Assembly (NCBI RefSeq): GCF_003063355.1 | Contig: NZ_NESH01000004.1 | Span: forward strand, 124,001 to 188,000 | Direction: 5' to 3' | Origin: Limnohabitans sp. Bal53 | GTDB lineage: Bacteria; Pseudomonadota; Gammaproteobacteria; Burkholderiales; Burkholderiaceae_C | DNA: 64,000 nt | Shown: positions 1 through 64,000 of the stretch, one piece after another | Position numbering within the stretch: position 1 is the first letter of the stretch | Layout of the letters: every line of letters starts with the position of its first letter | The notes under the pieces: generated by a model | What the model was told of the DNA's origin: nothing | Database searches by the model: none | Seen by the model: only the letters and a program-made list of their open reading frames with translations | Translations under genes and position numbers: made by a program

Positions 1-1
1 C

Positions 2-130
2 CACAGCGTGTGCATCAGTCTGGGCCAAGTGAGCGTGAAAGCGCGTGACTTCGCGGTGCAAAACCGCATCAGCCTGATTGCTGAGGCCGACTTGGTCGCG
101 CTGACTGCAGACGTGCTCAAAGGTATTTGA
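2..130 (+). CDS. 3' end of a cut-off gene, possibly a restriction-endonuclease-like (Mrr-type) domain
   Basis: An open frame enters from the left edge and stops at TGA 128-130, giving 42 C-terminal residues. The pattern KARDFAVQNRISLIAEADL resembles the last helix-strand of Mrr-like restriction-endonuclease-fold domains, in which a residue run of the type A..FA..N.I.LI..-.L precedes the C-terminus. That is only a pattern match on a short tail, and the upstream catalytic part lies outside the window. The frame could belong to another family. No neighbour on the left is visible to support the assignment. Confidence 0.4.
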   Translation, partial: HSVCISLGQVSVKARDFAVQNRISLIAEADLVALTADVLKGI

Positions 131-196
131 GTCACTGATCCGTGAACGAATCCGTTCGCACAGTGATGGGATCAGGGCGCTGAGTGGGGCTTTTTG

Positions 197-264
197 GTAT
201 ACAGGAAGTGCGTTTTTGCTCAAATATTGAGCAATATTTGATGGAAAATGCATTTCCTGTATAC
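197..264. promoter_or_regulatory. 68-bp near-perfect palindrome with GTATAC boxes, candidate GntR operator
   Basis: The outer arms GTATACAGGAAGTGC (197-211) and GCATTTCCTGTATAC (250-264) are inverted with one mismatch. An inner perfect 10-bp inverted repeat, TCAAATATTG / CAATATTTGA (220-229 / 232-241), shares exactly the same centre at 230.5. Together the 33-bp arms match at about 28 of 33 positions around a 2-nt centre. FCD-type GntR regulators typically bind short palindromes of the TTGTATACAA kind, and the regulator gene starts about 50 bp downstream, so autoregulation is likely. The two GTATAC centres are 62 bp apart, close to six helical turns. The structure could also fold as RNA. Confidence 0.65.
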
Positions 265-313
265 AACTGTGGGCTTGAAGGTGGTTTAATACGGCTTTTA
301 TTTGAACAGCCGT

Positions 314-1093
314 ATGCCCATCACCCCCCTTTGTGCCCCGCACACCGACAGCCCTGACAGCGAGCTTGAAGGCGGCTCGCAAGCGGTCAAGGCCCAGCAG
401 CGTCTGCGCGAGCTGATTTTGGCGGGGCAATTGCCAGCGGGCACCCGCATTGCTGAGCTGGCGCTGGTGGAACGCTTGGGCATGTCGCGCACCCCCATTC
501 GCGCTGCTCTGATGCGCTTGGGCGAAGAAGGCCTGCTGCAAGCGCTGCCTGGTGGTGGTTATGCGGTGCGCACTTTTTCCGAGCGGGAAGTGGCCGACGC
601 CATCGAGCTGCGAGGCACCTTGGAGGGCCTGGCCGCGCGCTTGGCCGCAGAGCGTGGTGTGCGCCCAGCCCTGCTGCAAGAAGCCAGCGCCTGCCTGGAC
701 CAGATCGATTCTCTGCTGCAACCCGGTAGCCTAGACGATGCGCACTTTTCGGGCTATGTGCGTCTCAATGCCCATTTCCACAAGCTGCTGGCCGAGATGG
801 CCGACAGCGCCTTGCTGGCGCGCGAAATCGAACGCGCCTCGGGCTTGCCTTTTGCTTCGCCATCGGGTTTTGTGGGCGTGCAGGCCCACAGCCCCGATGC
901 CCGCGACACCCTGGTGGTGGCCCAGCACCAGCACCGCCAAGTGCTGCAGGCCATCGCCCAGCGCGAAGCGGGCCGGGCCGAATCACTGATGCGTGAGCAT
1001 TCGCGCATTGCCCGTCATCACTTGGGCATGGCCCTGCTCAATCCCCAAGCCTCGGTCACACCCGGGGTCCAACTCATCCGCAACAAACGCTGA
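314..1093 (+). CDS. GntR-family transcriptional regulator (FCD subfamily, VanR-like)
   Basis: This is a transcription factor of about 259 residues. An N-terminal winged helix (about residues 25-90, with the signature ERLGMSRTPIRAALMRLGEEG) is followed by an all-helical FCD ligand domain (about 95-235) that in this family binds small organic acids. The oxygenase gene begins four bases after its stop, so the two form one transcription unit, and the regulator probably controls aromatic-acid turnover in the way VanR controls vanillate demethylase genes. The start is uncertain: ATG 314 is preferred, but TTG 302 is in frame and neither has a clear ribosome site. The palindrome at 197-264 is its likely operator. 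Confidence 0.85.
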   Translation: MPITPLCAPHTDSPDSELEGGSQAVKAQQRLRELILAGQLPAGTRIAELALVERLGMSRTPIRAALMRLGEEGLLQALPGGGYAVRTFSEREVADAIELRGTLEGLAARLAAERGVRPALLQEASACLDQIDSLLQPGSLDDAHFSGYVRLNAHFHKLLAEMADSALLAREIERASGLPFASPSGFVGVQAHSPDARDTLVVAQHQHRQVLQAIAQREAGRAESLMREHSRIARHHLGMALLNPQASVTPGVQLIRNKR

Positions 1094-1096
1094 AAC

Positions 1097-2149
1097 ATGT
1101 TCATCAAAAACACCTGGTACGTGGCCTGCACCGTGGCCGAACTCGACGCCTTGGGCGACAAACCCCTGGGCCGCACCATCTGCAACGAAAAAATGGCCCT
1201 CTTTAAAGGTCCGGACGGCCGTGTGGCGGCGGTGGAGGATTTTTGTCCGCACCGTGGCGCACCTTTGTCTCTGGGCAAAGTCTGCAAAGGTCATTTGCAA
1301 TGCGGCTACCACGGCTTGGAAATGGGCACCGATGGCAAAACCGTGCAGATGCCCGGCCAGCGCGTGCGTGGTTTTCCCGCCATCAAAGCTTATGCCGTGG
1401 TCGAGCGTTATGGTTTTGTCTGGGTCTGGCCGGGTGACCAAGCCCAAGCCGACGAGGCGAAAATGCCGGTCTTTGAGTTTTTTGATAACCCGGCTTGGGC
1501 CTACGGCGGCGGTCTGTACCACGTCAAGGCCGACTACCGCCTGATGGTCGACAACCTGATGGACCTGACGCACGAGACTTATGTGCACGCTAACAGCATT
1601 GGTCAGCCTGAGATCGACGAGACGCCTTGCACCACCACGGTGGCGGGTGACCAGGTCATTTTGCAGCGGCACATGACGGGCATTCAGGCGCCACCGTTTT
1701 GGCAAATGGCCATGAGTGCCAATGGCCTGGACCCGCAGGCCAAGGTAGACCGCTGGCAAATTTGCCGATTCACGCCGCCCAGCCACATCATGATCGACGT
1801 GGGCGTGGCGCTGGCAGGACACGGTGGCTTTGATGCGCCGCCTGAAGTCAAAGCCTACAGCGTAGTGGTGGACTTCATCACCCCCGAGACCGAGACCTCG
1901 CATTGGTACCACTGGGGCATGGCGCGCCAGTTCAAGCCCGAAGACGCCGAGCTGACCGACAAAATCCGTGCTGGCCAAGGCGGCATCTTCAACGAAGACA
2001 TGGAGATGCTGCAATTGCAGCAAGCCAACATCAGCCAATGGCCTGAGCGCAAACTTTTGATGCTCAACATCGACTCGGGCGGCGTGCAGTCGCGTCGCAT
2101 CATCGACCGTTTGCTGGCCCAAGAAAACGCCTCTGAGACCACCGCATGA
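1097..2149 (+). CDS. Rieske non-heme iron oxygenase, vanillate O-demethylase VanA-like
   Basis: This is the 350-residue oxygenase component of a two- or three-part aromatic oxygenase. The Rieske site is visible as C50-P-H52 and C69-G-Y-H72, binding a 2Fe-2S cluster. The mononuclear iron site follows in NLMDLTHETYVH (about residues 149-160), with the bridging Asp and two His. Length and sequence resemble VanA, which removes the O-methyl group of vanillate as formaldehyde, but related demethylases and dicamba-type enzymes share these motifs, so the substrate is inferred. The gene lies directly after the GntR regulator and overlaps the ferredoxin gene by four bases (ATGA), so the proteins are probably made together. 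Confidence 0.85.
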   Translation: MFIKNTWYVACTVAELDALGDKPLGRTICNEKMALFKGPDGRVAAVEDFCPHRGAPLSLGKVCKGHLQCGYHGLEMGTDGKTVQMPGQRVRGFPAIKAYAVVERYGFVWVWPGDQAQADEAKMPVFEFFDNPAWAYGGGLYHVKADYRLMVDNLMDLTHETYVHANSIGQPEIDETPCTTTVAGDQVILQRHMTGIQAPPFWQMAMSANGLDPQAKVDRWQICRFTPPSHIMIDVGVALAGHGGFDAPPEVKAYSVVVDFITPETETSHWYHWGMARQFKPEDAELTDKIRAGQGGIFNEDMEMLQLQQANISQWPERKLLMLNIDSGGVQSRRIIDRLLAQENASETTA

Positions 2150-2454
2150 GCACACCCGATTTGACCCAAACCCCCATCAACGCTGACGGCAGCTTCGAAG
2201 TCCACTTGCAAAAAAGTGGCCAGACCTTACAGGTGGGCAAAACGCAAAGCATTCTGAACGCGCTGCAAGACGCGGGCCACGAGGTGCCGTTTTCCTGCTC
2301 ACAAGGCGTTTGCGGCACCTGCCTGACCCAGGTGATCGCAGGCACCCCAGACCACTGGGACATGTTCCTCACCCCAGAGGAGCAAGAGGCCAACACACAG
2401 ATGCTGATCTGCTGCTCGCGCAGCCAGACGGCGCGTTTGGTGCTGGATCTCTGA
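2146..2454 (+). CDS. Stand-alone plant-type 2Fe-2S ferredoxin, VanB C-terminal-domain-like
   Basis: This 102-residue electron carrier has the cysteine pattern C-x4-C-x2-C (CSQGVCGTC, about residues 50-58) and a fourth Cys near residue 86 (LICC). It resembles the C-terminal ferredoxin domain of VanB-type reductases (about 315 residues), but the FAD/NAD-binding part that normally comes first is absent and no such frame lies upstream, where the oxygenase coding sequence sits. It therefore probably passes electrons to the Rieske oxygenase and must be reduced by a flavoprotein encoded elsewhere. The ATG overlaps the oxygenase stop. It converges on argA with no spacer. Confidence 0.85.
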   Translation: MSTPDLTQTPINADGSFEVHLQKSGQTLQVGKTQSILNALQDAGHEVPFSCSQGVCGTCLTQVIAGTPDHWDMFLTPEEQEANTQMLICCSRSQTARLVLDL

Positions 2455-3801
2455 TCAGAGCTTTTTGACCAATACCTGGCTTTTGCGGTCCCAGTTGTAT
2501 TTGCGTTTGCGGGCCTCCGGCAGCCAGTCCGGGTCCACTTGTACAAAGCCGCGCTTGATGAACCAGTGCATGGTGCGCGTGGTCAACACGAAGATGCTTT
2601 TGAGGCCCATGGCACGGGCGCGTTGCTCGATGCGTTTGAGCACCTTTTCGCCATCGCCCTGACCTTGTGACTGGGGCGACACGGTGAGCGCCGCCATCTC
2701 TGCGGTTTTGGTTTCGGGGTAAGGGTAGAGCGCTGCGCAGGCAAAAATCACACCATCGTGGTCGATGATGGTGTAGTGGTCGATGTCGCGTTCGATCTCG
2801 GTGCGGTCGCGCTTGACCAATGTGCCGTCTTTCTCAAACGGCTCGATCAGCTGCAAGATGCCGCCCACGTCATCGGCGCTGGCCTCGCGCAACTCTTCGA
2901 GTTTTTCATCGACCACCATGGTGCCGATGCCGTCGTGCACATACACCTCCAAGAGCAGCGAGCCGTCCACCGCAAAGGGCAGGATGTGTGAGCGCTCCAC
3001 GCCTTCTTCGCACGCTTTCACGCAGTGCTGCAGATAAAAGCCAATGTCGGTCGGCTCGGTCGGCGTGGGCAGCGAAGCGAGCAACTGCTTGGCAGCAGCC
3101 AGGGGCAGCTCGGTGTCGATCGGGTTGTCTTCGCTGGCCGGCTCGCCGGGCTGCATGCGGATGCCCGGGATCTCGGTCAAAAAAATCAGTTTGTCGGCCT
3201 GCAATTCGGCGGCCACGCTGGTGGCCACTTCTTCCATGGCCAAGTTGAAGGCCTCGCCCGTGGGAGAAAACCCGAATGGCGACAGAAGCACCATCGCGCC
3301 CATGTCCAGCGTGCGCATGATACCGTCCACATCCACCTTGCGCACCAGGCCCGAGTGGATGAAGTCCACCCCGTCCACAATGCCCACGGGCCGCGCCGTG
3401 ATGAAGTTGCCAGAAATCACCCGCACGGTGGAGCCTGCCATGGGCGTGTTGGGCAAGCCTTGGCTGAAAGCGGCCTCAATCTCGTAGCGCAGTTGGCCAG
3501 CAGCCTCTTGGGCGCAGTCCAGCGCCACACTGTCGGTGATGCGGATGCCTTGTGCGTATTTGGGGGTATGCCCCTTGGCCGCCAGTTGTTCGTTCACCTG
3601 CGGGCGAAAGCCGTGTACCAGCACGATCTTCACACCCATGCTTTGAATCAGCGCCAAGTCTTGGGCCAAGTTTTGCAGCTTGCCCGCCGCAATCGCCTCG
3701 CCCGCGATGCCCACCACAAAGGTCTTGCCCCGGTGCATGTGGATGTAAGGCGCCACCGACCGGAACCAGGGCACGAAGGTGAAGTTGAAGACTGTGGACA
3801 T
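2455..3801 (-). CDS. argA: Amino-acid N-acetyltransferase (N-acetylglutamate synthase)
   Basis: This enzyme acetylates L-glutamate with acetyl-CoA, the first step of arginine synthesis in the cytoplasm. At 448 residues it has the classic ArgA layout: an amino-acid-kinase-like N-terminal domain (about 1-290, with FVVGIAGEA and KIVLVHGFRPQVNEQL), where arginine usually binds for feedback inhibition, and a C-terminal GNAT domain (about 300-448, with the acetyl-CoA loop SQGQGDGEKVLKRIEQRA). Length matches the family. The start ATG at 3801 faces hrpA across a short divergent gap. The gene is monocistronic as far as can be seen. Confidence 0.93.
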   Translation of the reverse strand: MSTVFNFTFVPWFRSVAPYIHMHRGKTFVVGIAGEAIAAGKLQNLAQDLALIQSMGVKIVLVHGFRPQVNEQLAAKGHTPKYAQGIRITDSVALDCAQEAAGQLRYEIEAAFSQGLPNTPMAGSTVRVISGNFITARPVGIVDGVDFIHSGLVRKVDVDGIMRTLDMGAMVLLSPFGFSPTGEAFNLAMEEVATSVAAELQADKLIFLTEIPGIRMQPGEPASEDNPIDTELPLAAAKQLLASLPTPTEPTDIGFYLQHCVKACEEGVERSHILPFAVDGSLLLEVYVHDGIGTMVVDEKLEELREASADDVGGILQLIEPFEKDGTLVKRDRTEIERDIDHYTIIDHDGVIFACAALYPYPETKTAEMAALTVSPQSQGQGDGEKVLKRIEQRARAMGLKSIFVLTTRTMHWFIKRGFVQVDPDWLPEARKRKYNWDRKSQVLVKKL

Positions 3802-3892
3802 GGGTGGTCAATCGGCGGCGAAAGTGGCAGGTGGCGCGGGGCTGGGATAATCCCCCGCTGTTCTTGCCTTGATTTTCACAGAAGTTTCCGCC

Positions 3893-6800
3893 TTGTCTGA
3901 CACCCCCCTCCAAATCGACTTCCCCGAAGGCCTGCCCGTCTCGGCCCGCCGTGACGAAATCATGGCCGCCATGGACCAACACCAGGTCATCATCGTCTGC
4001 GGTGAAACCGGCTCGGGCAAGACCACGCAGCTGCCCAAAATCGCGCTGATGTTGGGACGCGGCAAGCTCAACGCCAAACCGGGTGAGCGGGCACGGCTGA
4101 TCGGACACACCCAGCCCCGGCGCATTGCGGCCAGCTCGGTGGCCAAACGGATTGCCGAAGAACTCAAGACCCCGCTGGGCGAGGTGGTGGGCTTCAAGGT
4201 GCGGTTTCAGGATCGACTCTCCAAAAACGCCTCGGTCAAGCTCATGACCGACGGCATCTTGTTGGCCGAAACGCAGACCGACCCGCTGCTGCAAGCCTAC
4301 GACACCATCATCATCGACGAGGCGCACGAACGCAGCCTGAACATTGACTTTTTACTGGGCTACCTGCGCCAAATCCTGCCGCGCAGGCCGGACCTGAAGA
4401 TCGTGGTCACCTCGGCCACCATCGACGCCGACCGCTTTGCCAAGCACTTTGCCTCGCGCAACGGACCGGCCCCGGTCATCATGGTCTCGGGCCGCACCTT
4501 CCCGGTGGAGCAGCGCTACCGCCCGTTTGAAGAGTCGCGTGACTATGGCCTGAATGACGCGATTGCAGACGGCGTGGATGAACTTTGGCAAGGCGGGGCA
4601 GGGGGCGACATCCTGATCTTTTTGCCCGGCGAGCGCGAAATCCGCGAAGCCGCCGACCACCTGCGCAAGCACTTGGCACACCAGCCGCTCACGCGAGGCG
4701 CCGAAGTGTTGCCGTTGTTTGCCCGCCTCTCGCAGGCCGAGCAAGACCAGATTTTTGAAGCGTCCAACGGCCGCCGCATCGTGCTGGCCACCAACGTGGC
4801 CGAAACGTCTTTAACGGTGCCCGGCATCCGTTATGTCATCGACGCGGGCACAGCGCGGGTCAAGCGCTACAGCCTGCGCAGCAAGGTCGAGCAGCTGCTG
4901 GTCGAGCCCATCAGCCAAGCGGCGGCGAATCAGCGTGCGGGCCGCTGCGGCCGTGTGGCCAACGGCATTTGCATTCGCCTGTACGACGAGAAAGACTTTG
5001 CGGGGCGCCCGCGCTTTACCGATCCGGAAATCCTGCGCTCGTCCTTGGCCGGCGTGATCTTGCGCATGAAGAGCCTGCACCTGGGAGTGGTGGAAGACTT
5101 CCCGTTCATCGAAGCGCCCTCCAAACGGGCGATCACCGACGGCTACCAACTGCTGGCCGAGCTGGGCGCGGTGGACGACGACAACGAACTCACCCCCATT
5201 GGCCAAGAGCTGGCCCGCTTACCGCTGGACCCGCGTGTGGGCCGCATGATTTTGGAAGCGCGTGGCCGCAACGCGCTCCAAGAGGTGCTGGTGATCGCCA
5301 GCGCCATGAGCGTGCAAGACGTGCGCGACCGCCCGATGGACGCGCAAGCCCAGGCCGATCAGCAACACGCGAAGTTTGACGACGACAAGAGTGAATTCAC
5401 CGGGTATCTGAAGCTGTGGAAATGGATTCATGACGCACGGGGTGGCGAGCCCCTTGCCCGTTCTGACGTCAAGTCAAGTGCGAGCATGCCAAGCGGGCAG
5501 AAAACCATGGATCGCTTCGTTCCTCGCGATGACAGATCCTCCGTCATGGCGAGCGAAGCGCGGCAATCGATTGGTATTCAGGATGGATCGCCGCGTCGCT
5601 CCGCTCCTCGCGATGACGGCGCCCGAACCATCCAACCTACTCACAAACTCAGCAACCGCCAATACGACCAACTGCTGCGCCAGAACTTCATCAACATCCG
5701 GCGCGTGCGCGAGTGGCGGGACACACACACCCAGCTGCTCACTGTGGTGGCCGAGCACAAGTGGCGCATCAACACGCAGCCCGCCACTTATGAGCAGCTG
5801 CACCTGTCCATGCTGGCGGGCCTGCTGGGCAACGTGGGTTACAAGCTGGAAGACGAAGAAGCCTATCTGGGCGCACGCGGTATCAAGTTTCACAAGCACC
5901 CCGGCGCACACCTCTCCAAAAAGCCCGGCCGCTGGATCGTGGTGGCCGAGTTGGTGGAGACCACGCGCCTGTTTGGCCGGGGCATTGCCACGATTGAGCC
6001 GCAATGGCTGGAGCAAGTCGGCGCGCACCTGCTGCGCAAACAAGTGCTCGACCCGCATTGGGAGAAGAAATCCGCCGAAGTGGTGGCTTTGGAGCGGGCC
6101 ACGCTGTATGGCCTGGTGGTTTACAGCGGGCGGCGCACGGCCTACAGCCGGCTGGACCTGCACGGCGCGCGCGACATCTTCATCCGCGAAGCCTTGGTGG
6201 GCGACCAGTGGGAGACCAAGCTGCCTTTTTTGGCCGCCAACCACAAGATGATCGCCAAGGTCGAAGAGCTGGAACACAAGTCGCGCAGGCAAGACGTGCT
6301 GGTGGACGACGAGCTGATTTATGCCTTTTATGACCAGCAAATCCCGCCCGAGGTGTGCAGCGGCCGCCTGCTTGAAGACTGGTACCGGCACGAGAGCATC
6401 AAGCAGCCACGCCTGCTGATGCTGACGCGCGAAGAGCTGATGCGCCACGAAGCCGCAGGCATCACCACGCAAGCCTTCCCCAAACAGATCCGTTTGGGAG
6501 GTACCGATTGCACGGCCACTTATTTGCACCAACCGGGCGATGCCCGCGATGGGGTCACCGTGACGGTGCCGCTGTTTGTGCTGAACCAAGTGAGCGAAGA
6601 CCGCTGCGAATGGCTGGTGCCTGGTCTGCTCAAAGACAAAATCCAGGCCCTGCTCAAAAGCCTGCCGCAGCGCCCGCGCAGCCGCTTTGTGCCGCTGCCC
6701 GAATCGGCCACGCGCTTGGCCGCTGAGCTGTCGGTGCCCGAGCTGTTTGGCAGCGGGTCGCTCACCGACGTGTTGCTCAAAAAAGCCCGCGACGAAACCA

Positions 6801-7999
6801 GCCTCGACATCAAGCGAACCGATTTCAAACACGAGATGCTCAGCCCGCATTTGTTCATGAATCTGCTGGTGGTGGACGAGCACGGCCGCCAGCTCGGCAT
6901 GGGCCGCAACCTGGGCGCGCTCAAAGGCGAACTGGGGGCCAAGGCGCGTGGCGCGTTCCAGGCGCTGGCGCAGCTGAAAGTCGCGGCCAGTCCCTTACCT
7001 GCGAATGCCCCTCAAAACAACGTGGACCCATCTGCCGTCATTGCGAGCGAAGCGCAGCAATCCACCCAACGCGCACCCGCCACCGCCAAAGCCGGTAGTT
7101 CCGTCATGGCGAGCGAAGCGCGGCAATCCAGCCAACGCACCCCCGCACCCCCCCAGCGCTACACCGCCTGGACCTTTGGCGAACTGCCCGAGCTCATGGA
7201 AATCAGCAAAGGTGGCCAGACCCTGATCGGCTTCCCCGCGCTGGTGGACGTGCAAGACGCCGTCACCATCGAGGTGTTTGACGAGCCCGATGTGGCGGCT
7301 GCCAAAAACCGCGCGGGCCTGCGCCGCTTGTTTGCGCTGCAAATCAAAGACGCGCTCAAGTACCTTGAGAAAAACATCCCTGACCTGCAAAAAATGGCCG
7401 TGGCCTACATGCCGCTGGGCACGGCCGACGAGCTCAAAAACCAAATCATTGATGTGGCACTCGACCGCGCCTTTTTGCTCGACCCGCTGCCCAATGACGA
7501 GACCACCTTCAAGCGCCGCATTGACGAGGGCAGGGGGCGTCTGACCTTGATCGCCAACGAAGTGGCCCGGCTGGCGGGCACCATCTTGCTGGAGTTTGGC
7601 GCGGCCACCCGCAAGATCAAAGACACCAAAAACGCGCCCGACGCGACGGCAGACTGCGCGCAGCAACTGCAACGCCTGATGCCCAAAAACTTCATGGCCG
7701 CCACCCCGTGGCCGCAACTGCAGCACTGCGCCCGCTACCTCAAAGCCGTGACCCTGCGCCTGGATAAATACCGCGCCGACCCCGCCCGTGACGCCCAGCG
7801 CCTGGCGGAGCTGAAACCGCAAGAGCAACGCTACTGGCGTCTGGTGGCCGAACGCAAGGGCGCGCAAGACGCCCGCATGCTGGAGTTCCGCTGGTTACTG
7901 GAAGAGTTGCGCGTGAGCTTCTTCGCCCAAGAGCTGCGCACCCCGCAACCGGTCAGCATCAAGCGGCTGGAGAAGGCTTGGGGGCAGTTGAACCATTGA
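3893..7999 (+). CDS. hrpA: ATP-dependent RNA helicase HrpA (DEAH box) with repeat-derived insertions
   Basis: This is a DEAH-box RNA helicase of about 1368 residues. Walker A GETGSGKTTQ and the DEAH box IIIDEAHERS lie in the first RecA domain, NQRAGRCGR is motif VI in the second, and the long C-terminal part (with DUF3418-type sequence) is typical of HrpA. E. coli HrpA is about 1300 residues. The excess here is explained by in-frame copies of a palindromic dispersed repeat at 5508-5619, 7034-7063 and 7101-7129, which add low-complexity segments such as VMASEARQS. The start is uncertain: TTG 3893 is preferred because an extended -10 (TGGGATAAT, about 3843-3851) lies 42 bp upstream and AGAAG just before it; TTG 3869 and ATG 3962 are alternatives. 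Confidence 0.9.
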   Translation: MSDTPLQIDFPEGLPVSARRDEIMAAMDQHQVIIVCGETGSGKTTQLPKIALMLGRGKLNAKPGERARLIGHTQPRRIAASSVAKRIAEELKTPLGEVVGFKVRFQDRLSKNASVKLMTDGILLAETQTDPLLQAYDTIIIDEAHERSLNIDFLLGYLRQILPRRPDLKIVVTSATIDADRFAKHFASRNGPAPVIMVSGRTFPVEQRYRPFEESRDYGLNDAIADGVDELWQGGAGGDILIFLPGEREIREAADHLRKHLAHQPLTRGAEVLPLFARLSQAEQDQIFEASNGRRIVLATNVAETSLTVPGIRYVIDAGTARVKRYSLRSKVEQLLVEPISQAAANQRAGRCGRVANGICIRLYDEKDFAGRPRFTDPEILRSSLAGVILRMKSLHLGVVEDFPFIEAPSKRAITDGYQLLAELGAVDDDNELTPIGQELARLPLDPRVGRMILEARGRNALQEVLVIASAMSVQDVRDRPMDAQAQADQQHAKFDDDKSEFTGYLKLWKWIHDARGGEPLARSDVKSSASMPSGQKTMDRFVPRDDRSSVMASEARQSIGIQDGSPRRSAPRDDGARTIQPTHKLSNRQYDQLLRQNFINIRRVREWRDTHTQLLTVVAEHKWRINTQPATYEQLHLSMLAGLLGNVGYKLEDEEAYLGARGIKFHKHPGAHLSKKPGRWIVVAELVETTRLFGRGIATIEPQWLEQVGAHLLRKQVLDPHWEKKSAEVVALERATLYGLVVYSGRRTAYSRLDLHGARDIFIREALVGDQWETKLPFLAANHKMIAKVEELEHKSRRQDVLVDDELIYAFYDQQIPPEVCSGRLLEDWYRHESIKQPRLLMLTREELMRHEAAGITTQAFPKQIRLGGTDCTATYLHQPGDARDGVTVTVPLFVLNQVSEDRCEWLVPGLLKDKIQALLKSLPQRPRSRFVPLPESATRLAAELSVPELFGSGSLTDVLLKKARDETSLDIKRTDFKHEMLSPHLFMNLLVVDEHGRQLGMGRNLGALKGELGAKARGAFQALAQLKVAASPLPANAPQNNVDPSAVIASEAQQSTQRAPATAKAGSSVMASEARQSSQRTPAPPQRYTAWTFGELPELMEISKGGQTLIGFPALVDVQDAVTIEVFDEPDVAAAKNRAGLRRLFALQIKDALKYLEKNIPDLQKMAVAYMPLGTADELKNQIIDVALDRAFLLDPLPNDETTFKRRIDEGRGRLTLIANEVARLAGTILLEFGAATRKIKDTKNAPDATADCAQQLQRLMPKNFMAATPWPQLQHCARYLKAVTLRLDKYRADPARDAQRLAELKPQEQRYWRLVAERKGAQDARMLEFRWLLEELRVSFFAQELRTPQPVSIKRLEKAWGQLNH
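5508..5619. repeat. Palindromic dispersed repeat (three half-units) inside hrpA
   Basis: Three related half-units occur in alternating orientation. TGGATCGCTTCG... (5508-5533) and TGGATCGCCGCGTCG... (5584-5619) both end in CTCGCGATGAC. Between them lies the inverse unit CCGTCATGGCGAGCGAAG... (5541-5569). Motifs of this CGTCATxGCGAGCGAAGCG type are known as abundant dispersed palindromes in several proteobacteria. Here the block stays in the hrpA reading frame and encodes roughly 35-40 low-complexity residues between helicase core segments. Confidence 0.8.
7034..7063 (+). repeat. Dispersed repeat half-unit inside hrpA (copy 2)
   Basis: The sequence GCCGTCATTGCGAGCGAAGC and the following CAGCAATCC match the half-unit at 5541-5569 with a few changes. 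It is in frame and encodes AVIASEAQQS. Confidence 0.75.
7101..7129 (+). repeat. Dispersed repeat half-unit inside hrpA (copy 3)
   Basis: The sequence CCGTCATGGCGAGCGAAGCG followed by CGGCAATCC is identical to the unit at 5541-5569 over nearly its whole length. It is in frame, encodes VMASEARQS and lies only 37 bp after copy 2 in the same orientation, so the two form a short tandem. Confidence 0.8.
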
Positions 8000-8039
8000 G
8001 GGGTGTATGCGCTGGCCCCCTGTGGGCATGCGAATTTGG

Positions 8040-8666
8040 TCAAAGCGATTGCTGGTAACGCGCCAGCATCTCGGCTTGGGCTTCCACCTCGATCTCTTCA
8101 CCCCTGAAGCTGCGGATCTGGTCGCGCAGCATCTCGCCCATGCTGGGCAGTTGCGCTCGGTCGATGTGGCGCGAGGCCTCCCACAAGCGCGAGCGCATGA
8201 ACGCCTTGGCGCAATGCAGGTACACCGACGTCACCGTCAAGCGGATCACCAGCGCGGGCGTGCGCCGCGCATCGGTGCACAGTGCCAGGTCAGCCGGGTC
8301 GGTGGACAGCACGGCACGGCCATTGACGCGCAAGGTCTCGTCAAAACCCGGCACCATGAACAAAGTGCCCAAGTGGCCCGTGGCGATGATGTTCTCCAGC
8401 GTGTCCAGCCGGTTGTTGCCCGGCGCATCGGGCAAGACCAGCGTTTGCGCGTCGAGTACCTTCACAAAACCCGCATCGCCACCACGAGGCGACGCGTCCA
8501 TGTGCCCGTCTGCATCGCTGCTGGTCAGCACCACAAACGGCGACAAGCCAATGAACTGCGTCGCATGCGGATCGAGCGACGGGATTTCTTTTTTGCGCGC
8601 ACGCTCACGGGTGGGGCCGAAGAGCTGGCGCAGGGCGGGGAGGGTGGTGATGTGATGCTGTTGCAT
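8040..8666 (-). CDS. Pyridoxamine 5'-phosphate oxidase (PPOX) family flavin-binding protein
   Basis: This is a split-beta-barrel FMN-binding protein of about 208 residues. The central stretch FVVLTSSDADGHMDASPRGG and the later LENIIATGHLGTLFMVPG are typical of the MSMEG_1061-like branch of the PPOX superfamily, whose members bind FMN or F420 and mostly have no assigned substrate. It is not expected to be the vitamin B6 enzyme PdxH. ATG 8666 (MQQHHITT) is preferred over ATG 8693 because the extra nine residues look non-conserved. It stands alone, convergent with hrpA. Confidence 0.8.
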   Translation of the reverse strand: MQQHHITTLPALRQLFGPTRERARKKEIPSLDPHATQFIGLSPFVVLTSSDADGHMDASPRGGDAGFVKVLDAQTLVLPDAPGNNRLDTLENIIATGHLGTLFMVPGFDETLRVNGRAVLSTDPADLALCTDARRTPALVIRLTVTSVYLHCAKAFMRSRLWEASRHIDRAQLPSMGEMLRDQIRSFRGEEIEVEAQAEMLARYQQSL

Positions 8667-8755
8667 GGACGGGTTGTTGCGTGCCGAGTGCAAACTTGAG
8701 GCTCGCCGGTATTGACGGCTTGTGATGGAGCACCTGGGGTCAACGGTGTGCTTGA

Positions 8756-9667
8756 TCAGCCCTCGTGCGCTTTCATGGCCTTAGCCACTTCCAGCGACCC
8801 TTGCTCGGAGCCCGAGCGCGGCACCGTCTCGCCTAGGCGGTCTGTGACTTGCGCCATGGCAGCAAGCAGGCGCTCGTCGGTGTCCGGGCCAGTGCCCAGA
8901 TGCACACCCTGGGTCAGGGTGATGTGGGCCACCTCGAAGCTGCCGGCACCTGCACAAATGATGGTGCGGTTGGGTGCGTCTTCGCTGGCCATGACCAGCA
9001 TGGCAGGCACCACGGCACTGGGGTCCAGAGCTTGCAGCACGGCCTCGGGCATCAGGCCTTCGGTCATTCGGGTGGCGGCCGTGGGGGCCAGGCAGTTCAC
9101 GCGGATATGGTTCTTCTCGCCTTCGATCGACAAGGTTTGCATCAGACCCGCCAAGGCCATTTTGGCCGCGCCGTAATTGGCCTGGCCAAAGTTGCCGTAC
9201 AGGCCGCTCGATGACGTGGTCATGACGATGCGCCCGTAGTTTTGCGCCTGCATGTGAGGCCAGACGGCTTTGGTGCAATGCACCGCACCCATGACGTGCA
9301 CGTCCATCACCAGCTTGAAGTCAGCCAGTTCCATCTTGGCAAAACTCTTGTCGCGCAAAATGCCCGCGTTGTTGACCAAGATGTCCACCCGGCCCCAAGC
9401 GTCTACCGCCTGCTGGACCATGGCTTGGACGGCCTCAAAGTCTGTGACCGATGCGCCGTTGGCCATGGCTTGGCCGCCCGCTGCACGGATTTCGTCGACC
9501 ACGGCCTGCGCCGCCGACACCGAGCCGCCTACGCCGTGCACATCGCCACCCAGGTCGTTGACCAGTACTTTGGCCCCGCGTGCGGCCAGTGCCAAAGCGT
9601 GCTGCTTGCCCAAACCACCGCCTGCGCCTGTGACGATGGCCACGCGGCCTTTGAAATCGATGCTCAT
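8756..9667 (-). CDS. Short-chain dehydrogenase/reductase, multifunctional-enzyme-2 (beta-oxidation) type
   Basis: This NAD(P)-dependent oxidoreductase has about 303 residues. The glycine-rich cofactor loop GAGGGLGKQHA is near residue 14, the NNAG motif (ILVNNAGILRDKSF) near 96, and the catalytic Ser-Tyr-Lys set is visible as TSSSGLYGNFGQANYGAAK. The long loop with NDLGG and the RDKSF segment resemble the hydroxyacyl-CoA dehydrogenase domain of peroxisomal MFE-2, suggesting a 3-hydroxyacyl-CoA type substrate, though this is inference. ATG 9667 is chosen because AAGGAAAA sits just upstream; ATG 9685 is an alternative. It is transcribed alone. Confidence 0.87.
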   Translation of the reverse strand: MSIDFKGRVAIVTGAGGGLGKQHALALAARGAKVLVNDLGGDVHGVGGSVSAAQAVVDEIRAAGGQAMANGASVTDFEAVQAMVQQAVDAWGRVDILVNNAGILRDKSFAKMELADFKLVMDVHVMGAVHCTKAVWPHMQAQNYGRIVMTTSSSGLYGNFGQANYGAAKMALAGLMQTLSIEGEKNHIRVNCLAPTAATRMTEGLMPEAVLQALDPSAVVPAMLVMASEDAPNRTIICAGAGSFEVAHITLTQGVHLGTGPDTDERLLAAMAQVTDRLGETVPRSGSEQGSLEVAKAMKAHEG

Positions 9668-9800
9668 GTGTTTTCCTTGTGACATTGAATGACGGGGCTG
9701 ACTTGTTTCATCTGCTAATCTGGCCCCAATGACCCCGCAGCCTTCTGCATGAACTTTAAACCAGCCCCAAGGCCTGGCCTGTTACCCGATTGACATCCTC

Positions 9801-10679
9801 ATGGAACTGAACACCACCATCTTGACTGCCCCCCCCTTGGATGCCGCCACCGTGGTGATGCTGCGCGATGGCCCGAGCGGCTTGCAGGTGCTGCTGATGC
9901 GCAGGCATCAGGCTTCCAACGTGCTGGGTGGCGCTTATGTCTTTCCGGGCGGCAAACTCGACCCCGATGACCAGAATTCGGCCTGGCTGCAGCGTCTGAG
10001 CCAGGACAGTGCCACCTTGCACCAAAGGCTCAATGAGCCCGACATCCCGAGTGAACGCGCTGCAGGCTTGTTTGTGGCCGCCATGCGCGAAGCCTACGAA
10101 GAGTGCCGGGTGCTGCTGGGCTGCGCTTCGCACGCGCACACCAAGGCGCAGGCGCTGCTGCACGCCCTGCGCAGCGGCCAGAGTTGGCACGAGGCCTTTG
10201 CGGCGCAAGCCCTGGCCTTGCACACCGAACCCCTGCTGCCTTGGTGCCGCTGGATCACGCCTCGTCAGGCCTCTGTGACCAACAAGCGCTTTGACACGCG
10301 GTTTTTTGTCACCCAGGTGCCCGACGACCAACTGGCCGAGCACGACAATTTTGAGGCCACGGAAGCCCTCTGGATCCAACCGCGTGAGGCCCTTGTGCGC
10401 TACTGGGACCGCGAGATCGAGCTGGCCCCGCCCCAGATCATGAGCCTGGTGCACCTGAGCCGCCATCCGAATGCCCAAAGCGTGCTGACCGAGGCGCAAA
10501 GCCGCCGTCCCCCGGTCATCGAGCCCGAGCCTTTTGACCAAGACGGCATCCGCACCATCTGCTACCCGGGCGATCCGCGCCACCCGGTCAAGCAGGCAGC
10601 CTTTCCTGGCCCCAGTCGGTTGATGTTCAAAAACAAACGTTTTGAGCCCGATCTGGGCTTGGCCGCGTTGCTTGACTAA
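9801..10679 (+). CDS. Nudix hydrolase
   Basis: This 292-residue protein cleaves nucleoside-diphosphate-linked substrates in the cytoplasm. The Nudix fold is seen in VLGGAYVFPGGKLDPDD (about residues 46-62), and the Nudix helix in REAYEEC (about 96-102), with an unusually long insertion between the two halves of the box. That spacing and the overall size recall NUDT19/NUDT7-like acyl-CoA or CoA diphosphatases, which fits the neighbouring acyl-CoA-type SDR, but the substrate is not proven. The gene starts at ATG 9801 and faces away from the SDR gene. Confidence 0.85.
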   Translation: MELNTTILTAPPLDAATVVMLRDGPSGLQVLLMRRHQASNVLGGAYVFPGGKLDPDDQNSAWLQRLSQDSATLHQRLNEPDIPSERAAGLFVAAMREAYEECRVLLGCASHAHTKAQALLHALRSGQSWHEAFAAQALALHTEPLLPWCRWITPRQASVTNKRFDTRFFVTQVPDDQLAEHDNFEATEALWIQPREALVRYWDREIELAPPQIMSLVHLSRHPNAQSVLTEAQSRRPPVIEPEPFDQDGIRTICYPGDPRHPVKQAAFPGPSRLMFKNKRFEPDLGLAALLD

Positions 10680-10742
10680 AATATGCAGTTAACACGTTTC
10701 ATTTGTTTACGTGATTTTTGTATTCACTTGTAAACTCGTCCC

Positions 10743-11108
10743 ATGAGCCAAACACCTCAGCCGATCTATTTGTCCATTGAACGGGCCATTGAGTTCATTG
10801 GTGATGCCAATGGCGTGCTGTCCCTGCTCAAGACCTTGCAACAAACCCTCAGCGACGATTTGCCCCAACTGCAAGAGTTGCTCGACAAAGGAGAGGTTTA
10901 CGCCGCCAACCGCATCCTGCACCAGCTCAAGGGTTTTACGCCCGTGTTTTGTGTGGACAGCTTGGTGGAGCTGGTGGTCCAGGTCGAAGGCATGAGCAAG
11001 CATGCCGAGGCCAGTGAGCTGAGCACCGCCTACGCCCAACTGGCACCGCAACTGGAAGCTTTGCGCCAGGAAGTGATCGATCACCTGAGCAAGCACAGCC
11101 CAGCCTGA
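10743..11108 (+). CDS. Stand-alone histidine phosphotransfer (Hpt) domain protein
   Basis: This 121-residue four-helix protein contains the phospho-acceptor motif HQLKG (His at about residue 60) in NRILHQLKGFTPVF. Such proteins pass phosphoryl groups between receiver domains of hybrid kinases and response regulators. No kinase or receiver gene lies nearby, so its partners must be encoded elsewhere. Upstream, an AT-rich stretch (10681-10740) probably holds the promoter. A strong bidirectional terminator follows. Confidence 0.8.
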   Translation: MSQTPQPIYLSIERAIEFIGDANGVLSLLKTLQQTLSDDLPQLQELLDKGEVYAANRILHQLKGFTPVFCVDSLVELVVQVEGMSKHAEASELSTAYAQLAPQLEALRQEVIDHLSKHSPA

Positions 11109-11149
11109 CCCTTCCCACATTTACTCACCGGTCAGACAAGCCTGACCCC

Positions 11150-11183
11150 CAAAACAACGGGCCCCGAAGGGCCCGTTGTTTTG
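11150..11183. terminator. Bidirectional Rho-independent terminator between the Hpt gene and ettA
   Basis: A perfect 15-bp stem, CAAAACAACGGGCCC (11150-11164) against GGGCCCGTTGTTTTG (11169-11183), has a CGAA loop. A-tracts and T-tracts are built into the stem ends, so it can serve both convergent genes. Confidence 0.9.
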
Positions 11184-11197
11184 TGCACAGCAGCTGA

Positions 11198-12859
<1,662 letters not shown>

Positions 12860-12995
12860 GTGTAAACCTGAATAAAAAAGGCAGAGACCCATCACCCCAA
12901 GGGCGTCGGCTCCTCATCGCAGTCCTGCATGTGAGCGCAGCAGCAGCAAATGCAACCCGTCATTATCCCAGCTTGCCGGGCTGGGCATGAAAAAA

Positions 12996-14147
12996 TCAGA
13001 CTGTGCGCTCGCTCATCTTGCCCGATCGGCTGGAAAACTGCACAAAGCTGTCCAGTGCTTCGAGCTGCACTCGGGCGCTGCGCGAGCCATACACCTCGGC
13101 CCGTAGCCAGGCACATTCGGCATCCAGCGCAGTATCAGACGCCAAACTGCACCACCAGACTCGTGCCTCACCATCCCAGCGGTAGCCCCGGGCCTTGAGC
13201 TTGTCTTTGGTCTCAAAAGGCGCGCCCGTGGCCCGCAGTTTGTAACGGGTCTGACCCGCCCCGGCCAGCAGGCAGGTCAAGCCAGTCTGGCCGTTGGTCA
13301 GGGGCGAAGACAGCACCTGCAGCAGGGCATGGCAATCGACCTGCGCCCGGTGCGCGTCGTAAAACCAGCCGCGCTCGGATGCCAAAAACTCCAGCTTGGC
13401 CGAGCCGCTGCCCTCTTTCTTCCAGTCGATACCCTGAAAAGAACAACCCCAGGCCTTGCCCGCAAAGACCGGAAAACGCGCCTCGACAAAAGGCCGATCG
13501 AATCCGGCGTTGTGCGCCACAACCAAATCGGCCGCTTGCACCAAGGCGTTCACGGCCGCGTCGTCGATGCGTTGGCCTTGTACCATGCTGTCGTCGATGC
13601 CCGTGATTTCGGTGATTTGCGGCGGAATCGGCTTGCCCGGGTCTTCAAACGACTCATAGATGCTGACCGGCCCCACAGGCGCACCCGTGACCGCATCGAC
13701 CAACACCGACAACATGGCCAGCTCGATGATGCTTTCGCTTTTGCTGTCCAGTCCGGTGGTTTCGGTGTCCAGCACGATCACGCGCCGCGTGGCTTGCCCG
13801 TTCACAGCACCGTAGTCGTTGTGAGGCACCATGCGGCGCAAGACGCGAAAGTCTGGGTGCTGCGCCAGCGCCTGGGCCATGGCTTCGTGTTCGGTCATGG
13901 CATGCGGCCCCTCGGGCTGGGTGGGCAAGTTGCTGGCGGCCTGCGACGGCTTCAGGCTGGGCTCGGCGGGTGCTTCAGCCAAGGTGGGTGCGCCCCCCAC
14001 GGCGAGCGAGACAGGCACAGCGATGTGCAGGTCAGCGGCTGGGGGCGCCGCCACCGGCTTGGCCAGCCGAGGACGTACCGTCTTTTTGGGCTTGTCCACT
14101 CCGCCCGGCTCAAAGCCGAAAAAATTCATCTGATCACTTTTGTTCAT
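12996..14147 (-). CDS. DEDDh 3'-5' exonuclease (DNA polymerase III epsilon-like)
   Basis: This protein of 383 residues has a proline/alanine-rich N-terminal tail of about 110 residues, then a DEDDh exonuclease domain: motif I VLDTETTGLD (about 125-134), motif II VVAHNAGFDRPF (about 212-223), and the H-x4-D of motif III in AHRAQVDCHALL. The C-terminal 100 residues, with KLRATGAPFETKDKLKARGY, look like a second small domain of unknown role. It is not the replicative DnaQ by size and tail. It probably trims DNA or RNA ends in repair, which is inference. The start is ATG 14147. Confidence 0.82.
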   Translation of the reverse strand: MNKSDQMNFFGFEPGGVDKPKKTVRPRLAKPVAAPPAADLHIAVPVSLAVGGAPTLAEAPAEPSLKPSQAASNLPTQPEGPHAMTEHEAMAQALAQHPDFRVLRRMVPHNDYGAVNGQATRRVIVLDTETTGLDSKSESIIELAMLSVLVDAVTGAPVGPVSIYESFEDPGKPIPPQITEITGIDDSMVQGQRIDDAAVNALVQAADLVVAHNAGFDRPFVEARFPVFAGKAWGCSFQGIDWKKEGSGSAKLEFLASERGWFYDAHRAQVDCHALLQVLSSPLTNGQTGLTCLLAGAGQTRYKLRATGAPFETKDKLKARGYRWDGEARVWWCSLASDTALDAECAWLRAEVYGSRSARVQLEALDSFVQFSSRSGKMSERTV

Positions 14148-14225
14148 AGGCGAGATTAAACCGCTACTTCGGGCACATCAAAGCCCAAGCAAGACCTATC
14201 AGAGGAGAATTTGAGCGCTCGCACC

Positions 14226-15233
14226 TCAGTCCAGCTTGATCCCCAAATCCACCGCCAACATGATCCACACGGGCACTTCGGCTTCCCAGTCTTTGCGGGT
14301 GTCGGCCAAATTTTTGGGTTTGTTGGGAATGGCGAAGGTTTCGCGCAGCTTGGCGGCGCGTTCGGTGTTGGACCAGGCCACGGCTTCATCGGCCATGCGT
14401 TTGAGCACGGCTTCGGGCGTGCCCGCTGGGGCCACCAGCGGCAGACCGCCCTCGAGGGTGACCAGTTTTTCGGTGTTGCCTTGCTCGGTGAGGGTGGGCA
14501 CATCGGGCAATTTGGGTGATCGGTAGCTGCCCGTCACGCCAATGGCGCGCACGCCCCGGGTGGACACGGCATTGAAGGCCTGAAAACTGCCCACAGCGAT
14601 TTGCAACTGGCCCGAGGCCACATCGAGCCACATGGGCGCTTCGCCCCGGTAGTGCACCGACTGGATTTGGGTGCCCTGCTGGCGGTTGGTCTGGTCGGCC
14701 ACCATGTGCGGGTAAGAGCCTGGGGCATACGTGCCCATGGAGGTGTTGTTCTTTTTGGCCCAGGCCACGAACTCGGCCATGTTTTTGGCGGGGATCTTGT
14801 CGTTGATGCCCACCACCAGAGGCCCCGAAGGGAACACGGTCACGGGGGTGAGGTCTTTGTCCAGGTTGTAAGGCAGCTTGGAGTAAAGAATGCGGTTTTG
14901 CCAAAAGGTGCCTGAGGTGCTCATGACAAAGGTGTAGCCGTCCGCTGGCGACTTGGCCACGGCGTCGATGCCGATGATGGCACCCGCGCCGGGTTTGTTT
15001 TCAATGACGACGGGGACGCCCAATCGGGTGCTCAGGTAGTCACCATAGTTGCGCGCATAGGCGTCGGTCAGGCCTCCGGGCGGAAAGGCCACCACGATCT
15101 TGATGGGCTTGGCTGGCCACGGTGCGGCTTGGGCTTGGGCCTGACCCACCACAACCATGCCGCTCAGGCTGGCGGTCAGGACGGTGGTGGCCAACAAAAA
15201 TTGGCGGCGTGGTGTTTTGGATGGTTGTGTCAT
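14226..15233 (-). CDS. Bug-family tripartite tricarboxylate transporter substrate-binding protein
   Basis: This periplasmic solute-binding protein has 335 residues. The N-terminus SRRQFLLATTVLTASLSG is a signal peptide with a twin-arginine-like start. The mature part opens with the Bug hallmark WPAKPIKIVVAFPPGG. Bug proteins bind small carboxylates and are very numerous in Burkholderiales, often without a neighbouring membrane component, as is the case here. ATG 15233 is chosen because AGGGAGA lies six bases upstream; longer in-frame extensions lack this and the signal peptide. The ligand is unknown. Confidence 0.88.
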   Translation of the reverse strand: MTQPSKTPRRQFLLATTVLTASLSGMVVVGQAQAQAAPWPAKPIKIVVAFPPGGLTDAYARNYGDYLSTRLGVPVVIENKPGAGAIIGIDAVAKSPADGYTFVMSTSGTFWQNRILYSKLPYNLDKDLTPVTVFPSGPLVVGINDKIPAKNMAEFVAWAKKNNTSMGTYAPGSYPHMVADQTNRQQGTQIQSVHYRGEAPMWLDVASGQLQIAVGSFQAFNAVSTRGVRAIGVTGSYRSPKLPDVPTLTEQGNTEKLVTLEGGLPLVAPAGTPEAVLKRMADEAVAWSNTERAAKLRETFAIPNKPKNLADTRKDWEAEVPVWIMLAVDLGIKLD

Positions 15234-15568
15234 GGGCTGTCTCCCTGGGGTTGTTGTGCGACTTTGAGGGCTCAATCTAGGGCCGCTGCGGTCGGGGTTG
15301 AATTGGGGTTTGAACCCATGACGCACAAGCGACAACGACCACACCGGGACCACATAAAAGGCCTCATGCGCGCTTTGTGCGACAATGCAAACCGCTGAGG
15401 CCTCCAGTTGCCCCAGCATCAGCACTTCTGCTGGGGCCTGACCCAGGCAACGCTCAAAACAAGCGCCTGCGGTTTCCATGCCCACCTTAAGACTTGTCGA
15501 CCCACACTGGTCACTGCCAACAGCAGTTGATTGAGTCGACACCCAGCGCCGGACATGGCGCTCCGAAA
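15234..15568. promoter_or_regulatory. Divergent promoter region with a stem-loop in the rhlE leader
   Basis: This stretch of about 335 bp separates the Bug-family gene from rhlE. It contains no convincing gene. A clean hairpin, GCCCCAGCA (15410-15418) / TGCTGGGGC (15429-15437) with a 10-nt loop, lies about 130 nt before the rhlE start and would sit in its leader RNA. RNA-helicase genes of this type are often controlled through leader structure, but that is inference here. No strong ribosome site precedes ATG 15569. Confidence 0.5.
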
Positions 15569-17410
15569 ATGAACTTTGAAGAATTGAACCTGGCCCCGGC
15601 CATCATGCAAGCTGTGCGCGAGCTCGGCTACGAAACCCCAACGCCCATCCAGGCCCAAGCCATTCCCGCCGTCTTGGCCGGACAAGACTTGTTGGCCGGT
15701 GCGCAAACCGGCACTGGAAAAACCGCCGCCTTCACGCTGCCCATGCTGCACAAGCTGAGCCTGAGTGAGCCTGGCAAAAACCGCTTTGGCGGCAAAGCCA
15801 TCCGCGCCTTGGTGCTCACGCCGACGCGCGAATTGGCCGCTCAGGTCGAAGAGTCGGTGCGCGACTACGGCAAATACCTCAAGCTCGACTCCACCGTGAT
15901 CTTCGGTGGCGTGGGCATGAACCCACAAATCAGCAAGGTCAAAAAAGGCGTGGACATTTTGGTCGCCACGCCGGGCCGTCTGTTGGATCTGCAGGGCCAG
16001 GGTTTCCTGGACTTGTCCACTGTTGAGATGCTGGTGCTCGACGAAGCCGACCGCATGCTGGACATGGGCTTCATTCACGACGTGAAAAAAGTTCTGGCCT
16101 TGGTGCCCAAAGAAAAGCAGAGTTTGCTGTTCTCGGCCACCTTCAGCGACGAGATCCGCGAGTTGGCGGGCAACCTGCTCAAAAACCCCCAGAGCATCCA
16201 GGTCACGCCCAGCAACACCACGGTGCAGCGCATCACCCAGGTGATCCACCCCGTGGGCCGCAGCAAGAAAAAAGACGTGTTGTTGCACATCATCCAGAAG
16301 CACGACTGGAGCCAGGTGCTGGTGTTCACCCGCACCAAATTTGGCGCCAACAATGTGGCCGACTTCCTGACCAAAAACGGCGTGAAGGCCATGGCCCTGC
16401 ACGGCAACAAGAGCCAGACCGCCCGCACGCAAGCGCTGGCCGGTTTCAAGAGCGGCGAGATCCGCGCTTTGGTGGCCACCGACATTGCGGCGCGCGGCAT
16501 CGACATCGAAGACTTGCCACACGTCGTGAACTTTGAAATCCCGAACGTGTCGGAAGACTACGTGCACCGCATTGGCCGCACAGGCCGTGCGGGCGCCAGC
16601 GGCGAGGCCGTGAGCTTGGTCTGTTTGGACGAAGAAGGCTTCATGATGGACATCGAGCGCTTCACCAAGCAAGAAATTCCAGTCCAGTTGCTCGAAGGCT
16701 TTGGCCCAGAGCAAGGCGAAGTGGCCGAGCCCATCGCCATGGGTCGCCAGACTTTGTGGGGCGGCGCAGGCAAGCCCCCGAGCCGCGATGTGATGGCCGC
16801 AGCTGCCAAGGCCGCACGCCAGGACATGATGCAACGCATTCGCGACAACAAAGTCGCGGTCGGCGGTGGCAGTGGTGGCCAACGCCAACCTCGCGCCGAA
16901 GGTCAGGGCCAGCCCCGTCCGTCGCGCAACGCTCCGCCACCATCACGCCGCAACGGCCCACAAGGCGCACCGCGTTTTGAAGGCCAGGGCGATGGTCGCC
17001 GCGAAGGTGGCCGTGACGGCAACCGCGAAGGTGGTCGTGGCCAGGAGCAGCGTGGCGATCCGCGCTTTGACAACCGGGGTGACGGCCAAGGCCGTCCCGC
17101 ACCACGCGGCCCACGCCCTGAAGGCCGTGGCCCGGCCCGTGGCGGTCAAGGTGGTGGTCAAGACCGTCGCCGTGATGATGGTGACGAATTGCCACGCCAC
17201 ATCGACCCTCTCAAAACCACACAGTTTGCGCGTCTGGATTTGCCCAACCGCAAGCCCGTGCGCACCAGCGGTCAGCCCGACCCGACCCGCACCAGCATCG
17301 ACAGTTTGGCCAGCAGTGGCCGCCGTCATGGCGGAGGCGGCGGTGGTGGTGGCTACGGCGGCGGCAACCGTGGTGGCAACGGCGGCGGAGGCCGAGGCTT
17401 CGGTCGCTGA
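15569..17410 (+). CDS. rhlE: DEAD-box ATP-dependent RNA helicase, RhlE type
   Basis: This cytoplasmic RNA helicase of 613 residues remodels ribosomal and messenger RNA. Core motifs are in order: the Q motif region [16 protein letters not shown], Walker [15 protein letters not shown], the DEAD box [16 protein letters not shown] ([11 protein letters not shown]), and the C-terminal RecA motifs [11 protein letters not shown] and [10 protein letters not shown]. From about residue 455 a long Gly/Arg/Pro-rich tail (repeats such as REGGRDG and a terminal [10 protein letters not shown] run) should bind RNA and may promote condensates. The start [10 protein letters not shown] matches the family; the frame extends upstream to 15494 but that part is not helicase-like. 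Confidence 0.9.
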
Positions 17411-17427
17411 TCAGCTTCAGTTGAATG

Positions 17428-17457
17428 GCCTTTGAGCTTGGGCTCAAAGGCTTTTTT
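17428..17457 (+). terminator. Rho-independent terminator of rhlE
   Basis: The stem GCCTTTGAGC (17428-17437) / GCTCAAAGGC (17442-17451) has a TTGG loop and is followed by six T. Confidence 0.92.
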
Positions 17458-17637
17458 CATGGGCCCGCTGGCATCTCTGTTCAGGTCATCTCTTGCGACC
17501 TCGAACCCCCTGCGGTCATTGGAATGGACCGTTGGGGTCTAACCCGCAGGCCTTAGGACTTCATTACTGCGGACGCATGAACTGAAGTCTGTCCAAAGCG
17601 CTGACGCCAGACAAGCGCACATGTTTTGAAGATTGTC

Positions 17638-18552
17638 TCAGCGCAAGAAGTTTTCCAGCAGCGCTGCCAACGCTTGTGGTTGGTCGTGCTGCAGCATGTG
17701 TCCAGCATCCTGGATCGTGGCGGTTTCCAATTGAGGAACCGACTTCAATCGCTCGTGAAACTCGGCCAGCGTGTATTTGCCCTTCCACCACTGGCTAAGC
17801 GAGTCGTCCGAGGCTTCCACCACCAGCACGGGAGCGCGGATGCGGCGGTACATGGCCAGCGCTTCTTCAACATGGAAGAGGTAAGGGTTGATCACTTTGT
17901 GGGCCGAGTCGCCCAGAATGCGCCACTGGCCATCGGGGCCTGGTTGCGCCCAGTGTTGGGCCAGCCAGTCGGCTTTGTCCTGGCTCAGGCGGGCGTTGGT
18001 CTTCATCAGGCGGGCCGCCACACCAGCGGCGTCGGGGTAGGGCTTGAGCGTGTTGTCGCCCGCGCGTTGTGCTTTGAGCTCATCGAGCCACTGGGCCATC
18101 CGGGTGGGGGCTTGGGCAGGCTGGGTGGGGGCCATGCCAAAGCCTTCAAGATTGACCAGTCGGCGGATGCGCTCGGGGCGGGTTCCCGCGTACATCATGA
18201 CCACGTTGCCGCCCATGCTGTGGCCGACCAGGTCAATCGCTTGGCCGGGGTAGAGCGCGTCGAGCAGGGCGTCCAGATCGGCCAGGTAATCGGGAAACCA
18301 GTAGCTGTCGGTGGGTGGGGTCTCGGTCAGTCCATAGCCGCGCCAGTCCATGGCGATGATGGGGCGCTGGCTGACAAAAGCCTCGCTGAAGGCGTCGACC
18401 ATGAACTGGTACGAGGCGGCCACGTCCATCCAACCGTGGGCCAAAACCAGGGGGGTGGCACCAGCTTGGGCGCTGCCCCAATGGCGGACGTGGAAGCGGC
18501 AGCCGCGCAGCGGCACCCATTGGCTTTGTGATTCGCGTTGAACTTGGTACAT
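17638..18552 (-). CDS. Alpha/beta hydrolase
   Basis: This hydrolase has about 304 residues. The oxyanion region VLAHGWMDV (about 35-43), the nucleophile elbow LVGHSMGGN with its Ser, and the C-terminal His in DAGHMLQHDQP are all present, so it should be active. The substrate is not predictable; esterase or lactonase activity on acyl compounds would suit the divergent acyl-CoA synthetase gene. ATG 18552 (MYQVQRES) is chosen because GATCGAAAGT precedes it; ATGs at 18564 and 18576 are possible but would overlap the neighbouring leader or start. Confidence 0.82.
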   Translation of the reverse strand: MYQVQRESQSQWVPLRGCRFHVRHWGSAQAGATPLVLAHGWMDVAASYQFMVDAFSEAFVSQRPIIAMDWRGYGLTETPPTDSYWFPDYLADLDALLDALYPGQAIDLVGHSMGGNVVMMYAGTRPERIRRLVNLEGFGMAPTQPAQAPTRMAQWLDELKAQRAGDNTLKPYPDAAGVAARLMKTNARLSQDKADWLAQHWAQPGPDGQWRILGDSAHKVINPYLFHVEEALAMYRRIRAPVLVVEASDDSLSQWWKGKYTLAEFHERLKSVPQLETATIQDAGHMLQHDQPQALAALLENFLR

Positions 18553-18574
18553 ACTTTCGATCATAAGGAGACTC

Positions 18575-20344
18575 ATGATGAGCGTCAGTCGCAACCCGGA
18601 CCGCCAGGCCCCCAAACCAGCTCAAGGCACTGCCGATCGTTATCCCGCTATCCACCAGGGCTTTGGCTGGAAAGTGCCCAAACGCTTCAACATGGCGCAG
18701 GCTTGCTGCGGGCAATGGGCTGCGCAGCCGTCGACGGCGCGCCGGACGGCCATCCGGGAACATGTGTTGGGCCATGGTCTGGGCCAGAGCTGGACATTCG
18801 GCCAACTGCAAACTGCCGCCAACCGCTTAAGCCGCGTGCTGCAGGGCCTGGGCGTGCAGCGCGGCGACCGGGTGGCGATTGTGTTGCCCCAGCGTTTTGA
18901 AACCGCCGTGGCCTACATGGCGGTGCTGCAAATGGGCGCGGTGGCCATGCCGCTGTCCATGCTGTTTGGCCCCGAGGCACTGTCTTTTCGCATCAATGAC
19001 AGCCAGGCCCGTGTGGCGGTGTGTGACGAATCCACCGTGCAGGCTTTGCAGCAAGCGCGGCCCGTCTGCCCCGGTTTTTTAACCCTGATCGGGGTGGGAC
19101 AGGCGGGGGCGATGGCCGATGTGGATTACGCGCAGGCTGTGTCGAGTCATGCTGGGTCGTTCAAGGCCGTGAGCACCCTGGCCGAAGACCCGGCGGTGTT
19201 GATCTACACCAGCGGCACCACCGGCAACCCCAAGGGCGCGCTCATCCCGCACCGGGCACTGATCGGCAACCTGACGGGTTTTGTCTGTAGCCAAAATTGG
19301 TTTGGCTTTGATCCCTTCAAGCCTGCGCAAGCCTCCAAAGCGGTGTTCTGGTCACCGGCCGACTGGGCCTGGACCGGAGGCTTGATGGACGCTTTGCTCC
19401 CCAGCCTGTACTTTGGGCGGCCCATCGTGGCCTTCAACGGTCGCTTTTCGCCCGAGACGGCTTTTGAGATTTTGCAAAGCCATGCGGTCACGCACACGTT
19501 TTTGTTCCCCACCGCGCTCAAAGCCATGATGAAGGCGGTGCCCGATGTGAAAGCCCGCTACCGCCTGAAGCTGCAAGCCATGATGAGTGCGGGCGAAGCG
19601 GTGGGTGACGCGGTGTTTGCCTATGTCCAGCAGCAGATGGGCGTGACGGTGAACGAGATGTTTGGCCAGACCGAGATCAATTACGTGGTGGGCAATTGCA
19701 CGCGACTTTGGCCCGCCAAACCGGGCAGCATGGGCAAGGGCTACCCGGGCCACCAAGTCGCGGTCATCGACGAAGCAGGCCGGTTGTGTCCACCCGGCAC
19801 GCCGGGCGAGGTGGCCGTGAACCGCTTTGATGTGCACGGCCAGCCCGACCCGGTGTTCTTCTTGGGCTACTGGAACAACGACAAAGCCACGAAGGCCAAA
19901 TACACAGGCGACTGGTGCCGCACAGGTGATGTGGCCGTCTGCGACGAGGACGGTTACCTTTGGTACCAAGGGCGCACCGACGACATGTTCAAAGCAGCGG
20001 GCTACCGCATTGGACCTGGCGAGATTGAAAACTGCCTGGTCAAACACCCAGCCGTGCAGAACGCGGCCGTGGTGCCCAAGCCCGACGCCGACCGGGGTGC
20101 GGTGGTCAAGGCGTATGTGGTGCTGTCGCCCGACTGGCATGCCCGCCGGCCTTCGGGTGTGCAGCAAGCTGACTTTGACGACGCGGTGCGCCGCGATCTG
20201 CAGGCCCATGTGAAGGGTTTGTTGGCCCCTTACGAATACCCCAAAGAGATCGAATTCATTGACCAACTGCCCATGACCACCACGGGCAAGGTACAGCGCC
20301 GGGTGCTGCGCTTGCAGGAAGAAGCCAGGGCCCAAGCTGTTTGA
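18575..20344 (+). CDS. AMP-dependent acyl-CoA synthetase
   Basis: This ligase of 589 residues activates a carboxylic acid as acyl-AMP and transfers it to CoA. The ATP/AMP signature LIYTSGTTGNPKGALIPH (about 209-226), GEAVGDAVFAYVQ and the C-terminal YRIGPGEIENCLVKHPAV and GKVQRR (catalytic Lys, TTGKVQ) are all visible. The sequence suggests a medium- or short-chain (AcsM/PrpE-like) acid substrate. AAGGAG lies six bases before ATG 18575, so this start is firm. The divergent hydrolase shares the promoter region. Confidence 0.88.
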   Translation: MMSVSRNPDRQAPKPAQGTADRYPAIHQGFGWKVPKRFNMAQACCGQWAAQPSTARRTAIREHVLGHGLGQSWTFGQLQTAANRLSRVLQGLGVQRGDRVAIVLPQRFETAVAYMAVLQMGAVAMPLSMLFGPEALSFRINDSQARVAVCDESTVQALQQARPVCPGFLTLIGVGQAGAMADVDYAQAVSSHAGSFKAVSTLAEDPAVLIYTSGTTGNPKGALIPHRALIGNLTGFVCSQNWFGFDPFKPAQASKAVFWSPADWAWTGGLMDALLPSLYFGRPIVAFNGRFSPETAFEILQSHAVTHTFLFPTALKAMMKAVPDVKARYRLKLQAMMSAGEAVGDAVFAYVQQQMGVTVNEMFGQTEINYVVGNCTRLWPAKPGSMGKGYPGHQVAVIDEAGRLCPPGTPGEVAVNRFDVHGQPDPVFFLGYWNNDKATKAKYTGDWCRTGDVAVCDEDGYLWYQGRTDDMFKAAGYRIGPGEIENCLVKHPAVQNAAVVPKPDADRGAVVKAYVVLSPDWHARRPSGVQQADFDDAVRRDLQAHVKGLLAPYEYPKEIEFIDQLPMTTTGKVQRRVLRLQEEARAQAV

Positions 20345-20498
20345 AAAGACCGCGGGGTGTGAGCCTGCTGGCGCAGTTCTGAAAGACCCACTGTGCTTGT
20401 CTGTGAGGGTGTTGACCAAGCGTCATGCAACTGCGTTTGAGGGTCTTGGTTTTGGGGCCTTGGGCTGCCCCATGCGACGCATCGCCTACCATGGGGAC

Positions 20499-21401
20499 AT
20501 GAATCAAGCTTTGCCCCCAGCCCTCAGTGCCGACCTTCACACCCTGAGTGCAGCTGCTGGCCGCATCGCCGTGTATGCGGGCGGTTCCGGGCCGCCCGTG
20601 CTCTTGGTGCACAGCATCAATGCGCTGGCTTCGGCCGCTGAAGTACGACCGTTGTTTGAAGCTTTGCGGCAAGACCACAGTGTTTATGCCATCGATTTGC
20701 CAGGCTACGGTTTGTCTGAGCGTTTGCCGCGTGCCTACACTGTGGGTGACATGTGCGCTGCCATCAGGCACGTGGCGCTATGGGTGGCGCAGCGCCACCC
20801 GGGCCTGCCGCTGCAGGTGTTGAGTGTGTCGCTGTCGTGTGAGTTTGTTGCCCGTCTGGCCCAGGAAACTCCAAATTTGTTCTCTTCATTGGCTTTGGTC
20901 AGTCCCACAGGCTTTCGGGGGGGTCAGACGCTGCGCCAGCCTGCCGGCAGTACGCTGTTCATGCCTGGGTTTGACCGATTCTTGCGCCGACCGGGGCCGG
21001 GCTGGGGCCGATTCTTGTTTCGGCAACTGTCGCGGCCTTCGGTGGTGCGCTACTTTTTGCGCCGCACCTGGGGCGGCCAGCAGATCGATGAAACGCTGTG
21101 GGCCTATGCCGTGCGCACGGCCCGTGTTCCAAATGCCGAGCAAGCGCCCTTGTCTTTTTTGAGTGGTGGTTTGTTCAGTGCAGACATGCACACCGTCTAC
21201 GAAAGCCTGCGCCTGCCGGTGTGGGTGGTGCACGGCACGCGGGGCGACTTCACCGATTACCGTGCGTTGGACCTGGTGCGTGATCGCTCCAATTGGCAAG
21301 TGACGGTGATGGAGGCTGGGGCCATGCCCTACTTTGAAGACCTCGGCGCTTTCATGGCCGCTTATCGAGCCATCTTGGGGCAGTTCGCAAAGTGCGCGTA
21401 G
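20499..21401 (+). CDS. Alpha/beta-hydrolase-fold protein, catalytic residues apparently altered
   Basis: This protein of about 300 residues has an alpha/beta hydrolase fold: VLLVHSINALAS (oxyanion region), YAIDLPGYGLSERL, and VWVVHGTRGDFTDY near the acid position. The nucleophile elbow reads LSVSLSCEF, retaining a central Ser but without the flanking glycines of G-x-S-x-G, and the usual C-terminal catalytic His (G-H-x-P-x-x-E) is Ala in AGAMPYFEDLG. It may therefore be a non-hydrolytic binder or use another residue. The start ATG 20499 follows GGGGAC; in-frame ATG 20472 and GTG-type starts back to 20397 are possible. It is the last backbone gene before the integrated element. Confidence 0.8.
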   Translation: MNQALPPALSADLHTLSAAAGRIAVYAGGSGPPVLLVHSINALASAAEVRPLFEALRQDHSVYAIDLPGYGLSERLPRAYTVGDMCAAIRHVALWVAQRHPGLPLQVLSVSLSCEFVARLAQETPNLFSSLALVSPTGFRGGQTLRQPAGSTLFMPGFDRFLRRPGPGWGRFLFRQLSRPSVVRYFLRRTWGGQQIDETLWAYAVRTARVPNAEQAPLSFLSGGLFSADMHTVYESLRLPVWVVHGTRGDFTDYRALDLVRDRSNWQVTVMEAGAMPYFEDLGAFMAAYRAILGQFAKCA

Positions 21402-21448
21402 TTTCCGTTATCGCTGGCGACAGCATTTGACTGGAAATTGAAAGAAGT

Positions 21449-21469
21449 TGACGAGCCTTGACCCCGGCA
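21449..21469. repeat. Left attachment-site repeat (copy of the ffs 3' end)
   Basis: The 21-bp sequence beginning TGACGAGCC and ending CCCCGGCA is identical to 37599-37619. The match ends at 21470 (T against C at 37620). Excision between the copies would restore ffs next to the backbone hydrolase gene at 20499-21401. Confidence 0.92.
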
Positions 21470-21817
21470 TAAACACTCAAGAATCCCACTGCTCGACTAG
21501 TACTGACAGAGGGAAAACGGCCAATTTGTTATGCGGGTTTGGAACGTCAAATTTTCTTTGAGGTGACACACTCAGCTGATACAGGTTCCACTCTATCACG
21601 GTGAATTGAAGCCGTCAGACTTTTGTCTGGTGACCCTGATATTTTGAGATCCTTGTACATCAACAATCACACTAATGCCTGACCATCAAGCTACCGTGAC
21701 AGCCTGCAGTCCGAGCGGTGATTGATGACGTTTGATCTGATGACGCTAGCACTTTATATGCTGTATGCAATTGCTAGTAGGCTGACAGTGACATCTTGTG
21801 TGAATTGACTTTTGTTT
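21470..21817. other. Non-coding left end of the element
   Basis: About 350 bp without a convincing gene. It contains AGGTGACACA-N7-GATACA at 21561-21583, matched at the same internal spacing upstream of the integrase at 37510-37532, and a TCACGGT word (21597-21603) also found near the right end (37557-37563). These may be integrase arm-type sites or remnants of shared end sequence. Confidence 0.45.
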
Positions 21818-22069
21818 TCAAAGAGTTGGTTCCACTGAGTCAAGCACCATATTGATCACGTCAGCTGGATCAGCGCCGCAAGCATGGCAAAAATCAATGA
21901 ACAGTAAGTTATCAAGGTAGCGCTCGCGCCGCTCGATCTTTGATAAGTTAGATTGCTCCATGCTCAGCTGTTTGGCCAGTTGTACCTGTGTATGCCCAGC
22001 TTTCTGACGTACGTCCCTCTGTACAACGCGCAGTTTTGCGTAGCGTTTGTGATGAAGTGAGCTAAGCAT
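21818..22069 (-). CDS. Small XRE-family helix-turn-helix regulator
   Basis: This 83-residue DNA-binding protein is essentially a single Cro/C1-type HTH. VQRDVRQKAGHTQVQLAKQL and MEQSNLSKIERRERYLD (about residues 15-52) give the helix-turn-helix, followed by a short helix, FIDFCHACGADPADVI. It is divergent from the lipoprotein gene, with a 16-bp near-palindrome between the two starts, so it probably represses itself and perhaps the element's rightward genes. The start is ATG 22069. Its position near one end of the element matches the maintenance or lysogeny regulators of satellites. Confidence 0.82.
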   Translation of the reverse strand: MLSSLHHKRYAKLRVVQRDVRQKAGHTQVQLAKQLSMEQSNLSKIERRERYLDNLLFIDFCHACGADPADVINMVLDSVEPTL

Positions 22070-22074
22070 CTTGC

Positions 22075-22103
22075 AATGGTCTAGTCCATTCTGATATAGT
22101 CCA
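22075..22103. promoter_or_regulatory. Candidate operator for the XRE regulator
   Basis: AATGGTCTAGTCCATT (22075-22090) is a 16-bp palindrome apart from one symmetric mismatch pair. The half-site TAGTCCA recurs at 22097-22103, 15 bp after its copy at 22082-22088. Both lie between the divergent starts at 22069 and 22148. Confidence 0.5.
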
Positions 22104-22147
22104 ATTTGATTTTATTAAATTTACAAATGAAAATAGCTGGATGCGCC

Positions 22148-23140
22148 ATGATTAATAAAAGCTTGTTCTTGCCATTAGTTATTACTTTATTTATGTCAGG
22201 CTGTGCTAGTCTTGATTATGCGAATAATTTAAAAACTGATGAATTGCTTTATGATAATAGATCATCTTTTGCTGTAACTGATTATAAATCAGTTGGATCA
22301 GATCGACATGGTTTTGTTGGTATAGATACGTCTGATGAGTCTGCAAAGATCGATCAACTTTTTCCCGTAAAATTTCCCACTGATTCTGATTTGGAAAAGT
22401 TACATAACCATAATCATAGAATGAGGCTGGGTCAAGCTTTGGTTTTTACGGCGGATATTGATCCAAGAACAAGCGGATTTCTTAAAGACTCAAAGAATAG
22501 GCCATTATCGATATCTGGTAGATTTGAACCTAATGCTAACTCAGCGATAACTCAAGGCGTCGCTTCCGGTGTAATGATTGGAGCAACTTCAGGTGTTATG
22601 GCTATTAACTCAATTAACAATCAAGTTGCTTCTGCAGGACTTAAATTGTCTGATGTTGGTAATAATGCTGTAATGGGTGGACAAATGGCGCAAGGCTTAA
22701 TCGCTGGTTTAATTGCAGGTGGAATTCATGCTTCGATGGCTGAAAGTGCAGTTAACGGAATTATTTCTGGAAAGAATTTCGGTGAGCGTATGGAAGCTAC
22801 TACACTTACGGCAGCACATTTACTCCCTAATCTCGCAGCACTAGGTCCAGATGGATTAATAAGGAGTTCTGCACCAGTTGTTATTGCTCCTGGCATTATT
22901 AAGCGATACTTTTTGCGGTTTGGTCAAAAAACATTGGATTACAAAAATGAATATTATTTGATAACTGCAATTGGGGTGTTTCGCGGTAAAGAATATGAAA
23001 ATAATTATCCAAACACTCTAGGGTGGAGTTACAGTATTTCAAATATGTCATTACTTTATTTGAGCCCTGACGATGTTTCTGATCCAGAGAAGTCATTCCG
23101 TGCTATCAAAAGAGAGACTGCAGGGAAAAAAATGTTCTAA
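22148..23140 (+). CDS. Putative lipoprotein of unknown function
   Basis: This protein has about 330 residues and a lipoprotein signal: MINKSLFLPLVITLFMSGC places the lipidated Cys at residue 19, and the next residues (ASLD) fit outer- or inner-membrane sorting signals only loosely. The middle carries two glycine/alanine-rich, possibly membrane-inserting stretches (GVASGVMIGATSGVMAI and GLIAGLIAGGIHASMAESAV). I do not recognise a family. ATG 22148 is chosen because it starts the signal peptide directly; ATG 22127 and an upstream start at 22106 are in frame. The gene is very AT-rich. A role in surface exclusion or interference with incoming phage is possible but purely speculative. Confidence 0.7.
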   Translation: MINKSLFLPLVITLFMSGCASLDYANNLKTDELLYDNRSSFAVTDYKSVGSDRHGFVGIDTSDESAKIDQLFPVKFPTDSDLEKLHNHNHRMRLGQALVFTADIDPRTSGFLKDSKNRPLSISGRFEPNANSAITQGVASGVMIGATSGVMAINSINNQVASAGLKLSDVGNNAVMGGQMAQGLIAGLIAGGIHASMAESAVNGIISGKNFGERMEATTLTAAHLLPNLAALGPDGLIRSSAPVVIAPGIIKRYFLRFGQKTLDYKNEYYLITAIGVFRGKEYENNYPNTLGWSYSISNMSLLYLSPDDVSDPEKSFRAIKRETAGKKMF

Positions 23141-23346
23141 ATCCTATCCGGACTGTTGTTTTTTTGCATCTATAGGCGTTGCTGTTAATTTTTTCGTATG
23201 ATATGCAACATCAGGAACTATCTACATTTCTACCGGTGCTCCTGAAAGACAAAAGGTGACTTCAAGTATTATTTAGTATTAAATTAATTTTCTAAATTTC
23301 TGGATGACTCCGTCTGCACCTGTAGGCACATATGAAAGGAGTCACT

Positions 23347-25500
23347 ATGACTTTAGAAATCAATACTTCATCTACTTCGACCGCTGCTCTAGAGTGGTAC
23401 GCTAAAGGTTATCTCACCTGTCCGATTGTTAAAGGGCAGAAGAACCCAAGCACCAACATTACGAAATGGCTTGCTAGCTTCTCTGAACAACAGATCGAAC
23501 AACATTGGGAAGATCATCCAGAAGATGATGTTGCCTTGTATTGCTCTAATGGGTTGGTAGTGTTAGATGCAGATTCACCAGAATCTCAAAAAGCTATAGA
23601 AGACTTAGAGACGAAACACCAGCTGTACTCAAACCTGAAGGTACAGACTAAAAAAGGTTTTCATTACTACTATCGGCAAGATGCAGGCTTGAAAATTAAG
23701 CAAGCGGGACATAGCACAGAGAACAATCCTGAGCGAATTGATATCCGTTGCGGAAACTCATACATCATTGCTCCACCTAGTACCGATAAGGAGCTAATGG
23801 ACGCTGAGATTGTTCCCTTTGATCAACTTGTAGAGCTGACACAAGCCTTTGTTGATGATCTATTGATGCACAACGGCACTGCTCCTGCGCTCAAGCTGAA
23901 ATTTTTACCAACACCAGGAGCAAAAAAGAATTTTCTACCCACGTCAAAGAATGAAAAACTTCTGGCAATTCGAGCATTGATCGCACCGCTTGATCCAGAT
24001 ATCGGACATGACGAATGGCGAAATGTATTGATGGCTATTCATCATGCAACTGATGGCTCGGAAGAAGGACTCGCCATTGCGGATGAATGGTCAAGTGCAG
24101 GAGTTAAGTATGAGGGGACTTCAAAAATTGCATACAGATGGAATTCGTTCTCTTTGAATTCTGATGCTCAGATTACGATGGGTAGTATTTGGCACATGCT
24201 GAAAGAGCGTGGTCTAGATGCAAATCAGATTCTGAAAAAAGCGAATCTACACACCCATACAGGTGATGCCCTGGGCCATTCGTTTGTGAATGATAAGGGG
24301 GTTGTTCAAGCACTAACTTCTAATGGTTTTCCGCATCAACCAATCGGAAGATCAATACAGTTACCTGCTACTTTTGATAACTTTCATCACCTTGCTAAAG
24401 CATACGGCATTTCAATCCGATACAACGAAATTACGAAAAAGACTTCAATCGATATTCCTCATTTGAAGACCTCTATCGACAATGCAGACAACGTGAAAAG
24501 AAGTCACATTAGGAGCTTATGTTCTCTTAATAAGTATTCAAGTTCAGTTGTCAACGATTTTTGTGAAGCATTAGCAGACTTGAATGTTTATAACCCGGTT
24601 CGGGATTGGATCGCTTCCTCTCCTTGGGATGGTATTGATCGTCTTGAAGCTTTTTATGCAACGGTAGTAGCTGATGATGATTTTCCGGAGGATTTCAAAA
24701 AGACCCTAATGAAACGCTGGATGATCGGTGCTGTAGCAGCTGTATTCATGCCAAGTGGTTTTCATTGCAGGGGGGTACTGACGTTCTCAGGCAAACAAGG
24801 CCTTGGAAAAACATCATGGTTAAATTCGTTAGTTTCAGATGAGAAGTTGCGTAGTGAAGTAGTCTTAACAGGTCACTGCTTGGATGCATCAAACAAAGAT
24901 TCCTTGAGTACGGCTATCAGTAATTGGCTTGTGGAGTTTGGTGAAGTTGAGGCAACTTTTAGGAAACCAGTGTCACTTCTAAAATCATTCGTAACTAATG
25001 ATAAAGATATTTTTCGTCGGCCATATGCATCTGCTGATTCGACATACCCTCGACGAACTGTTTTTTTTGCATCTGTGAATGACACCAACTTTCTGAATGA
25101 CATCACTGGCAACAGCCGTTGGTGGACAATTCCTATTCAGAGCGTCAATTATCAGCATGGACTTGATATGCAACAGGTTTTTGCTCAGTTCAAAGAGGAG
25201 TGCTATGACAAAGATGTTAAGTGGTATCTAACAAATGAAGAAGAAGCTCAGCTAACAATCCTGAACAAAGATGCCGAAGTTATCAGTCCGATTCGTGAAT
25301 TGACATTAGCTTATTTGAATCGAGCTGAGGGTGAAGAAACTAATTTCTTGTCAGCAACTCAATTTCTCAGAGTTCTAAAAATTGAAAATCCAAAGATGGG
25401 ACAAATCAAAGAGGTTCGTGTGGTTCTAAAAGAGCGCCTTGGTAAAGATAGGAAGAGCAATGGTGTACAGGGATGGGAAATTCCAATGATTGATTTTTAA
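23347..25500 (+). CDS. Primase-helicase replication protein (Prim-Pol, PriCT-2 and VapE-like helicase)
   Basis: This replication protein has 717 residues. The N-terminal bifunctional primase/polymerase domain (about 10-170) shows VVLDADS with metal-binding D74 and D76, GFHYYYR, and DIRCGNSYIIAPPS. A PriCT-2-like linker (about 205-290) has DEWRNVLMAIHHATDGSEEG. The C-terminal helicase resembles VapE and D5-type proteins, with Walker A GKQGLGKTS at 482-490. Such enzymes start replication of phages, plasmids and satellites at their own origin, and iterons lie immediately downstream at 25514-25633. The start is ATG 23347 because AAAGGAG ends seven bases before it; the in-frame ATG at 23332 is overlapped by that ribosome site. 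Confidence 0.88.
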   Translation: MTLEINTSSTSTAALEWYAKGYLTCPIVKGQKNPSTNITKWLASFSEQQIEQHWEDHPEDDVALYCSNGLVVLDADSPESQKAIEDLETKHQLYSNLKVQTKKGFHYYYRQDAGLKIKQAGHSTENNPERIDIRCGNSYIIAPPSTDKELMDAEIVPFDQLVELTQAFVDDLLMHNGTAPALKLKFLPTPGAKKNFLPTSKNEKLLAIRALIAPLDPDIGHDEWRNVLMAIHHATDGSEEGLAIADEWSSAGVKYEGTSKIAYRWNSFSLNSDAQITMGSIWHMLKERGLDANQILKKANLHTHTGDALGHSFVNDKGVVQALTSNGFPHQPIGRSIQLPATFDNFHHLAKAYGISIRYNEITKKTSIDIPHLKTSIDNADNVKRSHIRSLCSLNKYSSSVVNDFCEALADLNVYNPVRDWIASSPWDGIDRLEAFYATVVADDDFPEDFKKTLMKRWMIGAVAAVFMPSGFHCRGVLTFSGKQGLGKTSWLNSLVSDEKLRSEVVLTGHCLDASNKDSLSTAISNWLVEFGEVEATFRKPVSLLKSFVTNDKDIFRRPYASADSTYPRRTVFFASVNDTNFLNDITGNSRWWTIPIQSVNYQHGLDMQQVFAQFKEECYDKDVKWYLTNEEEAQLTILNKDAEVISPIRELTLAYLNRAEGEETNFLSATQFLRVLKIENPKMGQIKEVRVVLKERLGKDRKSNGVQGWEIPMIDF

Positions 25501-25513
25501 TCTTTATTCTTCC

Positions 25514-25633
25514 AGGGTAATAGGGTTGTAGGGTCGTAGTTAATAAACTTAATTGGTGTATTGGTTATATAAAGCGCAGCATTTAATGCATGTGTACTTT
25601 ATAAAAACAGTAACCCTATGACCCTACTACCCT
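25514..25633. other. Candidate replication origin: inverted iteron arrays around an AT-rich core
   Basis: Three AGGGT words start at 25514, 25522 and 25530, exactly 8 bp apart. Three inverse ACCCT words start at 25613, 25621 and 25629, again exactly 8 bp apart. The 78 bp between them is AT-rich (for example TTAATAAACTTAATT and GGTTATATAAAG) and holds the palindrome GCATTTAATGC. The array starts 14 bp after the primase-helicase stop. Two opposed iteron sets flanking an AT-rich segment beside the initiator gene is the known layout of staphylococcal-island-type origins. Function here is inferred from this layout. Confidence 0.7.
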
Positions 25634-25676
25634 TACTCTCATGTCCAATAGAACATCCACTGCCACATGATGAAGC

Positions 25677-25740
25677 CCTCTGATATCGAAAAAATAATTC
25701 TAAAAGTAGCATTTTAGATTCGGCGCAAATTATTCAGAGG
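25677..25740. repeat. Nested inverted repeat downstream of the candidate origin
   Basis: Three inverted pairs share one axis: CCTCTGA (25677-25683) / TCAGAGG (25734-25740), AATAATT (25693-25699) / AATTATT (25728-25734), and TCTAAAA (25699-25705) / TTTTAGA (25712-25718). The loop is six bases. It could be part of the origin, a single-strand initiation site or a terminator for the replication gene; there is no T-run typical of a terminator. Confidence 0.55.
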
Positions 25741-26274
25741 AACCAAACTGAATTTGGGTGTTTTTTAACAACATTTGGCCTATTTAACAGCCAATTCTTA
25801 ACTACACAAGAACAACACACGATCAGAGCGACAACAAGCTCTTTACTTTCGTAAGCTTGCAGTCACATCTCTAGACAGTTTGAGGCTTGTATAAATAAAC
25901 AGTATCATGAGTCCTTGCCCTACTGAGTTAGACCCCTTAACCACAGCCCCGTCGGTATTTCTTAAACTAAGAAACAGAAATCCGACCATGGATATGACTA
26001 TGTATTCAGCGACATCACTCGACTTGGTGTGGTGACAGCCCCTGCGGCAGATCACACAGAAAAGAGCGAAAAACACTTAGGGAGATTGGTGTGAGATGAA
26101 ATTCAGTCGAGAAAAAGCCACTGATCCCGTATCCGGGAACAAAGGGGCGAGACTCATCGCTAGGAATTACCTTTGAGTAGTTGTCAATCGCTGCATCACT
26201 CAAGCGCAAATAATTATCAAAAACGTAGAGAATGGGGTCTTCCTTGTGTCTACACGCCAGAAGAAAGAAAGTTG
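25741..26274. other. Non-coding stretch before the cargo operon
   Basis: About 530 bp. The longest frame is a GTG-initiated 77-codon frame on the minus strand (25843-26076) with some hydrophobic residues but no ribosome site and no recognisable family. It presumably contains the promoter for the rightward cargo genes. Nothing else was recognised. Confidence 0.4.
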
Positions 26275-26898
26275 ATGCCTGAAATTGTTTACGTTCTGAC
26301 CAATGAAGCCATGGAAGGCATGGTCAAGATTGGACGCACAACCACCAGCGTAGAGCAACGCATCAGGGAGTTAGACAACACCAGCATGCCTTTACCTTTC
26401 CAGTGCTTCTATGCGGCTGAGGTTGGCAACTCCGCTTTGGTTGAAGGCAAACTGCATCGCATCTTTTCAGACAAGCGCATTCGTTCAAACCGTGAATTTT
26501 TCCGTGCAGACGCCAATCAGGTCAAAGAAGCGATTCAACTTGCGGAACTCAAAGAGGTCACGCCCAAGGTTGATGTGGTCGTGGATGCCTCCGATGTGCA
26601 AGCCTTGCAAAGAGCCGTGGCAACAGAAGAGCGCAGGACACGTCTCAGATTTTCAGAGTTGGGCATTCCTGTCGGTGCAATGTTGATCTTTACAAAAGAC
26701 TCCAACGTCACCTGCACAGTGGTAGCCGATGGTAGAGTGCAATACCAAGGGCAATCGCTTTCTCCAAGTGGAGCCGCGCTAATTGCTTTGCGAAATATGG
26801 GATACCAATGGTCTTCCGTCAGTGGTAACGATTACTGGCAGTATGAGGATGAGACTCTCGCTGCCCGTCGCCTTCGTCTTGAAGATGAACAGCATTAA
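26275..26898 (+). CDS. GIY-YIG-type nuclease-fold protein with C-terminal RAMA/DUF4357-like domain
   Basis: This protein has 207 residues. The N-terminus (about 1-90) is a short GIY-YIG domain of the T5orf172/MUG113 type: IVYVLTN, MVKIGRTTTSVEQRIREL, and the Glu-containing helix VEGKLHRIF followed by NREFF. The C-terminus (about 122-200), with ELGIPVGAMLIFTKD, then VQYQGQSLSPSGAAL and NDYWQYEDETL, resembles small domains attached to modification-dependent nucleases (RAMA or DUF4357-like). It may therefore recognise modified DNA, which is inference. ATG 26275 is preceded by AGAAAGAAAG; the frame is open upstream to 26173. It is the first gene of the cargo run, 21 bp before the methyltransferase. 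Confidence 0.72.
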   Translation: MPEIVYVLTNEAMEGMVKIGRTTTSVEQRIRELDNTSMPLPFQCFYAAEVGNSALVEGKLHRIFSDKRIRSNREFFRADANQVKEAIQLAELKEVTPKVDVVVDASDVQALQRAVATEERRTRLRFSELGIPVGAMLIFTKDSNVTCTVVADGRVQYQGQSLSPSGAALIALRNMGYQWSSVSGNDYWQYEDETLAARRLRLEDEQH

Positions 26899-26919
26899 TT
26901 TACAAGTACAACAAAAATA

Positions 26920-29685
26920 ATGAACGCTGTAGAAATTGAAGCCGCACTATCGGACCTTTCAGTTGAGCCCTTTGACGCACAGGAATTTCCATATCAATTC
27001 CTTGCTGCCTTTGGCAACAAAGAGGTTGCTCTCAAGCGGCTACGTACTGGTAACAACAACGCTTCAGACTTGCCTAATGGCGTACTGCTACGCAACAACA
27101 TCCATCTAGCAACTTGTGAGGTTGGTAAGGTTCCTGAAACATTACAAGCCCTGCGCTTAAGTCCATCTAACGCGAAAGCAAAAGCCAAATTCATTTTGGC
27201 TACCGATGGTGAAACGATTGAGGCAGAGGAATTAATTACGGGTGAGACCGTCACTTCTGCTTATACGGACTTTCCGAATCACTTCGGTATGTTCTTGCCC
27301 TTGGCTGGCATCTCCACCATCAAGGAAATCAAAGACAACCCAATTGATGTTCGTGCTACAGGACGACTCAATAAGTTGTATGTAGAGTTGCTTCGTGAGA
27401 ACCCTGAATGGGCAAAGGCAGAGCGACGTGGAGACATGAACCACTTCATGTCACGACTTATTTTTTGTTTCTTTGCAGAAGACACGGGCATCTTTAACAG
27501 CACAGGTTTGTTCTCCAAGACGGTAGAACAAATGAGTGAGCGAGATGGCTCCAACGCTCATGAAGTGTTGGAGGCAGTTTTTCGTGCAATGAACATCAAG
27601 ACTAAAGATCGGGCAAATGCACAACCGAAATTGCCCAATTGGGCAGGCGTATTTCCGTATGTGAACGGTGGACTGTTCTCAGGTAGCACCGAAGTACCAC
27701 GCTTCAGTAGGATTGCAAGAACCTACCTTAGTCACGCAGCCAATCTGAACTGGAAAGAAATTAACCCAGACATCTTCGGCAGCATGATCCAAGCAGTTGC
27801 AGATGATGAAGAGCGTGGTGCCTTGGGTATGCACTACACCAGTGTTCCCAATATTCTCAAAGTTCTAAATCCATTGTTTTTGGATGACCTGCGAACGCAA
27901 CTTGAAGTCTGTGGTGATAACAAAGCCAAATTGCTCAACTTGCGAAAGCGCATGGCCCGCATTCGCGTGTTTGATCCTGCATGTGGCTCAGGAAACTTCC
28001 TTGTTATCGCATACAAGCAGATGCGTGAAATTGAAGCAGAGATTAATCGTCGAAGAGGTGAGGAACTTCTTGGTAGTGAGATCCCTCTGACTAACTTCAG
28101 GGGTATTGAACTTCGAGACTTCCCTGCAGAAATTGCACGATTGGCTTTGATCATTGCTGAGTTCCAGTGCGATGTTCTCTACCGCGGGCAGCAAGATGCA
28201 TTGGCTGAATTTTTGCCACTTGACGCCGAAAATTGGATCGTTTGTGACAACTCTTTAGTTGTTGATTGGTCAAAAATATTTCCTAAGAATGGAACTACAG
28301 TAAAAAAAGTTCGTGAAGATTTATTTGATTTGGAAGTTAATTCCAAAGAAATAGAATTTGAAAATGATGGTGGTGAAACGTATATATGTGGGAATCCGCC
28401 ATTTGCTGGGCAAAAAAATAAAAATGACTCGCAGCGGCAGGATATGGATCTGGTGATGCCAAGATACATTTCCAAGTATGGTGAGTTGGATTACGTAACT
28501 GCTTTTTATATGAAGGCCGCTGACTATGTAAGTATTCATGGTGGTGTCGCAGCCTTAGTTTCTACCAATTCAATTGTGCAGGGACGTCACATTCCCATTC
28601 TTTGGCCCGCAATATTTAAACTTGGCTGTGAAATTGTTTTCGGTCATCGATCTTTTCTCTGGAAAAATAATGCCGCCAAAAATGCTTCTGTGTACTGTGT
28701 TGTAGTTGGCATTGGTAAAGATTTCACTGGAAAGCGCTTCATTTATGATGAAAATTCTAGGAAAGAAGTTAAATCAATTAATGCCTATTTGACTGAGGGT
28801 AGTTCAGTTACTGTTACAAAAAAAGACACTCCTATATCTCCTGATCTGCAAGTTATGCGATCAGGCAATATGCCGTTAGACAATGGATTTCTTTTGTTGT
28901 CTTGTGATGATCGTGAAATACTTCTACAGGAAGATCCAAGTGCGATCCTATATGTTAAAAAAATATTGGGGGCTAAGGAGATAAACCAAGGTCTTGAAAG
29001 ATATTGTTTATGGATTGAAGACGGGGAAGTTCAAGATGCTTCAAAAATTACCTTCATACGTAATCGTATTGATGCATGTAGAGTTTTCAGAAAAACTTCA
29101 AGTGCCCCAGGCCTTGCTGAAACTCCGCATGCCTTCCGTGATCGCCATCGTGAAACTAGTCATTCGATTGTTTTGCCTAATTTATCATCTGAGCACAGAA
29201 ACTATCGAATTCCAATCTTGACTAAAAAAGGTGTCGTAGCCTCCAACCTTGCATTAGCAATTTACGATGGTGAAATATTTCAAATTGCTGTACTTGCAAG
29301 TCGTTTGCATCATGTCTGGGTTGAAGCCGTGTGCGGAAAATTTAAACAGGATTTCAGATATTCAAATGATATGGGCTGGCATACCTTTCCTCTTCCTCAG
29401 TTAACGGAAATGCAAAAAACAGATTTAAGAAAATCTGCAGAGGAACTACTGCTTGCTCAAGAAAAATATTTCCCTAACTCTTTGAATAAAATTTATAACG
29501 ATACAAATGGCGAAAATCCAATGCCAGAAGATCTCCAATTAGTCCATCAAAGAAATGATGAACTAATCGAACGAATCTACATTGGTCGCCGATTTAAAAA
29601 TGACACTGAACGTTTAGGAAAACTTTTTGAGTTGTACGAAAAGATGACTGCTAACAGCACTGGCATCAAAAAAGGGAAAAAGTAA
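26920..29685 (+). CDS. Adenine-specific DNA methyltransferase, MmeI/YeeA-like
   Basis: This 921-residue protein should methylate adenine in DNA. The SAM-binding motif FDPACGSGNFL is at about 350-360 and the catalytic motif IV NPPF at 492-495. The long N-terminal part (about 1-330) and the C-terminal target-recognition region follow the plan of MmeI-like enzymes such as B. subtilis YeeA. I see no clear D-x9-ExK nuclease motif in the N-terminus, unlike MmeI itself, so cutting may depend on the neighbouring helicase and GIY-YIG protein. The stop overlaps the helicase start by one base (TAATG), indicating translational coupling. The second half is more AT-rich than the first. Confidence 0.85.
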   Translation: MNAVEIEAALSDLSVEPFDAQEFPYQFLAAFGNKEVALKRLRTGNNNASDLPNGVLLRNNIHLATCEVGKVPETLQALRLSPSNAKAKAKFILATDGETIEAEELITGETVTSAYTDFPNHFGMFLPLAGISTIKEIKDNPIDVRATGRLNKLYVELLRENPEWAKAERRGDMNHFMSRLIFCFFAEDTGIFNSTGLFSKTVEQMSERDGSNAHEVLEAVFRAMNIKTKDRANAQPKLPNWAGVFPYVNGGLFSGSTEVPRFSRIARTYLSHAANLNWKEINPDIFGSMIQAVADDEERGALGMHYTSVPNILKVLNPLFLDDLRTQLEVCGDNKAKLLNLRKRMARIRVFDPACGSGNFLVIAYKQMREIEAEINRRRGEELLGSEIPLTNFRGIELRDFPAEIARLALIIAEFQCDVLYRGQQDALAEFLPLDAENWIVCDNSLVVDWSKIFPKNGTTVKKVREDLFDLEVNSKEIEFENDGGETYICGNPPFAGQKNKNDSQRQDMDLVMPRYISKYGELDYVTAFYMKAADYVSIHGGVAALVSTNSIVQGRHIPILWPAIFKLGCEIVFGHRSFLWKNNAAKNASVYCVVVGIGKDFTGKRFIYDENSRKEVKSINAYLTEGSSVTVTKKDTPISPDLQVMRSGNMPLDNGFLLLSCDDREILLQEDPSAILYVKKILGAKEINQGLERYCLWIEDGEVQDASKITFIRNRIDACRVFRKTSSAPGLAETPHAFRDRHRETSHSIVLPNLSSEHRNYRIPILTKKGVVASNLALAIYDGEIFQIAVLASRLHHVWVEAVCGKFKQDFRYSNDMGWHTFPLPQLTEMQKTDLRKSAEELLLAQEKYFPNSLNKIYNDTNGENPMPEDLQLVHQRNDELIERIYIGRRFKNDTERLGKLFELYEKMTANSTGIKKGKK

Positions 29686-31799
29686 TGTCCAAAGAAATGG
29701 GTAATCCCAACAATAAATTTCCTGTGCCATCTGTATCAATCAAGACGGCACACACTGGTGCAACCAACAAAGCAAATGCTCTTGGCATGCGAACAATGCA
29801 GGAGCGTGCCTATGCCAAGCGAGGCGAGCAGTACTTGCTAATAAAGTCACCTCCTGCTTCAGGCAAGTCACGCGCACTGATGTTCATTGCATTGGACAAA
29901 CTGAACAACCAAGGTCTTAAGCAAGCACTTGTCGTAGTTCCTGAGCGATCAATCGGTAGCAGTTTTTCAGACGAGCAACTGACCAAATTCGGTTTTTACT
30001 GGGACTGGACAGTTGCACCGCAATGGAACCTTTGCAATGCACCAGGTGCAGATGAGCCAAGAGTCGCTAAATCAAAGGTAGATGCTGTTCGCAAGTTTTT
30101 GCAATCATCGGACAAGGTACTTGTCTGTACCCATGCCACTTTCCGTTTTGCAGTTGAAGAACTTGGCATTGAGGCGTTCGACGATCGCTTGATCGCGATT
30201 GATGAATTTCATCACGTCTCCAGTAATCCAGACAGCATTTTGGGATCACAACTCACTGAAATTATCAATAGAGATAAGACGCATGTAGTTGCAATGACCG
30301 GATCCTACTTCCGAGGCGATGGAGAGGCCGTTCTTTCTCCAGTTGACGAAGCCAAGTTCGAGACAGTCACCTACACCTACTATGAGCAACTCAATGGTTA
30401 CTCATGGTTGAAGTCTTTGGATATTGGCTACTTCTTCTACACAGGTCCATATGTAAATGCAATTCATAAAGTGCTTGATCCAACGCTCAAAACAATTGTT
30501 CATATTCCTAATGTCAACGCTCGTGAAGCCCTCAAAGACAAACAAGGGGAAGTTACAAAGATCATGGAGTGTCTCGGTGAGTGGAAGCATGTTGATCCTG
30601 TAACAGGCTTTCACTTGATTGCTTCTCCAGATGGCCGAACATTGAAAGTTGCAGACTTGGTTGATGACAGTGACCCAGCACAACGAACCAAGATCCTGTC
30701 TGCTCTAAAGGATCCTGCACAAAAGAACAATCGCGACCAAGTTGACATCATCATTGCCCTTGGTATGGCCAAGGAAGGGTTCGATTGGATTTGGTGTGAA
30801 CATGCGTTGACTGTTGGCTATCGAAGCAGTCTGACTGAAATTGTTCAAATCATCGGAAGAGCCACACGCGATGCAGAGGGCAAGACAAGTGCTCGCTTTA
30901 CCAACTTGATTGCTGAGCCTGCCGCAGATCAAGCCCTTGTGACGGAAGCCGTTAACGACATGCTGAAAGCAATTTCCGCAAGTCTGTTGATGGAGCAAGT
31001 CCTTGCGCCACGCTACGAATTCACTCCAAAGGATGCTGGGCCTAGGGAAGGTTTTGACTACGGCCCTGAGGGGTACGAAAAGGGTAAGACAAACGTTGGT
31101 GTCAATGAAGCCACGGGCCAATATCATGTTGAAATTAACGGGCTGACAACTCCTCAAAGCAAAGAAGCCAGTCGCATTTGCAAGGAAGACCTGAATGAAG
31201 TTGTCACGACCTTCCTGCAAGACAAGACTTCTCTTGAGCAGGGACTATTTGATAAAGAGCATGTTCTGCCACAAGAGTTGACGCAACTACGTATGGGAAA
31301 GATCGTTCGCGAACGCTACCCAGACTTGAGTGATCATGACCAAGAGGCAATTCGTCAACACGCTGTGGCCGCAATGAATGTGACTCAGCAAGCCAAGTTG
31401 GAACTTTCTAAAGCGGCATCAAATGGAGAGGATGAGCCACAAGGCAGCACGGCCTTGCTGGATGGTGTGCGTAAATTCGTCAACGTGCGAGACCTTGACA
31501 TTGAATTGATTGATCAGATCAACCCATTTGATGCGGCATATTCGGTCTTGGCCAAGTCAATGGATGAGAAGTTACTCAAGCAAGTACAGGCCACTATCGA
31601 AGCGAAAAAAGTCAGCATCTCAGAAGATGATGCTCGCGATTTGGCGAAACGAGCCTTGCAATTCAAAATGGAAAGAGGGCGCTTGCCCGACATCAACTCA
31701 GCGGATGCTTGGGAAAAACGCATGGCTGAAGGCGTGGCGGCATTGGCACGCTACCGAGCACAGGCTAAAGCGGCAGAGGATAAGAATAACAATGTCTAA
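29685..31799 (+). CDS. DExH-box DNA helicase, YeeB-like, partner of the methyltransferase
   Basis: This superfamily 2 helicase or translocase has 704 residues. Walker A is PPASGKS (56-62), the DExH box is DEFH (about 173-176), motif III reads MTGSYF, and motif VI is QIIGRATR (388-395). After the RecA domains the remaining 300 residues have no domain I can name. With the methyltransferase before it and a GIY-YIG protein after it, the order matches the uncharacterised B. subtilis yeeA-yeeB-yeeC genes, and it probably supplies ATP-driven movement to a restriction-like complex. AAAGGGA precedes the start. Its end overlaps the next gene by eight bases. Confidence 0.83.
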   Translation: MSKEMGNPNNKFPVPSVSIKTAHTGATNKANALGMRTMQERAYAKRGEQYLLIKSPPASGKSRALMFIALDKLNNQGLKQALVVVPERSIGSSFSDEQLTKFGFYWDWTVAPQWNLCNAPGADEPRVAKSKVDAVRKFLQSSDKVLVCTHATFRFAVEELGIEAFDDRLIAIDEFHHVSSNPDSILGSQLTEIINRDKTHVVAMTGSYFRGDGEAVLSPVDEAKFETVTYTYYEQLNGYSWLKSLDIGYFFYTGPYVNAIHKVLDPTLKTIVHIPNVNAREALKDKQGEVTKIMECLGEWKHVDPVTGFHLIASPDGRTLKVADLVDDSDPAQRTKILSALKDPAQKNNRDQVDIIIALGMAKEGFDWIWCEHALTVGYRSSLTEIVQIIGRATRDAEGKTSARFTNLIAEPAADQALVTEAVNDMLKAISASLLMEQVLAPRYEFTPKDAGPREGFDYGPEGYEKGKTNVGVNEATGQYHVEINGLTTPQSKEASRICKEDLNEVVTTFLQDKTSLEQGLFDKEHVLPQELTQLRMGKIVRERYPDLSDHDQEAIRQHAVAAMNVTQQAKLELSKAASNGEDEPQGSTALLDGVRKFVNVRDLDIELIDQINPFDAAYSVLAKSMDEKLLKQVQATIEAKKVSISEDDARDLAKRALQFKMERGRLPDINSADAWEKRMAEGVAALARYRAQAKAAEDKNNNV

Positions 31800-32979
31800 T
31801 CGAAATGACGATGATGATCTTCTAGACGCCCTTGGAGTCGTGGCTGAGCCTGTCAAGGTTGCGAGTCGTTCTGCCTTTGTAGAGCGAATCATTGCTGGCT
31901 TTGAAGACATACAACGGTTTTACGAAGAGCACAAAAGACAGCCTGTCAATTCTGAAGGGCTAGATATTTTTGAGCGACTGTATGCGGTGAGGCTTGAGCA
32001 ACTTCGCAAATTACCTGAGGCACGTGCTGTACTCGTTCAGTTTGATACTCATAACCTGTTGGGCTCGCCTGCGACGCATAACGTAAAAATTGATGAACTG
32101 AGCGAAGACGCACTGCTTGCTGAACTTGGTGTTTCTGCTGAGCCGTCAAGTGCTGATGACATAACAGTTTTGCGTCATGTGAGAACAAATGCAGATCGGC
32201 AAGCGGCAGAGGAAATTGCTGACCGTACTCCATGCAAGGATTTCAAGACGTTCAAACCCTTGTTTGAGCAAGCGGAACGGGAACTGAAATCGGATACACG
32301 TAAGGCTCTTCGTTTCGGTCGCGATGCAAATATTCAACTGCATGACTTCTTCATCTTGGAAGGCCAGTTTGCTTATGTTGCCGAGATGGGTGAGTCATTC
32401 AAAACTCAGACAAGTCACACCGATGCTCGCTTGCGAGTCATCTTTGGTAATGGCACTGAGAGTAACTTGCTGCTTCGCTCGCTGCAAAAAGCCTTGTGGA
32501 AAGACGAGACTGGTCGTCGTCTGACAAGTACCGACATGGGGCCTTTGTTTGCTGATCAGGCTGAGCCAGAGGACATTGAGTCCGGCACGATCTATGTGCT
32601 TCGTAGTCAGTCAACTCATCCATACGTTACAGAGCATCGTGAATTGATTCACAAAATTGGTGTCACTGGCGGTAAGGTTGAGACACGCATCTCTGGTGCT
32701 GATAAGGATGCAACTTACCTATTGGCTGGTGTTGAAGTGATCGCAACATATAAGTTGCACAACATCAACAGAGTGAAGATGGAAAACCTTTTTCATCGTA
32801 TCTTTAGTGTTGCGCAAATTGACATAAGCATTGATGACCGTTTTGGCAATCCAGTTAAGCCTAGAGAGTGGTTTCTTGTGCCTCTACAAGTGATCGATGA
32901 AGCGGTGCAACGGGTCAAAGATGGAACTATTGCTGATGTTGTCTACGATCTGAGTACTGCTGAGTTTAAGAATATTTGA
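31792..32979 (+). CDS. GIY-YIG-type (T5orf172) protein, YeeC-like
   Basis: This 395-residue protein has an N-terminal region (about 1-250) without recognised domains and a C-terminal GIY-YIG fold: GTIYVLRSQSTHPYV, LIHKIGVTGGKVETRI, ENLFHRIFS (with the metal-site Glu) and REWFLVPL. It is the third member of the methyltransferase-helicase-GIY-YIG set and the best candidate for the nuclease of that system. The start ATG 31792 lies inside the end of the helicase gene with AGAGGA upstream; an open frame extends further back to 31510 but is overlap with the helicase. The next gene starts one base after its stop. Confidence 0.78.
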   Translation: MSNRNDDDDLLDALGVVAEPVKVASRSAFVERIIAGFEDIQRFYEEHKRQPVNSEGLDIFERLYAVRLEQLRKLPEARAVLVQFDTHNLLGSPATHNVKIDELSEDALLAELGVSAEPSSADDITVLRHVRTNADRQAAEEIADRTPCKDFKTFKPLFEQAERELKSDTRKALRFGRDANIQLHDFFILEGQFAYVAEMGESFKTQTSHTDARLRVIFGNGTESNLLLRSLQKALWKDETGRRLTSTDMGPLFADQAEPEDIESGTIYVLRSQSTHPYVTEHRELIHKIGVTGGKVETRISGADKDATYLLAGVEVIATYKLHNINRVKMENLFHRIFSVAQIDISIDDRFGNPVKPREWFLVPLQVIDEAVQRVKDGTIADVVYDLSTAEFKNI

Positions 32980-32980
32980 T

Positions 32981-33286
32981 ATGAATAACTTTCCGAACAT
33001 CTACAGTGATTCTTTCATTGACTATGCTCTGAATGTGATCAAACCACGTTTACTCGAAATGAAATTGTTGATTCAGCAAGCGGAGAGTCCATCTAAAGAA
33101 ATCTTTGAGAATTCGCCTGACTTAGAGAGTTCGATTCTGAACGTGATCCTCGATTCATTGCCGACACACACTCTCTTGAGTAAACAGTTATTGGATAGTG
33201 CACAAATGCGAAATTCATTAAAGGAATTTTTACTCGGTCCTGCGCAGTTGCTAGAGGAACTTCGTGAAAAAAGTCTAAGCGTATGA
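32981..33286 (+). CDS. Hypothetical protein, 101 residues
   Basis: I do not recognise this protein. It is predicted to be mostly helical and acidic (for example IKPRLLEMKLLIQQAESPSKE and SLPTHTLLSKQLLDSAQ), has no signal peptide, membrane segment or cysteine pair, and starts one base after the GIY-YIG gene stop. Its own stop overlaps the next start (ATGA), so it is clearly translated as part of the cargo operon. A small subunit of the preceding restriction-like complex is one possibility, without direct evidence. Confidence 0.7.
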   Translation: MNNFPNIYSDSFIDYALNVIKPRLLEMKLLIQQAESPSKEIFENSPDLESSILNVILDSLPTHTLLSKQLLDSAQMRNSLKEFLLGPAQLLEELREKSLSV

Positions 33287-34152
33287 AAAAAGAAACACCC
33301 TCCATACCTCCAGTGATTGATTTCCCAACAAGTCTTTTGCCTATCGTGGATAAGGTGGTTGCTCATGCAATTAAAGGAACTGCTTTACCGAAGAACTTAA
33401 GCAAGTTGGTTGATTGGTTCGAGGACGAAGGCTGGGATGACTTGTGCTCTGCATGGGCTGAAGAATTTGTCGCGCTGAAACTATTTGAAATGGCTTGGCT
33501 AAATTTTTCAGACCGAGAATTGCTGACAAATCTTGATGAGCCCATCTCAGTCACAGACGAAGAAAGACTGACTTATGCCCGTGAATTGGTTAAAAGGGCA
33601 TTCGAGGAGTCAGATGGTTATGCTTGTCCAACAGTGCACGCAGTACAAATTTCCAATAAGCAAGGACAAGAGGCAATCCTTGGATGGCTCATGCCAATTC
33701 ATGGACAGGGCGGACCTGTTGCTGAATTTCAAGGAGTTTTCCTAGATAAGTCGCAGTTCTATCAATCTCTGCGTGATGCTGATTATGTACTCGCACCAGA
33801 AGAAAAATCACTGAAAAATGAAACGATTTTGAGGCTGTGGGCTAAGCCGTCTAAGCCAACTCGCAATGTCACTGTCTCAGTAGCGTGGGGGAATGAATTA
33901 CATGATTGCCCAATGTCCCAACGCACATGGCAAAGGGTATTGTCTGGCAATAACATAAGAAGAGTTGAATCATTTTTCTATGAAGGTAAGCGATTCAAGG
34001 CTGATTGGATGTTCAACTATTCAGGCTTTGGCTCGCTTTTAGTTACCTACGGCGATGAAGCGGTAGGTTTCGACGGCAGCCTGTCCGAAGCACAGATACT
34101 GGTAGATGACGAACCTGTCGCTTGGTTTGATGATAGTCATCATCCTGTTTAA
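33283..34152 (+). CDS. Hypothetical protein, 289 residues
   Basis: No known family recognised. The N-terminal third is helical and tryptophan-rich (DWFEDEGWDDLCSAWAEEF). The middle has a beta-rich segment (EAILGWLMPIHGQGG, then VAEFQGVFLDKSQF). The C-terminus, with YEGKRFKADWMFNYSGFGS and acidic DDEPVAWFDDSHH, looks like a small binding domain. No catalytic signature, signal peptide or membrane helix is visible. It is coupled to the previous gene by a 4-bp overlap and lies 18 bp before the next. Confidence 0.7.
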   Translation: MKKETPSIPPVIDFPTSLLPIVDKVVAHAIKGTALPKNLSKLVDWFEDEGWDDLCSAWAEEFVALKLFEMAWLNFSDRELLTNLDEPISVTDEERLTYARELVKRAFEESDGYACPTVHAVQISNKQGQEAILGWLMPIHGQGGPVAEFQGVFLDKSQFYQSLRDADYVLAPEEKSLKNETILRLWAKPSKPTRNVTVSVAWGNELHDCPMSQRTWQRVLSGNNIRRVESFFYEGKRFKADWMFNYSGFGSLLVTYGDEAVGFDGSLSEAQILVDDEPVAWFDDSHHPV

Positions 34153-34170
34153 GGGCTCGAAAGTTACACC

Positions 34171-34707
34171 ATGACAACCTACAGTTTTACACTTGAACTA
34201 TCTGAGCAAGAGTTATGGTCAGTGGAGGAGGCGCTTAAGTTCTATGTGACGCCTGAAGCCGCAAAGTTGAGGGCAGAGCGACCAGATCTAGTTCGATACG
34301 CTGGTCTTGAGCACATCTATCGAATTCTTGGGACTAAAAAACTGTATGACCAACCGCAGTTGACCAGTTCCTCATCGTTTGTTTTCTTAGGCAACAACAG
34401 CGAGTCGGACGAAAGCCACTATCAATTTGTCGACATGTTTTCTACGATTTCTCAAGCTGAAAAATTTATCTTGATTGAGGAAGTAGCCAACGCATTACTA
34501 GTGGATCCATTGCCAGAATTTGAGAGTGCTGTCTTTGCTCAGTTGTTTCATTCGCCAACCTTTCAGCAACGGGTGATTAATCAACTTTACGAAATGGTGC
34601 TTAGTGACACGCATCTAATCAAATCAATCTTAAACGTGCCCAAACATGCTTATTGGTTCCATGAGCAGGTTGCAAAGAAAATTCACTCCAAGTACTTAGG
34701 TACTTGA
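34171..34707 (+). CDS. Hypothetical protein, 178 residues
   Basis: Not recognised. It is a soluble, mostly helical protein beginning MTTYSFTLELSEQELWSVEE, with conserved-looking FYVTPEAAKLRAERPDL and a central FVDMFSTISQAEKFILIEE. There is no signal, membrane segment or motif of a known enzyme. It sits between the 289-residue unknown and the small membrane protein, all on the same strand, so it belongs to the cargo operon or to a second internal module. Confidence 0.68.
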   Translation: MTTYSFTLELSEQELWSVEEALKFYVTPEAAKLRAERPDLVRYAGLEHIYRILGTKKLYDQPQLTSSSSFVFLGNNSESDESHYQFVDMFSTISQAEKFILIEEVANALLVDPLPEFESAVFAQLFHSPTFQQRVINQLYEMVLSDTHLIKSILNVPKHAYWFHEQVAKKIHSKYLGT

Positions 34708-34746
34708 GAAGTCAAGGCACATGCTAATTACAGATCGGATACTTTG

Positions 34747-35157
34747 ATGGAAGAGATGACGAAACGAATTGCACATCTAGGGTTCATTCAAGCCATCATT
34801 ACTCGAATGGGGACGAATTCTTTTTTGCTGAAAGGTTGGAGTGTGACGCTCGTAGCGGCAATGTTTGCACTGGCTGTTAAAGATGCAGATAAATCATTCA
34901 TGCTGCTTGCTTATTTTCCCGTTTTTGTTTTTTGGTGGCTTGACGGTTTTTTTCTCTACACTGAAAAGTTGTATAGATGCTTGTATGAGAAAGTTGCTTC
35001 CGGTGAAATCTCAAGTGACAGATTCATTCTGGATACTTCAATCGTGAGAGATGATGCTCCCAACATCTTGAGTGTTCTTTTTTCAAAGACGCTGCTCACT
35101 TTTCACATTGTCGTAGTGGGTGTAGTACTAATGGCGATGTATGTTTTAGCCATGTGA
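34747..35157 (+). CDS. Small membrane protein with three predicted helices, next to TIR and macro genes
   Basis: This 136-residue protein has hydrophobic segments at about 31-45 (WSVTLVAAMFALAV), 51-71 (FMLLAYFPVFVFWWLDGFFL) and 115-136 (LLTFHIVVVGVVLMAMYVLA), separated by a charged loop of about 40 residues. The N-terminal part, NSFLLKGWSVTL, recalls small membrane proteins often found in bacterial defence loci. It lies 28 bp before a ThsB-like TIR gene. In Thoeris type II the effector has membrane helices joined to a macro domain; here these parts may be split. ATG 34747 is preferred over TTG 34744. Confidence 0.72.
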   Translation: MEEMTKRIAHLGFIQAIITRMGTNSFLLKGWSVTLVAAMFALAVKDADKSFMLLAYFPVFVFWWLDGFFLYTEKLYRCLYEKVASGEISSDRFILDTSIVRDDAPNILSVLFSKTLLTFHIVVVGVVLMAMYVLAM

Positions 35158-35185
35158 TGCAGGTTCAATTAAAACTTTATGGTCT

Positions 35186-35674
35186 ATGACAAAAAGGCAA
35201 GTGTTCTACAGTTTTCATTACGACAAAGACGTGATGCGAGTTCAACAAGTTCGTAATATTGGGGCTCTTGATGACAACAAACCAGTTGCCCCAAACAATT
35301 GGGAGCAAGTTAAACGTGCTGGTGATGCTTCCATACATAAATGGATTGATGACAACATGAGATGGCGTTCGTGTGTTGTTGTCCTTGTTGGAGAGCAAAC
35401 TGCATCTCGTCGATGGGTAAAGTATGAAATCAAGAAAGCGTGGGAGGATGGAAAAGGGCTCCTTGCAGTGCGTATTCATAATTTGAAATGTCCACGTAAT
35501 GGATTCGGTACTACTGGTCCAAATCCTTTTGATGGTTTGCATTTCAAGCAAGGCGATCGACTCATAGTCCCAAGAATCCACTCGCCAAATGCTCTTAATC
35601 CTCATGCTGATATTGCAGCAAATTTGGAAAACTGGATTGAGGAAGCAATTCACCAAAGGCGATACCAAACGTGA
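35186..35674 (+). CDS. TIR-like signalling protein of the Thoeris ThsB / MTH538 family
   Basis: This 162-residue protein starts with QVFYSFHYDKDVMRVQQVRN, the hallmark of the ThsB/DUF1863 TIR-like family. It continues with WEQVKRAGDASIHKWID, VVVLVGEQTASRRWVKYEI (putative catalytic Glu at 81) and LLAVRIHNLKC. ThsB proteins sense infection and turn NAD+ into an ADP-ribose-derived signal that activates a partner effector. Its stop overlaps the GTG start of the macro gene (GTGA), so signal maker and probable signal reader are co-translated. Confidence 0.85.
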   Translation: MTKRQVFYSFHYDKDVMRVQQVRNIGALDDNKPVAPNNWEQVKRAGDASIHKWIDDNMRWRSCVVVLVGEQTASRRWVKYEIKKAWEDGKGLLAVRIHNLKCPRNGFGTTGPNPFDGLHFKQGDRLIVPRIHSPNALNPHADIAANLENWIEEAIHQRRYQT

Positions 35675-36177
35675 TCTACGAAGTTGTTCTTGCAGATATT
35701 GCCAAGCAGGCAGACATTGAGGCGGTGGTGAACTCAGCCAATGCAAACCTGCGCTTTGGCTCGGGAGTTGCAGGGGCAATTCATAGTGCTGCTGGACCGG
35801 AACTTGAAGACTATTGCGAACCCTACGCACCGTTGCCATTTGGTGCAGCGTTGGTGACTCCAGGCTTCAACTTGCCAAACAAGTTTGTCATCCATGTTAG
35901 GGCAGCGCACTACCTAAACGATGATGAACCAGAGGCTGTCCTGCAAAAGTGTGTTCAATCAGTGGTTGCGGCAGCGAACCAAAACGCCATTACCAGTATG
36001 GCAATTCCGGCAATTGGTACAGGCGTTTTCAAGTTTCCCAAGGAACTTTCGGCGTCAATCATGGCGACTAGTTTTCGCCAGTGTTTTGAGCAGCCCACTT
36101 CGTTGCAGAAGGTCAGAATTTGTGTTGCTGATGCAGACACAAAAGCGCTGTTTGAGCGGGCATTTTTTACAGCCTGA
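35671..36177 (+). CDS. Macro-domain protein, probable ADP-ribose-type signal binder
   Basis: This 168-residue protein is almost entirely one macro domain: LADIAKQADIEAVVNSANA with adenine-contact Asp9 and Asn24, the loop GSGVAGAIHSAAG (30-42), TPGFNLPNKFVIHV, and AIGTGVFKFP near residue 113. Macro domains bind ADP-ribose and its derivatives. No membrane helix is present, unlike the fused membrane-macro effectors of Thoeris type II. The start is GTG 35671, overlapping the TIR stop. It could sense the TIR product and act on the small membrane protein upstream, or hydrolyse the signal to damp it. Convergent with the integrase gene. Confidence 0.85.
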   Translation: MIYEVVLADIAKQADIEAVVNSANANLRFGSGVAGAIHSAAGPELEDYCEPYAPLPFGAALVTPGFNLPNKFVIHVRAAHYLNDDEPEAVLQKCVQSVVAAANQNAITSMAIPAIGTGVFKFPKELSASIMATSFRQCFEQPTSLQKVRICVADADTKALFERAFFTA

Positions 36178-36272
36178 GGCCCTCAAATTTTCCGCAAATC
36201 AGGTGTACTACAATTGAAAAATTCGCGCTGTAACCTGCAAAAATGCTGGCGGTCTATATTTTCTGGGCGTCT

Positions 36273-37487
36273 TCAGCTTCCAGGGTCAACTTTGGCAACG
36301 ACAGGTAAATTGAGGGTTTCTAGCGTCTCAATAGCTTGTTTCAGCTGTTCGATTTGTGGGTGGGTGTAGACCCGAGCACCGATACTGCCCTGAGATTCAT
36401 GGCCTAGCAGTCTGTCGATGATCGGTTCGGGAACATTCGACCTAGTTAGTGATGTACGGACGGTATGTCTAAAGCTGTGAAAAACCAATGTATCCGGTAC
36501 GTCCAGTGATCGTCGGAAGCTTCCAAACCACTGGCTGAAAAAGCTCCCAGGTTTGCCATCTCGAAGTGGTAGGTCAGGCCAAAGGCTAATGCTCTTCTGA
36601 GAACTCGCATACTCAAGAAATCCTAAGCGAATCAGCTCAGAATGAATTGGAATTCTTCGAACACTGGCAGTCGTTTTTACATGTTGCCCCTCACCTTGAT
36701 CGGTGATCTTGATCAAAGGTACATGTCCAGAAGTGTCGATGTCTTGCACAAGTAATTGGCAGAGTTCTGAACACCGTGCTCCTGTGTACAGCGCCAGCAG
36801 TGGTATCCAGTAAGCGGCTAATCCACCAGCTTTCTTGTCTTTCGGTAATTGTCCGTTTTGCCAGATTTCATGACCCAGCAATTTTTGAAGCCAATCGGTT
36901 GACCAGACCTGTCTAGAGGCCGTTGTTTTGCTTTTTATGTCCAACCCTACCCACGGACTTTTGGGTATCAGCTCCAAGTCCTGAGCAGCGTATTTCAACA
37001 AGCTTTTGACCCAGTTCAAGCGATCTCTAGCTGTCTTTGATGTGGTGGGCAATGTTTGTAGGAATGAGCGAAATTCATTCCCCAAGCTTCGAGTCATTTG
37101 GTTCAATGGTGGGTTGTGTGTGTGCTGCTCAAAGAGCTTAACTGCACGATTGCATGCAGCAATTGAATCAGCAGTTCTACGGCTAGCTTGAACCCAGAGG
37201 TCGTACACATCTCGAAGTAGCACAGGTTTTGCAGTGTCGGGCGTTGCAGCCTTACAGCGATTGATGTCTGTCAATATCTCTATTCTTTTCGGATGGAATG
37301 ATTCGCCCCAAAGAATCTCAGCACGTTTGATCGTCCCCAAGCGTATGGCTTCACGGTGGCTACAACGGCCAAGAGAAGTTACGACTTTTCCGCTTTTGTA
37401 GCGGTCTAAAAGAGGGTGGTGAAGAGGAAGAACGACTCGGAGGTAGTAAGCGCCCCCACGATCGAAAAGACCGGTTAACTGTGCCAT
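36273..37487 (-). CDS. int: Site-specific tyrosine recombinase (integrase) of the element
   Basis: This phage-type integrase has 404 residues. The N-terminus MAQLTGLFDRGGAYYLRVVLP is typical of the DUF6538-type arm-binding domain found in many beta- and gammaproteobacterial integrases. The catalytic domain shows the first Arg in YTGARCSELCQL, HSFRHTVRTSL (H-x2-R), GHESQGSIGARVY and a terminal Tyr in VYTHPQ. ATG 37487 with AGGATGG upstream is preferred; the frame is open to ATG 37559, only 40 bp from the attachment repeat. It lies directly downstream of ffs on the same strand, so read-through from the SRP RNA promoter could contribute to its expression. Confidence 0.92.
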   Translation of the reverse strand: MAQLTGLFDRGGAYYLRVVLPLHHPLLDRYKSGKVVTSLGRCSHREAIRLGTIKRAEILWGESFHPKRIEILTDINRCKAATPDTAKPVLLRDVYDLWVQASRRTADSIAACNRAVKLFEQHTHNPPLNQMTRSLGNEFRSFLQTLPTTSKTARDRLNWVKSLLKYAAQDLELIPKSPWVGLDIKSKTTASRQVWSTDWLQKLLGHEIWQNGQLPKDKKAGGLAAYWIPLLALYTGARCSELCQLLVQDIDTSGHVPLIKITDQGEGQHVKTTASVRRIPIHSELIRLGFLEYASSQKSISLWPDLPLRDGKPGSFFSQWFGSFRRSLDVPDTLVFHSFRHTVRTSLTRSNVPEPIIDRLLGHESQGSIGARVYTHPQIEQLKQAIETLETLNLPVVAKVDPGS

Positions 37488-37509
37488 GTGACCATCCTGT
37501 TGGATCCAA

Positions 37510-37532
37510 GGTGACACAGCTGAGTGATACAA
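37510..37532. repeat. Right copy of the shared end motif, possible integrase arm site
   Basis: AGGTGACACA (37510-37519), seven bases, then GATACA (37527-37532). The same two words with the same 7-bp gap occur at 21561-21583. The gaps read GCTGAGT here and CTCAGCT at the left end. Confidence 0.4.
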
Positions 37533-37598
37533 ATGAACAGAATTTAGGTCCGAATTCACGGTAACCTAGTGATCTAATTCACTTTTAAAAGAATAAGG

Positions 37599-37619
37599 TG
37601 ACGAGCCTTGACCCCGGCA
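37599..37619. repeat. Right attachment-site repeat, within the ffs 3' end
   Basis: Identical over 21 bp to 21449-21469. It forms the 3' strand of the closing stem of the SRP RNA, so integration leaves ffs intact on this side. Confidence 0.92.
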
Positions 37620-37695
37620 CTGGATTCACAGTTAGGGCTGCTTGGTTCCCCACCTGACCCGGTTGGCCGCTTCACCATGCGGGAAGGCCCGTCGG
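37599..37695 (-). ncRNA. ffs: Signal recognition particle RNA (4.5S type), integration target
   Basis: Read on the minus strand, the conserved SRP core GGTCAGGTGGGGAACCAAGC followed by AGCC is present, with a GGAA tetraloop closed by GG/CC. The ends pair: GACGGGCCTT (37693-37684) with AAGGCTCGTC (37609-37600). Length is about 97 nt, normal for the short bacterial form, and the divergent dnaX neighbour is the usual arrangement in this group. The RNA binds Ffh to target membrane proteins. Its last 21 bases are the attachment repeat, followed inside the element by a T-rich CTTATTCTTTT that can replace the original 3' flank. Confidence 0.9.
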
Positions 37696-37700
37696 GGGTG

Positions 37701-37730
37701 ATTGTAGGCGAGCTGGCAAGGGCTTTTCAC
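37701..37730 (-). promoter_or_regulatory. Probable ffs promoter
   Basis: On the minus strand, -10 TACAAT (37706-37701) and -35 GTGAAA (37730-37725) are separated by 18 bp. The -10 lies six to seven bases before the inferred 5' end of the RNA at 37695. Confidence 0.55.
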
Positions 37731-37847
37731 CACGGGCCTGTTTTTTATGGTTTTACAGCCGATCGATCCAGCTCCCGTGCAATGACTTGTCCCTGGCCAA
37801 GACGGGGGTCACAGGGGCATCCCGCCAGCCCGATAGAATCAGCACCC

Positions 37848-39845
37848 ATGTCTTACCTCGTTCTCGCGCGCAAATACCGCCCCCGCAATTTCACCGAAAT
37901 GGTGGGGCAGGAGCACGTGGTACAGGCCTTGACCAATGCCTTGGTGCAGCAGCGGCTGCACCATGCCTACTTGTTCACGGGGACTCGGGGTGTGGGCAAG
38001 ACCACGGTCTCGCGTATTTTGGCCAAGTCGCTCAACTGCCAAGGCGCAGACGGGCAGGGTGGCATCACCGCCCAGCCCTGTGGCGTTTGCCAGGCTTGCC
38101 GCGACATCGACGCCGGTCGCTTTGTGGACTACACCGAGCTGGATGCCGCGTCGAACCGGGGTGTGGACGAGGTGCAAAGCCTGCTGGAGCAGGCGGTCTA
38201 TAAGCCTGTGCAAGGCCGCTTCAAGGTCTTCATGATCGATGAGGTGCACATGCTCACAAACACCGCGTTCAACGCAATGTTGAAGACCCTGGAAGAACCC
38301 CCCGAATATCTGAAGTTTGTGCTGGCCACGACCGACCCACAAAAAGTGCCTGTGACGGTGCTGTCGCGATGCTTGCAGTTCAACCTGCGCCCCATGGCCC
38401 CAGAGACGGTGTTTGAACACCTGACCCAAGTGTTGTCGGCCGAGCAACTGAGCGCCGAGCCGCTGGCTTTGCGCTTGCTGGCCCGCGCCGCACGCGGCTC
38501 CATGCGTGACGCGCTGAGTCTGACCGATCAGGCCATTGCCTTTGGCAACGGCCAGTTGCAAGAAGCGGGTGTTCGCCAGATGTTGGGCAGCGTGGACCGC
38601 AGCCATGTCTTGCAACTCATCCGTGCTTTGACCGATGGCGACGGGGCCACTGTGGTCAACCAGGTCAATGCCTTGCGCCTGCAAGGCGTGTCGGCCGCCG
38701 CCACGCTGGAAGACATGGCCATGCTGCTGCAGCGGATGGCCGTGATGCAGATGGTGCCCGGCATGGCACAAGACGGTGAAGACCCCGACACGCTGGGCTT
38801 GGCCGAACTGGCCGCTGCCATGCCCGCCGAAGAGACCCAATTGCTCTACAGCCTTTGCCTGCACGGCCGCACCGAGCTGGGCCTGGCCCCTGACGAGTAC
38901 GCGGCGCTGACCATGGTGCTGCTGCGACTGCTGGCCTTCAAGCCATCAGCGGCAACGGCAGAAAAAAAAAGTCCGCTGACCAGCCCTAACGCCAGTTCCC
39001 GCCCTCGGGTAGAAGCGGTTGCTGCTTCCACTGCACCTCTATCAACTGGGGAATTAACGCCCAGAGCAGCCGCTGGTGCGGCGCCGTTCAGCCCTGGTGC
39101 TGCCATGCCCGTTCGCACAGAGCAGGCTGCGTCAGCGCCATCGCCGGTCAACCCGGCAGCTTCTGTGCTTGCCCGCGCGGCCTTGGATAGCCCGCCACCC
39201 GCAACCGCTGCACCCAAGACGGAGCCTGTTTTAACTTCGCCCGTTGTGCCGGCTGCCGCCCCTGCCAGCGACGAGCCACCGCCTTGGGAAGATTGGCCGG
39301 ACACGACCGATTACGCGGAGCAAGACGCACTGGCCTCGGCCCCGGCCATGGCGGCCCCATCTGCGCCCGCGTTGCGCGCTTTGCCCGTTCGTGAAGCGCC
39401 CGCGCCATCGGCCCGGCTGGACATGCCCCGAACAGCTGCCCCTGTTGCGGTGCAGGCCACGCCCGAAGGCGATGTCTGGCTGAACGTGGTGCAAGGCCTG
39501 TTGGACCAGGAAGCCATTACCGCGCTGGTGCGCGAGTTGGCGCTGCAGTCGCAACTGCTCGGCCGCGATGGTGCGCAGTGGCAGCTGCGCGTGGAGCGCG
39601 AAACCCTGAACCACACCGCCAGCCGCGAACGCTTGCAGGCAGCTTTGCTTGCAGCGGGGCATGGCGATGTGAAGCTGCACATCGAAATCGGCCCGGTGAG
39701 CGACAGTCCGGCTCGTCGCTTGGCGGTGAAAGCTGCCGAAAAAATGCAGGCCGCGCAAGAGCTCATTCAAAACGACCCCTTGGTGCAGGCCATGGTGCGT
39801 GATTTCGGGGCCAAAATCGTGCCCGGCAGCATCCAGCTGATTTAA
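37848..39845 (+). CDS. dnaX: DNA polymerase III subunits tau (full length) and gamma (by slippage)
   Basis: This is the 665-residue clamp-loader ATPase. MSYLVLARKYRPRNFTEMVG is the canonical N-terminus; Walker A GTRGVGKTT, a four-Cys zinc site in CQACRDIDAG and neighbouring cysteines, and MIDEVHML follow. A Pro/Ala-rich linker (about 375-510) leads to the polymerase-binding tau C-terminus. A run of nine A at 38962-38970 allows a -1 shift into a frame that ends at TAA 38987-38989, giving a gamma form of about 380 residues. ATG 37848 is the true start; the frame is open further upstream but that overlaps ffs and its promoter. It is followed by ybaB and recR. Confidence 0.95.
   Translation: MSYLVLARKYRPRNFTEMVGQEHVVQALTNALVQQRLHHAYLFTGTRGVGKTTVSRILAKSLNCQGADGQGGITAQPCGVCQACRDIDAGRFVDYTELDAASNRGVDEVQSLLEQAVYKPVQGRFKVFMIDEVHMLTNTAFNAMLKTLEEPPEYLKFVLATTDPQKVPVTVLSRCLQFNLRPMAPETVFEHLTQVLSAEQLSAEPLALRLLARAARGSMRDALSLTDQAIAFGNGQLQEAGVRQMLGSVDRSHVLQLIRALTDGDGATVVNQVNALRLQGVSAAATLEDMAMLLQRMAVMQMVPGMAQDGEDPDTLGLAELAAAMPAEETQLLYSLCLHGRTELGLAPDEYAALTMVLLRLLAFKPSAATAEKKSPLTSPNASSRPRVEAVAASTAPLSTGELTPRAAAGAAPFSPGAAMPVRTEQAASAPSPVNPAASVLARAALDSPPPATAAPKTEPVLTSPVVPAAAPASDEPPPWEDWPDTTDYAEQDALASAPAMAAPSAPALRALPVREAPAPSARLDMPRTAAPVAVQATPEGDVWLNVVQGLLDQEAITALVRELALQSQLLGRDGAQWQLRVERETLNHTASRERLQAALLAAGHGDVKLHIEIGPVSDSPARRLAVKAAEKMQAAQELIQNDPLVQAMVRDFGAKIVPGSIQLI
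38961..38989 (+). other. dnaX slippage site and -1-frame stop
   Basis: GAA AAA AAA AGT is the zero frame. After a -1 shift on the A-run the reading is AAG TCC GCT GAC CAG CCC TAA, adding KSADQP and stopping at 38987-38989. The nine A could act by ribosomal frameshifting as in E. coli or by polymerase slippage as in Thermus; both produce gamma. Confidence 0.75.
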
Positions 39846-39888
39846 TTTCTCCCCCCCTCATTTCTCATTTCATTTCTAAGGAAACACC

Positions 39889-40212
39889 ATGTTCAACAAA
39901 GGACAACTCGCCGGCCTCATGAAGCAGGCCCAGGCCATGCAGGACAACCTGAAAAAAGCCCAGGACGAACTGGCTTTTGTCGAGGTCGAGGGCCAGTCCG
40001 GTTCGGGTATGGTCAAGGTGCTGATGACCTGCAAGCACAGTGTGCGCCGTGTGACCATCGACCCCAGCTTGCTGGCCGATGACAAGGACATGTTGGAGGA
40101 CCTGGTGGCGGCCGCCTTCAACGATGCCGTGCGCATGGCCGAAGAGGTCTCGCAGCAAAAAATGGGCAAGCTCACCGCTGGTTTGCCACCGGGCATGAAA
40201 CTGCCTTTCTGA
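39889..40212 (+). CDS. ybaB: YbaB/EbfC family nucleoid-associated protein
   Basis: This 107-residue DNA-binding dimer starts [20 protein letters not shown], with helical [12 protein letters not shown] and C-terminal [13 protein letters not shown], all typical of YbaB. It binds DNA with little sequence demand and is almost always encoded between dnaX and recR, as here. AAGGAAA lies seven bases upstream. It is translated from the dnaX-ybaB-recR transcript. Confidence 0.95.
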
Positions 40213-40222
40213 GCGTCTGAAC

Positions 40223-40813
40223 ATGGCCGACACCCACGCCCTTGCCACTTTGGTGCAAGCCCTCAAGGGCTTGCCTGGGGTGGGCATCAAGTCGGCCCAG
40301 CGCATGGCTTTTCAGTTGCTGCAAAACGACCGGGCTACGGCGCGGCAACTGGCCGCTGCTTTGAACAACGCGGTGGACAACATCCGCCACTGCGAGAGCT
40401 GCCACACCTTCACCGAAGCACTATTGTGTGACACCTGTCTGGATGCTTCGCGTGACCGCACCCAGCTGTGCGTGATTGAAACCCCAGCAGACCAGTCGGC
40501 CATCGAGCGCACAGGCACCTATCGGGGTTTGTATTTTGTGCTCATGGGCAAGCTCAGCCCGCTCGACGGCATTGGCCCGCACGACATTGGCCTGGCCAAA
40601 CTCAAAAAACGCGTGGCCGATGGCGTCTTGACTGAGGTGATTTTGGCCACCAACTTCACTGCCGAGGGCGAGGCCACTGCGCATGTGATCTCCGAGATGA
40701 TCCGCCAGCAAGGCCTGCGGGTCACCCGCCTGGCGCGGGGCGTGCCAGCGGGCAGCGAGCTGGAATATGTGGACTTGGGCACCATCGCCCACGCCTTGGT
40801 CGATCGGCGCTGA
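40223..40813 (+). CDS. recR: Recombination mediator protein RecR
   Basis: This 196-residue protein works with RecO (and RecF) to load RecA at single-strand gaps. The helix-hairpin-helix [17 protein letters not shown] (residues 14-30), a Cys4 zinc finger (CESCHTF... and CDTC), the Toprim segment [19 protein letters not shown], and C-terminal [16 protein letters not shown] are all present. Length is normal for the family. It begins 10 bp after ybaB. Confidence 0.95.
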
Positions 40814-40992
40814 CCTTTCTGAGCAGCCCCGCTCATTGGGTCGCTTGGCGACTTGGGGGATTCAAGTCCTTGTGTTGGGGACTTGTCAATTACCGGCAAT
40901 CCATTACGTGAAAACCCGCTCGGGATCAATCCCGATGCGCGATACATGGCGTCTGATTAAGCTGCAAGCTTGTTCATTTCTTTCTTGGAGTG

Positions 40993-42048
40993 ATGCGGGT
41001 GAATTCAGCCCAACCCTCTCGCCGATCGCTGTTGCTGGCTGCTGTGTCAACGCTGGCCGCCACGCAAGCGCCCGCTGCCCGCGCGTCAGAGGTTGGACGA
41101 GCCTTGCCGCGTGTGCGTCTGGCCCTGGCCGCCAGCCAAAGCCTGTACCACTTGCCTTTGACCCTGGCCGATCGGTTGGGATTTTTCCGCCAAGCGGGCG
41201 TGCAATTGGAGTGGTTGCCTCAGGAGTCGGGCGCCAAAGCCTTGAGTCTGGCCTTGTCAGGTCAGGCCGATGTGATGGCGGGCGCTTACGAACACCTTTT
41301 TGGCCTGCACCTGAAGGGGGTCAATTTCCAAAGTTTTGTGCAAATCAGTCGCACGCCGCAGGTGAGTTTGGGTGGCAGCACACGCAGTGGCGTGGCCTGG
41401 CGTTCGTTTGCCGATATCCGAGGGGCGCGTCTGGGCATCTCGGCGCTGGACTCCACCACCCATTGGATGGCGTCTCATTGGTTGCTTCGGCATGGTTTGT
41501 CCACCGAGGATGTGGTGTTTGTCCCGGTGGGGTCTTCACAGGGCGTCATCGAGGCTCTGCGCAGCGGCAGCATCGATGCCCTGTGCAATCCCGACCCAGT
41601 GATGCATTGGCTGGAGCAAAAAAACGACGTTCGATTGCTGGGTGATGCCCGGACATTGCAGGGCACACGCCAGCTGATGGGGGGCGCTGTGCCCGGAGCC
41701 AGCTTGTATGCACATGCTGATTTTCTGCAGCAGCACCCCGAACGGGCGCAGGCCTTGAGTGATGGTGTGGTGCAGGCTCTCAAGTGGCTGCAGACGGCGG
41801 GCTTGACCGACATTTTGAAGACGGTACCCAGCAGCCACTGGATGGGGGATCGGGCTATGTATTTGGGGGCTTTTCAAAAGCTGCGAGAGTCTTACGCTGT
41901 GGATGGTTGGGTGCGTGCCGAAGACGTGGCCCATGCTTGGCGGGCCCACGCGAAGCTCATGAAGTTGTCCGGCACTTTAGGCCCCAGGCCAATCTTGCCT
42001 GAGCGCACATTCACCAATGCGTTTGTGAACAAATCCCGCGCCCGCTAA
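40993..42048 (+). CDS. ABC transporter substrate-binding protein (SsuA/NMT1-like)
   Basis: This exported solute-binding protein has 351 residues. The signal peptide begins with a twin-arginine-like SRRSLLLAAVSTLAATQA, and the mature domain LPLTLADRLGFFRQAGVQLEWLPQ, ALSGQADVMAGAYEH and LRSGSIDALCNPDPV matches the NMT1/THI5/SsuA superfamily, which binds sulfonates, nitrate, pyrimidines or aromatic acids. No permease or ATPase gene is adjacent, so the transporter partners and ligand are unknown. ATG 40993 follows GGAG; an overlapping GTG at 40990 is possible. Confidence 0.85.
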   Translation: MRVNSAQPSRRSLLLAAVSTLAATQAPAARASEVGRALPRVRLALAASQSLYHLPLTLADRLGFFRQAGVQLEWLPQESGAKALSLALSGQADVMAGAYEHLFGLHLKGVNFQSFVQISRTPQVSLGGSTRSGVAWRSFADIRGARLGISALDSTTHWMASHWLLRHGLSTEDVVFVPVGSSQGVIEALRSGSIDALCNPDPVMHWLEQKNDVRLLGDARTLQGTRQLMGGAVPGASLYAHADFLQQHPERAQALSDGVVQALKWLQTAGLTDILKTVPSSHWMGDRAMYLGAFQKLRESYAVDGWVRAEDVAHAWRAHAKLMKLSGTLGPRPILPERTFTNAFVNKSRAR

Positions 42049-42102
42049 GGCCTGCCCCAGCCGTGCGCGTTGGGATTTGCTGTGTCCAGAGCGTTGGCCT
42101 GA

Positions 42103-43701
42103 TCAGCGTTTGGGCGTTGTCTTGGCCGGTGTTCGGGTGCCTCGGACGGCGGCCTTGGCAGGGGCTTTGCCGCGCTGCACCGCAGCCCGGCGTGGCGACG
42201 ATTTGACAGGCCGGCGTGATGCCTTTGCGGGCACATAAATGCTCAGCTTTTGCCCGTTGGACAGCTTGGCATTGGGCTGGAGGCGGTTCCAGTCGGCCAC
42301 GTTGGCGGCACTCACGCCGTGACGAGATGCCAGGCGCGCCAGGGTGTCGCCAGCGCGGGCCTTGACCCTGATCTTGCGCAGCACCACCTCGGGTGCCAGC
42401 AACAGGAGGCCGTTGTCGGCCAGGTGTTCGGTCACATCGTTGTCCAGCTTGCCTTGGCGAGGCACCAGCAGCGTGGAGCCAGCCCGCACCAGCATGCGGG
42501 CTGGAATGCCGTTGACGCTGCGCAACTGCTCGGCCGACATGCCCACCAGCTTAGCCACCTCGTCGGGCCGCATGGTGCGCGGTGCTTGCCAGGCCGTCCA
42601 ACTCGACAGACGCCTGTCGGGGCGCGCTTGCAAGTTGGTTTCAAACACGGTGGCGTTGTCCCAGGGCAGCAGAATGTGTGGTGTGCCCGCCGCCAAAATC
42701 ACAGGGCGGTTCATGGCCGGGTTCAGGGCCTTGAAGTCATCCAGGCTCACGTTGGCCAGTTTGGCGGCCATGGCCACATCGATGTCGCGCTCAATGGCCA
42801 CGCTCTTGAAGTAGGGGTGGTTCTGGATCAGTGGTAACTCGGTGTTGAAGGCCTCGGGCCGAGCCACAATGTTTTTGACCGCCTGCAATTTGGGCACATA
42901 AAAGCGCGTCTCATTGGGCATGCGCAGGTCACTGTAAGTCAGTGGTTTGCCTTGCGCTTTGTTGCGCGCGAGGGCCCGGCCAACGCTGCCTTCGCCCCAG
43001 TTGTAGGCGGCCAGTGCCAGGTGCCAATCACCAAACATGGTGTAGAGCTTTTGCAGGTAGTCGAGTGCCGCGCGGGTCGATTCCAGGACATCGCGGCGCT
43101 CGTCTCTGAACAGATTTTGTTTCAGGTCGAAATACTTGCCTGTGGCCGGCATGAATTGCCACATGCCTGCGGCCTTGGCACTTGAAACGGCCTGTGGGTT
43201 GAATGCCGACTCGATGAAGGGCAACAAGGCCAACTCCATGGGCATGTTCCTGCGCTCGAGCTCTTCAACAATGTGAAACAGATAGGGGCGTGAGCGCTCT
43301 GTCATGCGCAGCATGTAATCGGGCCGACTGGCGTACCACTGCTCGCGGTTGCGCACCAGGTCGTTGTCCAGGTCCGGCATAGCAAAGCCGCGGCGGATGC
43401 GCTCCCAGATGTCTTTTTGCTCTTGGAGGCCAAGCACGGAGTGGGCTTTGAGGTCCACTGGATGCTCCGATTTCATTTCAGCCACCTCAGGCGCGTGAGG
43501 GACCAAAGGAACGGTGACCGGCGCAGGCGGTTGAGCGGAGGTGGGCGCCTGGGAAGTCGTGGTCTCGGGCGGGCGCTCGATGGGGGCCTGCTGTGAGGTC
43601 TGCGTTGGCAGGGAGGTGGCGCAACCGGTGACCACTGCGGCCAGCAGCAAAACCCAGCTGGAGCGAATGAGGCGGTCTGGGACGAGGGTGATCAGGTTCA
43701 T
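42103..43701 (-). CDS. mltD: Membrane-bound lytic murein transglycosylase D, LysM-containing
   Basis: This lipoprotein of 532 residues cuts the glycan strands of peptidoglycan. The lipobox is LLLAAVVTGC near residue 27, the SLT domain (about 155-290) has catalytic Glu in LLPFIESAFNPQ and AAGMWQFMPATG, and two LysM repeats occupy the C-terminal part (about 365-415 and 430-480), followed by a basic, Pro/Ala-rich tail. Start ATG 43701 overlaps the gloB stop by four bases (ATGA), matching the mltD-gloB pairing known from enterobacteria although there the relative reading arrangement differs. An upstream ATG 43719 is less likely. Confidence 0.9.
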   Translation of the reverse strand: MNLITLVPDRLIRSSWVLLLAAVVTGCATSLPTQTSQQAPIERPPETTTSQAPTSAQPPAPVTVPLVPHAPEVAEMKSEHPVDLKAHSVLGLQEQKDIWERIRRGFAMPDLDNDLVRNREQWYASRPDYMLRMTERSRPYLFHIVEELERRNMPMELALLPFIESAFNPQAVSSAKAAGMWQFMPATGKYFDLKQNLFRDERRDVLESTRAALDYLQKLYTMFGDWHLALAAYNWGEGSVGRALARNKAQGKPLTYSDLRMPNETRFYVPKLQAVKNIVARPEAFNTELPLIQNHPYFKSVAIERDIDVAMAAKLANVSLDDFKALNPAMNRPVILAAGTPHILLPWDNATVFETNLQARPDRRLSSWTAWQAPRTMRPDEVAKLVGMSAEQLRSVNGIPARMLVRAGSTLLVPRQGKLDNDVTEHLADNGLLLLAPEVVLRKIRVKARAGDTLARLASRHGVSAANVADWNRLQPNAKLSNGQKLSIYVPAKASRRPVKSSPRRAAVQRGKAPAKAAVRGTRTPAKTTPKR

Positions 43702-44471
43702 CGGAAGTCGTTTTTCCATTGGCGCAGGGCTGCAAAAGTGGTCACATCGTCCACGGCCAGGCGGTCACGCTGGCGCACGGGGGCGGCCACTGTGGACAGG
43801 CGGCTTCGTAAAAAGGGGTTGATGGCGCGCTCAGTGTGCAGCGCCACGGGCAAGGTTGGCAGGGATTGGTTGCGCATCTGGGTGCACTGGGCCCAGTGGG
43901 CTTGCAGCGCCAGGTTCTCCGGTTCGACGGCCAGCGCAAATTTCAGGTTCGACAAGGTGTACTCGTGGGCGCAGCACACCCGCGTGGCACCAGGCAAGGC
44001 GGCCAAGCGGTCCAGCGAGTCCAGCATTTGGGCAGGCGTGCCTTCAAACAAACGCCCACACCCGCCAGAAAACAGGGTGTCCCCGCAAAAAAGCAGTGGC
44101 TCCTGGCCCATGGGCTGCGCCCAAAAGGCAATGTGGCCCAGGGTGTGGCCAGGCACTTCATGCACCTGCAATGCCAGGCCATGCCAGTCAAATTGGTCAC
44201 CTTGCTGAAGGCCTTGGGTGGGCACGGGCATTTGCTCGAGGGCGGGGCCCAGCACGCGCGCGCCGGTGTTGGCAACCAGCTCAACCAAGCCGCCCGTGTG
44301 ATCGGCGTGGTGGTGCGTGACTAGAATCGTGTCCAATTGCAAACCCGGATGCGCTTGCAGCCAGGCCAGCACGGGCGCACTGTCGCCGGGGTCTACCACC
44401 AGGGCGTGGCGGTCGGTGTGCAACAACCAAATGTAGTTGTCTGCGAAAGCGGGCAGGGCAATGAGTTTCAT
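43698..44471 (-). CDS. gloB: Hydroxyacylglutathione hydrolase (glyoxalase II)
   Basis: This metallo-beta-lactamase-fold enzyme of 257 residues hydrolyses S-lactoylglutathione in methylglyoxal detoxification. The metal-binding motif THHHADHTGG (about 52-61), GHTLGHIAFW, CGDTLFSGGCGRLFEG, CCAHEYTLSN and the C-terminal LRQWKNDFR are standard for GloB. The start codon ATG 44471 overlaps the start codon region of the divergent methyltransferase gene; mltD follows with a 4-bp overlap. Confidence 0.94.
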   Translation of the reverse strand: MKLIALPAFADNYIWLLHTDRHALVVDPGDSAPVLAWLQAHPGLQLDTILVTHHHADHTGGLVELVANTGARVLGPALEQMPVPTQGLQQGDQFDWHGLALQVHEVPGHTLGHIAFWAQPMGQEPLLFCGDTLFSGGCGRLFEGTPAQMLDSLDRLAALPGATRVCCAHEYTLSNLKFALAVEPENLALQAHWAQCTQMRNQSLPTLPVALHTERAINPFLRSRLSTVAAPVRQRDRLAVDDVTTFAALRQWKNDFR

Positions 44472-45351
44472 GGAGCGTTCGATTATAGAAAGCCAACACC
44501 CCGCGCCCGCCTGGTTGGCCCATTTGGGTCAGCCGGTGGCCTCGCGTTTGCTGGCCTGGGAGCAAGCCCAGGCCGATGCGTTGCTGGCCGACGTCTTTGG
44601 CTACCACGCGGTGCAGCTGGGCTGGCCCGAGTTGCAGGCCTTGCGCCACAACCGTATGCCCCACCGCTGGCATGCGGGCGCCGAGTTCGAATGGCCTCAA
44701 GAGCAAAAGGCCATAACGGCGCCTGTCGTGCAAGTTGTGCCGCAGGCACAGCCCTGCGAGCCTGACCTTTGTGTCCCAACGGGCCCCGATGTCTGGCTCG
44801 ACAGCCGGGCTTGGCCTTGGCAAGCCGACAGCCTGGACTTGGTGGTCTTGCCGCACACATTGGAGCGCTCGGCCGATCCTCATGCCTGTTTGCGAGAGGT
44901 CGAGCGGGTGCTGATTCCCGAAGGGCAAGTGCTGATCACGGGTCTCAATCCCATGAGCCTGTGGGGCTGGCCCCCACAACGCGGGGGCCAGCGCAAGCTC
45001 GCAGGGGCTTCGGTGCAGCACCTGATCGCTTACCGGCGATTGCGCGATTGGTTGCGCTTGCTGGGTTTTGAGGTGCAGGTCAGCCGCTTTGGGGGCTGGT
45101 CTCCGGCCTTGACCAGTGAGCGCTGGATGCAGCGCATGGGCTGGATGGAGCGTGCGGGTGAGCGTTGGTGGCCGATTTTGGGGGGCGTTTATTTGTTGAT
45201 GGCCACCAAACGTGTACCCGGGGGGCGCTGGTTGCCAGCGCGTCAATGGCGCACGTTACGATCGCCCGCTGCAGCGGCCGCACCCGTGGCCCGCTCCGAT
45301 ACCCTCATGGGCCATCCTACGGCCGAGAAAGAAGCTTTTGACCCACGTTGA
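44461..45351 (+). CDS. Putative SAM-dependent methyltransferase, YafS-like
   Basis: This protein has about 296 residues and a degenerate class I methyltransferase fold: the post-motif region [21 protein letters not shown] and [20 protein letters not shown] are clear, but the glycine-rich SAM loop (motif I) is not recognisable in the N-terminal half. Its place between gloB and rnhA is the same as yafS in E. coli. ATG 44461 and ATG 44470 are both possible starts; the latter shares two bases with the divergent gloB start. It overlaps rnhA by about 14 bp. Confidence 0.8.
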
Positions 45352-45784
45352 AATTCACACCGATGGTGCCTGCAAGGGCAATCCCGGCCCCGGCGGCTGG
45401 GGCGTTCGCCTGCAGTCGGGCCAGCATGTTCAGGAACTGTTTGGCGGTGAGCTGAACACCACCAACAACCGCATGGAGATGATGGCCGTCATCGAGGGCC
45501 TGCTCGCGCTCAAGCGCCCTTGCCAAGTCACGCTGTACCTGGACAGCGAATATGTGCGCAAAGGCATCACCGAGTGGATCCATGGCTGGAAAGCCCGAGG
45601 CTGGCGCACAGCGGCCAAACAACCTGTCAAAAATGCCGACCTGTGGCAAAAATTGGACAGTGTGGTGTCCGCTGCGGGACATCAAATCGACTGGCGTTGG
45701 GTCAAGGGCCACAACGGCGATCCGGGTAACGAACGGGCCGATGCACTTGCCAATCAAGGTGTAGACAAAGCCTTGGGCCGCTAA
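45338..45784 (+). CDS. rnhA: Ribonuclease HI
   Basis: This 148-residue enzyme degrades the RNA strand of RNA-DNA hybrids. The active-site acids are visible: Asp in [13 protein letters not shown], Glu in NNRMEMMAV, Asp in YLDSEYV, and Asp in NERADALAN. The family start falls at TTG 45338, preceded by GAGAAAGAAG, inside the end of the methyltransferase gene; the open frame continues upstream but the residues there are not RNase H. TTG is a rare start and may limit its translation or couple it to the upstream gene. Confidence 0.93.
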
Positions 45785-45933
45785 TTGACCTGTCCAAACC
45801 TTGCGCGCACGACCCGGTTCTTGCCGCGCGCCAACGGTTAGATCAGATGGATGGGCCTGCTGGCTGTGGGGAAAAGGCTTGTGCGCTGTTACATTGCGGA
45901 AGTCTTGGCGAATGCAACCTGAGAGAAATCTGA

Positions 45934-47310
45934 ATGGCTTACAAGAATAAATACGCAGTGCTGGCCCTGTTGGGCATTTCCGTGGCCTCTGGGGCCGCTT
46001 GGTGGTGGCAAAACAAGTCCCCCGCAGGTGATGCGTCGCCGACTGAGGCCACTTCTTCCGCCAAAGGCGCCCCAGCTGGCGCCCCTGGTGCCGCCAGTGG
46101 GGCACCCGGGGCCGGGCCAGCAGGTGGAGCCGGCCGGATGCCTGCGGTGGAAGTCGCGAAGGTCGAGAGCATGACTTTGGTGGACGAAACCCAGGCCGTG
46201 GGCAGTTTGCGCTCACGCCAAGGGGTGATGCTGCGCCCCGAAGTCGGTGGTCGTGTCAAACAGATTCTTTTCAGCGATGGCCAGCGTGTACGCAAAGGCC
46301 AGTTGATGGTGCAGTTCGAAGACCAACTGCAGCAGGCTCAGGTGGCGCAGGCGCGTGCCGAGTTGTCGATTGCCGAGGCCAACCACAAGCGCAACCAAGA
46401 GTTGGTGGCGCAAAACTTCATCAGCCAGCGCTCGCTGGACGAGAGTGCTGCGGCTCTGGAGGTCTCCCGGGCCAAGCTGTCGCTAGCCCAGGCCACGCTG
46501 GCGCGTTTGCAGGTGCTGGCGCCGTTTGATGGCATCACGGGCCTCAAGCAAATCAACGTGGGCGATTACCTCAAAGATGGTGCGGACATGGTCAACGTGG
46601 AGGACATCGATGCCGTGTTGCTCGACTTCCGTTTGCCCGAGCGTTTCCAGGCGAAGATCCGGGCGGGTCAAAAAGCCCAGCTGACGGTGGATGCATTGCC
46701 GGGTCGTCCTTTCATGGCCATCGTGCAGGCGGTCGATCCCCTGATCGAGGCCAACGGCCGCTCGGTCGGGGTGCGCGGCTGCATTGACAACCGCCAGCAA
46801 CAACTGCGCCCGGGCATGTTTGCCCGCGTGAACGCGGTTTTTGGCTCGCGTGATAACGCCTTGGTCATTCCGGAAGAGGCCATCATTCCGCAAGGCGGGC
46901 GCACCTTTGTGGTCAAGGTCGTCGCAGGTGACAAGCCCGGTGCCCTGGTCTCTGAGCGGGTGGCGGTGAAAGTGGGCTTGCGCCAACCTGGCAAGGTTGA
47001 GATCGTGGAGGGCTTGTCCGCCGGCGACACCGTGGTCACGGCGGGCCACCAGCGTTTGCAAAAAGACGGCATGGCCGTGCGTGTGGTGGACTTGTCCCAG
47101 CCCGGCGGTGGCAAACCAGCAGGTGCACCGGGGCAGCATGGCGCACCCGCATCTGCAGCTGCATCTGCACCCGCAGGCTCATCTTCTGCCGGGCCTGCTG
47201 CGCAGGGTCCCCGCGCTGGGGGCGCTGCCCGGCCAGGCCAGCCATCGGCGCGTCCGGTGGCTTTGTCCGGCCCCAACCCTTGCCTGAGGGGCAACGATGC
47301 AGCTCGCTGA
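45934..47310 (+). CDS. RND efflux periplasmic adaptor (membrane fusion protein)
   Basis: This inner-membrane-anchored adaptor has 458 residues. The N-terminal anchor YAVLALLGISVASGAAWWW is followed by a Gly/Ala/Pro-rich spacer, then the barrel-sandwich hybrid and coiled coil (VGSLRSRQGVMLRPEVGGRV, LMVQFEDQLQQAQVAQARAE), beta-barrel and membrane-proximal domains. The last 60 residues are an unusual Pro/Ala/Gly-rich tail. It links the RND pump to an outer-membrane channel not encoded here. Its stop overlaps the pump start by 14 bp, so the two are coupled. Confidence 0.9.
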   Translation: MAYKNKYAVLALLGISVASGAAWWWQNKSPAGDASPTEATSSAKGAPAGAPGAASGAPGAGPAGGAGRMPAVEVAKVESMTLVDETQAVGSLRSRQGVMLRPEVGGRVKQILFSDGQRVRKGQLMVQFEDQLQQAQVAQARAELSIAEANHKRNQELVAQNFISQRSLDESAAALEVSRAKLSLAQATLARLQVLAPFDGITGLKQINVGDYLKDGADMVNVEDIDAVLLDFRLPERFQAKIRAGQKAQLTVDALPGRPFMAIVQAVDPLIEANGRSVGVRGCIDNRQQQLRPGMFARVNAVFGSRDNALVIPEEAIIPQGGRTFVVKVVAGDKPGALVSERVAVKVGLRQPGKVEIVEGLSAGDTVVTAGHQRLQKDGMAVRVVDLSQPGGGKPAGAPGQHGAPASAAASAPAGSSSAGPAAQGPRAGGAARPGQPSARPVALSGPNPCLRGNDAAR

Positions 47311-50300
47311 AACCTCCATCCGGCGGCCCGTGCTGGCCGTGGTCATGTCCTTGCTGATCGTGCTCATTGGTGCGGTCAGCTTCAAGAGCCTGTCCCTGCG
47401 CGAATACCCCAAAATCGACGAACCCACCGTCACCGTGACCACCCGCTATGCGGGTGCATCGGCCGAGGTGATCGAGTCTCAGGTCACCAAACCGCTGGAG
47501 GACTCGATCGCGGGCATCGATGCGGTGGACGTCATCACCTCCATCAGCCGTGCCGAGCAGTCGCAAATCACGGTGCGCTTTCGCCTTGAAAAAGACGCCG
47601 ACACGGCTGCAGCGGAGGTGCGTGACCGCACCTCTCGCGTGCGCAACCGCTTGCCGCAAGCGATCGACGAGCCGGTCATTGCCAAGGTCGAAGCCGATGC
47701 CTTTCCGGTGATCTGGCTGGCTTTTTCCAGCGACACGCTCAACGCCCTGCAAATCAACGACCTGGTCAACCGCGTGGTCAAGCCGCGCCTGCAAACCGTC
47801 ACGGGTGTGGCCGATGTGCGCATTTTTGGCGAGCGTAAATACGCCATGCTGGTGTCGCTGGACCATGCCCGCCTGTCGTCTTACAAGCTCACGCCGCAAG
47901 ACGTGGAAGACGCCATCCGCCGCAATAACTTGGAGTTGCCGGCCGGGCGCATCGAGTCGACCAACCGCGAATTCAGCGTGTCCTCTCAAACCGACCTGAA
48001 TCGCCCCGGTCAGTTTGGCGATATCGTGATCCGCAGCGTCAATGGTTTTCCGGTCAAGCTGCGCGATGTGGCCCAAATCCGTGAAGGCGCGGCCAACGAC
48101 CGCAGCCTGGTGCGCCTGAACGGACAGTCGGCCATCTCAGCTGGGGTGATCCGCCAGGCCACGGCCAACCCGCTGGACTTGTCAGCCGGGGTGCGCGAGA
48201 TGATCCCCCGCCTCAAGGCCGATTTACCGGTGGACATGAGCATCGACATTGCCAACGACAATTCGGTCTTCATTGACCGCTCCATCAAAAGCGTGTTCAC
48301 CACCATCGTCGAAGCCGTGGTGCTGGTGGCGCTGGTGATTTTTGTCTTTTTGCGCACCGTGCGTGCGTCCATCATCCCGATCATCACCATTCCCGTCAGC
48401 TTGATTGGCGCATTTGCCATGATGGCCTTGGCGGGTTTCACCATCAACACCTTGACCTTGCTGGCGCTGGTGCTGGCCATTGGTTTGGTGGTGGACGATG
48501 CGATCGTGGTGCTGGAGAACATTTACCGGCACATCGAAGAGGGACTGGACCCGTTTTCTGCGGCTATCAAGGGCGTGCGCGAGATCAGTTTTGCCGTGGT
48601 GGCCATGACCATGACGCTGGCTGCCGTGTTTGCGCCCCTGGCTTTCACGCCAGGGCGAACGGGCAAGTTGTTTGGCGAGTTTGCGCTGGCGCTGGCCGGG
48701 GCGGTGATCGTCTCTGGTTTTGTGGCCTTGACATTGGCCCCAATGCTCAGCAGCAAACTGCTGCGCCACAACCCGAACCCCAGTTGGTTTGACCGCAGCA
48801 TGGAGCGCTGGCTGACGGCTTTGTCGACCGGCTACGAAAACCTGTTGCGCTTGGTCTTGACCCGTGCCCGCTGGGTGGTGGTCTTGGTGATGCTGGCGTC
48901 CGGGGTGGGCATTGCCTACATCTACCCCACCATGAAGCAAGAACTCGCGCCGCTGGAGGACCGGGGCACGATCTTGGCCACCATCAACGCGCCCGATGGC
49001 TCCACCTTGGAATTCACCGACCGCTATGCCCGTGTGCTGGAGAAAATTGGCCAGTCATATCCTGAGTTTGACCGCATTTTTGCCAGCATGGGCAACCCCA
49101 CGGTGGGCCAGGGTACGGTGATTTACCGTGCCAAGGACTGGGACGAGCGCCAGCGGACCACGCTGGAAATTGCCCGGGATATGGGGCCAAAATTCGGATC
49201 TTTGTCAGGCATCAATGCGTTCCCGATCACCCCGCCATCTTTAGGGCAAGGTTTTCGTGAGCGGCCTGTGAATTTTGTGATTCAGACCTCGGACAGCTAT
49301 CAGAACCTGAATCTGATCACGCGACAGTTCATGGATGAGGTGGCCAAAAATCCCGGTATCTTGCAACCCAACGTTGATCTGCGACTGAACAAACCCGAGC
49401 TGCGTGTGGAGGTGGACCGGGTTAAGGCCGCAGAGCTGGGTGTGAGCATCGACGTCGTGGCCCGCACCATCGAGACCATGTTGGGCGGCCGTGTGGTAAC
49501 ACGTTACAAACGCGACGCCGAGCAGTACGACGTGATCGTGCAAACCCAGACCTCGGCCCGTAACACGCCCGATGACATTGATGTGATTCAGGTGCGTGGC
49601 CGCAACGACACCATGATTCCTTTGTCGAGTTTGGTGAAAGTGCGCGAAAGTGTTTCACCTCGTGAGTTGAACCATTTTGGTCAGCGCAGATCGGTGTCGA
49701 TCACGGCTGGTTTGGCCCCTGACTATTCTCTGGGTGAAGCCTTGAAGTTCATGGACGCCACGGCCGCCAAGGTGCTCAAACCAGGCTACACCACCGAGCT
49801 CAACGGCACCTCGCGTGAGTTCAAAAAATCACAAGGCGCCTTGGTCATCGTCTTTGTGCTGGCGCTGCTGTTCATCTTTTTGGTGTTGGCGGCTCAGTTC
49901 GAGAGCTTTGTGGACCCGTTCGTGATCATGTTGTCGGTGCCGCTGTCCATGATCGGGGCGCTTTTGGCGCTCAAGTTCACGGGTGGATCGCTCAACGTGT
50001 ATTCACAAATTGGCCTGATCACGCTGGTGGGCCTGATCACCAAGCATGGCATTTTGATTGTGGAGTTCACCAACCAGTTGCGTGAGCAAGGCATGGCGAT
50101 GCAAGAGGCCTTGATCAAGGCTTCGGCCCAGCGCCTGCGCCCCATCTTGATGACCACCGGTGCCATGGTGTTGGGGGCTGTGCCCCTGGCGCTGGCCACG
50201 GGTGCTGGCGCTGAGAGCCGCACGCAAATCGGCTGGGTGATCGTGGGCGGCATGAGCCTGGGCACTGTGCTGGCCGTCTTTGTGGTGCCCACCATGTACT

Positions 50301-50380
50301 CGCTGCTGGCCCGCAAGGCGGTGCCGGGTCCCAACAAGGCAGTGGCGCACGACGCCCCACACGAAGTGGCATCGCACTGA
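47297..50380 (+). CDS. RND-type multidrug efflux permease (HAE1/AcrB-like family)
   Basis: This inner-membrane proton-driven pump has 1027 residues. The start SIRRPVLAVVMSLLIVLIGA is the first membrane helix, two large periplasmic loops follow, and the proton-relay aspartates are in helix 4 (LAIGLVVDDAIVVLENI). GTSREFKKSQGALVIVFVLA and GLITKHGILIVEFTNQLREQ are conserved in the second half. The sequence resembles MexF/AcrB relatives used for drug or solvent export; the substrates cannot be read from sequence. A strong terminator follows. Confidence 0.92.
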   Translation: MQLAETSIRRPVLAVVMSLLIVLIGAVSFKSLSLREYPKIDEPTVTVTTRYAGASAEVIESQVTKPLEDSIAGIDAVDVITSISRAEQSQITVRFRLEKDADTAAAEVRDRTSRVRNRLPQAIDEPVIAKVEADAFPVIWLAFSSDTLNALQINDLVNRVVKPRLQTVTGVADVRIFGERKYAMLVSLDHARLSSYKLTPQDVEDAIRRNNLELPAGRIESTNREFSVSSQTDLNRPGQFGDIVIRSVNGFPVKLRDVAQIREGAANDRSLVRLNGQSAISAGVIRQATANPLDLSAGVREMIPRLKADLPVDMSIDIANDNSVFIDRSIKSVFTTIVEAVVLVALVIFVFLRTVRASIIPIITIPVSLIGAFAMMALAGFTINTLTLLALVLAIGLVVDDAIVVLENIYRHIEEGLDPFSAAIKGVREISFAVVAMTMTLAAVFAPLAFTPGRTGKLFGEFALALAGAVIVSGFVALTLAPMLSSKLLRHNPNPSWFDRSMERWLTALSTGYENLLRLVLTRARWVVVLVMLASGVGIAYIYPTMKQELAPLEDRGTILATINAPDGSTLEFTDRYARVLEKIGQSYPEFDRIFASMGNPTVGQGTVIYRAKDWDERQRTTLEIARDMGPKFGSLSGINAFPITPPSLGQGFRERPVNFVIQTSDSYQNLNLITRQFMDEVAKNPGILQPNVDLRLNKPELRVEVDRVKAAELGVSIDVVARTIETMLGGRVVTRYKRDAEQYDVIVQTQTSARNTPDDIDVIQVRGRNDTMIPLSSLVKVRESVSPRELNHFGQRRSVSITAGLAPDYSLGEALKFMDATAAKVLKPGYTTELNGTSREFKKSQGALVIVFVLALLFIFLVLAAQFESFVDPFVIMLSVPLSMIGALLALKFTGGSLNVYSQIGLITLVGLITKHGILIVEFTNQLREQGMAMQEALIKASAQRLRPILMTTGAMVLGAVPLALATGAGAESRTQIGWVIVGGMSLGTVLAVFVVPTMYSLLARKAVPGPNKAVAHDAPHEVASH

Positions 50381-50416
50381 GGCTGACGGCCTTTGGAAGG
50401 GCCGACCAGCGCAAGC

Positions 50417-50452
50417 CATGGAAAAAGCGGCCTCGGCCGTTTTTTTCATGGG
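50417..50452. terminator. Bidirectional terminator between the RND pump gene and moeA
   Basis: CCATGGAAAAAGCGGCC and GGCCGTTTTTTTCATGG form an almost perfect inverted repeat, with A- and T-tracts in the stem. It serves both convergent genes. Confidence 0.85.
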
Positions 50453-50470
50453 TTAACCCGGTGGCCGTGC

Positions 50471-51781
<1,311 letters not shown>

Positions 51782-51812
51782 GGTCTGAGCGGCCGGGGTG
51801 TGGCCAAGAAGT

Positions 51813-52436
51813 TCAGAGGGCTTCGAGTTGCTGCAGCTCGGCCAGCGTGTTGGCGTTGGCAAAGGCCTGTGGGCTGTCGCCAATCAGGTCAAACGGGACG
51901 ATGGCGCAGCGGTGTTGGCTTGTCCAGGCGTCGATCTTGCGGCCACCGCCTTGGGTGAACTTGACCAGGCTTTCAAGCAGCTCGATTTTGAGCAGGCAAA
52001 ACACGGGCTGTGGGCGCACCGCACCATCTTCTTCGGGCGCAGCGGCCATGGCCAGGTCGGCGTCTTGCGTGTTCATGGCTTCATAGAGGCGGGCCACCAG
52101 ATCGAGTGGAAACAAGGGTGTGTCGCAGGGCACCGTGAGCAAAAGCGGGGTTGCGCAGTGCGCCATTCCCGTCAGGAAGCCAGCCAGTGGCCCAGCAAAG
52201 CCATCAATGCTGTCGGGCCAGACCGGCACGCCCAAGGATTCGTAGGCCGAGAGGTTTCGGTTGGCGTTGATCAGCACTTCTTGCAGGGGCAGACTTTGCA
52301 GCTGCAGGCGCATCATGGTTTGCTGGGTCAGGGGCAGGCCACGAAAGTTTTGCAGGCCTTTGTCGATGCCGCCCATGCGCGAGCCGCGCCCGCCTGCGAG
52401 GATGAGCCCGGTGATGCCCGGTACATTGGGGTTCAT
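51813..52436 (-). CDS. mobA: Molybdenum cofactor guanylyltransferase
   Basis: This 207-residue enzyme attaches GMP to the molybdenum cofactor, giving the dinucleotide form used by DMSO-reductase-type enzymes. The nucleotide loop [19 protein letters not shown] (about 10-28) and [13 protein letters not shown] fit MobA. ATG 52436 is five bases after the moaA stop. The upstream extension to 52547 lies inside moaA and is not used. The organism should therefore have at least one bis-MGD enzyme. Confidence 0.92.
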
Positions 52437-52441
52437 GGCCT

Positions 52442-53584
52442 TCAGCCCCCGATGTAGCTCATTTCCACCCGGCGGCCGTGGCCGCTGGCGGTGTCGGGCC
52501 CGCGCAGGCTGCGCAGACGCGAGTACTGGTCGGTGCGTCCGCGCCAAATCGCGTCCACCGTGGCGGCCAGTGTGGTGTCGCTTTGTGTGGGGTCTCGCAA
52601 GAGCTGGCGCAGGTCATAGCCTTGGCTGGCAAACAGGCACAGGTACAAGCGGCCTTCGGTGGACAAGCGGGCGCGGTTGCAGTCGCCGCAAAAGGCCTGC
52701 GTCACGCTGCTGATCACCCCCACCTCGCCCAAAGTCGGGTCGTGCTCGCCTTGGGCGTTGGCGTAACCCCAACGCTCGGCGGTTTCGCCCGGCACTGAGG
52801 GGTCGAGTTGCACCAAAGGTAGCTCGGTTTGCAGCAGGCGGATCACTTCGGCGCTGGGCAGCACCTCGTCCATGCACCAGCCATTCGTCGCGCCCACGTC
52901 CATGTACTCGATGAAGCGCAGCACGATGCCTGTGCCCCTGAAGTGCCGCGCCATCGGCAAAATTTCGTGCTCGTTGGTGCCGCGCTTGACCACCATGTTG
53001 ACCTTGATGGGCCCCAGGCCCGCCGCCCGTGCCGCTTCGATCCCGGCCAGCACATCGGCCACCGGAAAGTCCACGTCGTTCATTTGCCGGAACACCGCAT
53101 CGTCGAGACCATCGAGGCTGACGGTGACGCGTTGCAAGCCCGCGTCCTTCAGGCTTTGGGCTTTGCGCGCCAGCAGGGAGCCGTTGGTGGTCAGCGTCAA
53201 ATCGAGCGGCTGGCCGTCGGGCGTGCGCAACGCGGCCAGTTGTTCGATCAGGATCTCGATGTTTTTGCGCAGCAAAGGCTCGCCACCCGTCAGGCGGATT
53301 TTGCGCACACCCCGGCCCACAAATACGGTGGCGATGCGGGTGATTTCTTCAAAGCTCAGCAAATGGCTGTGCGGCAGGTAGGCGTAGTCTTTGTCAAAGA
53401 TTTCCTTGGGCATGCAGTAACTGCACCGAAAGTTGCACCGGTCGGTCACGCTGATGCGCAAATCGGTCAAGGGGCGACGCAGGCCGTCCAAGGGCAATGG
53501 GCTCAGATCGTGACTGTGCTCAATGGCAGGCAAAGGCAGGCTGGGATGGCGCTGGTCAACCAGCGGAATGACGCGTTCAGACAT
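52442..53584 (-). CDS. moaA: GTP 3',8-cyclase (radical SAM, molybdopterin synthesis step 1)
   Basis: This 380-residue radical SAM enzyme turns GTP into the cyclic precursor of molybdopterin. The N-terminal cluster motif CNFRCSYC is at about 60-67. The second 4Fe-4S site is in [28 protein letters not shown] binds SAM. The C-terminus [13 protein letters not shown] ends with the conserved Gly-Gly tail that is needed for activity. ATG 53584 is preferred over ATG 53611. First gene of a compact operon with mobA and moeA. Confidence 0.95.
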
Positions 53585-53649
53585 AGTTGGCGATTGTGCC
53601 CGAGCCGCCACCCCCTTTGGGGTGGCATGGTCAAGCGCGATGGTTCGCC

Positions 53650-55083
53650 TCAGCCGTGCGCGATCGCCACGGTTTTGAGGGTGGTGAAGCCCAGCAGCGC
53701 TTCCAGACCTTTTTCGCGGCCATAACCCGATGACTTGACGCCGCCAAAAGGCAACTCCACCCCGCCAGCGGCGCCGTAGTTGTTGATGAACACCTGACCG
53801 CTGCGCACGCGTTTGGCCATGCGGAACTGGCGTCCACCGTCGCGTGTCCAGATGCCCGCGACGAGGCCAAATTCGGTGGCATTGGCCAATGCCACCGCAT
53901 GGTCTTCGTCTTGGAAGGCCATGGCCGAGAGCACCGGGCCGAAGACTTCTTCTTGCGCCAGGCGGTGCATCACCGGCACGTCGCGCAAGAGCACTGGGGC
54001 TTGGTAAAAACCGCCCGCTGGCACGCCGGGCGCGATCTGGCCGTGCGCCACGGTGGCGATGCCGTCGGCGCGGGCCTGGTCCAGAAAACCGGTCACACGC
54101 TCCAATTGGCTGGCGCGGATCAGGGGCCCCAAGTCCAGGTTCATGGCGGCCGAACCCACTTGCAGGCGGCCAAAGGCCTCGCCCAGGCGTTGGAGCAGTG
54201 GCTCGTAAATGCCTTGCTGGATCAGCACGCGCGAGCCCGCGCTGCAGGTCTGGCCCGAGTTCTGCACGATGGCATTGACCACGACCGGAATGGCCGCGTC
54301 CAGGTCGGCGTCGTCAAAAATGATTTGTGGACTTTTGCCGCCCAGCTCCAGGGTGACCGGGCAATGCCGCTCGGCGGCCACTTGCTGGATCAGCGTGCCC
54401 ACGCGGGGGCTGCCGGTGAAGCTGATGTGGTCGATGCCGGGGTGGCGAGCCAGCGCGTCACCGACCTCGTGGCCGTAACCGGTGACGATGTTCAAGGCCC
54501 CGGCCGGGAAGCCGACCTCGGCCGCCAACTGCGCCACGCGGATCAGGCTCAGGCAAGCGTCTTCGGCGGGCTTGACCACGCAGGCGTTGCCCGCTGCCAA
54601 TGCGCCGCCCACGCTGCGGCCAAAAATCTGCATGGGGTAATTCCAGGGGATCACATGGCCCGTCACACCGTGCGGCTCGCGCCAGGTCAGCACGCTGTAG
54701 CCGTTTTGGTAGGGCAGGGTGTCGCCGTGCAATTTGTCGCAAGACCCGGCGTAAAACTCAAAGTAACGCGCCAAGGCCACCGCGTCGGCGGCGGCTTGTT
54801 TGGTAGGTTTGCCGCAGTCGCGCTGCTCCAGTGCCGCCAATTCGCCCGCGTGCTCGGCCACTTTGTGTGACAGAGCCATCAGCAAGCGCCCGCGCTCAAC
54901 CCCGGTCAATTTTCCCCAAGGACCCTGAAAAGCGGCCCGCGCCGCTTGCACGGCCTGGTCGATATCGGCCGCCTGGCTGCGGGGAATCTGTTCGAACACC
55001 TGCCCGTCAGAAGGGTCCAGCACGTCGATGCTTTGGCCGGCCAGAGCTGGGGTGGATTGGTTGGCGATGAAGTTGTGTTGCAT
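53650..55083 (-). CDS. NAD(P)-dependent aldehyde dehydrogenase
   Basis: This aldehyde dehydrogenase has 477 residues. Cofactor-binding [20 protein letters not shown], the catalytic general base Glu in [13 protein letters not shown], and the nucleophile Cys in [15 protein letters not shown] are all present, and [11 protein letters not shown] and [20 protein letters not shown] close the domain. It resembles betaine-aldehyde or aromatic-aldehyde dehydrogenases; the substrate is not predictable. ATG 55083 is chosen over an upstream in-frame ATG at 55125. It is monocistronic. Confidence 0.88.
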
Positions 55084-55271
55084 GCCGTCATTGTCGGTGG
55101 TGGCGCTGGCTTGGAAATCACGCACGAGACATCATGCCCAAGGCGGCGGTGGGGGTCAGGGATGAAAAGTCGGGTTCACCCGTGCTCAGGCTTTCGCAAG
55201 CCTTGTGAAAGTAAAATCGGGGTTAATCCCTAGAATTTTTCGTTTCTTCTTAACTTTCAAAAGCAGACACC

Positions 55272-55802
55272 ATGTCCCTGAACAAAGTCACCCCCGGCAG
55301 CAAAGTGCCCGACGCATTCAATGTGATCATCGAAATCCCGATGAACTCCGACCCTGTGAAGTACGAAGTGGACAAAGAGTCCGGCGCTTTGTTTGTGGAC
55401 CGTTTCATGGGCACTGCCATGCACTACCCCACCAACTACGGCTATGTGCCTCAGACCATTGCCGGTGACGGTGACCCGGTCGACGTGTTGGTGATGACCC
55501 CCTTCCCGCTGCCCCCGGGCGTGGTGGTGTCTTGCCGCGCCATTGGCATTTTGTTGATGGAAGACGAAGGCGGCATGGACGGCAAGATTTTGGCCGTGCC
55601 CACCGAAAAAATCCTGCCCGTCTACGCCAACATCAAGGCCTTGTCCGATGTGCACGAGTTGCAACTCAAACAAATCGCCCACTTCTTTGAGCACTACAAA
55701 GACCTGGAAAAAGGCAAATGGGTCAAGGTCAAGGGCTGGGAAGGTGTGGAGTCCGCCGCCAAGGAACTGATGGACGGCATTGCCAACTACAACAAGGCCT
55801 GA
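55272..55802 (+). CDS. ppa: Inorganic pyrophosphatase
   Basis: This family I soluble pyrophosphatase has 176 residues. The substrate and metal sites are clear: FNVIIEIPMNSDPVKYEVDK, MHYPTNYGYVPQT, the signature DGDPVDVLV with its Asp triad, and EHYKDLEKGKWVKVKGW near the C-terminus. It removes pyrophosphate from biosynthetic reactions. ATG 55272 matches family starts, although AACTTTC rather than a good purine run lies upstream. Two hairpins follow the stop. Confidence 0.94.
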   Translation: MSLNKVTPGSKVPDAFNVIIEIPMNSDPVKYEVDKESGALFVDRFMGTAMHYPTNYGYVPQTIAGDGDPVDVLVMTPFPLPPGVVVSCRAIGILLMEDEGGMDGKILAVPTEKILPVYANIKALSDVHELQLKQIAHFFEHYKDLEKGKWVKVKGWEGVESAAKELMDGIANYNKA

Positions 55803-55815
55803 TCGGCCTGAGCCA

Positions 55816-55884
55816 GTGGCTTCTGTCGGAAGCCACCGAATCCGCTGAACGCCTGCCCGGTTTGCGCCGCGCAGGCGTTTTTCT
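55816..55884 (+). terminator. Two consecutive hairpins after ppa, second a Rho-independent terminator
   Basis: First stem GTGGCTTC (55816-55823) / GAAGCCAC (55829-55836). Second stem AACGCCTGC (55848-55856) / GCAGGCGTT (55871-55879) ends in a T-run. Confidence 0.8.
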
Positions 55885-55891
55885 TGGGCCG

Positions 55892-57079
55892 TTACTGTGG
55901 CTTCTTCAAAGGCGAGTGCTGTTGCAGCGCCTCCATGTAGTTGTCAATGCCCGATTTTTCCCGCTCCAAATACCGCGCCACCGCTTCTGAAAACGCCGGA
56001 TGCGCCAGCCAGTGGGCGCTGTGTGTGGGCGTGGGCAGCAGGGCGCGGGCCATTTTGTGCTCGCCCTGCGCGCCGCCCTCAAAACGCTTCACTCCGTTGG
56101 CGATGCACCATTCAATGGGCTGGTAATAACAGGCCTCAAAGTGCAGGCAGTCCACCCGAGCCAGGGCTCCCCAATAACGCCCATAAGCCACTTCGGGCTG
56201 GTCAGCGGCGTTCAGGTGCAGGCCGATCAGGCTGATGCCGATGGGTTGCCCCTCGTGCTCGGCCACAAAGAGCAGCCAATTGGCGCCCATGTCACGGCGC
56301 ATGGCCTCGAAAAATTCGGGCTTCAAATAAGGCGCGTTGCCGTGCTCCCAATAGGTTTGCTGGTAGCAGCGCACAAGCAGCGCCCAATCGTCGTCGGTCA
56401 TGTCGGGGCCGCGCACGGCACGAAAGCTGACGCCAGCTTCAGCCACTTTGCGGCGCTCTTGCCGGATTTTTTTGCGCTTTTCCTGGTTCAGGCTGCTCAA
56501 AAAGTCATCAAAGTCGCGCCAGCCTTGGTTTTGCCAATGGAATTGCACCTGGCTGCGTTGCAGCAATCCTGCCGCATCGCACGCGTGCATGTCTTGCTGA
56601 CTGCCAAACAGGATGTGCAGCGAGGGAATGTTGTTGGTTTGGCACAGGTCCACCAAAGCGGCCAGCAGGGCTTGGCGGGCGTCATCGGATTCGGCCAGCA
56701 AACGGCTGCCGGGCACGGGCGTGAAAGGCGATGCCACCAAGGCTTTGGGGTAATAGTTCAGGCCGTGGCGCTCGTAGGCGTCGGCCCAGGCGTGGTCAAA
56801 CACGTACTCGCCACGTGAATGGGTTTTGAGGTAGAGCGGGCAGGCGGCGGCCAGTGTGGGGCCGTTGGGGGCCTCGCGCCACAAACTGATCACTTGCAGC
56901 GTCCAGCCCGTCTCGGGCACGGCCGAGCCGCTGTCGAGCATGGCCGACAAATAGGCATGCCGCATGAAGGGCGATGGCGCCTCCTGCTGGGCGAGCAAGC
57001 TGTCCCAAGCCTTGGGCATGATGCCGCTCAGGTCATCCTCTACCCGGGTGACATAATTCAAGCTCAAATTTTCCAGCAC
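55892..57079 (-). CDS. FemAB/GNAT-like acyltransferase family protein (PF04339 type)
   Basis: This protein has about 395 residues and two GNAT-like halves. LNQEKRKKIRQERRKVAEAG and the C-terminal HFEACYYQPIEWCIANGVKRFEGGAQGEHK are hallmarks of the peptidoglycan-like family PF04339, found widely in proteobacteria without a proven reaction. The best start is GTG 57079 with GGAGAG upstream; the frame stays open to 57169 but that part lies within the nadE leader and coding region. Divergent from nadE, whose ATG is only five bases away. Confidence 0.85.
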   Translation of the reverse strand: MLENLSLNYVTRVEDDLSGIMPKAWDSLLAQQEAPSPFMRHAYLSAMLDSGSAVPETGWTLQVISLWREAPNGPTLAAACPLYLKTHSRGEYVFDHAWADAYERHGLNYYPKALVASPFTPVPGSRLLAESDDARQALLAALVDLCQTNNIPSLHILFGSQQDMHACDAAGLLQRSQVQFHWQNQGWRDFDDFLSSLNQEKRKKIRQERRKVAEAGVSFRAVRGPDMTDDDWALLVRCYQQTYWEHGNAPYLKPEFFEAMRRDMGANWLLFVAEHEGQPIGISLIGLHLNAADQPEVAYGRYWGALARVDCLHFEACYYQPIEWCIANGVKRFEGGAQGEHKMARALLPTPTHSAHWLAHPAFSEAVARYLEREKSGIDNYMEALQQHSPLKKPQ

Positions 57080-57083
57080 CTGT

Positions 57084-58757
57084 ATGACTCTCCAAATTCG
57101 TGTGGCCCAGCTCAACTTTGTCGTCGGTGACATGCCGGGCAATGCCCGCAAAATCATCGACGCCGCCACCTTGGCTTATGCGCAAGGGGCCAGGCTGTTG
57201 ATCACGCCCGAATTGTCGATTTGCGGCTATGCAGCCGAAGACCTGCTGCTGCGCCCAGCCTTCATTGACGCCTGTGATGATGCCCTGAAAACGGTGGCCC
57301 GCGAACTGGCTGGGTTAAAGGGCCTGCATGTGGTGGTGGGCCACCCCGAAGGCGGCGGCGTGCGCACCCGCAGCGTGGCCGTGACGCGCCGCCACAACCG
57401 CGCCAGTGTGTTGTGTGAGGGAAAGGTGGTGTGTGCTTACGACAAGCGCGAGCTGCCCAACTACCAGGTGTTTGACGAGCGCCGCTACTTCACACCCGGC
57501 AACGGGGTGGGGGTGTTCGAGGTTGAGGGTGTTCGGGTGGGTTTGCTCATTTGCGAAGACGCCTGGTTTGACGAGCCGGCCCGCTTGGCGCGTGATGCGG
57601 GGGCGCAGGTGCTGGCCGTGCTCAATGCCTCACCTTTTCATGCAGGCAAAGGTCCGGAGCGCGAGCAGCGCATGCGCGAGCGCGTGGCCGACAGTGGCTT
57701 GCCCTTGGTTTACGCGCACCTGGTCGGCGGCCAGGATGAGGTGATTTTTGAGGGGCGCTCGTTTGCGCTCAACGCCCAAGGCGAAACCGTGGCGCGGGCC
57801 GAGGGCTTTCGCGAGGCTGACTTGTCGGTACAGGCATCGGTTGGCCAGCAGGGTGTGGACCTGAGTGCTGCACCCGATGCCTTGGTGCCCATGGCCAGCG
57901 CGGACGCGGAGTTGTGGGACGCGCTGGTGTTGGGCGTGCGCGACTACCTGGGCAAAAACGGTTTCAAGGGCGCGATTTTGGGTCTGTCGGGCGGCATCGA
58001 TTCGGCGCTGGTCTTGGCGATTGCGGTGGACGCCATCGGCGCCGACAAGATCCATGCGGTCATGATGCCTTCCCCCTATACGGCCGACATCAGCTGGATC
58101 GATTCTCGTGACATGGTCAAACGCCTGAATGTGCGCTATGACGAAATCTCGATCGCGCCACTGTTTGACGGGTTCAAGCTGGCGCTGTCGGCCCAGTTTG
58201 AGGGTTTGAAAGAAGACACGACCGAGGAAAACATCCAGGCCCGCATTCGCGGCACGCTGCTCATGGCCTTGTCCAACAAGACCGGTGCGATTGTGTTGAC
58301 CACCGGCAACAAGAGCGAAATGGCCACCGGTTACTGCACGCTGTATGGCGACATGGCGGGCGGTTTTGCGGTCATCAAGGACGTGGTCAAAACCCGCGTA
58401 TTTGACTTGGCCCGCTGGCGCAACCTTCATGATCCGTATGGCACGGGCAGCCAGCCGATCCCTGAGCGCATCATCACCCGCCCGCCCAGCGCTGAGCTGC
58501 GCCCCGATCAAAAAGACCAGGACAGCCTGCCGGCCTATGAGGTGCTGGACGCGATCATCCAGCGCTACATGGAAAACGACGAGGGCGTGGAAGCGCTGAT
58601 TGCCGACGGCTTTGAGCGCGACGATGTGGAAAAAGTCACACGCCTGATCAAGCTCAACGAGTACAAACGCCGCCAGTCGCCCGTGGGCATTCGTGTGACG
58701 CACCGCAGTTTTGGCAAGGATTGGCGTTATCCTATGACCAACAAATTTCGCGCCTGA
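57084..58757 (+). CDS. nadE: Glutamine-dependent NAD+ synthase
   Basis: This 557-residue enzyme makes NAD+ from nicotinate adenine dinucleotide, ATP and glutamine. The N-terminal nitrilase-type glutaminase (about 1-260) shows LLITPELSICGYAAEDLL (Glu), KRELPNYQVFDE (Lys) and LLICEDAWF (Cys). The C-terminal synthetase has the P-loop LGLSGGIDSALV (about 299-310), TTGNKSEMATGY and RPPSAELRPDQKDQDSLP. Both halves appear intact. ATG 57084 overlaps the divergent neighbour's leader. glnB follows 36 bp later, a common pairing in this order. Confidence 0.95.
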   Translation: MTLQIRVAQLNFVVGDMPGNARKIIDAATLAYAQGARLLITPELSICGYAAEDLLLRPAFIDACDDALKTVARELAGLKGLHVVVGHPEGGGVRTRSVAVTRRHNRASVLCEGKVVCAYDKRELPNYQVFDERRYFTPGNGVGVFEVEGVRVGLLICEDAWFDEPARLARDAGAQVLAVLNASPFHAGKGPEREQRMRERVADSGLPLVYAHLVGGQDEVIFEGRSFALNAQGETVARAEGFREADLSVQASVGQQGVDLSAAPDALVPMASADAELWDALVLGVRDYLGKNGFKGAILGLSGGIDSALVLAIAVDAIGADKIHAVMMPSPYTADISWIDSRDMVKRLNVRYDEISIAPLFDGFKLALSAQFEGLKEDTTEENIQARIRGTLLMALSNKTGAIVLTTGNKSEMATGYCTLYGDMAGGFAVIKDVVKTRVFDLARWRNLHDPYGTGSQPIPERIITRPPSAELRPDQKDQDSLPAYEVLDAIIQRYMENDEGVEALIADGFERDDVEKVTRLIKLNEYKRRQSPVGIRVTHRSFGKDWRYPMTNKFRA

Positions 58758-59132
<375 letters not shown>

Positions 59133-59175
59133 TCCGGCACGGGCCTTGGAAGTCAGGTCCGTCCTATATTCCCAA

Positions 59176-59790
59176 TCAAAGCAGTTCGATTTTGGCGGGG
59201 GGTGAAAAGCCCGCTGCTTCCACCAGCTCTTGCAGCAAGACCTCGGGCGCGGTCCCGACAGTCACCAAGCTGGTTTGCCAATCGGCCATGAAGCCTTTTT
59301 TGACGACCTGGCCAATGAAGCTCATCAGGCCGTCGTAGTAACCGTTGCTGTTGAGGATGCCCACGGGTTTGTCGTGGTAGCCCAGCTGACGCCAGGTCCA
59401 GACTTCAAACAATTCTTCGAAGGTGCCGATGCCGCCGGGCAAGGCCAAAAACGCGTCGGCTTTCTCGGCCATCAGGCGTTTGCGCTCGTGCATGGTGTCC
59501 ACCACATGCAGCTCGGTGCAGCCGTGGTGTGCCCATTCCTTTTCGACCAATGCCGTAGGGATGATGCCCACCACGGTGCCGCCTGCGGCCAGCGTGGCTT
59601 CGGCCACCAAGCCCATCAGGCCGTTGCGCCCACCGCCATAGACCAATTGACCGCCATGCACACCGATCCAAGTGCCCACTTCGACGGCAATTTGGGCAAA
59701 TTCAGGGGAGTGACCGGGTTTGGAGCCGCAATAGACGCAGAGGGAAAAAGCAGGTGCAGGCTTGCTGCTGGCATTGTTTGAGGTTGTCAT
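59176..59790 (-). CDS. LOG-family protein (TIGR00730 type)
   Basis: This protein has about 204 residues. The motifs LVYGGGRNGLMG, KRLMAEKADAFLALPGGIGT and FEELFEVWTWRQLG define the Lonely-Guy family; PGGIGTxxE binds the phosphate. Such proteins act as phosphoribohydrolases, releasing a base from nucleoside monophosphates. The start is probably ATG 59790 (MTTSNNASS), with ATG 59802 also in frame. The RDD-family membrane protein gene lies 19 bp upstream on the same strand, so the two may be co-transcribed. Confidence 0.87.
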   Translation of the reverse strand: MTTSNNASSKPAPAFSLCVYCGSKPGHSPEFAQIAVEVGTWIGVHGGQLVYGGGRNGLMGLVAEATLAAGGTVVGIIPTALVEKEWAHHGCTELHVVDTMHERKRLMAEKADAFLALPGGIGTFEELFEVWTWRQLGYHDKPVGILNSNGYYDGLMSFIGQVVKKGFMADWQTSLVTVGTAPEVLLQELVEAAGFSPPAKIELL

Positions 59791-59808
59791 GGGGGCAAAC
59801 AAAGGGTT

Positions 59809-60342
59809 TCAGCGGTAGTTGATGAGGCGGGTGCCCGCCCAGACGTCATGCCAGAATTGTTTTTGGGACTGAAAACGGCTGAGTAAGGCCCAGACGATGA
59901 TCCAGACCATCAGCAGCAATCCGACTTGGCCCGGTTGCAGGCCGAAGGGCAAGGTCAGCAAAAGGGGGGGCAAAAACCACACCCAGCTCAGCACATAACG
60001 CCACAAGGCGCGGCGCTGGCTCAGGGGCTGCCCCGAGGCTGAGACCACCCGGATGTGCCAGGTTTTCATGGCCAGGGTTTGGCCTCGGTGCCAGAACCAA
60101 GTGAAGTAAATGCCCAGAATCAAGAACAAGAAAGCTTGCAAGCCAGGTCGGTTGTCCAGGGCATGGCGTGTCTGACTCAGGCTGCTGAACAGATAGCCCG
60201 CAATGAACACAACACCGAAGAGCAACATGCCTTCGTACAGCCAGCAGGCCATCCGGCGTTTGAGCGATGGGGCGACCAGTGCGTCGGTTGCGGTGGGCAC
60301 GGGGGCGGGGGGCGTAGGTGAGGCGGGCACGCGCTGGGTCAT
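59809..60342 (-). CDS. RDD-family membrane protein
   Basis: This 177-residue membrane protein starts with a Pro/Ala-rich cytoplasmic tail. The RDD domain begins near residue 28 (LKRRMACWLYEGMLLFGVVF), with further helices around 71-85 (FLFLILGIYFTWFW), 113-133 and 143-155. The domain's conserved positions are seen as R-R and K-T-W-H-I-R-V. The function of the family is poorly known; some members exchange ions. The gene lies between the LOG gene and the DUF3106 gene on the same strand. Confidence 0.85.
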   Translation of the reverse strand: MTQRVPASPTPPAPVPTATDALVAPSLKRRMACWLYEGMLLFGVVFIAGYLFSSLSQTRHALDNRPGLQAFLFLILGIYFTWFWHRGQTLAMKTWHIRVVSASGQPLSQRRALWRYVLSWVWFLPPLLLTLPFGLQPGQVGLLLMVWIIVWALLSRFQSQKQFWHDVWAGTRLINYR

Positions 60343-60487
60343 GTGAGCAATGGGATTTTGAAAAGAGTGGGCGTTGGGCTTGAGCGTCTCAATCGTCCAG
60401 TTTTGTACTTTTCAGCCAAGGTGGCGAGCGCTCAGTTCTAGGGCGCGATTGTGGCGCAAATGCGCACCTGATCCAGGCCCATCCAAC

Positions 60488-61306
60488 TCAAGAGGGTTGT
60501 GGCAACAAGGTTTTGGGGTGGATCGGCTTGGATGGCGCTACACGCTGCACCGCCCGAGTGGCGTTGACGGGCAGCAGAGGCGGGCTGACCAAGCGGGCGC
60601 TGGGCGGCGCAAAGCTGCGGGCACCACTTTTGACGGGGGGCTTGGGACCCGAGGACAGCTTGCGCTTTTCTTGCTCGGTCAGAGCCTGATAGGCCTCCCA
60701 CTGCGCGCGCTTGTCTTGCGCAGAAATGGCTTGTGTGGTGTTGAAGTGAAAGCGTGCTTGGCTGCGCTGCCGAGGACTGAGGGCAGCCCATTCCCGCATG
60801 CGGCTGTGCAGGGTCAGTTGCTCTTCGTCGCTGATTTGTGAAAAGTTTTTGGACAGGGCCAGCCATTTTTGCCGTTGCTGAGCCGACAGTTCATGCCACT
60901 CCTCTGCCAAAGGAGCCAGTGCCAACTTTTGACGTCTGCTCAAGGATTGCCAAGCGGCCGATGCGGGTGTTGGGTTGGCTGGGGGCGAAGTCCCTGAGGC
61001 CGTGGGGGCTTGCAAGCTGCTCTCCATCACCGCAACGACGGGCGTGTGTGGGTTTGCGCCGCTGGCCGCTGCGGCGTTGGCGGGAACTGAAGCAGTGGCA
61101 GGGCCTGCTGGTGCTGTCGCTGGGTCCGTGTTCAGCGCTGGATCGGCAGTGGGCTGTGCTGCCAAAGCCAAGCCCATGCACAGCGACAAAGCCGCCAGTG
61201 CCCTCTTGCGCCATGAGTGGGCAAAGGGCGGCTTCGGCAGCCATGCCCCCGGGTTGAGGTCGGCAGTTACAGGGCGCTGATCGGGCTGGAGATGCTTGTC
61301 AATCAT
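60488..61306 (-). CDS. DUF3106-containing protein
   Basis: This exported or membrane-anchored protein has about 272 residues. A hydrophobic segment (ALAALSLCMGLALAAQ, about 35-50) is followed by a low-complexity Ala/Pro/Thr region, then a repeated W..L...QR..L motif (AWQSLSRRQKLALAPL, EEWHELSAQQRQKWLAL, MREWAALSPRQRSQARFHF) that marks DUF3106, then a Pro-rich tail. Its role is unknown; it is regularly encoded with the ECF sigma factor and DUF3619. ATG 61306 overlaps the DUF3619 gene end. Confidence 0.82.
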   Translation of the reverse strand: MIDKHLQPDQRPVTADLNPGAWLPKPPFAHSWRKRALAALSLCMGLALAAQPTADPALNTDPATAPAGPATASVPANAAAASGANPHTPVVAVMESSLQAPTASGTSPPANPTPASAAWQSLSRRQKLALAPLAEEWHELSAQQRQKWLALSKNFSQISDEEQLTLHSRMREWAALSPRQRSQARFHFNTTQAISAQDKRAQWEAYQALTEQEKRKLSSGPKPPVKSGARSFAPPSARLVSPPLLPVNATRAVQRVAPSKPIHPKTLLPQPS

Positions 61307-61739
61307 GCCGTGCGTCTTGCTGGAGTTTGATGAATTGCACGAAACCCGGATCGGTATAGGCGCGCGGTGGCAGCTCGTCAAGCAGCAGGGCCGAGTCGAG
61401 CGAGGCGATGTCGGACTCGGCCATTTCGTCTTGCACGGTCTGGAGAAACATCAGGCCCGACACCAGCGCCAACAAAGGCAGGGCAGAGGCCAGGATGCGC
61501 CAAAGGTTAAGGCCTTCGTCGGGTGGCCCGCTGAGCGAGCCGTTGGCTTGTACGGCCAGGCTGTGGCGCATCAGATGTTGTGGCATGGGGCGGCACTTCA
61601 AGGCCATTTGGCGAGCCACGCGCAAGCGCTCGCCAATGTCATGCCCCAAATCCTGCGAGCCTACGTTCAGTTGCGCAGCCAAGTTCCGACCCCAAAGGTC
61701 CATGTCGGTGGTAGGGGATATGTTTGGGGAATTTTTCAT
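61299..61739 (-). CDS. DUF3619-containing membrane protein, likely partner of the ECF sigma factor
   Basis: This 146-residue protein has a cytoplasmic N-terminal part (about 1-78, AAQLNVGSQDLGHDIGERLRVAR) and a single membrane helix (LWRILASALPLLALVSGLMF), then a short periplasmic tail. The order ECF sigma then DUF3619, with an ATGA overlap at 61736-61739, strongly suggests it is an anti-sigma or regulatory partner, but this has not been shown by anything in the sequence. Confidence 0.85.
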   Translation of the reverse strand: MKNSPNISPTTDMDLWGRNLAAQLNVGSQDLGHDIGERLRVARQMALKCRPMPQHLMRHSLAVQANGSLSGPPDEGLNLWRILASALPLLALVSGLMFLQTVQDEMAESDIASLDSALLLDELPPRAYTDPGFVQFIKLQQDARHD

Positions 61740-62302
61740 GGTTTCATGCCTTGGTGGGCCAAGGTTTTACTCAAGGAGTGGATGGCGCGGGAGCAATGGG
61801 TTTTGACGCTGCCTTCAGAGCAGCCCATCACGGCGGCTGTTTCAGCCACGTCCAACTCTTCCCAATAACGCAGGAGGAAGGCTTCTCGTTGACGTGCGGG
61901 CAGGCTCATGATGGCTTTTTCAATGTGTTCCAAGGTTTGCACACGACCGAGCCATTGTTCGGCGCTTTGGCTGGCGGGGCCATCGGCATCCCCTGTGGTG
62001 ACTTCGAGCAGGTCAAAATCGCCCAGGTCATCGCGGTGGTCAAAATCATTCAGGTTGGAAAAAAGGGCGTTACGCGTCTTTCGGCGGCGAAACCAGTCGA
62101 GCACCGTGTTGGACAAAATCCGCTGAAACAGCAAAGGCAGCTCGTGCGCCGGTTTGTCGGCGTAGTGGCTGCACAGCTTGATCATGCTGTCTTGCACGAT
62201 GTCCAGTGCCCCTTCCTCGTCGCCCACATGGTAGTAAGCCCGCTTGAAGGCTTTTTTCTCCACGCTTTTGAGGAAATCAGAAATGTCGGTGTCTGAGGCC
62301 AA
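61736..62302 (-). CDS. ECF-type RNA polymerase sigma factor (RpoE-like)
   Basis: This sigma-70 family factor has 188 residues. Region 2 (YYHVGDEEGALDIVQDSMIKL) and region 4 (SLPARQREAFLLRYWEELDVAETAAVMGCSEGSVKTHCSRA, helix-turn-helix) are complete, with no region 1 or 3, as in the ECF class. It heads the operon with DUF3619 and DUF3106 and is divergent from ilvB. The signal it responds to is unknown. Confidence 0.88.
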   Translation of the reverse strand: MASDTDISDFLKSVEKKAFKRAYYHVGDEEGALDIVQDSMIKLCSHYADKPAHELPLLFQRILSNTVLDWFRRRKTRNALFSNLNDFDHRDDLGDFDLLEVTTGDADGPASQSAEQWLGRVQTLEHIEKAIMSLPARQREAFLLRYWEELDVAETAAVMGCSEGSVKTHCSRAIHSLSKTLAHQGMKP

Positions 62303-62603
62303 GGTGCTTGCAGCGGCGGGCTGTGTCCTGTGATTGCGAGAGTGGGGTACCGGGCAAAACGGGCGGCTGTTGCACGGGCCATGATGTCACTGGGCCGCTC
62401 TTGGGGCATTGATTTTCAATGGCCCCACCGCAACGGTGCAATAATAGCGGGTTGCAATTGAAAAAAAGCAAACGGATCACCGTCCGGCACTTTTACAGTT
62501 TGGTGCCCATGTCTGTGGTCTCAAGTCCCAAAGCCACTTCACAAGAGTCGCGCCCAGGGGCACCCAAGGTTTTTCGTTAGAGAAATTCACAAAGGTTGAA
62601 TAT
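62303..62603. promoter_or_regulatory. Divergent region with ilvB leader and a short upstream frame
   Basis: Between the sigma factor and ilvB. An extended -10-like TGCAATAAT lies at 62437-62445. ATG 62509 to TAG 62578-62580 gives a 23-codon frame beginning MSVVSSPK. GGTGCCC (62502-62508) and GGGCACC (62558-62564) could pair around the start of that frame. It is not rich in branched-chain codons, so classic attenuation is doubtful. Confidence 0.35.
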
Positions 62604-64000
62604 ATGGAAATCAATAAAGCCGAAATGGCATCCGCTGCGTCTGTCGCTTCATCAGGTCAAGAGTTGCGCGGAGCCGAAATTCTGGTCAAAGCGCTGCAAG
62701 CCGAAAACGTCGAATTTGTCTGGGGCTACCCCGGTGGGGCTGTGCTCCACATCTACGACGCTTTCTACAAACAGGAAACCATCCAGCACGTGTTGGTGCG
62801 ACACGAGCAAGCCGCAGTGCACGCTGCCGATGGCTATGCCCGCGCCACTGGCGAAGTCGGTGTGGCTTTGGTGACCTCTGGCCCCGGCCTGACCAACGCC
62901 GTGACCGGCATCGCGACGGCCTACATGGACAGCATCCCGATGGTCATCATCAGCGGGCAAGTGCCCACTGCGGCCATTGGCCTTGATGCGTTTCAGGAGT
63001 GCGACACCGTGGGCATCACCCGCCCCATCGTCAAGCACAACTTCCTGGTCAAAGATGCCAAGGACATGGCCGAGGTCATGAAAAAGGCCTTCCACATTGC
63101 CCGCACTGGCCGCCCTGGCCCTGTGGTGGTGGATGTGCCCAAGGACGTGTCTTTCAACAAAACCCTCTACACCGGCTATCCCGACAAAGTCGAGATGCGT
63201 TCGTACAACCCGGTGCGCAAAGGCCACGGTGGTCAGATTCGCAAAGCCATGCAGTTGTTGATGTCGGCCAAACGCCCCTACATCTACACGGGTGGTGGTG
63301 TGCTGCTGAGCAATGCCAGCCCAGAGTTGCGCGCTTTGGTGGACATGCTGAACTTCCCGGTCACCAACACTTTGATGGGCTTGGGCGCGTTCCCGGCCAC
63401 AGACCGGCGTTTCCTTGGCATGCTGGGCATGCACGGCACGCTGGAAGCCAACAACGCCATGCAAAACTGCGACGTCTTGCTGGCCGTGGGGGCCCGTTTT
63501 GATGACCGCGTGATTGGCAACCCCAAGCATTTCGCGCAAAACGAACGCAAGATCATCCACATCGACATTGACCCCTCCAGCATCTCCAAGCGCGTCAAGG
63601 TCGACGTGCCGATCGTGGGCGATGTGAAAGACGTTTTGACAGAGCTGATGGGCATGATCCGCGAGTCCGGTCTCAAGCCTGATAGCCAGGCGCTTGCCCA
63701 ATGGTGGGAGACCGTTGAAGGTTGGCGCAGCCGCGAGTGCATGAAGTACGACAGCCAAAACAGCTTGGTCATCAAGCCACAGAAAGTCATCGAGACCCTG
63801 TGGGACATGACCAAAGACGCCGACGCGTACATCACCTCCGATGTGGGTCAGCATCAGATGTGGGCTGCCCAGTACTACAAGTTCAACGAGCCACGCCGCT
63901 GGATCAACTCGGGCGGTTTGGGCACCATGGGTGTGGGTATTCCTTATGCCATGGGCATCAAATTGGCCAAGCCAGACAGCGAAGTGTTTTGTGTGACGGG
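62604..64000 (+). CDS. ilvB: Acetolactate synthase large (catalytic) subunit, cut by the window edge
   Basis: This thiamine-diphosphate enzyme makes 2-acetolactate or 2-acetohydroxybutyrate, the first common step to valine, leucine and isoleucine. About 465 of the expected 580-590 residues are present: GAEILVKALQAENVEFVWGYPG, RHEQAAVHAADGYARATG with the catalytic Glu, and the FAD/central domain GVLLSNASPELRALVDML. The frame runs off the right edge within the third domain at VFCVTG. AAAGG lies before ATG 62604. ilvH/ilvN and ilvC would be expected next. Confidence 0.93.
   Translation, partial: MEINKAEMASAASVASSGQELRGAEILVKALQAENVEFVWGYPGGAVLHIYDAFYKQETIQHVLVRHEQAAVHAADGYARATGEVGVALVTSGPGLTNAVTGIATAYMDSIPMVIISGQVPTAAIGLDAFQECDTVGITRPIVKHNFLVKDAKDMAEVMKKAFHIARTGRPGPVVVDVPKDVSFNKTLYTGYPDKVEMRSYNPVRKGHGGQIRKAMQLLMSAKRPYIYTGGGVLLSNASPELRALVDMLNFPVTNTLMGLGAFPATDRRFLGMLGMHGTLEANNAMQNCDVLLAVGARFDDRVIGNPKHFAQNERKIIHIDIDPSSISKRVKVDVPIVGDVKDVLTELMGMIRESGLKPDSQALAQWWETVEGWRSRECMKYDSQNSLVIKPQKVIETLWDMTKDADAYITSDVGQHQMWAAQYYKFNEPRRWINSGGLGTMGVGIPYAMGIKLAKPDSEVFCVT

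What the first reader, a model, noticed from the sequence alone, without database searches (positions are those of the whole stretch)
26275..32979. Methyltransferase-helicase-GIY-YIG defence set with a second GIY-YIG protein in front
Seen: an MmeI/YeeA-like adenine methyltransferase with no visible PD-ExK nuclease, a DExH helicase and a GIY-YIG protein are translationally coupled, and another small GIY-YIG protein with a RAMA/DUF4357-like end sits 21 bp upstream. Known: the same three-gene order exists as B. subtilis yeeABC, whose role is not settled to my knowledge. Inference: a restriction-like system split over three proteins, in contrast to single-chain enzymes that join nuclease, helicase and methyltransferase.
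Basis: partly seen in the sequence, partly recalled or inferred. Interest (0 to 1): 0.75.

Follow-up and report, generated by a model that had tools for sequence, protein, structure and literature searches.

The report
Three-part restriction operon with swappable targeting
A mobile island in this bacterium carries a known but poorly understood three-gene DNA-marking and DNA-cutting set, and comparing relatives shows that these sets keep their machinery but swap the part that reads the DNA target, which fits a working anti-invader system better than the relic proposed from Bacillus subtilis.

Summary
At 26275-32979 lie, head to tail, a 207-aa GIY-YIG protein, an MmeI/DnmA-like adenine methyltransferase without PD-ExK nuclease, an SF2 helicase and a T5orf172/GIY-YIG protein. 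The last three are the known DnmA-YeeB-YeeC cluster. In the 80 best YeeB relatives, MT lies upstream and YeeC downstream in 78 each; contig ends cut the rest. The small GIY-YIG protein is in none of those 80 loci, so it is no core subunit. It is PADLOC's PDC-S57, predicted GIY-YIG plus RAMA; some homologues adjoin other R-M genes.

New here: methyltransferase codons about 500-810 (second half of the catalytic domain plus recognition domain) form a swapped cassette. Its identity does not track the rest of the protein (Spearman -0.02 over 2485 pairs; YeeB 0.68). In six of six near-identical pairs examined, DNA similarity stops at codon 491-509 and resumes at 796-831. This fits active restriction better than an orphan or relic role. 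The operon rides a 16.2-kb island in ffs. Best reading: a Type I-like restriction system split over three proteins; cleavage is untested.

The parts
26275..26898 (+). S57: 207-aa GIY-YIG (T5orf172) + predicted RAMA protein, PADLOC PDC-S57; neighbour, not core
   Evidence: Pfam, PADLOC, AlphaFold2 model (pLDDT 85, pTM 0.48), fold matches; absent from the 80 relatives
26920..29685 (+). YeeA/DnmA-like MmeI-family adenine methyltransferase (921 aa), N-terminal nuclease domain without PD-ExK
   Evidence: Pfam; alignments; MmeI is the only PDB sequence hit at E 0.001, E 9.2e-128
28417..29349 (+). Exchangeable recognition cassette inside the methyltransferase (codons about 500-810; breakpoints in relatives 491-509 to 796-831)
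   Evidence: Sliding identity, DNA breakpoints, uncoupled identity. The bounds are inferred for the window from relatives
29685..31799 (+). YeeB-like SF2 helicase/translocase (704 aa)
   Evidence: Pfam DEAD/ResIII; alignment (PPASGKS, DEFHH and QIIGRATRD stretches invariant in 9 rows)
31792..32979 (+). YeeC-like protein with C-terminal T5orf172/GIY-YIG domain (395 aa)
   Evidence: Pfam; Y268, K288, G290, R299, E331 in 77 of 77 rows, H335 in 76 of 77; model (pTM 0.39), Slx1 match Z 5.3
21449..21469 (.). Left 21-bp direct repeat (att-like), same as the 3' end of ffs
   Evidence: exact repeat
37599..37619 (.). Right 21-bp direct repeat inside the 3' end of ffs (SRP RNA, 37597-37693, minus strand)
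36273..37559 (-). Tyrosine-type integrase next to ffs, probable mover of the 16.2-kb island that carries the operon
   Evidence: Pfam Phage_integrase E 5.6e-15; related integrase next to ffs in a same-genus genome, locus L192

Best explanation
This is a DnmA-YeeB-YeeC system, working as a Type I-like restriction-modification enzyme split over three proteins. The methyltransferase reads an asymmetric site with its target-recognition domain and marks an adenine (shown for B. subtilis DnmA in print, inferred here). On an unmarked site it would not cut, because its nuclease motif is gone (shown by sequence); instead it would recruit the YeeB motor (inferred), perhaps through its conserved former nuclease domain and C-terminal helical domain. 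YeeB would translocate DNA with ATP (inferred from SF2 motifs) and YeeC would cut with its GIY-YIG domain (inferred from conserved residues). Recognition is changed in evolution by swapping one cassette between codon ~500 and ~810 while motor and nuclease stay (shown for sampled relatives). The operon sits on an ffs-integrated island. S57 is a separate candidate defence protein that happens to sit in front.
For: Fixed order: among the 80 best relatives MT is upstream in 78 and YeeC downstream in 78, the other loci being cut by contig ends. In 274 class genomes YeeB is in 10, YeeC in 11, both in the same 9; the 3 others are partial or contig-edge hits. PD-ExK lost but domain kept; SAM motif in 71 of 71 rows, NPP[YF] in 69 of 71. 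GIY-YIG residues kept. Cassette exchange: in 18 pairs with YeeB at least 92% identical, median block identity is 79-100% over residues 1-460 but close to the all-pairs background over 501-800; DNA breakpoints agree in 6 of 6 pairs examined; one cassette 84% identical sits on backbones about 70% identical (L106/L054). An accessory slot between MT and YeeB holds extra DNA in 44 of 78 loci, with SLFN_AlbA_2, YhcG, RhuM, GmrSD_N, Fic, PIN and other families, and no gene was seen between YeeB and YeeC. Widespread on plasmids: 223 records for YeeC at E 1e-15, 178 for YeeB at E 1e-100.
Against: No cleavage, methylation or phage data exist for this locus. In B. subtilis, dnmA deletion left plasmid transformation unchanged and single-gene deletions left infection by three phages unchanged; the authors call the cluster a relic, and its site is not depleted in phage genomes (PMC7261158, PMC9973331, passages). 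T5orf172 has K where many GIY-YIG enzymes have the second Y (recalled). YeeB has no PDB sequence relative at E 0.001. The YeeC model is weak (pTM 0.39) and its GIY-YIG fold match modest (Z 5.3). Cassette variety could also serve lineage marking without cutting. G233 (520 contigs) has two MT hits at 37-40% identity and a partial YeeC but no YeeB at E 1e-50, and was not examined further. The 80 loci are the best-scoring relatives of one motor, not a random sample.
Confidence: 0.72

Rival explanations
1. Orphan methyltransferase from a dead restriction system: it only marks DNA and tunes gene expression, as proposed for B. subtilis DnmA; YeeB and YeeC are passengers.
For: B. subtilis deletion data and lack of site avoidance (PMC7261158 and PMC9973331, passages).
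Against: YeeB and YeeC are kept with invariant motif residues in relatives; the recognition cassette is swapped repeatedly, which a regulatory marker would not favour; in the class sample the DnmA-type MTs at 54% identity or more come with YeeB, except a degraded relic in G185. G233 is an unexamined possible exception.
Confidence: 0.13
2. A BREX- or DISARM-like block: methylation marks self, and YeeB/YeeC stop phage replication without endonucleolytic cutting at or near sites.
For: MT resembles DrmMI and PglX weakly; helicase plus MT logic is shared; no cutting has been shown.
Against: No PglZ, DUF1998 or PLD family among the 10 island proteins scanned; NCBIfam BREX models score 28.2 bits or less against cut-offs of 400-900; a conserved GIY-YIG domain is present.
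Confidence: 0.1
3. Four-protein system: S57 is a working subunit or a second nuclease of the same enzyme.
For: 21-bp spacing, same strand; S57 homologues also sit beside other adenine R-M genes: between hsdS and hsdR (L141), after a type III res (L149), beside type I hsdS/hsdR (L162), and about 320 bp from a BsuBI/PstI-type pair on a plasmid.
Against: S57 in 0 of 80 YeeB relatives, 71 of which hold more than 700 bp before the MT; 12 of 17 S57 loci have no match to five type I/III R-M queries within 300 bp (type II genes were not searched there); in G128 MT and S57 lie on different contigs.
Confidence: 0.08

Closest known systems
DnmA-YeeB-YeeC (yeeABC) of Bacillus subtilis and Vibrio crassostreae
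   Same: Same three families in the same order; methyltransferase without PD-ExK; low-GC, probably horizontally acquired setting (PMC9973331, passages)
   Different: No long gaps in YeeB/YeeC here against relatives, whereas PMC9973331 says B. subtilis copies lack stretches of the C-terminal domains; extra S57 in front; carried on an ffs island; cassette swapping shown here for relatives
MmeI, Type IIL restriction enzymes
   Same: Domain layout nuclease-spacer-MTase-TRD-helical bundle (PMC4833311, passages); all five Pfam MmeI domains and sequence match to MmeI
   Different: PD-ExK catalytic residues absent; comes with partner helicase and nuclease genes
Type I R-M (HsdR-HsdM-HsdS)
   Same: Marking and cutting in separate subunits with an SF2 motor; exchangeable recognition part (recalled for HsdS); accessory genes between subunit genes (recalled; S57 itself in L141)
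   Different: Recognition and methylation in one chain; the putative nuclease is a separate GIY-YIG protein
PADLOC PDC-S57 / GIY-YIG-RAMA fusions
   Same: S57 matches PDC-S57 at 6.8e-72; GIY-YIG-RAMA fusions are mentioned as possible 6mA-dependent enzymes in PMC11037411 (passage)
   Different: Untested; here next to a DnmA-type system

Membership tests
DnmA-YeeB-YeeC cluster | MmeI-like MTase without PD-ExK | tested here: met
DnmA-YeeB-YeeC cluster | SF2 helicase then T5orf172/GIY-YIG gene directly downstream, same strand | tested here: met
   same order in relatives
DnmA-YeeB-YeeC cluster | m6A methylation of an asymmetric site | not testable with these tools
   SAM and NPPF motifs present; motif needs methylome data
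MmeI / Type IIL enzyme | PD-ExK nuclease in the same chain | tested here: not met
   D deleted, E and K replaced
Type I R-M | separate HsdS specificity subunit (Methylase_S) | tested here: not met
   no Methylase_S among the 10 island proteins scanned; TRD lies inside the MTase
Type I R-M | ATP-driven translocation coupled to cleavage | not testable with these tools
   motifs only
Functional restriction system | site-dependent cleavage of unmethylated DNA or phage restriction | not testable with these tools
   indirect: cassette exchange
BREX | BREX MTase (PglX) above model cut-off | tested here: not met
   best 28.2 bits against 900
DISARM | DUF1998 (DrmB) and PLD (DrmC) partners | tested here: not met
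   none among the 10 proteins at 26275-36177; other island ORFs not all scanned
PDC-S57 (upstream protein) | match to the PADLOC model over its length | tested here: met
   E 6.8e-72, positions 5-208 of 212
RAMA domain (upstream protein) | RAMA fold | tested here: met
   predicted model aligns to CcrM C-terminus Z 11.3 and MPND Z 9.2; no Pfam sequence hit; Foldseek E no better than 3.6e-3

The most novel reading that the evidence does not exclude
DnmA-YeeB-YeeC is a distinct, active class of modular restriction enzyme: a de-nucleased MmeI scaffold whose former nuclease domain became a docking platform for a separate SF2 motor and GIY-YIG nuclease, with specificity changed by exchange of one ~300-codon cassette that starts just after catalytic motif IV. 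In addition, GIY-YIG-RAMA proteins such as S57 are portable companions of adenine-methylating R-M systems of several types, reading adenine methylation state and cutting DNA that has the wrong mark.
Probability: 0.25. Interest if true: 0.7.

Novelty: new member of a known kind. Interest (0 to 1): 0.5.

Why it matters
The role of yeeABC has been left open, with the best-studied copy called a relic. Cassette exchange in a fixed operon is an evolutionary sign of selection for new target sites, as in Type I specificity subunits (recalled); it says where to look for function (copies with full-length YeeB and YeeC) and gives natural pairs that differ almost only in specificity. Pairs such as L119/L110 allow a direct test: near-identical motor and nuclease, different predicted target. 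If cutting is shown, it adds a restriction architecture with a detachable GIY-YIG cutter and a defined swap point for changing specificity.

Tried and rejected
Rejected: S57 as a core subunit (0 of 80). Rejected: BREX or DISARM membership. Rejected: the idea that low TRD identity is simply fast drift; pairs with mostly 81-94% identical flanking DNA show no blastn match at E 1e-8 over most of the cassette (one 116-bp piece at 74% in L052/L051, and L117/L116 resumes with a 70% piece at codon 812).

Led nowhere: no solved relative of YeeB or, by sequence, of YeeC or S57 (only chance-level hits). The YeeC N-terminal half gave no convincing fold; its middle part (residues ~172-246) resembles SH3/KOW-like domains weakly (Z 5.0 or less). 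Promoter-like sites were fewer than in shuffles (6 against 11.8) and terminator-like sites about equal (8 against 7.7). DNA-level search of the operon in plasmids found two partial matches. YeeB in phage records: two partial matches. No paper on YeeABC cassette swapping turned up in nine searches; of these I saw the listings, and passages of eight papers (PMC9973331, PMC7261158, PMC11037411, PMC4833311, PMC13230959, PMC9997735, PMC8432527, PMC6712171), the last four of which I do not rely on. The library holds open-licence papers only, so this is weak evidence of novelty. Morgan et al. 2009 and Piel et al. were not read; what I say of them is second hand.

Results against my reading: cassette exchange is not clean in every pair (L101-L091 keeps 0.95 at residues 521-540 and 0.75-0.80 at 541-600; L099-L086, L101-L091 and L115-L091 also differ in the C-terminal domain). 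Pairs are not independent, so the Spearman p-value is not a real probability. One search prints 12 of 18 pairs; the median covers all 18. Codon numbers count from the first start codon of each ORF, which in some loci lies upstream of the conserved start, so breakpoints may be a dozen codons off. Gene gaps use such starts too. Row selection: MT alignment 70 of 78 loci (at least 820 aa) plus the window, YeeC 76 of 78 (at least 330 aa) plus the window. Neighbour counts for S57 use 17 loci (L160 dropped because an overlapping ORF masked its S57) plus one of three plasmid records. Slot families: 20 Pfam queries, one protein sent twice, so 19 of 52 plus-strand slot ORFs; larger families rest on one or two scanned members of a phmmer cluster.
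Full report
What is there. The window holds a low-GC stretch (39-50% G+C in 2-kb blocks at 22-38 kb against 57-64% elsewhere) bounded by 21-bp direct repeats at 21449 and 37599, the latter in the 3' end of ffs. Inside are an integrase next to ffs (Phage_integrase E 5.6e-15), a small HTH protein, a Prim-Pol/PriCT_2/VapE-like replication protein and cargo genes, among them the four genes of the finding.

What the proteins are. MT carries all five Pfam MmeI domains, and MmeI is its only PDB sequence relative at E 0.001. The MmeI nuclease residues are D70, E80 and K82 (PMC4833311, passage). In an alignment with three MmeI-type proteins, one a paralogue from the same genome (L044), those keep D...E-x-K, while six DnmA-type rows lack the D by a deletion and have other residues at E-x-K; in 71 rows no E or K stands in those columns. 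The SAM motif DPACGSGNF is invariant in 71 of 71, and NPP[YF] is kept in 69 (two rows have NPQ). YeeB has DEAD/ResIII motifs. YeeC has a C-terminal T5orf172 domain in which Y268, K288, G290, R299 and E331 are invariant in 77 of 77 rows and H335 in 76.

Is it one system? MT lies upstream in 78 and YeeC downstream in 78, same strand; the missing ones are cut by contig ends. In 274 genomes of the class, YeeB occurs in 10, YeeC in 11 and both in the same 9; the three others (G257, G079, G233) are partial or contig-edge hits. G233 also has two MT hits at 37-40% identity on separate contigs and was not examined. Seven loci with MmeI-type relatives at about 34% identity have neither partner in the DNA held. 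YeeB and YeeC overlap or lie within 15 bases in 77 of 78 loci (L069 has a broken YeeC), whereas 44 of 78 have more than 200 bp between MT and YeeB. That slot holds 52 plus-strand ORFs of 80 aa or more in 40 loci: clusters represented by SLFN_AlbA_2 (9 ORFs), DUF1016/YhcG (6), a 137-143-aa unknown family (6), a weak sub-threshold PLD-like hit (5), RhuM (3), GmrSD_N (2), and single Fic, PIN, PDDEXK_4, DUF559 and YafQ proteins (19 of the 52 scanned). First-round loci add two RhuM and one YhcG protein in the same place. In 40 loci with such ORFs, 20 are within -30 to +20 bases of both neighbours.

Cassette exchange. Across 2485 pairs of 71 proteins (70 loci and the window), identity over codons 500-800 of MT does not track identity over codons 1-480 (Spearman -0.02), while YeeB does (0.68). 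From YeeB at least 60% up to at least 90% identical, median TRD identity stays at 43-44%. In the 18 pairs with YeeB at least 92% identical, median identity per 20-residue block is 79-100% over residues 1-460 (15 of 23 blocks at 95% or more), falls to the all-pairs background at about 500, right after motif IV (492-495), and rises above it again at about 820. In DNA, six of six pairs examined lose similarity at codon 491-509 and regain it at 796-831; L119/L110 are 93.4% identical up to codon 504 and 94.5% from 796. The reverse also occurs: 10 pairs share a cassette at more than 70%, 6 of them with YeeB below 80%; L106 and L054 share one at 84% with MT backbone 70% and YeeB 69%. I take this as recombinational replacement of the recognition part, as known for Type I specificity subunits (recalled). 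It says that new specificities are favoured, which restriction explains and a fixed regulatory mark does not. It does not prove cutting. The window's own cassette has no close match: best 43% among the relatives and below 60% in all 262 plasmid records hit.

What is known. Nye et al. 2020 (PMC7261158, passages) show that YeeA/DnmA makes GACGmAG in B. subtilis and that dnmA deletion does not change transformation; they cite an earlier study (their reference 49, which I take to be Morgan et al. 2009) for a Type I-like proposal. PMC9973331 (passages) shows the conserved gene order and defence neighbourhood, no effect of single deletions on three phages, no avoidance of the site in phage genomes, lack of stretches in B. 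subtilis YeeB and YeeC, and reports from another study that V. crassostreae dnmA and yeeB deletions raise sensitivity to some phages. So the cluster, its order and the split-restriction idea are in print; the cassette exchange and the restricted position of the accessory slot I did not find in print in my nine searches (listed under Tried and rejected).

The small GIY-YIG protein. S57 matches PADLOC PDC-S57. A predicted structure (16 sequences, pLDDT 85, pTM 0.48) aligns its N-terminus with Slx1 and At-HIGLE nucleases (Z 7.5-7.7, middling, but in line with the Pfam hit) and its C-terminus with the CcrM C-terminal domain (Z 11.3) and MPND (Z 9.2). [quoted passage not shown] S57 is found in 12 of 274 class genomes (E 1e-10) and 8 of 398 phylum genomes (E 1e-15), both counts including the window's own, and in 0 of 80 YeeB loci. 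Among 17 S57 loci it lies within 300 bp of an R-M gene in the window, L141 (between hsdS and hsdR), L149 (after a type III res), L162 (beside hsdS/hsdR) and, weakly, L161; on one plasmid it lies about 320 bp from a BsuBI/PstI-type pair. The other 12 loci had no match to five type I/III queries that close. It is a neighbour with a taste for R-M loci, not a subunit.

Mechanism. Shown by sequence: loss of the MT nuclease motif, retention of MTase, motor and GIY-YIG residues, fixed order, cassette exchange in relatives, island borders. Inferred: complex formation, translocation, cutting by YeeC, docking on the N- and C-terminal domains of MT. The high conservation of the MT C-terminal domain (median 86% in 611 pairs with MT residues 330-460 above 85% identical, TRD 42% in the same pairs) next to the free-floating cassette fits a docking role but is not proof.

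Verdict. The finding is real; its core is a known kind. The system most likely restricts unmethylated DNA (0.72). Interest 0.5, mainly because swap pairs make the open question of yeeABC function directly testable.

Noticed in passing
window 21449-37619: 16.2-kb element in the 3' end of ffs with integrase, small HTH protein and Prim-Pol/VapE replication protein; no structural genes among the ORFs I looked at: phage-satellite-like or other integrative element carrying defence cargo.
   Followed up: partly
window 34744-36177: Small protein matching PDC-M50A, ThsB-like TIR protein (also PDC-M50B) and a macro-domain protein in a row: looks like a split form of a TIR plus macro/membrane effector module, reminiscent of type II Thoeris (recalled).
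   Followed up: no
window 32981-34707: Three ORFs (101, 289 and 178 aa) without any Pfam family above cut-off directly behind YeeC, the first two overlapping by 4 bases; none found in the 80 relatives.
   Followed up: no
L192 and G678:C2:35476-40736: ffs may be an integration hot spot in the genus: a related integrase next to ffs in L192 (1 of 11 same-genus loci other than the window's that were compared), and a second exact 23-bp copy of the ffs end about 5.2 kb from the gene in G678.
   Followed up: no
L044 5845-8640 (own genome): A second MmeI-like protein in the same genome keeps PD-ExK and has no YeeB or YeeC in the 18 kb held.
   Followed up: partly
L091 4486-4911, L096 4982-5404, L110 4643-5065, L119 1039-1461 (PIN); L098 1094-1399 (HTH_3): PIN-domain (VapC-like) proteins, or an HTH protein that reads like a HigA-type regulator, directly before the methyltransferase gene in relatives with a 4-base overlap; similar ones by reading in L055, L090, L107, L125, and an annotated VapC on plasmid L198.
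   Followed up: partly
L092, L099, L102, L107, L110, L116 (between MT and YeeB): A recurrent 137-143-aa protein family in the accessory slot; the members scanned had no Pfam (L092, L099) or PADLOC (L092) match.
   Followed up: no
window YeeC residues about 172-246: Predicted SH3/KOW-like middle domain, weakly like EF-P domain I, UvrD C-terminus and CarD (Z 5.0 or less).
   Followed up: no
L035, L038, L042, L109: Methyltransferase reading frame split in two pieces: possible pseudogenes or sequencing errors.
   Followed up: no
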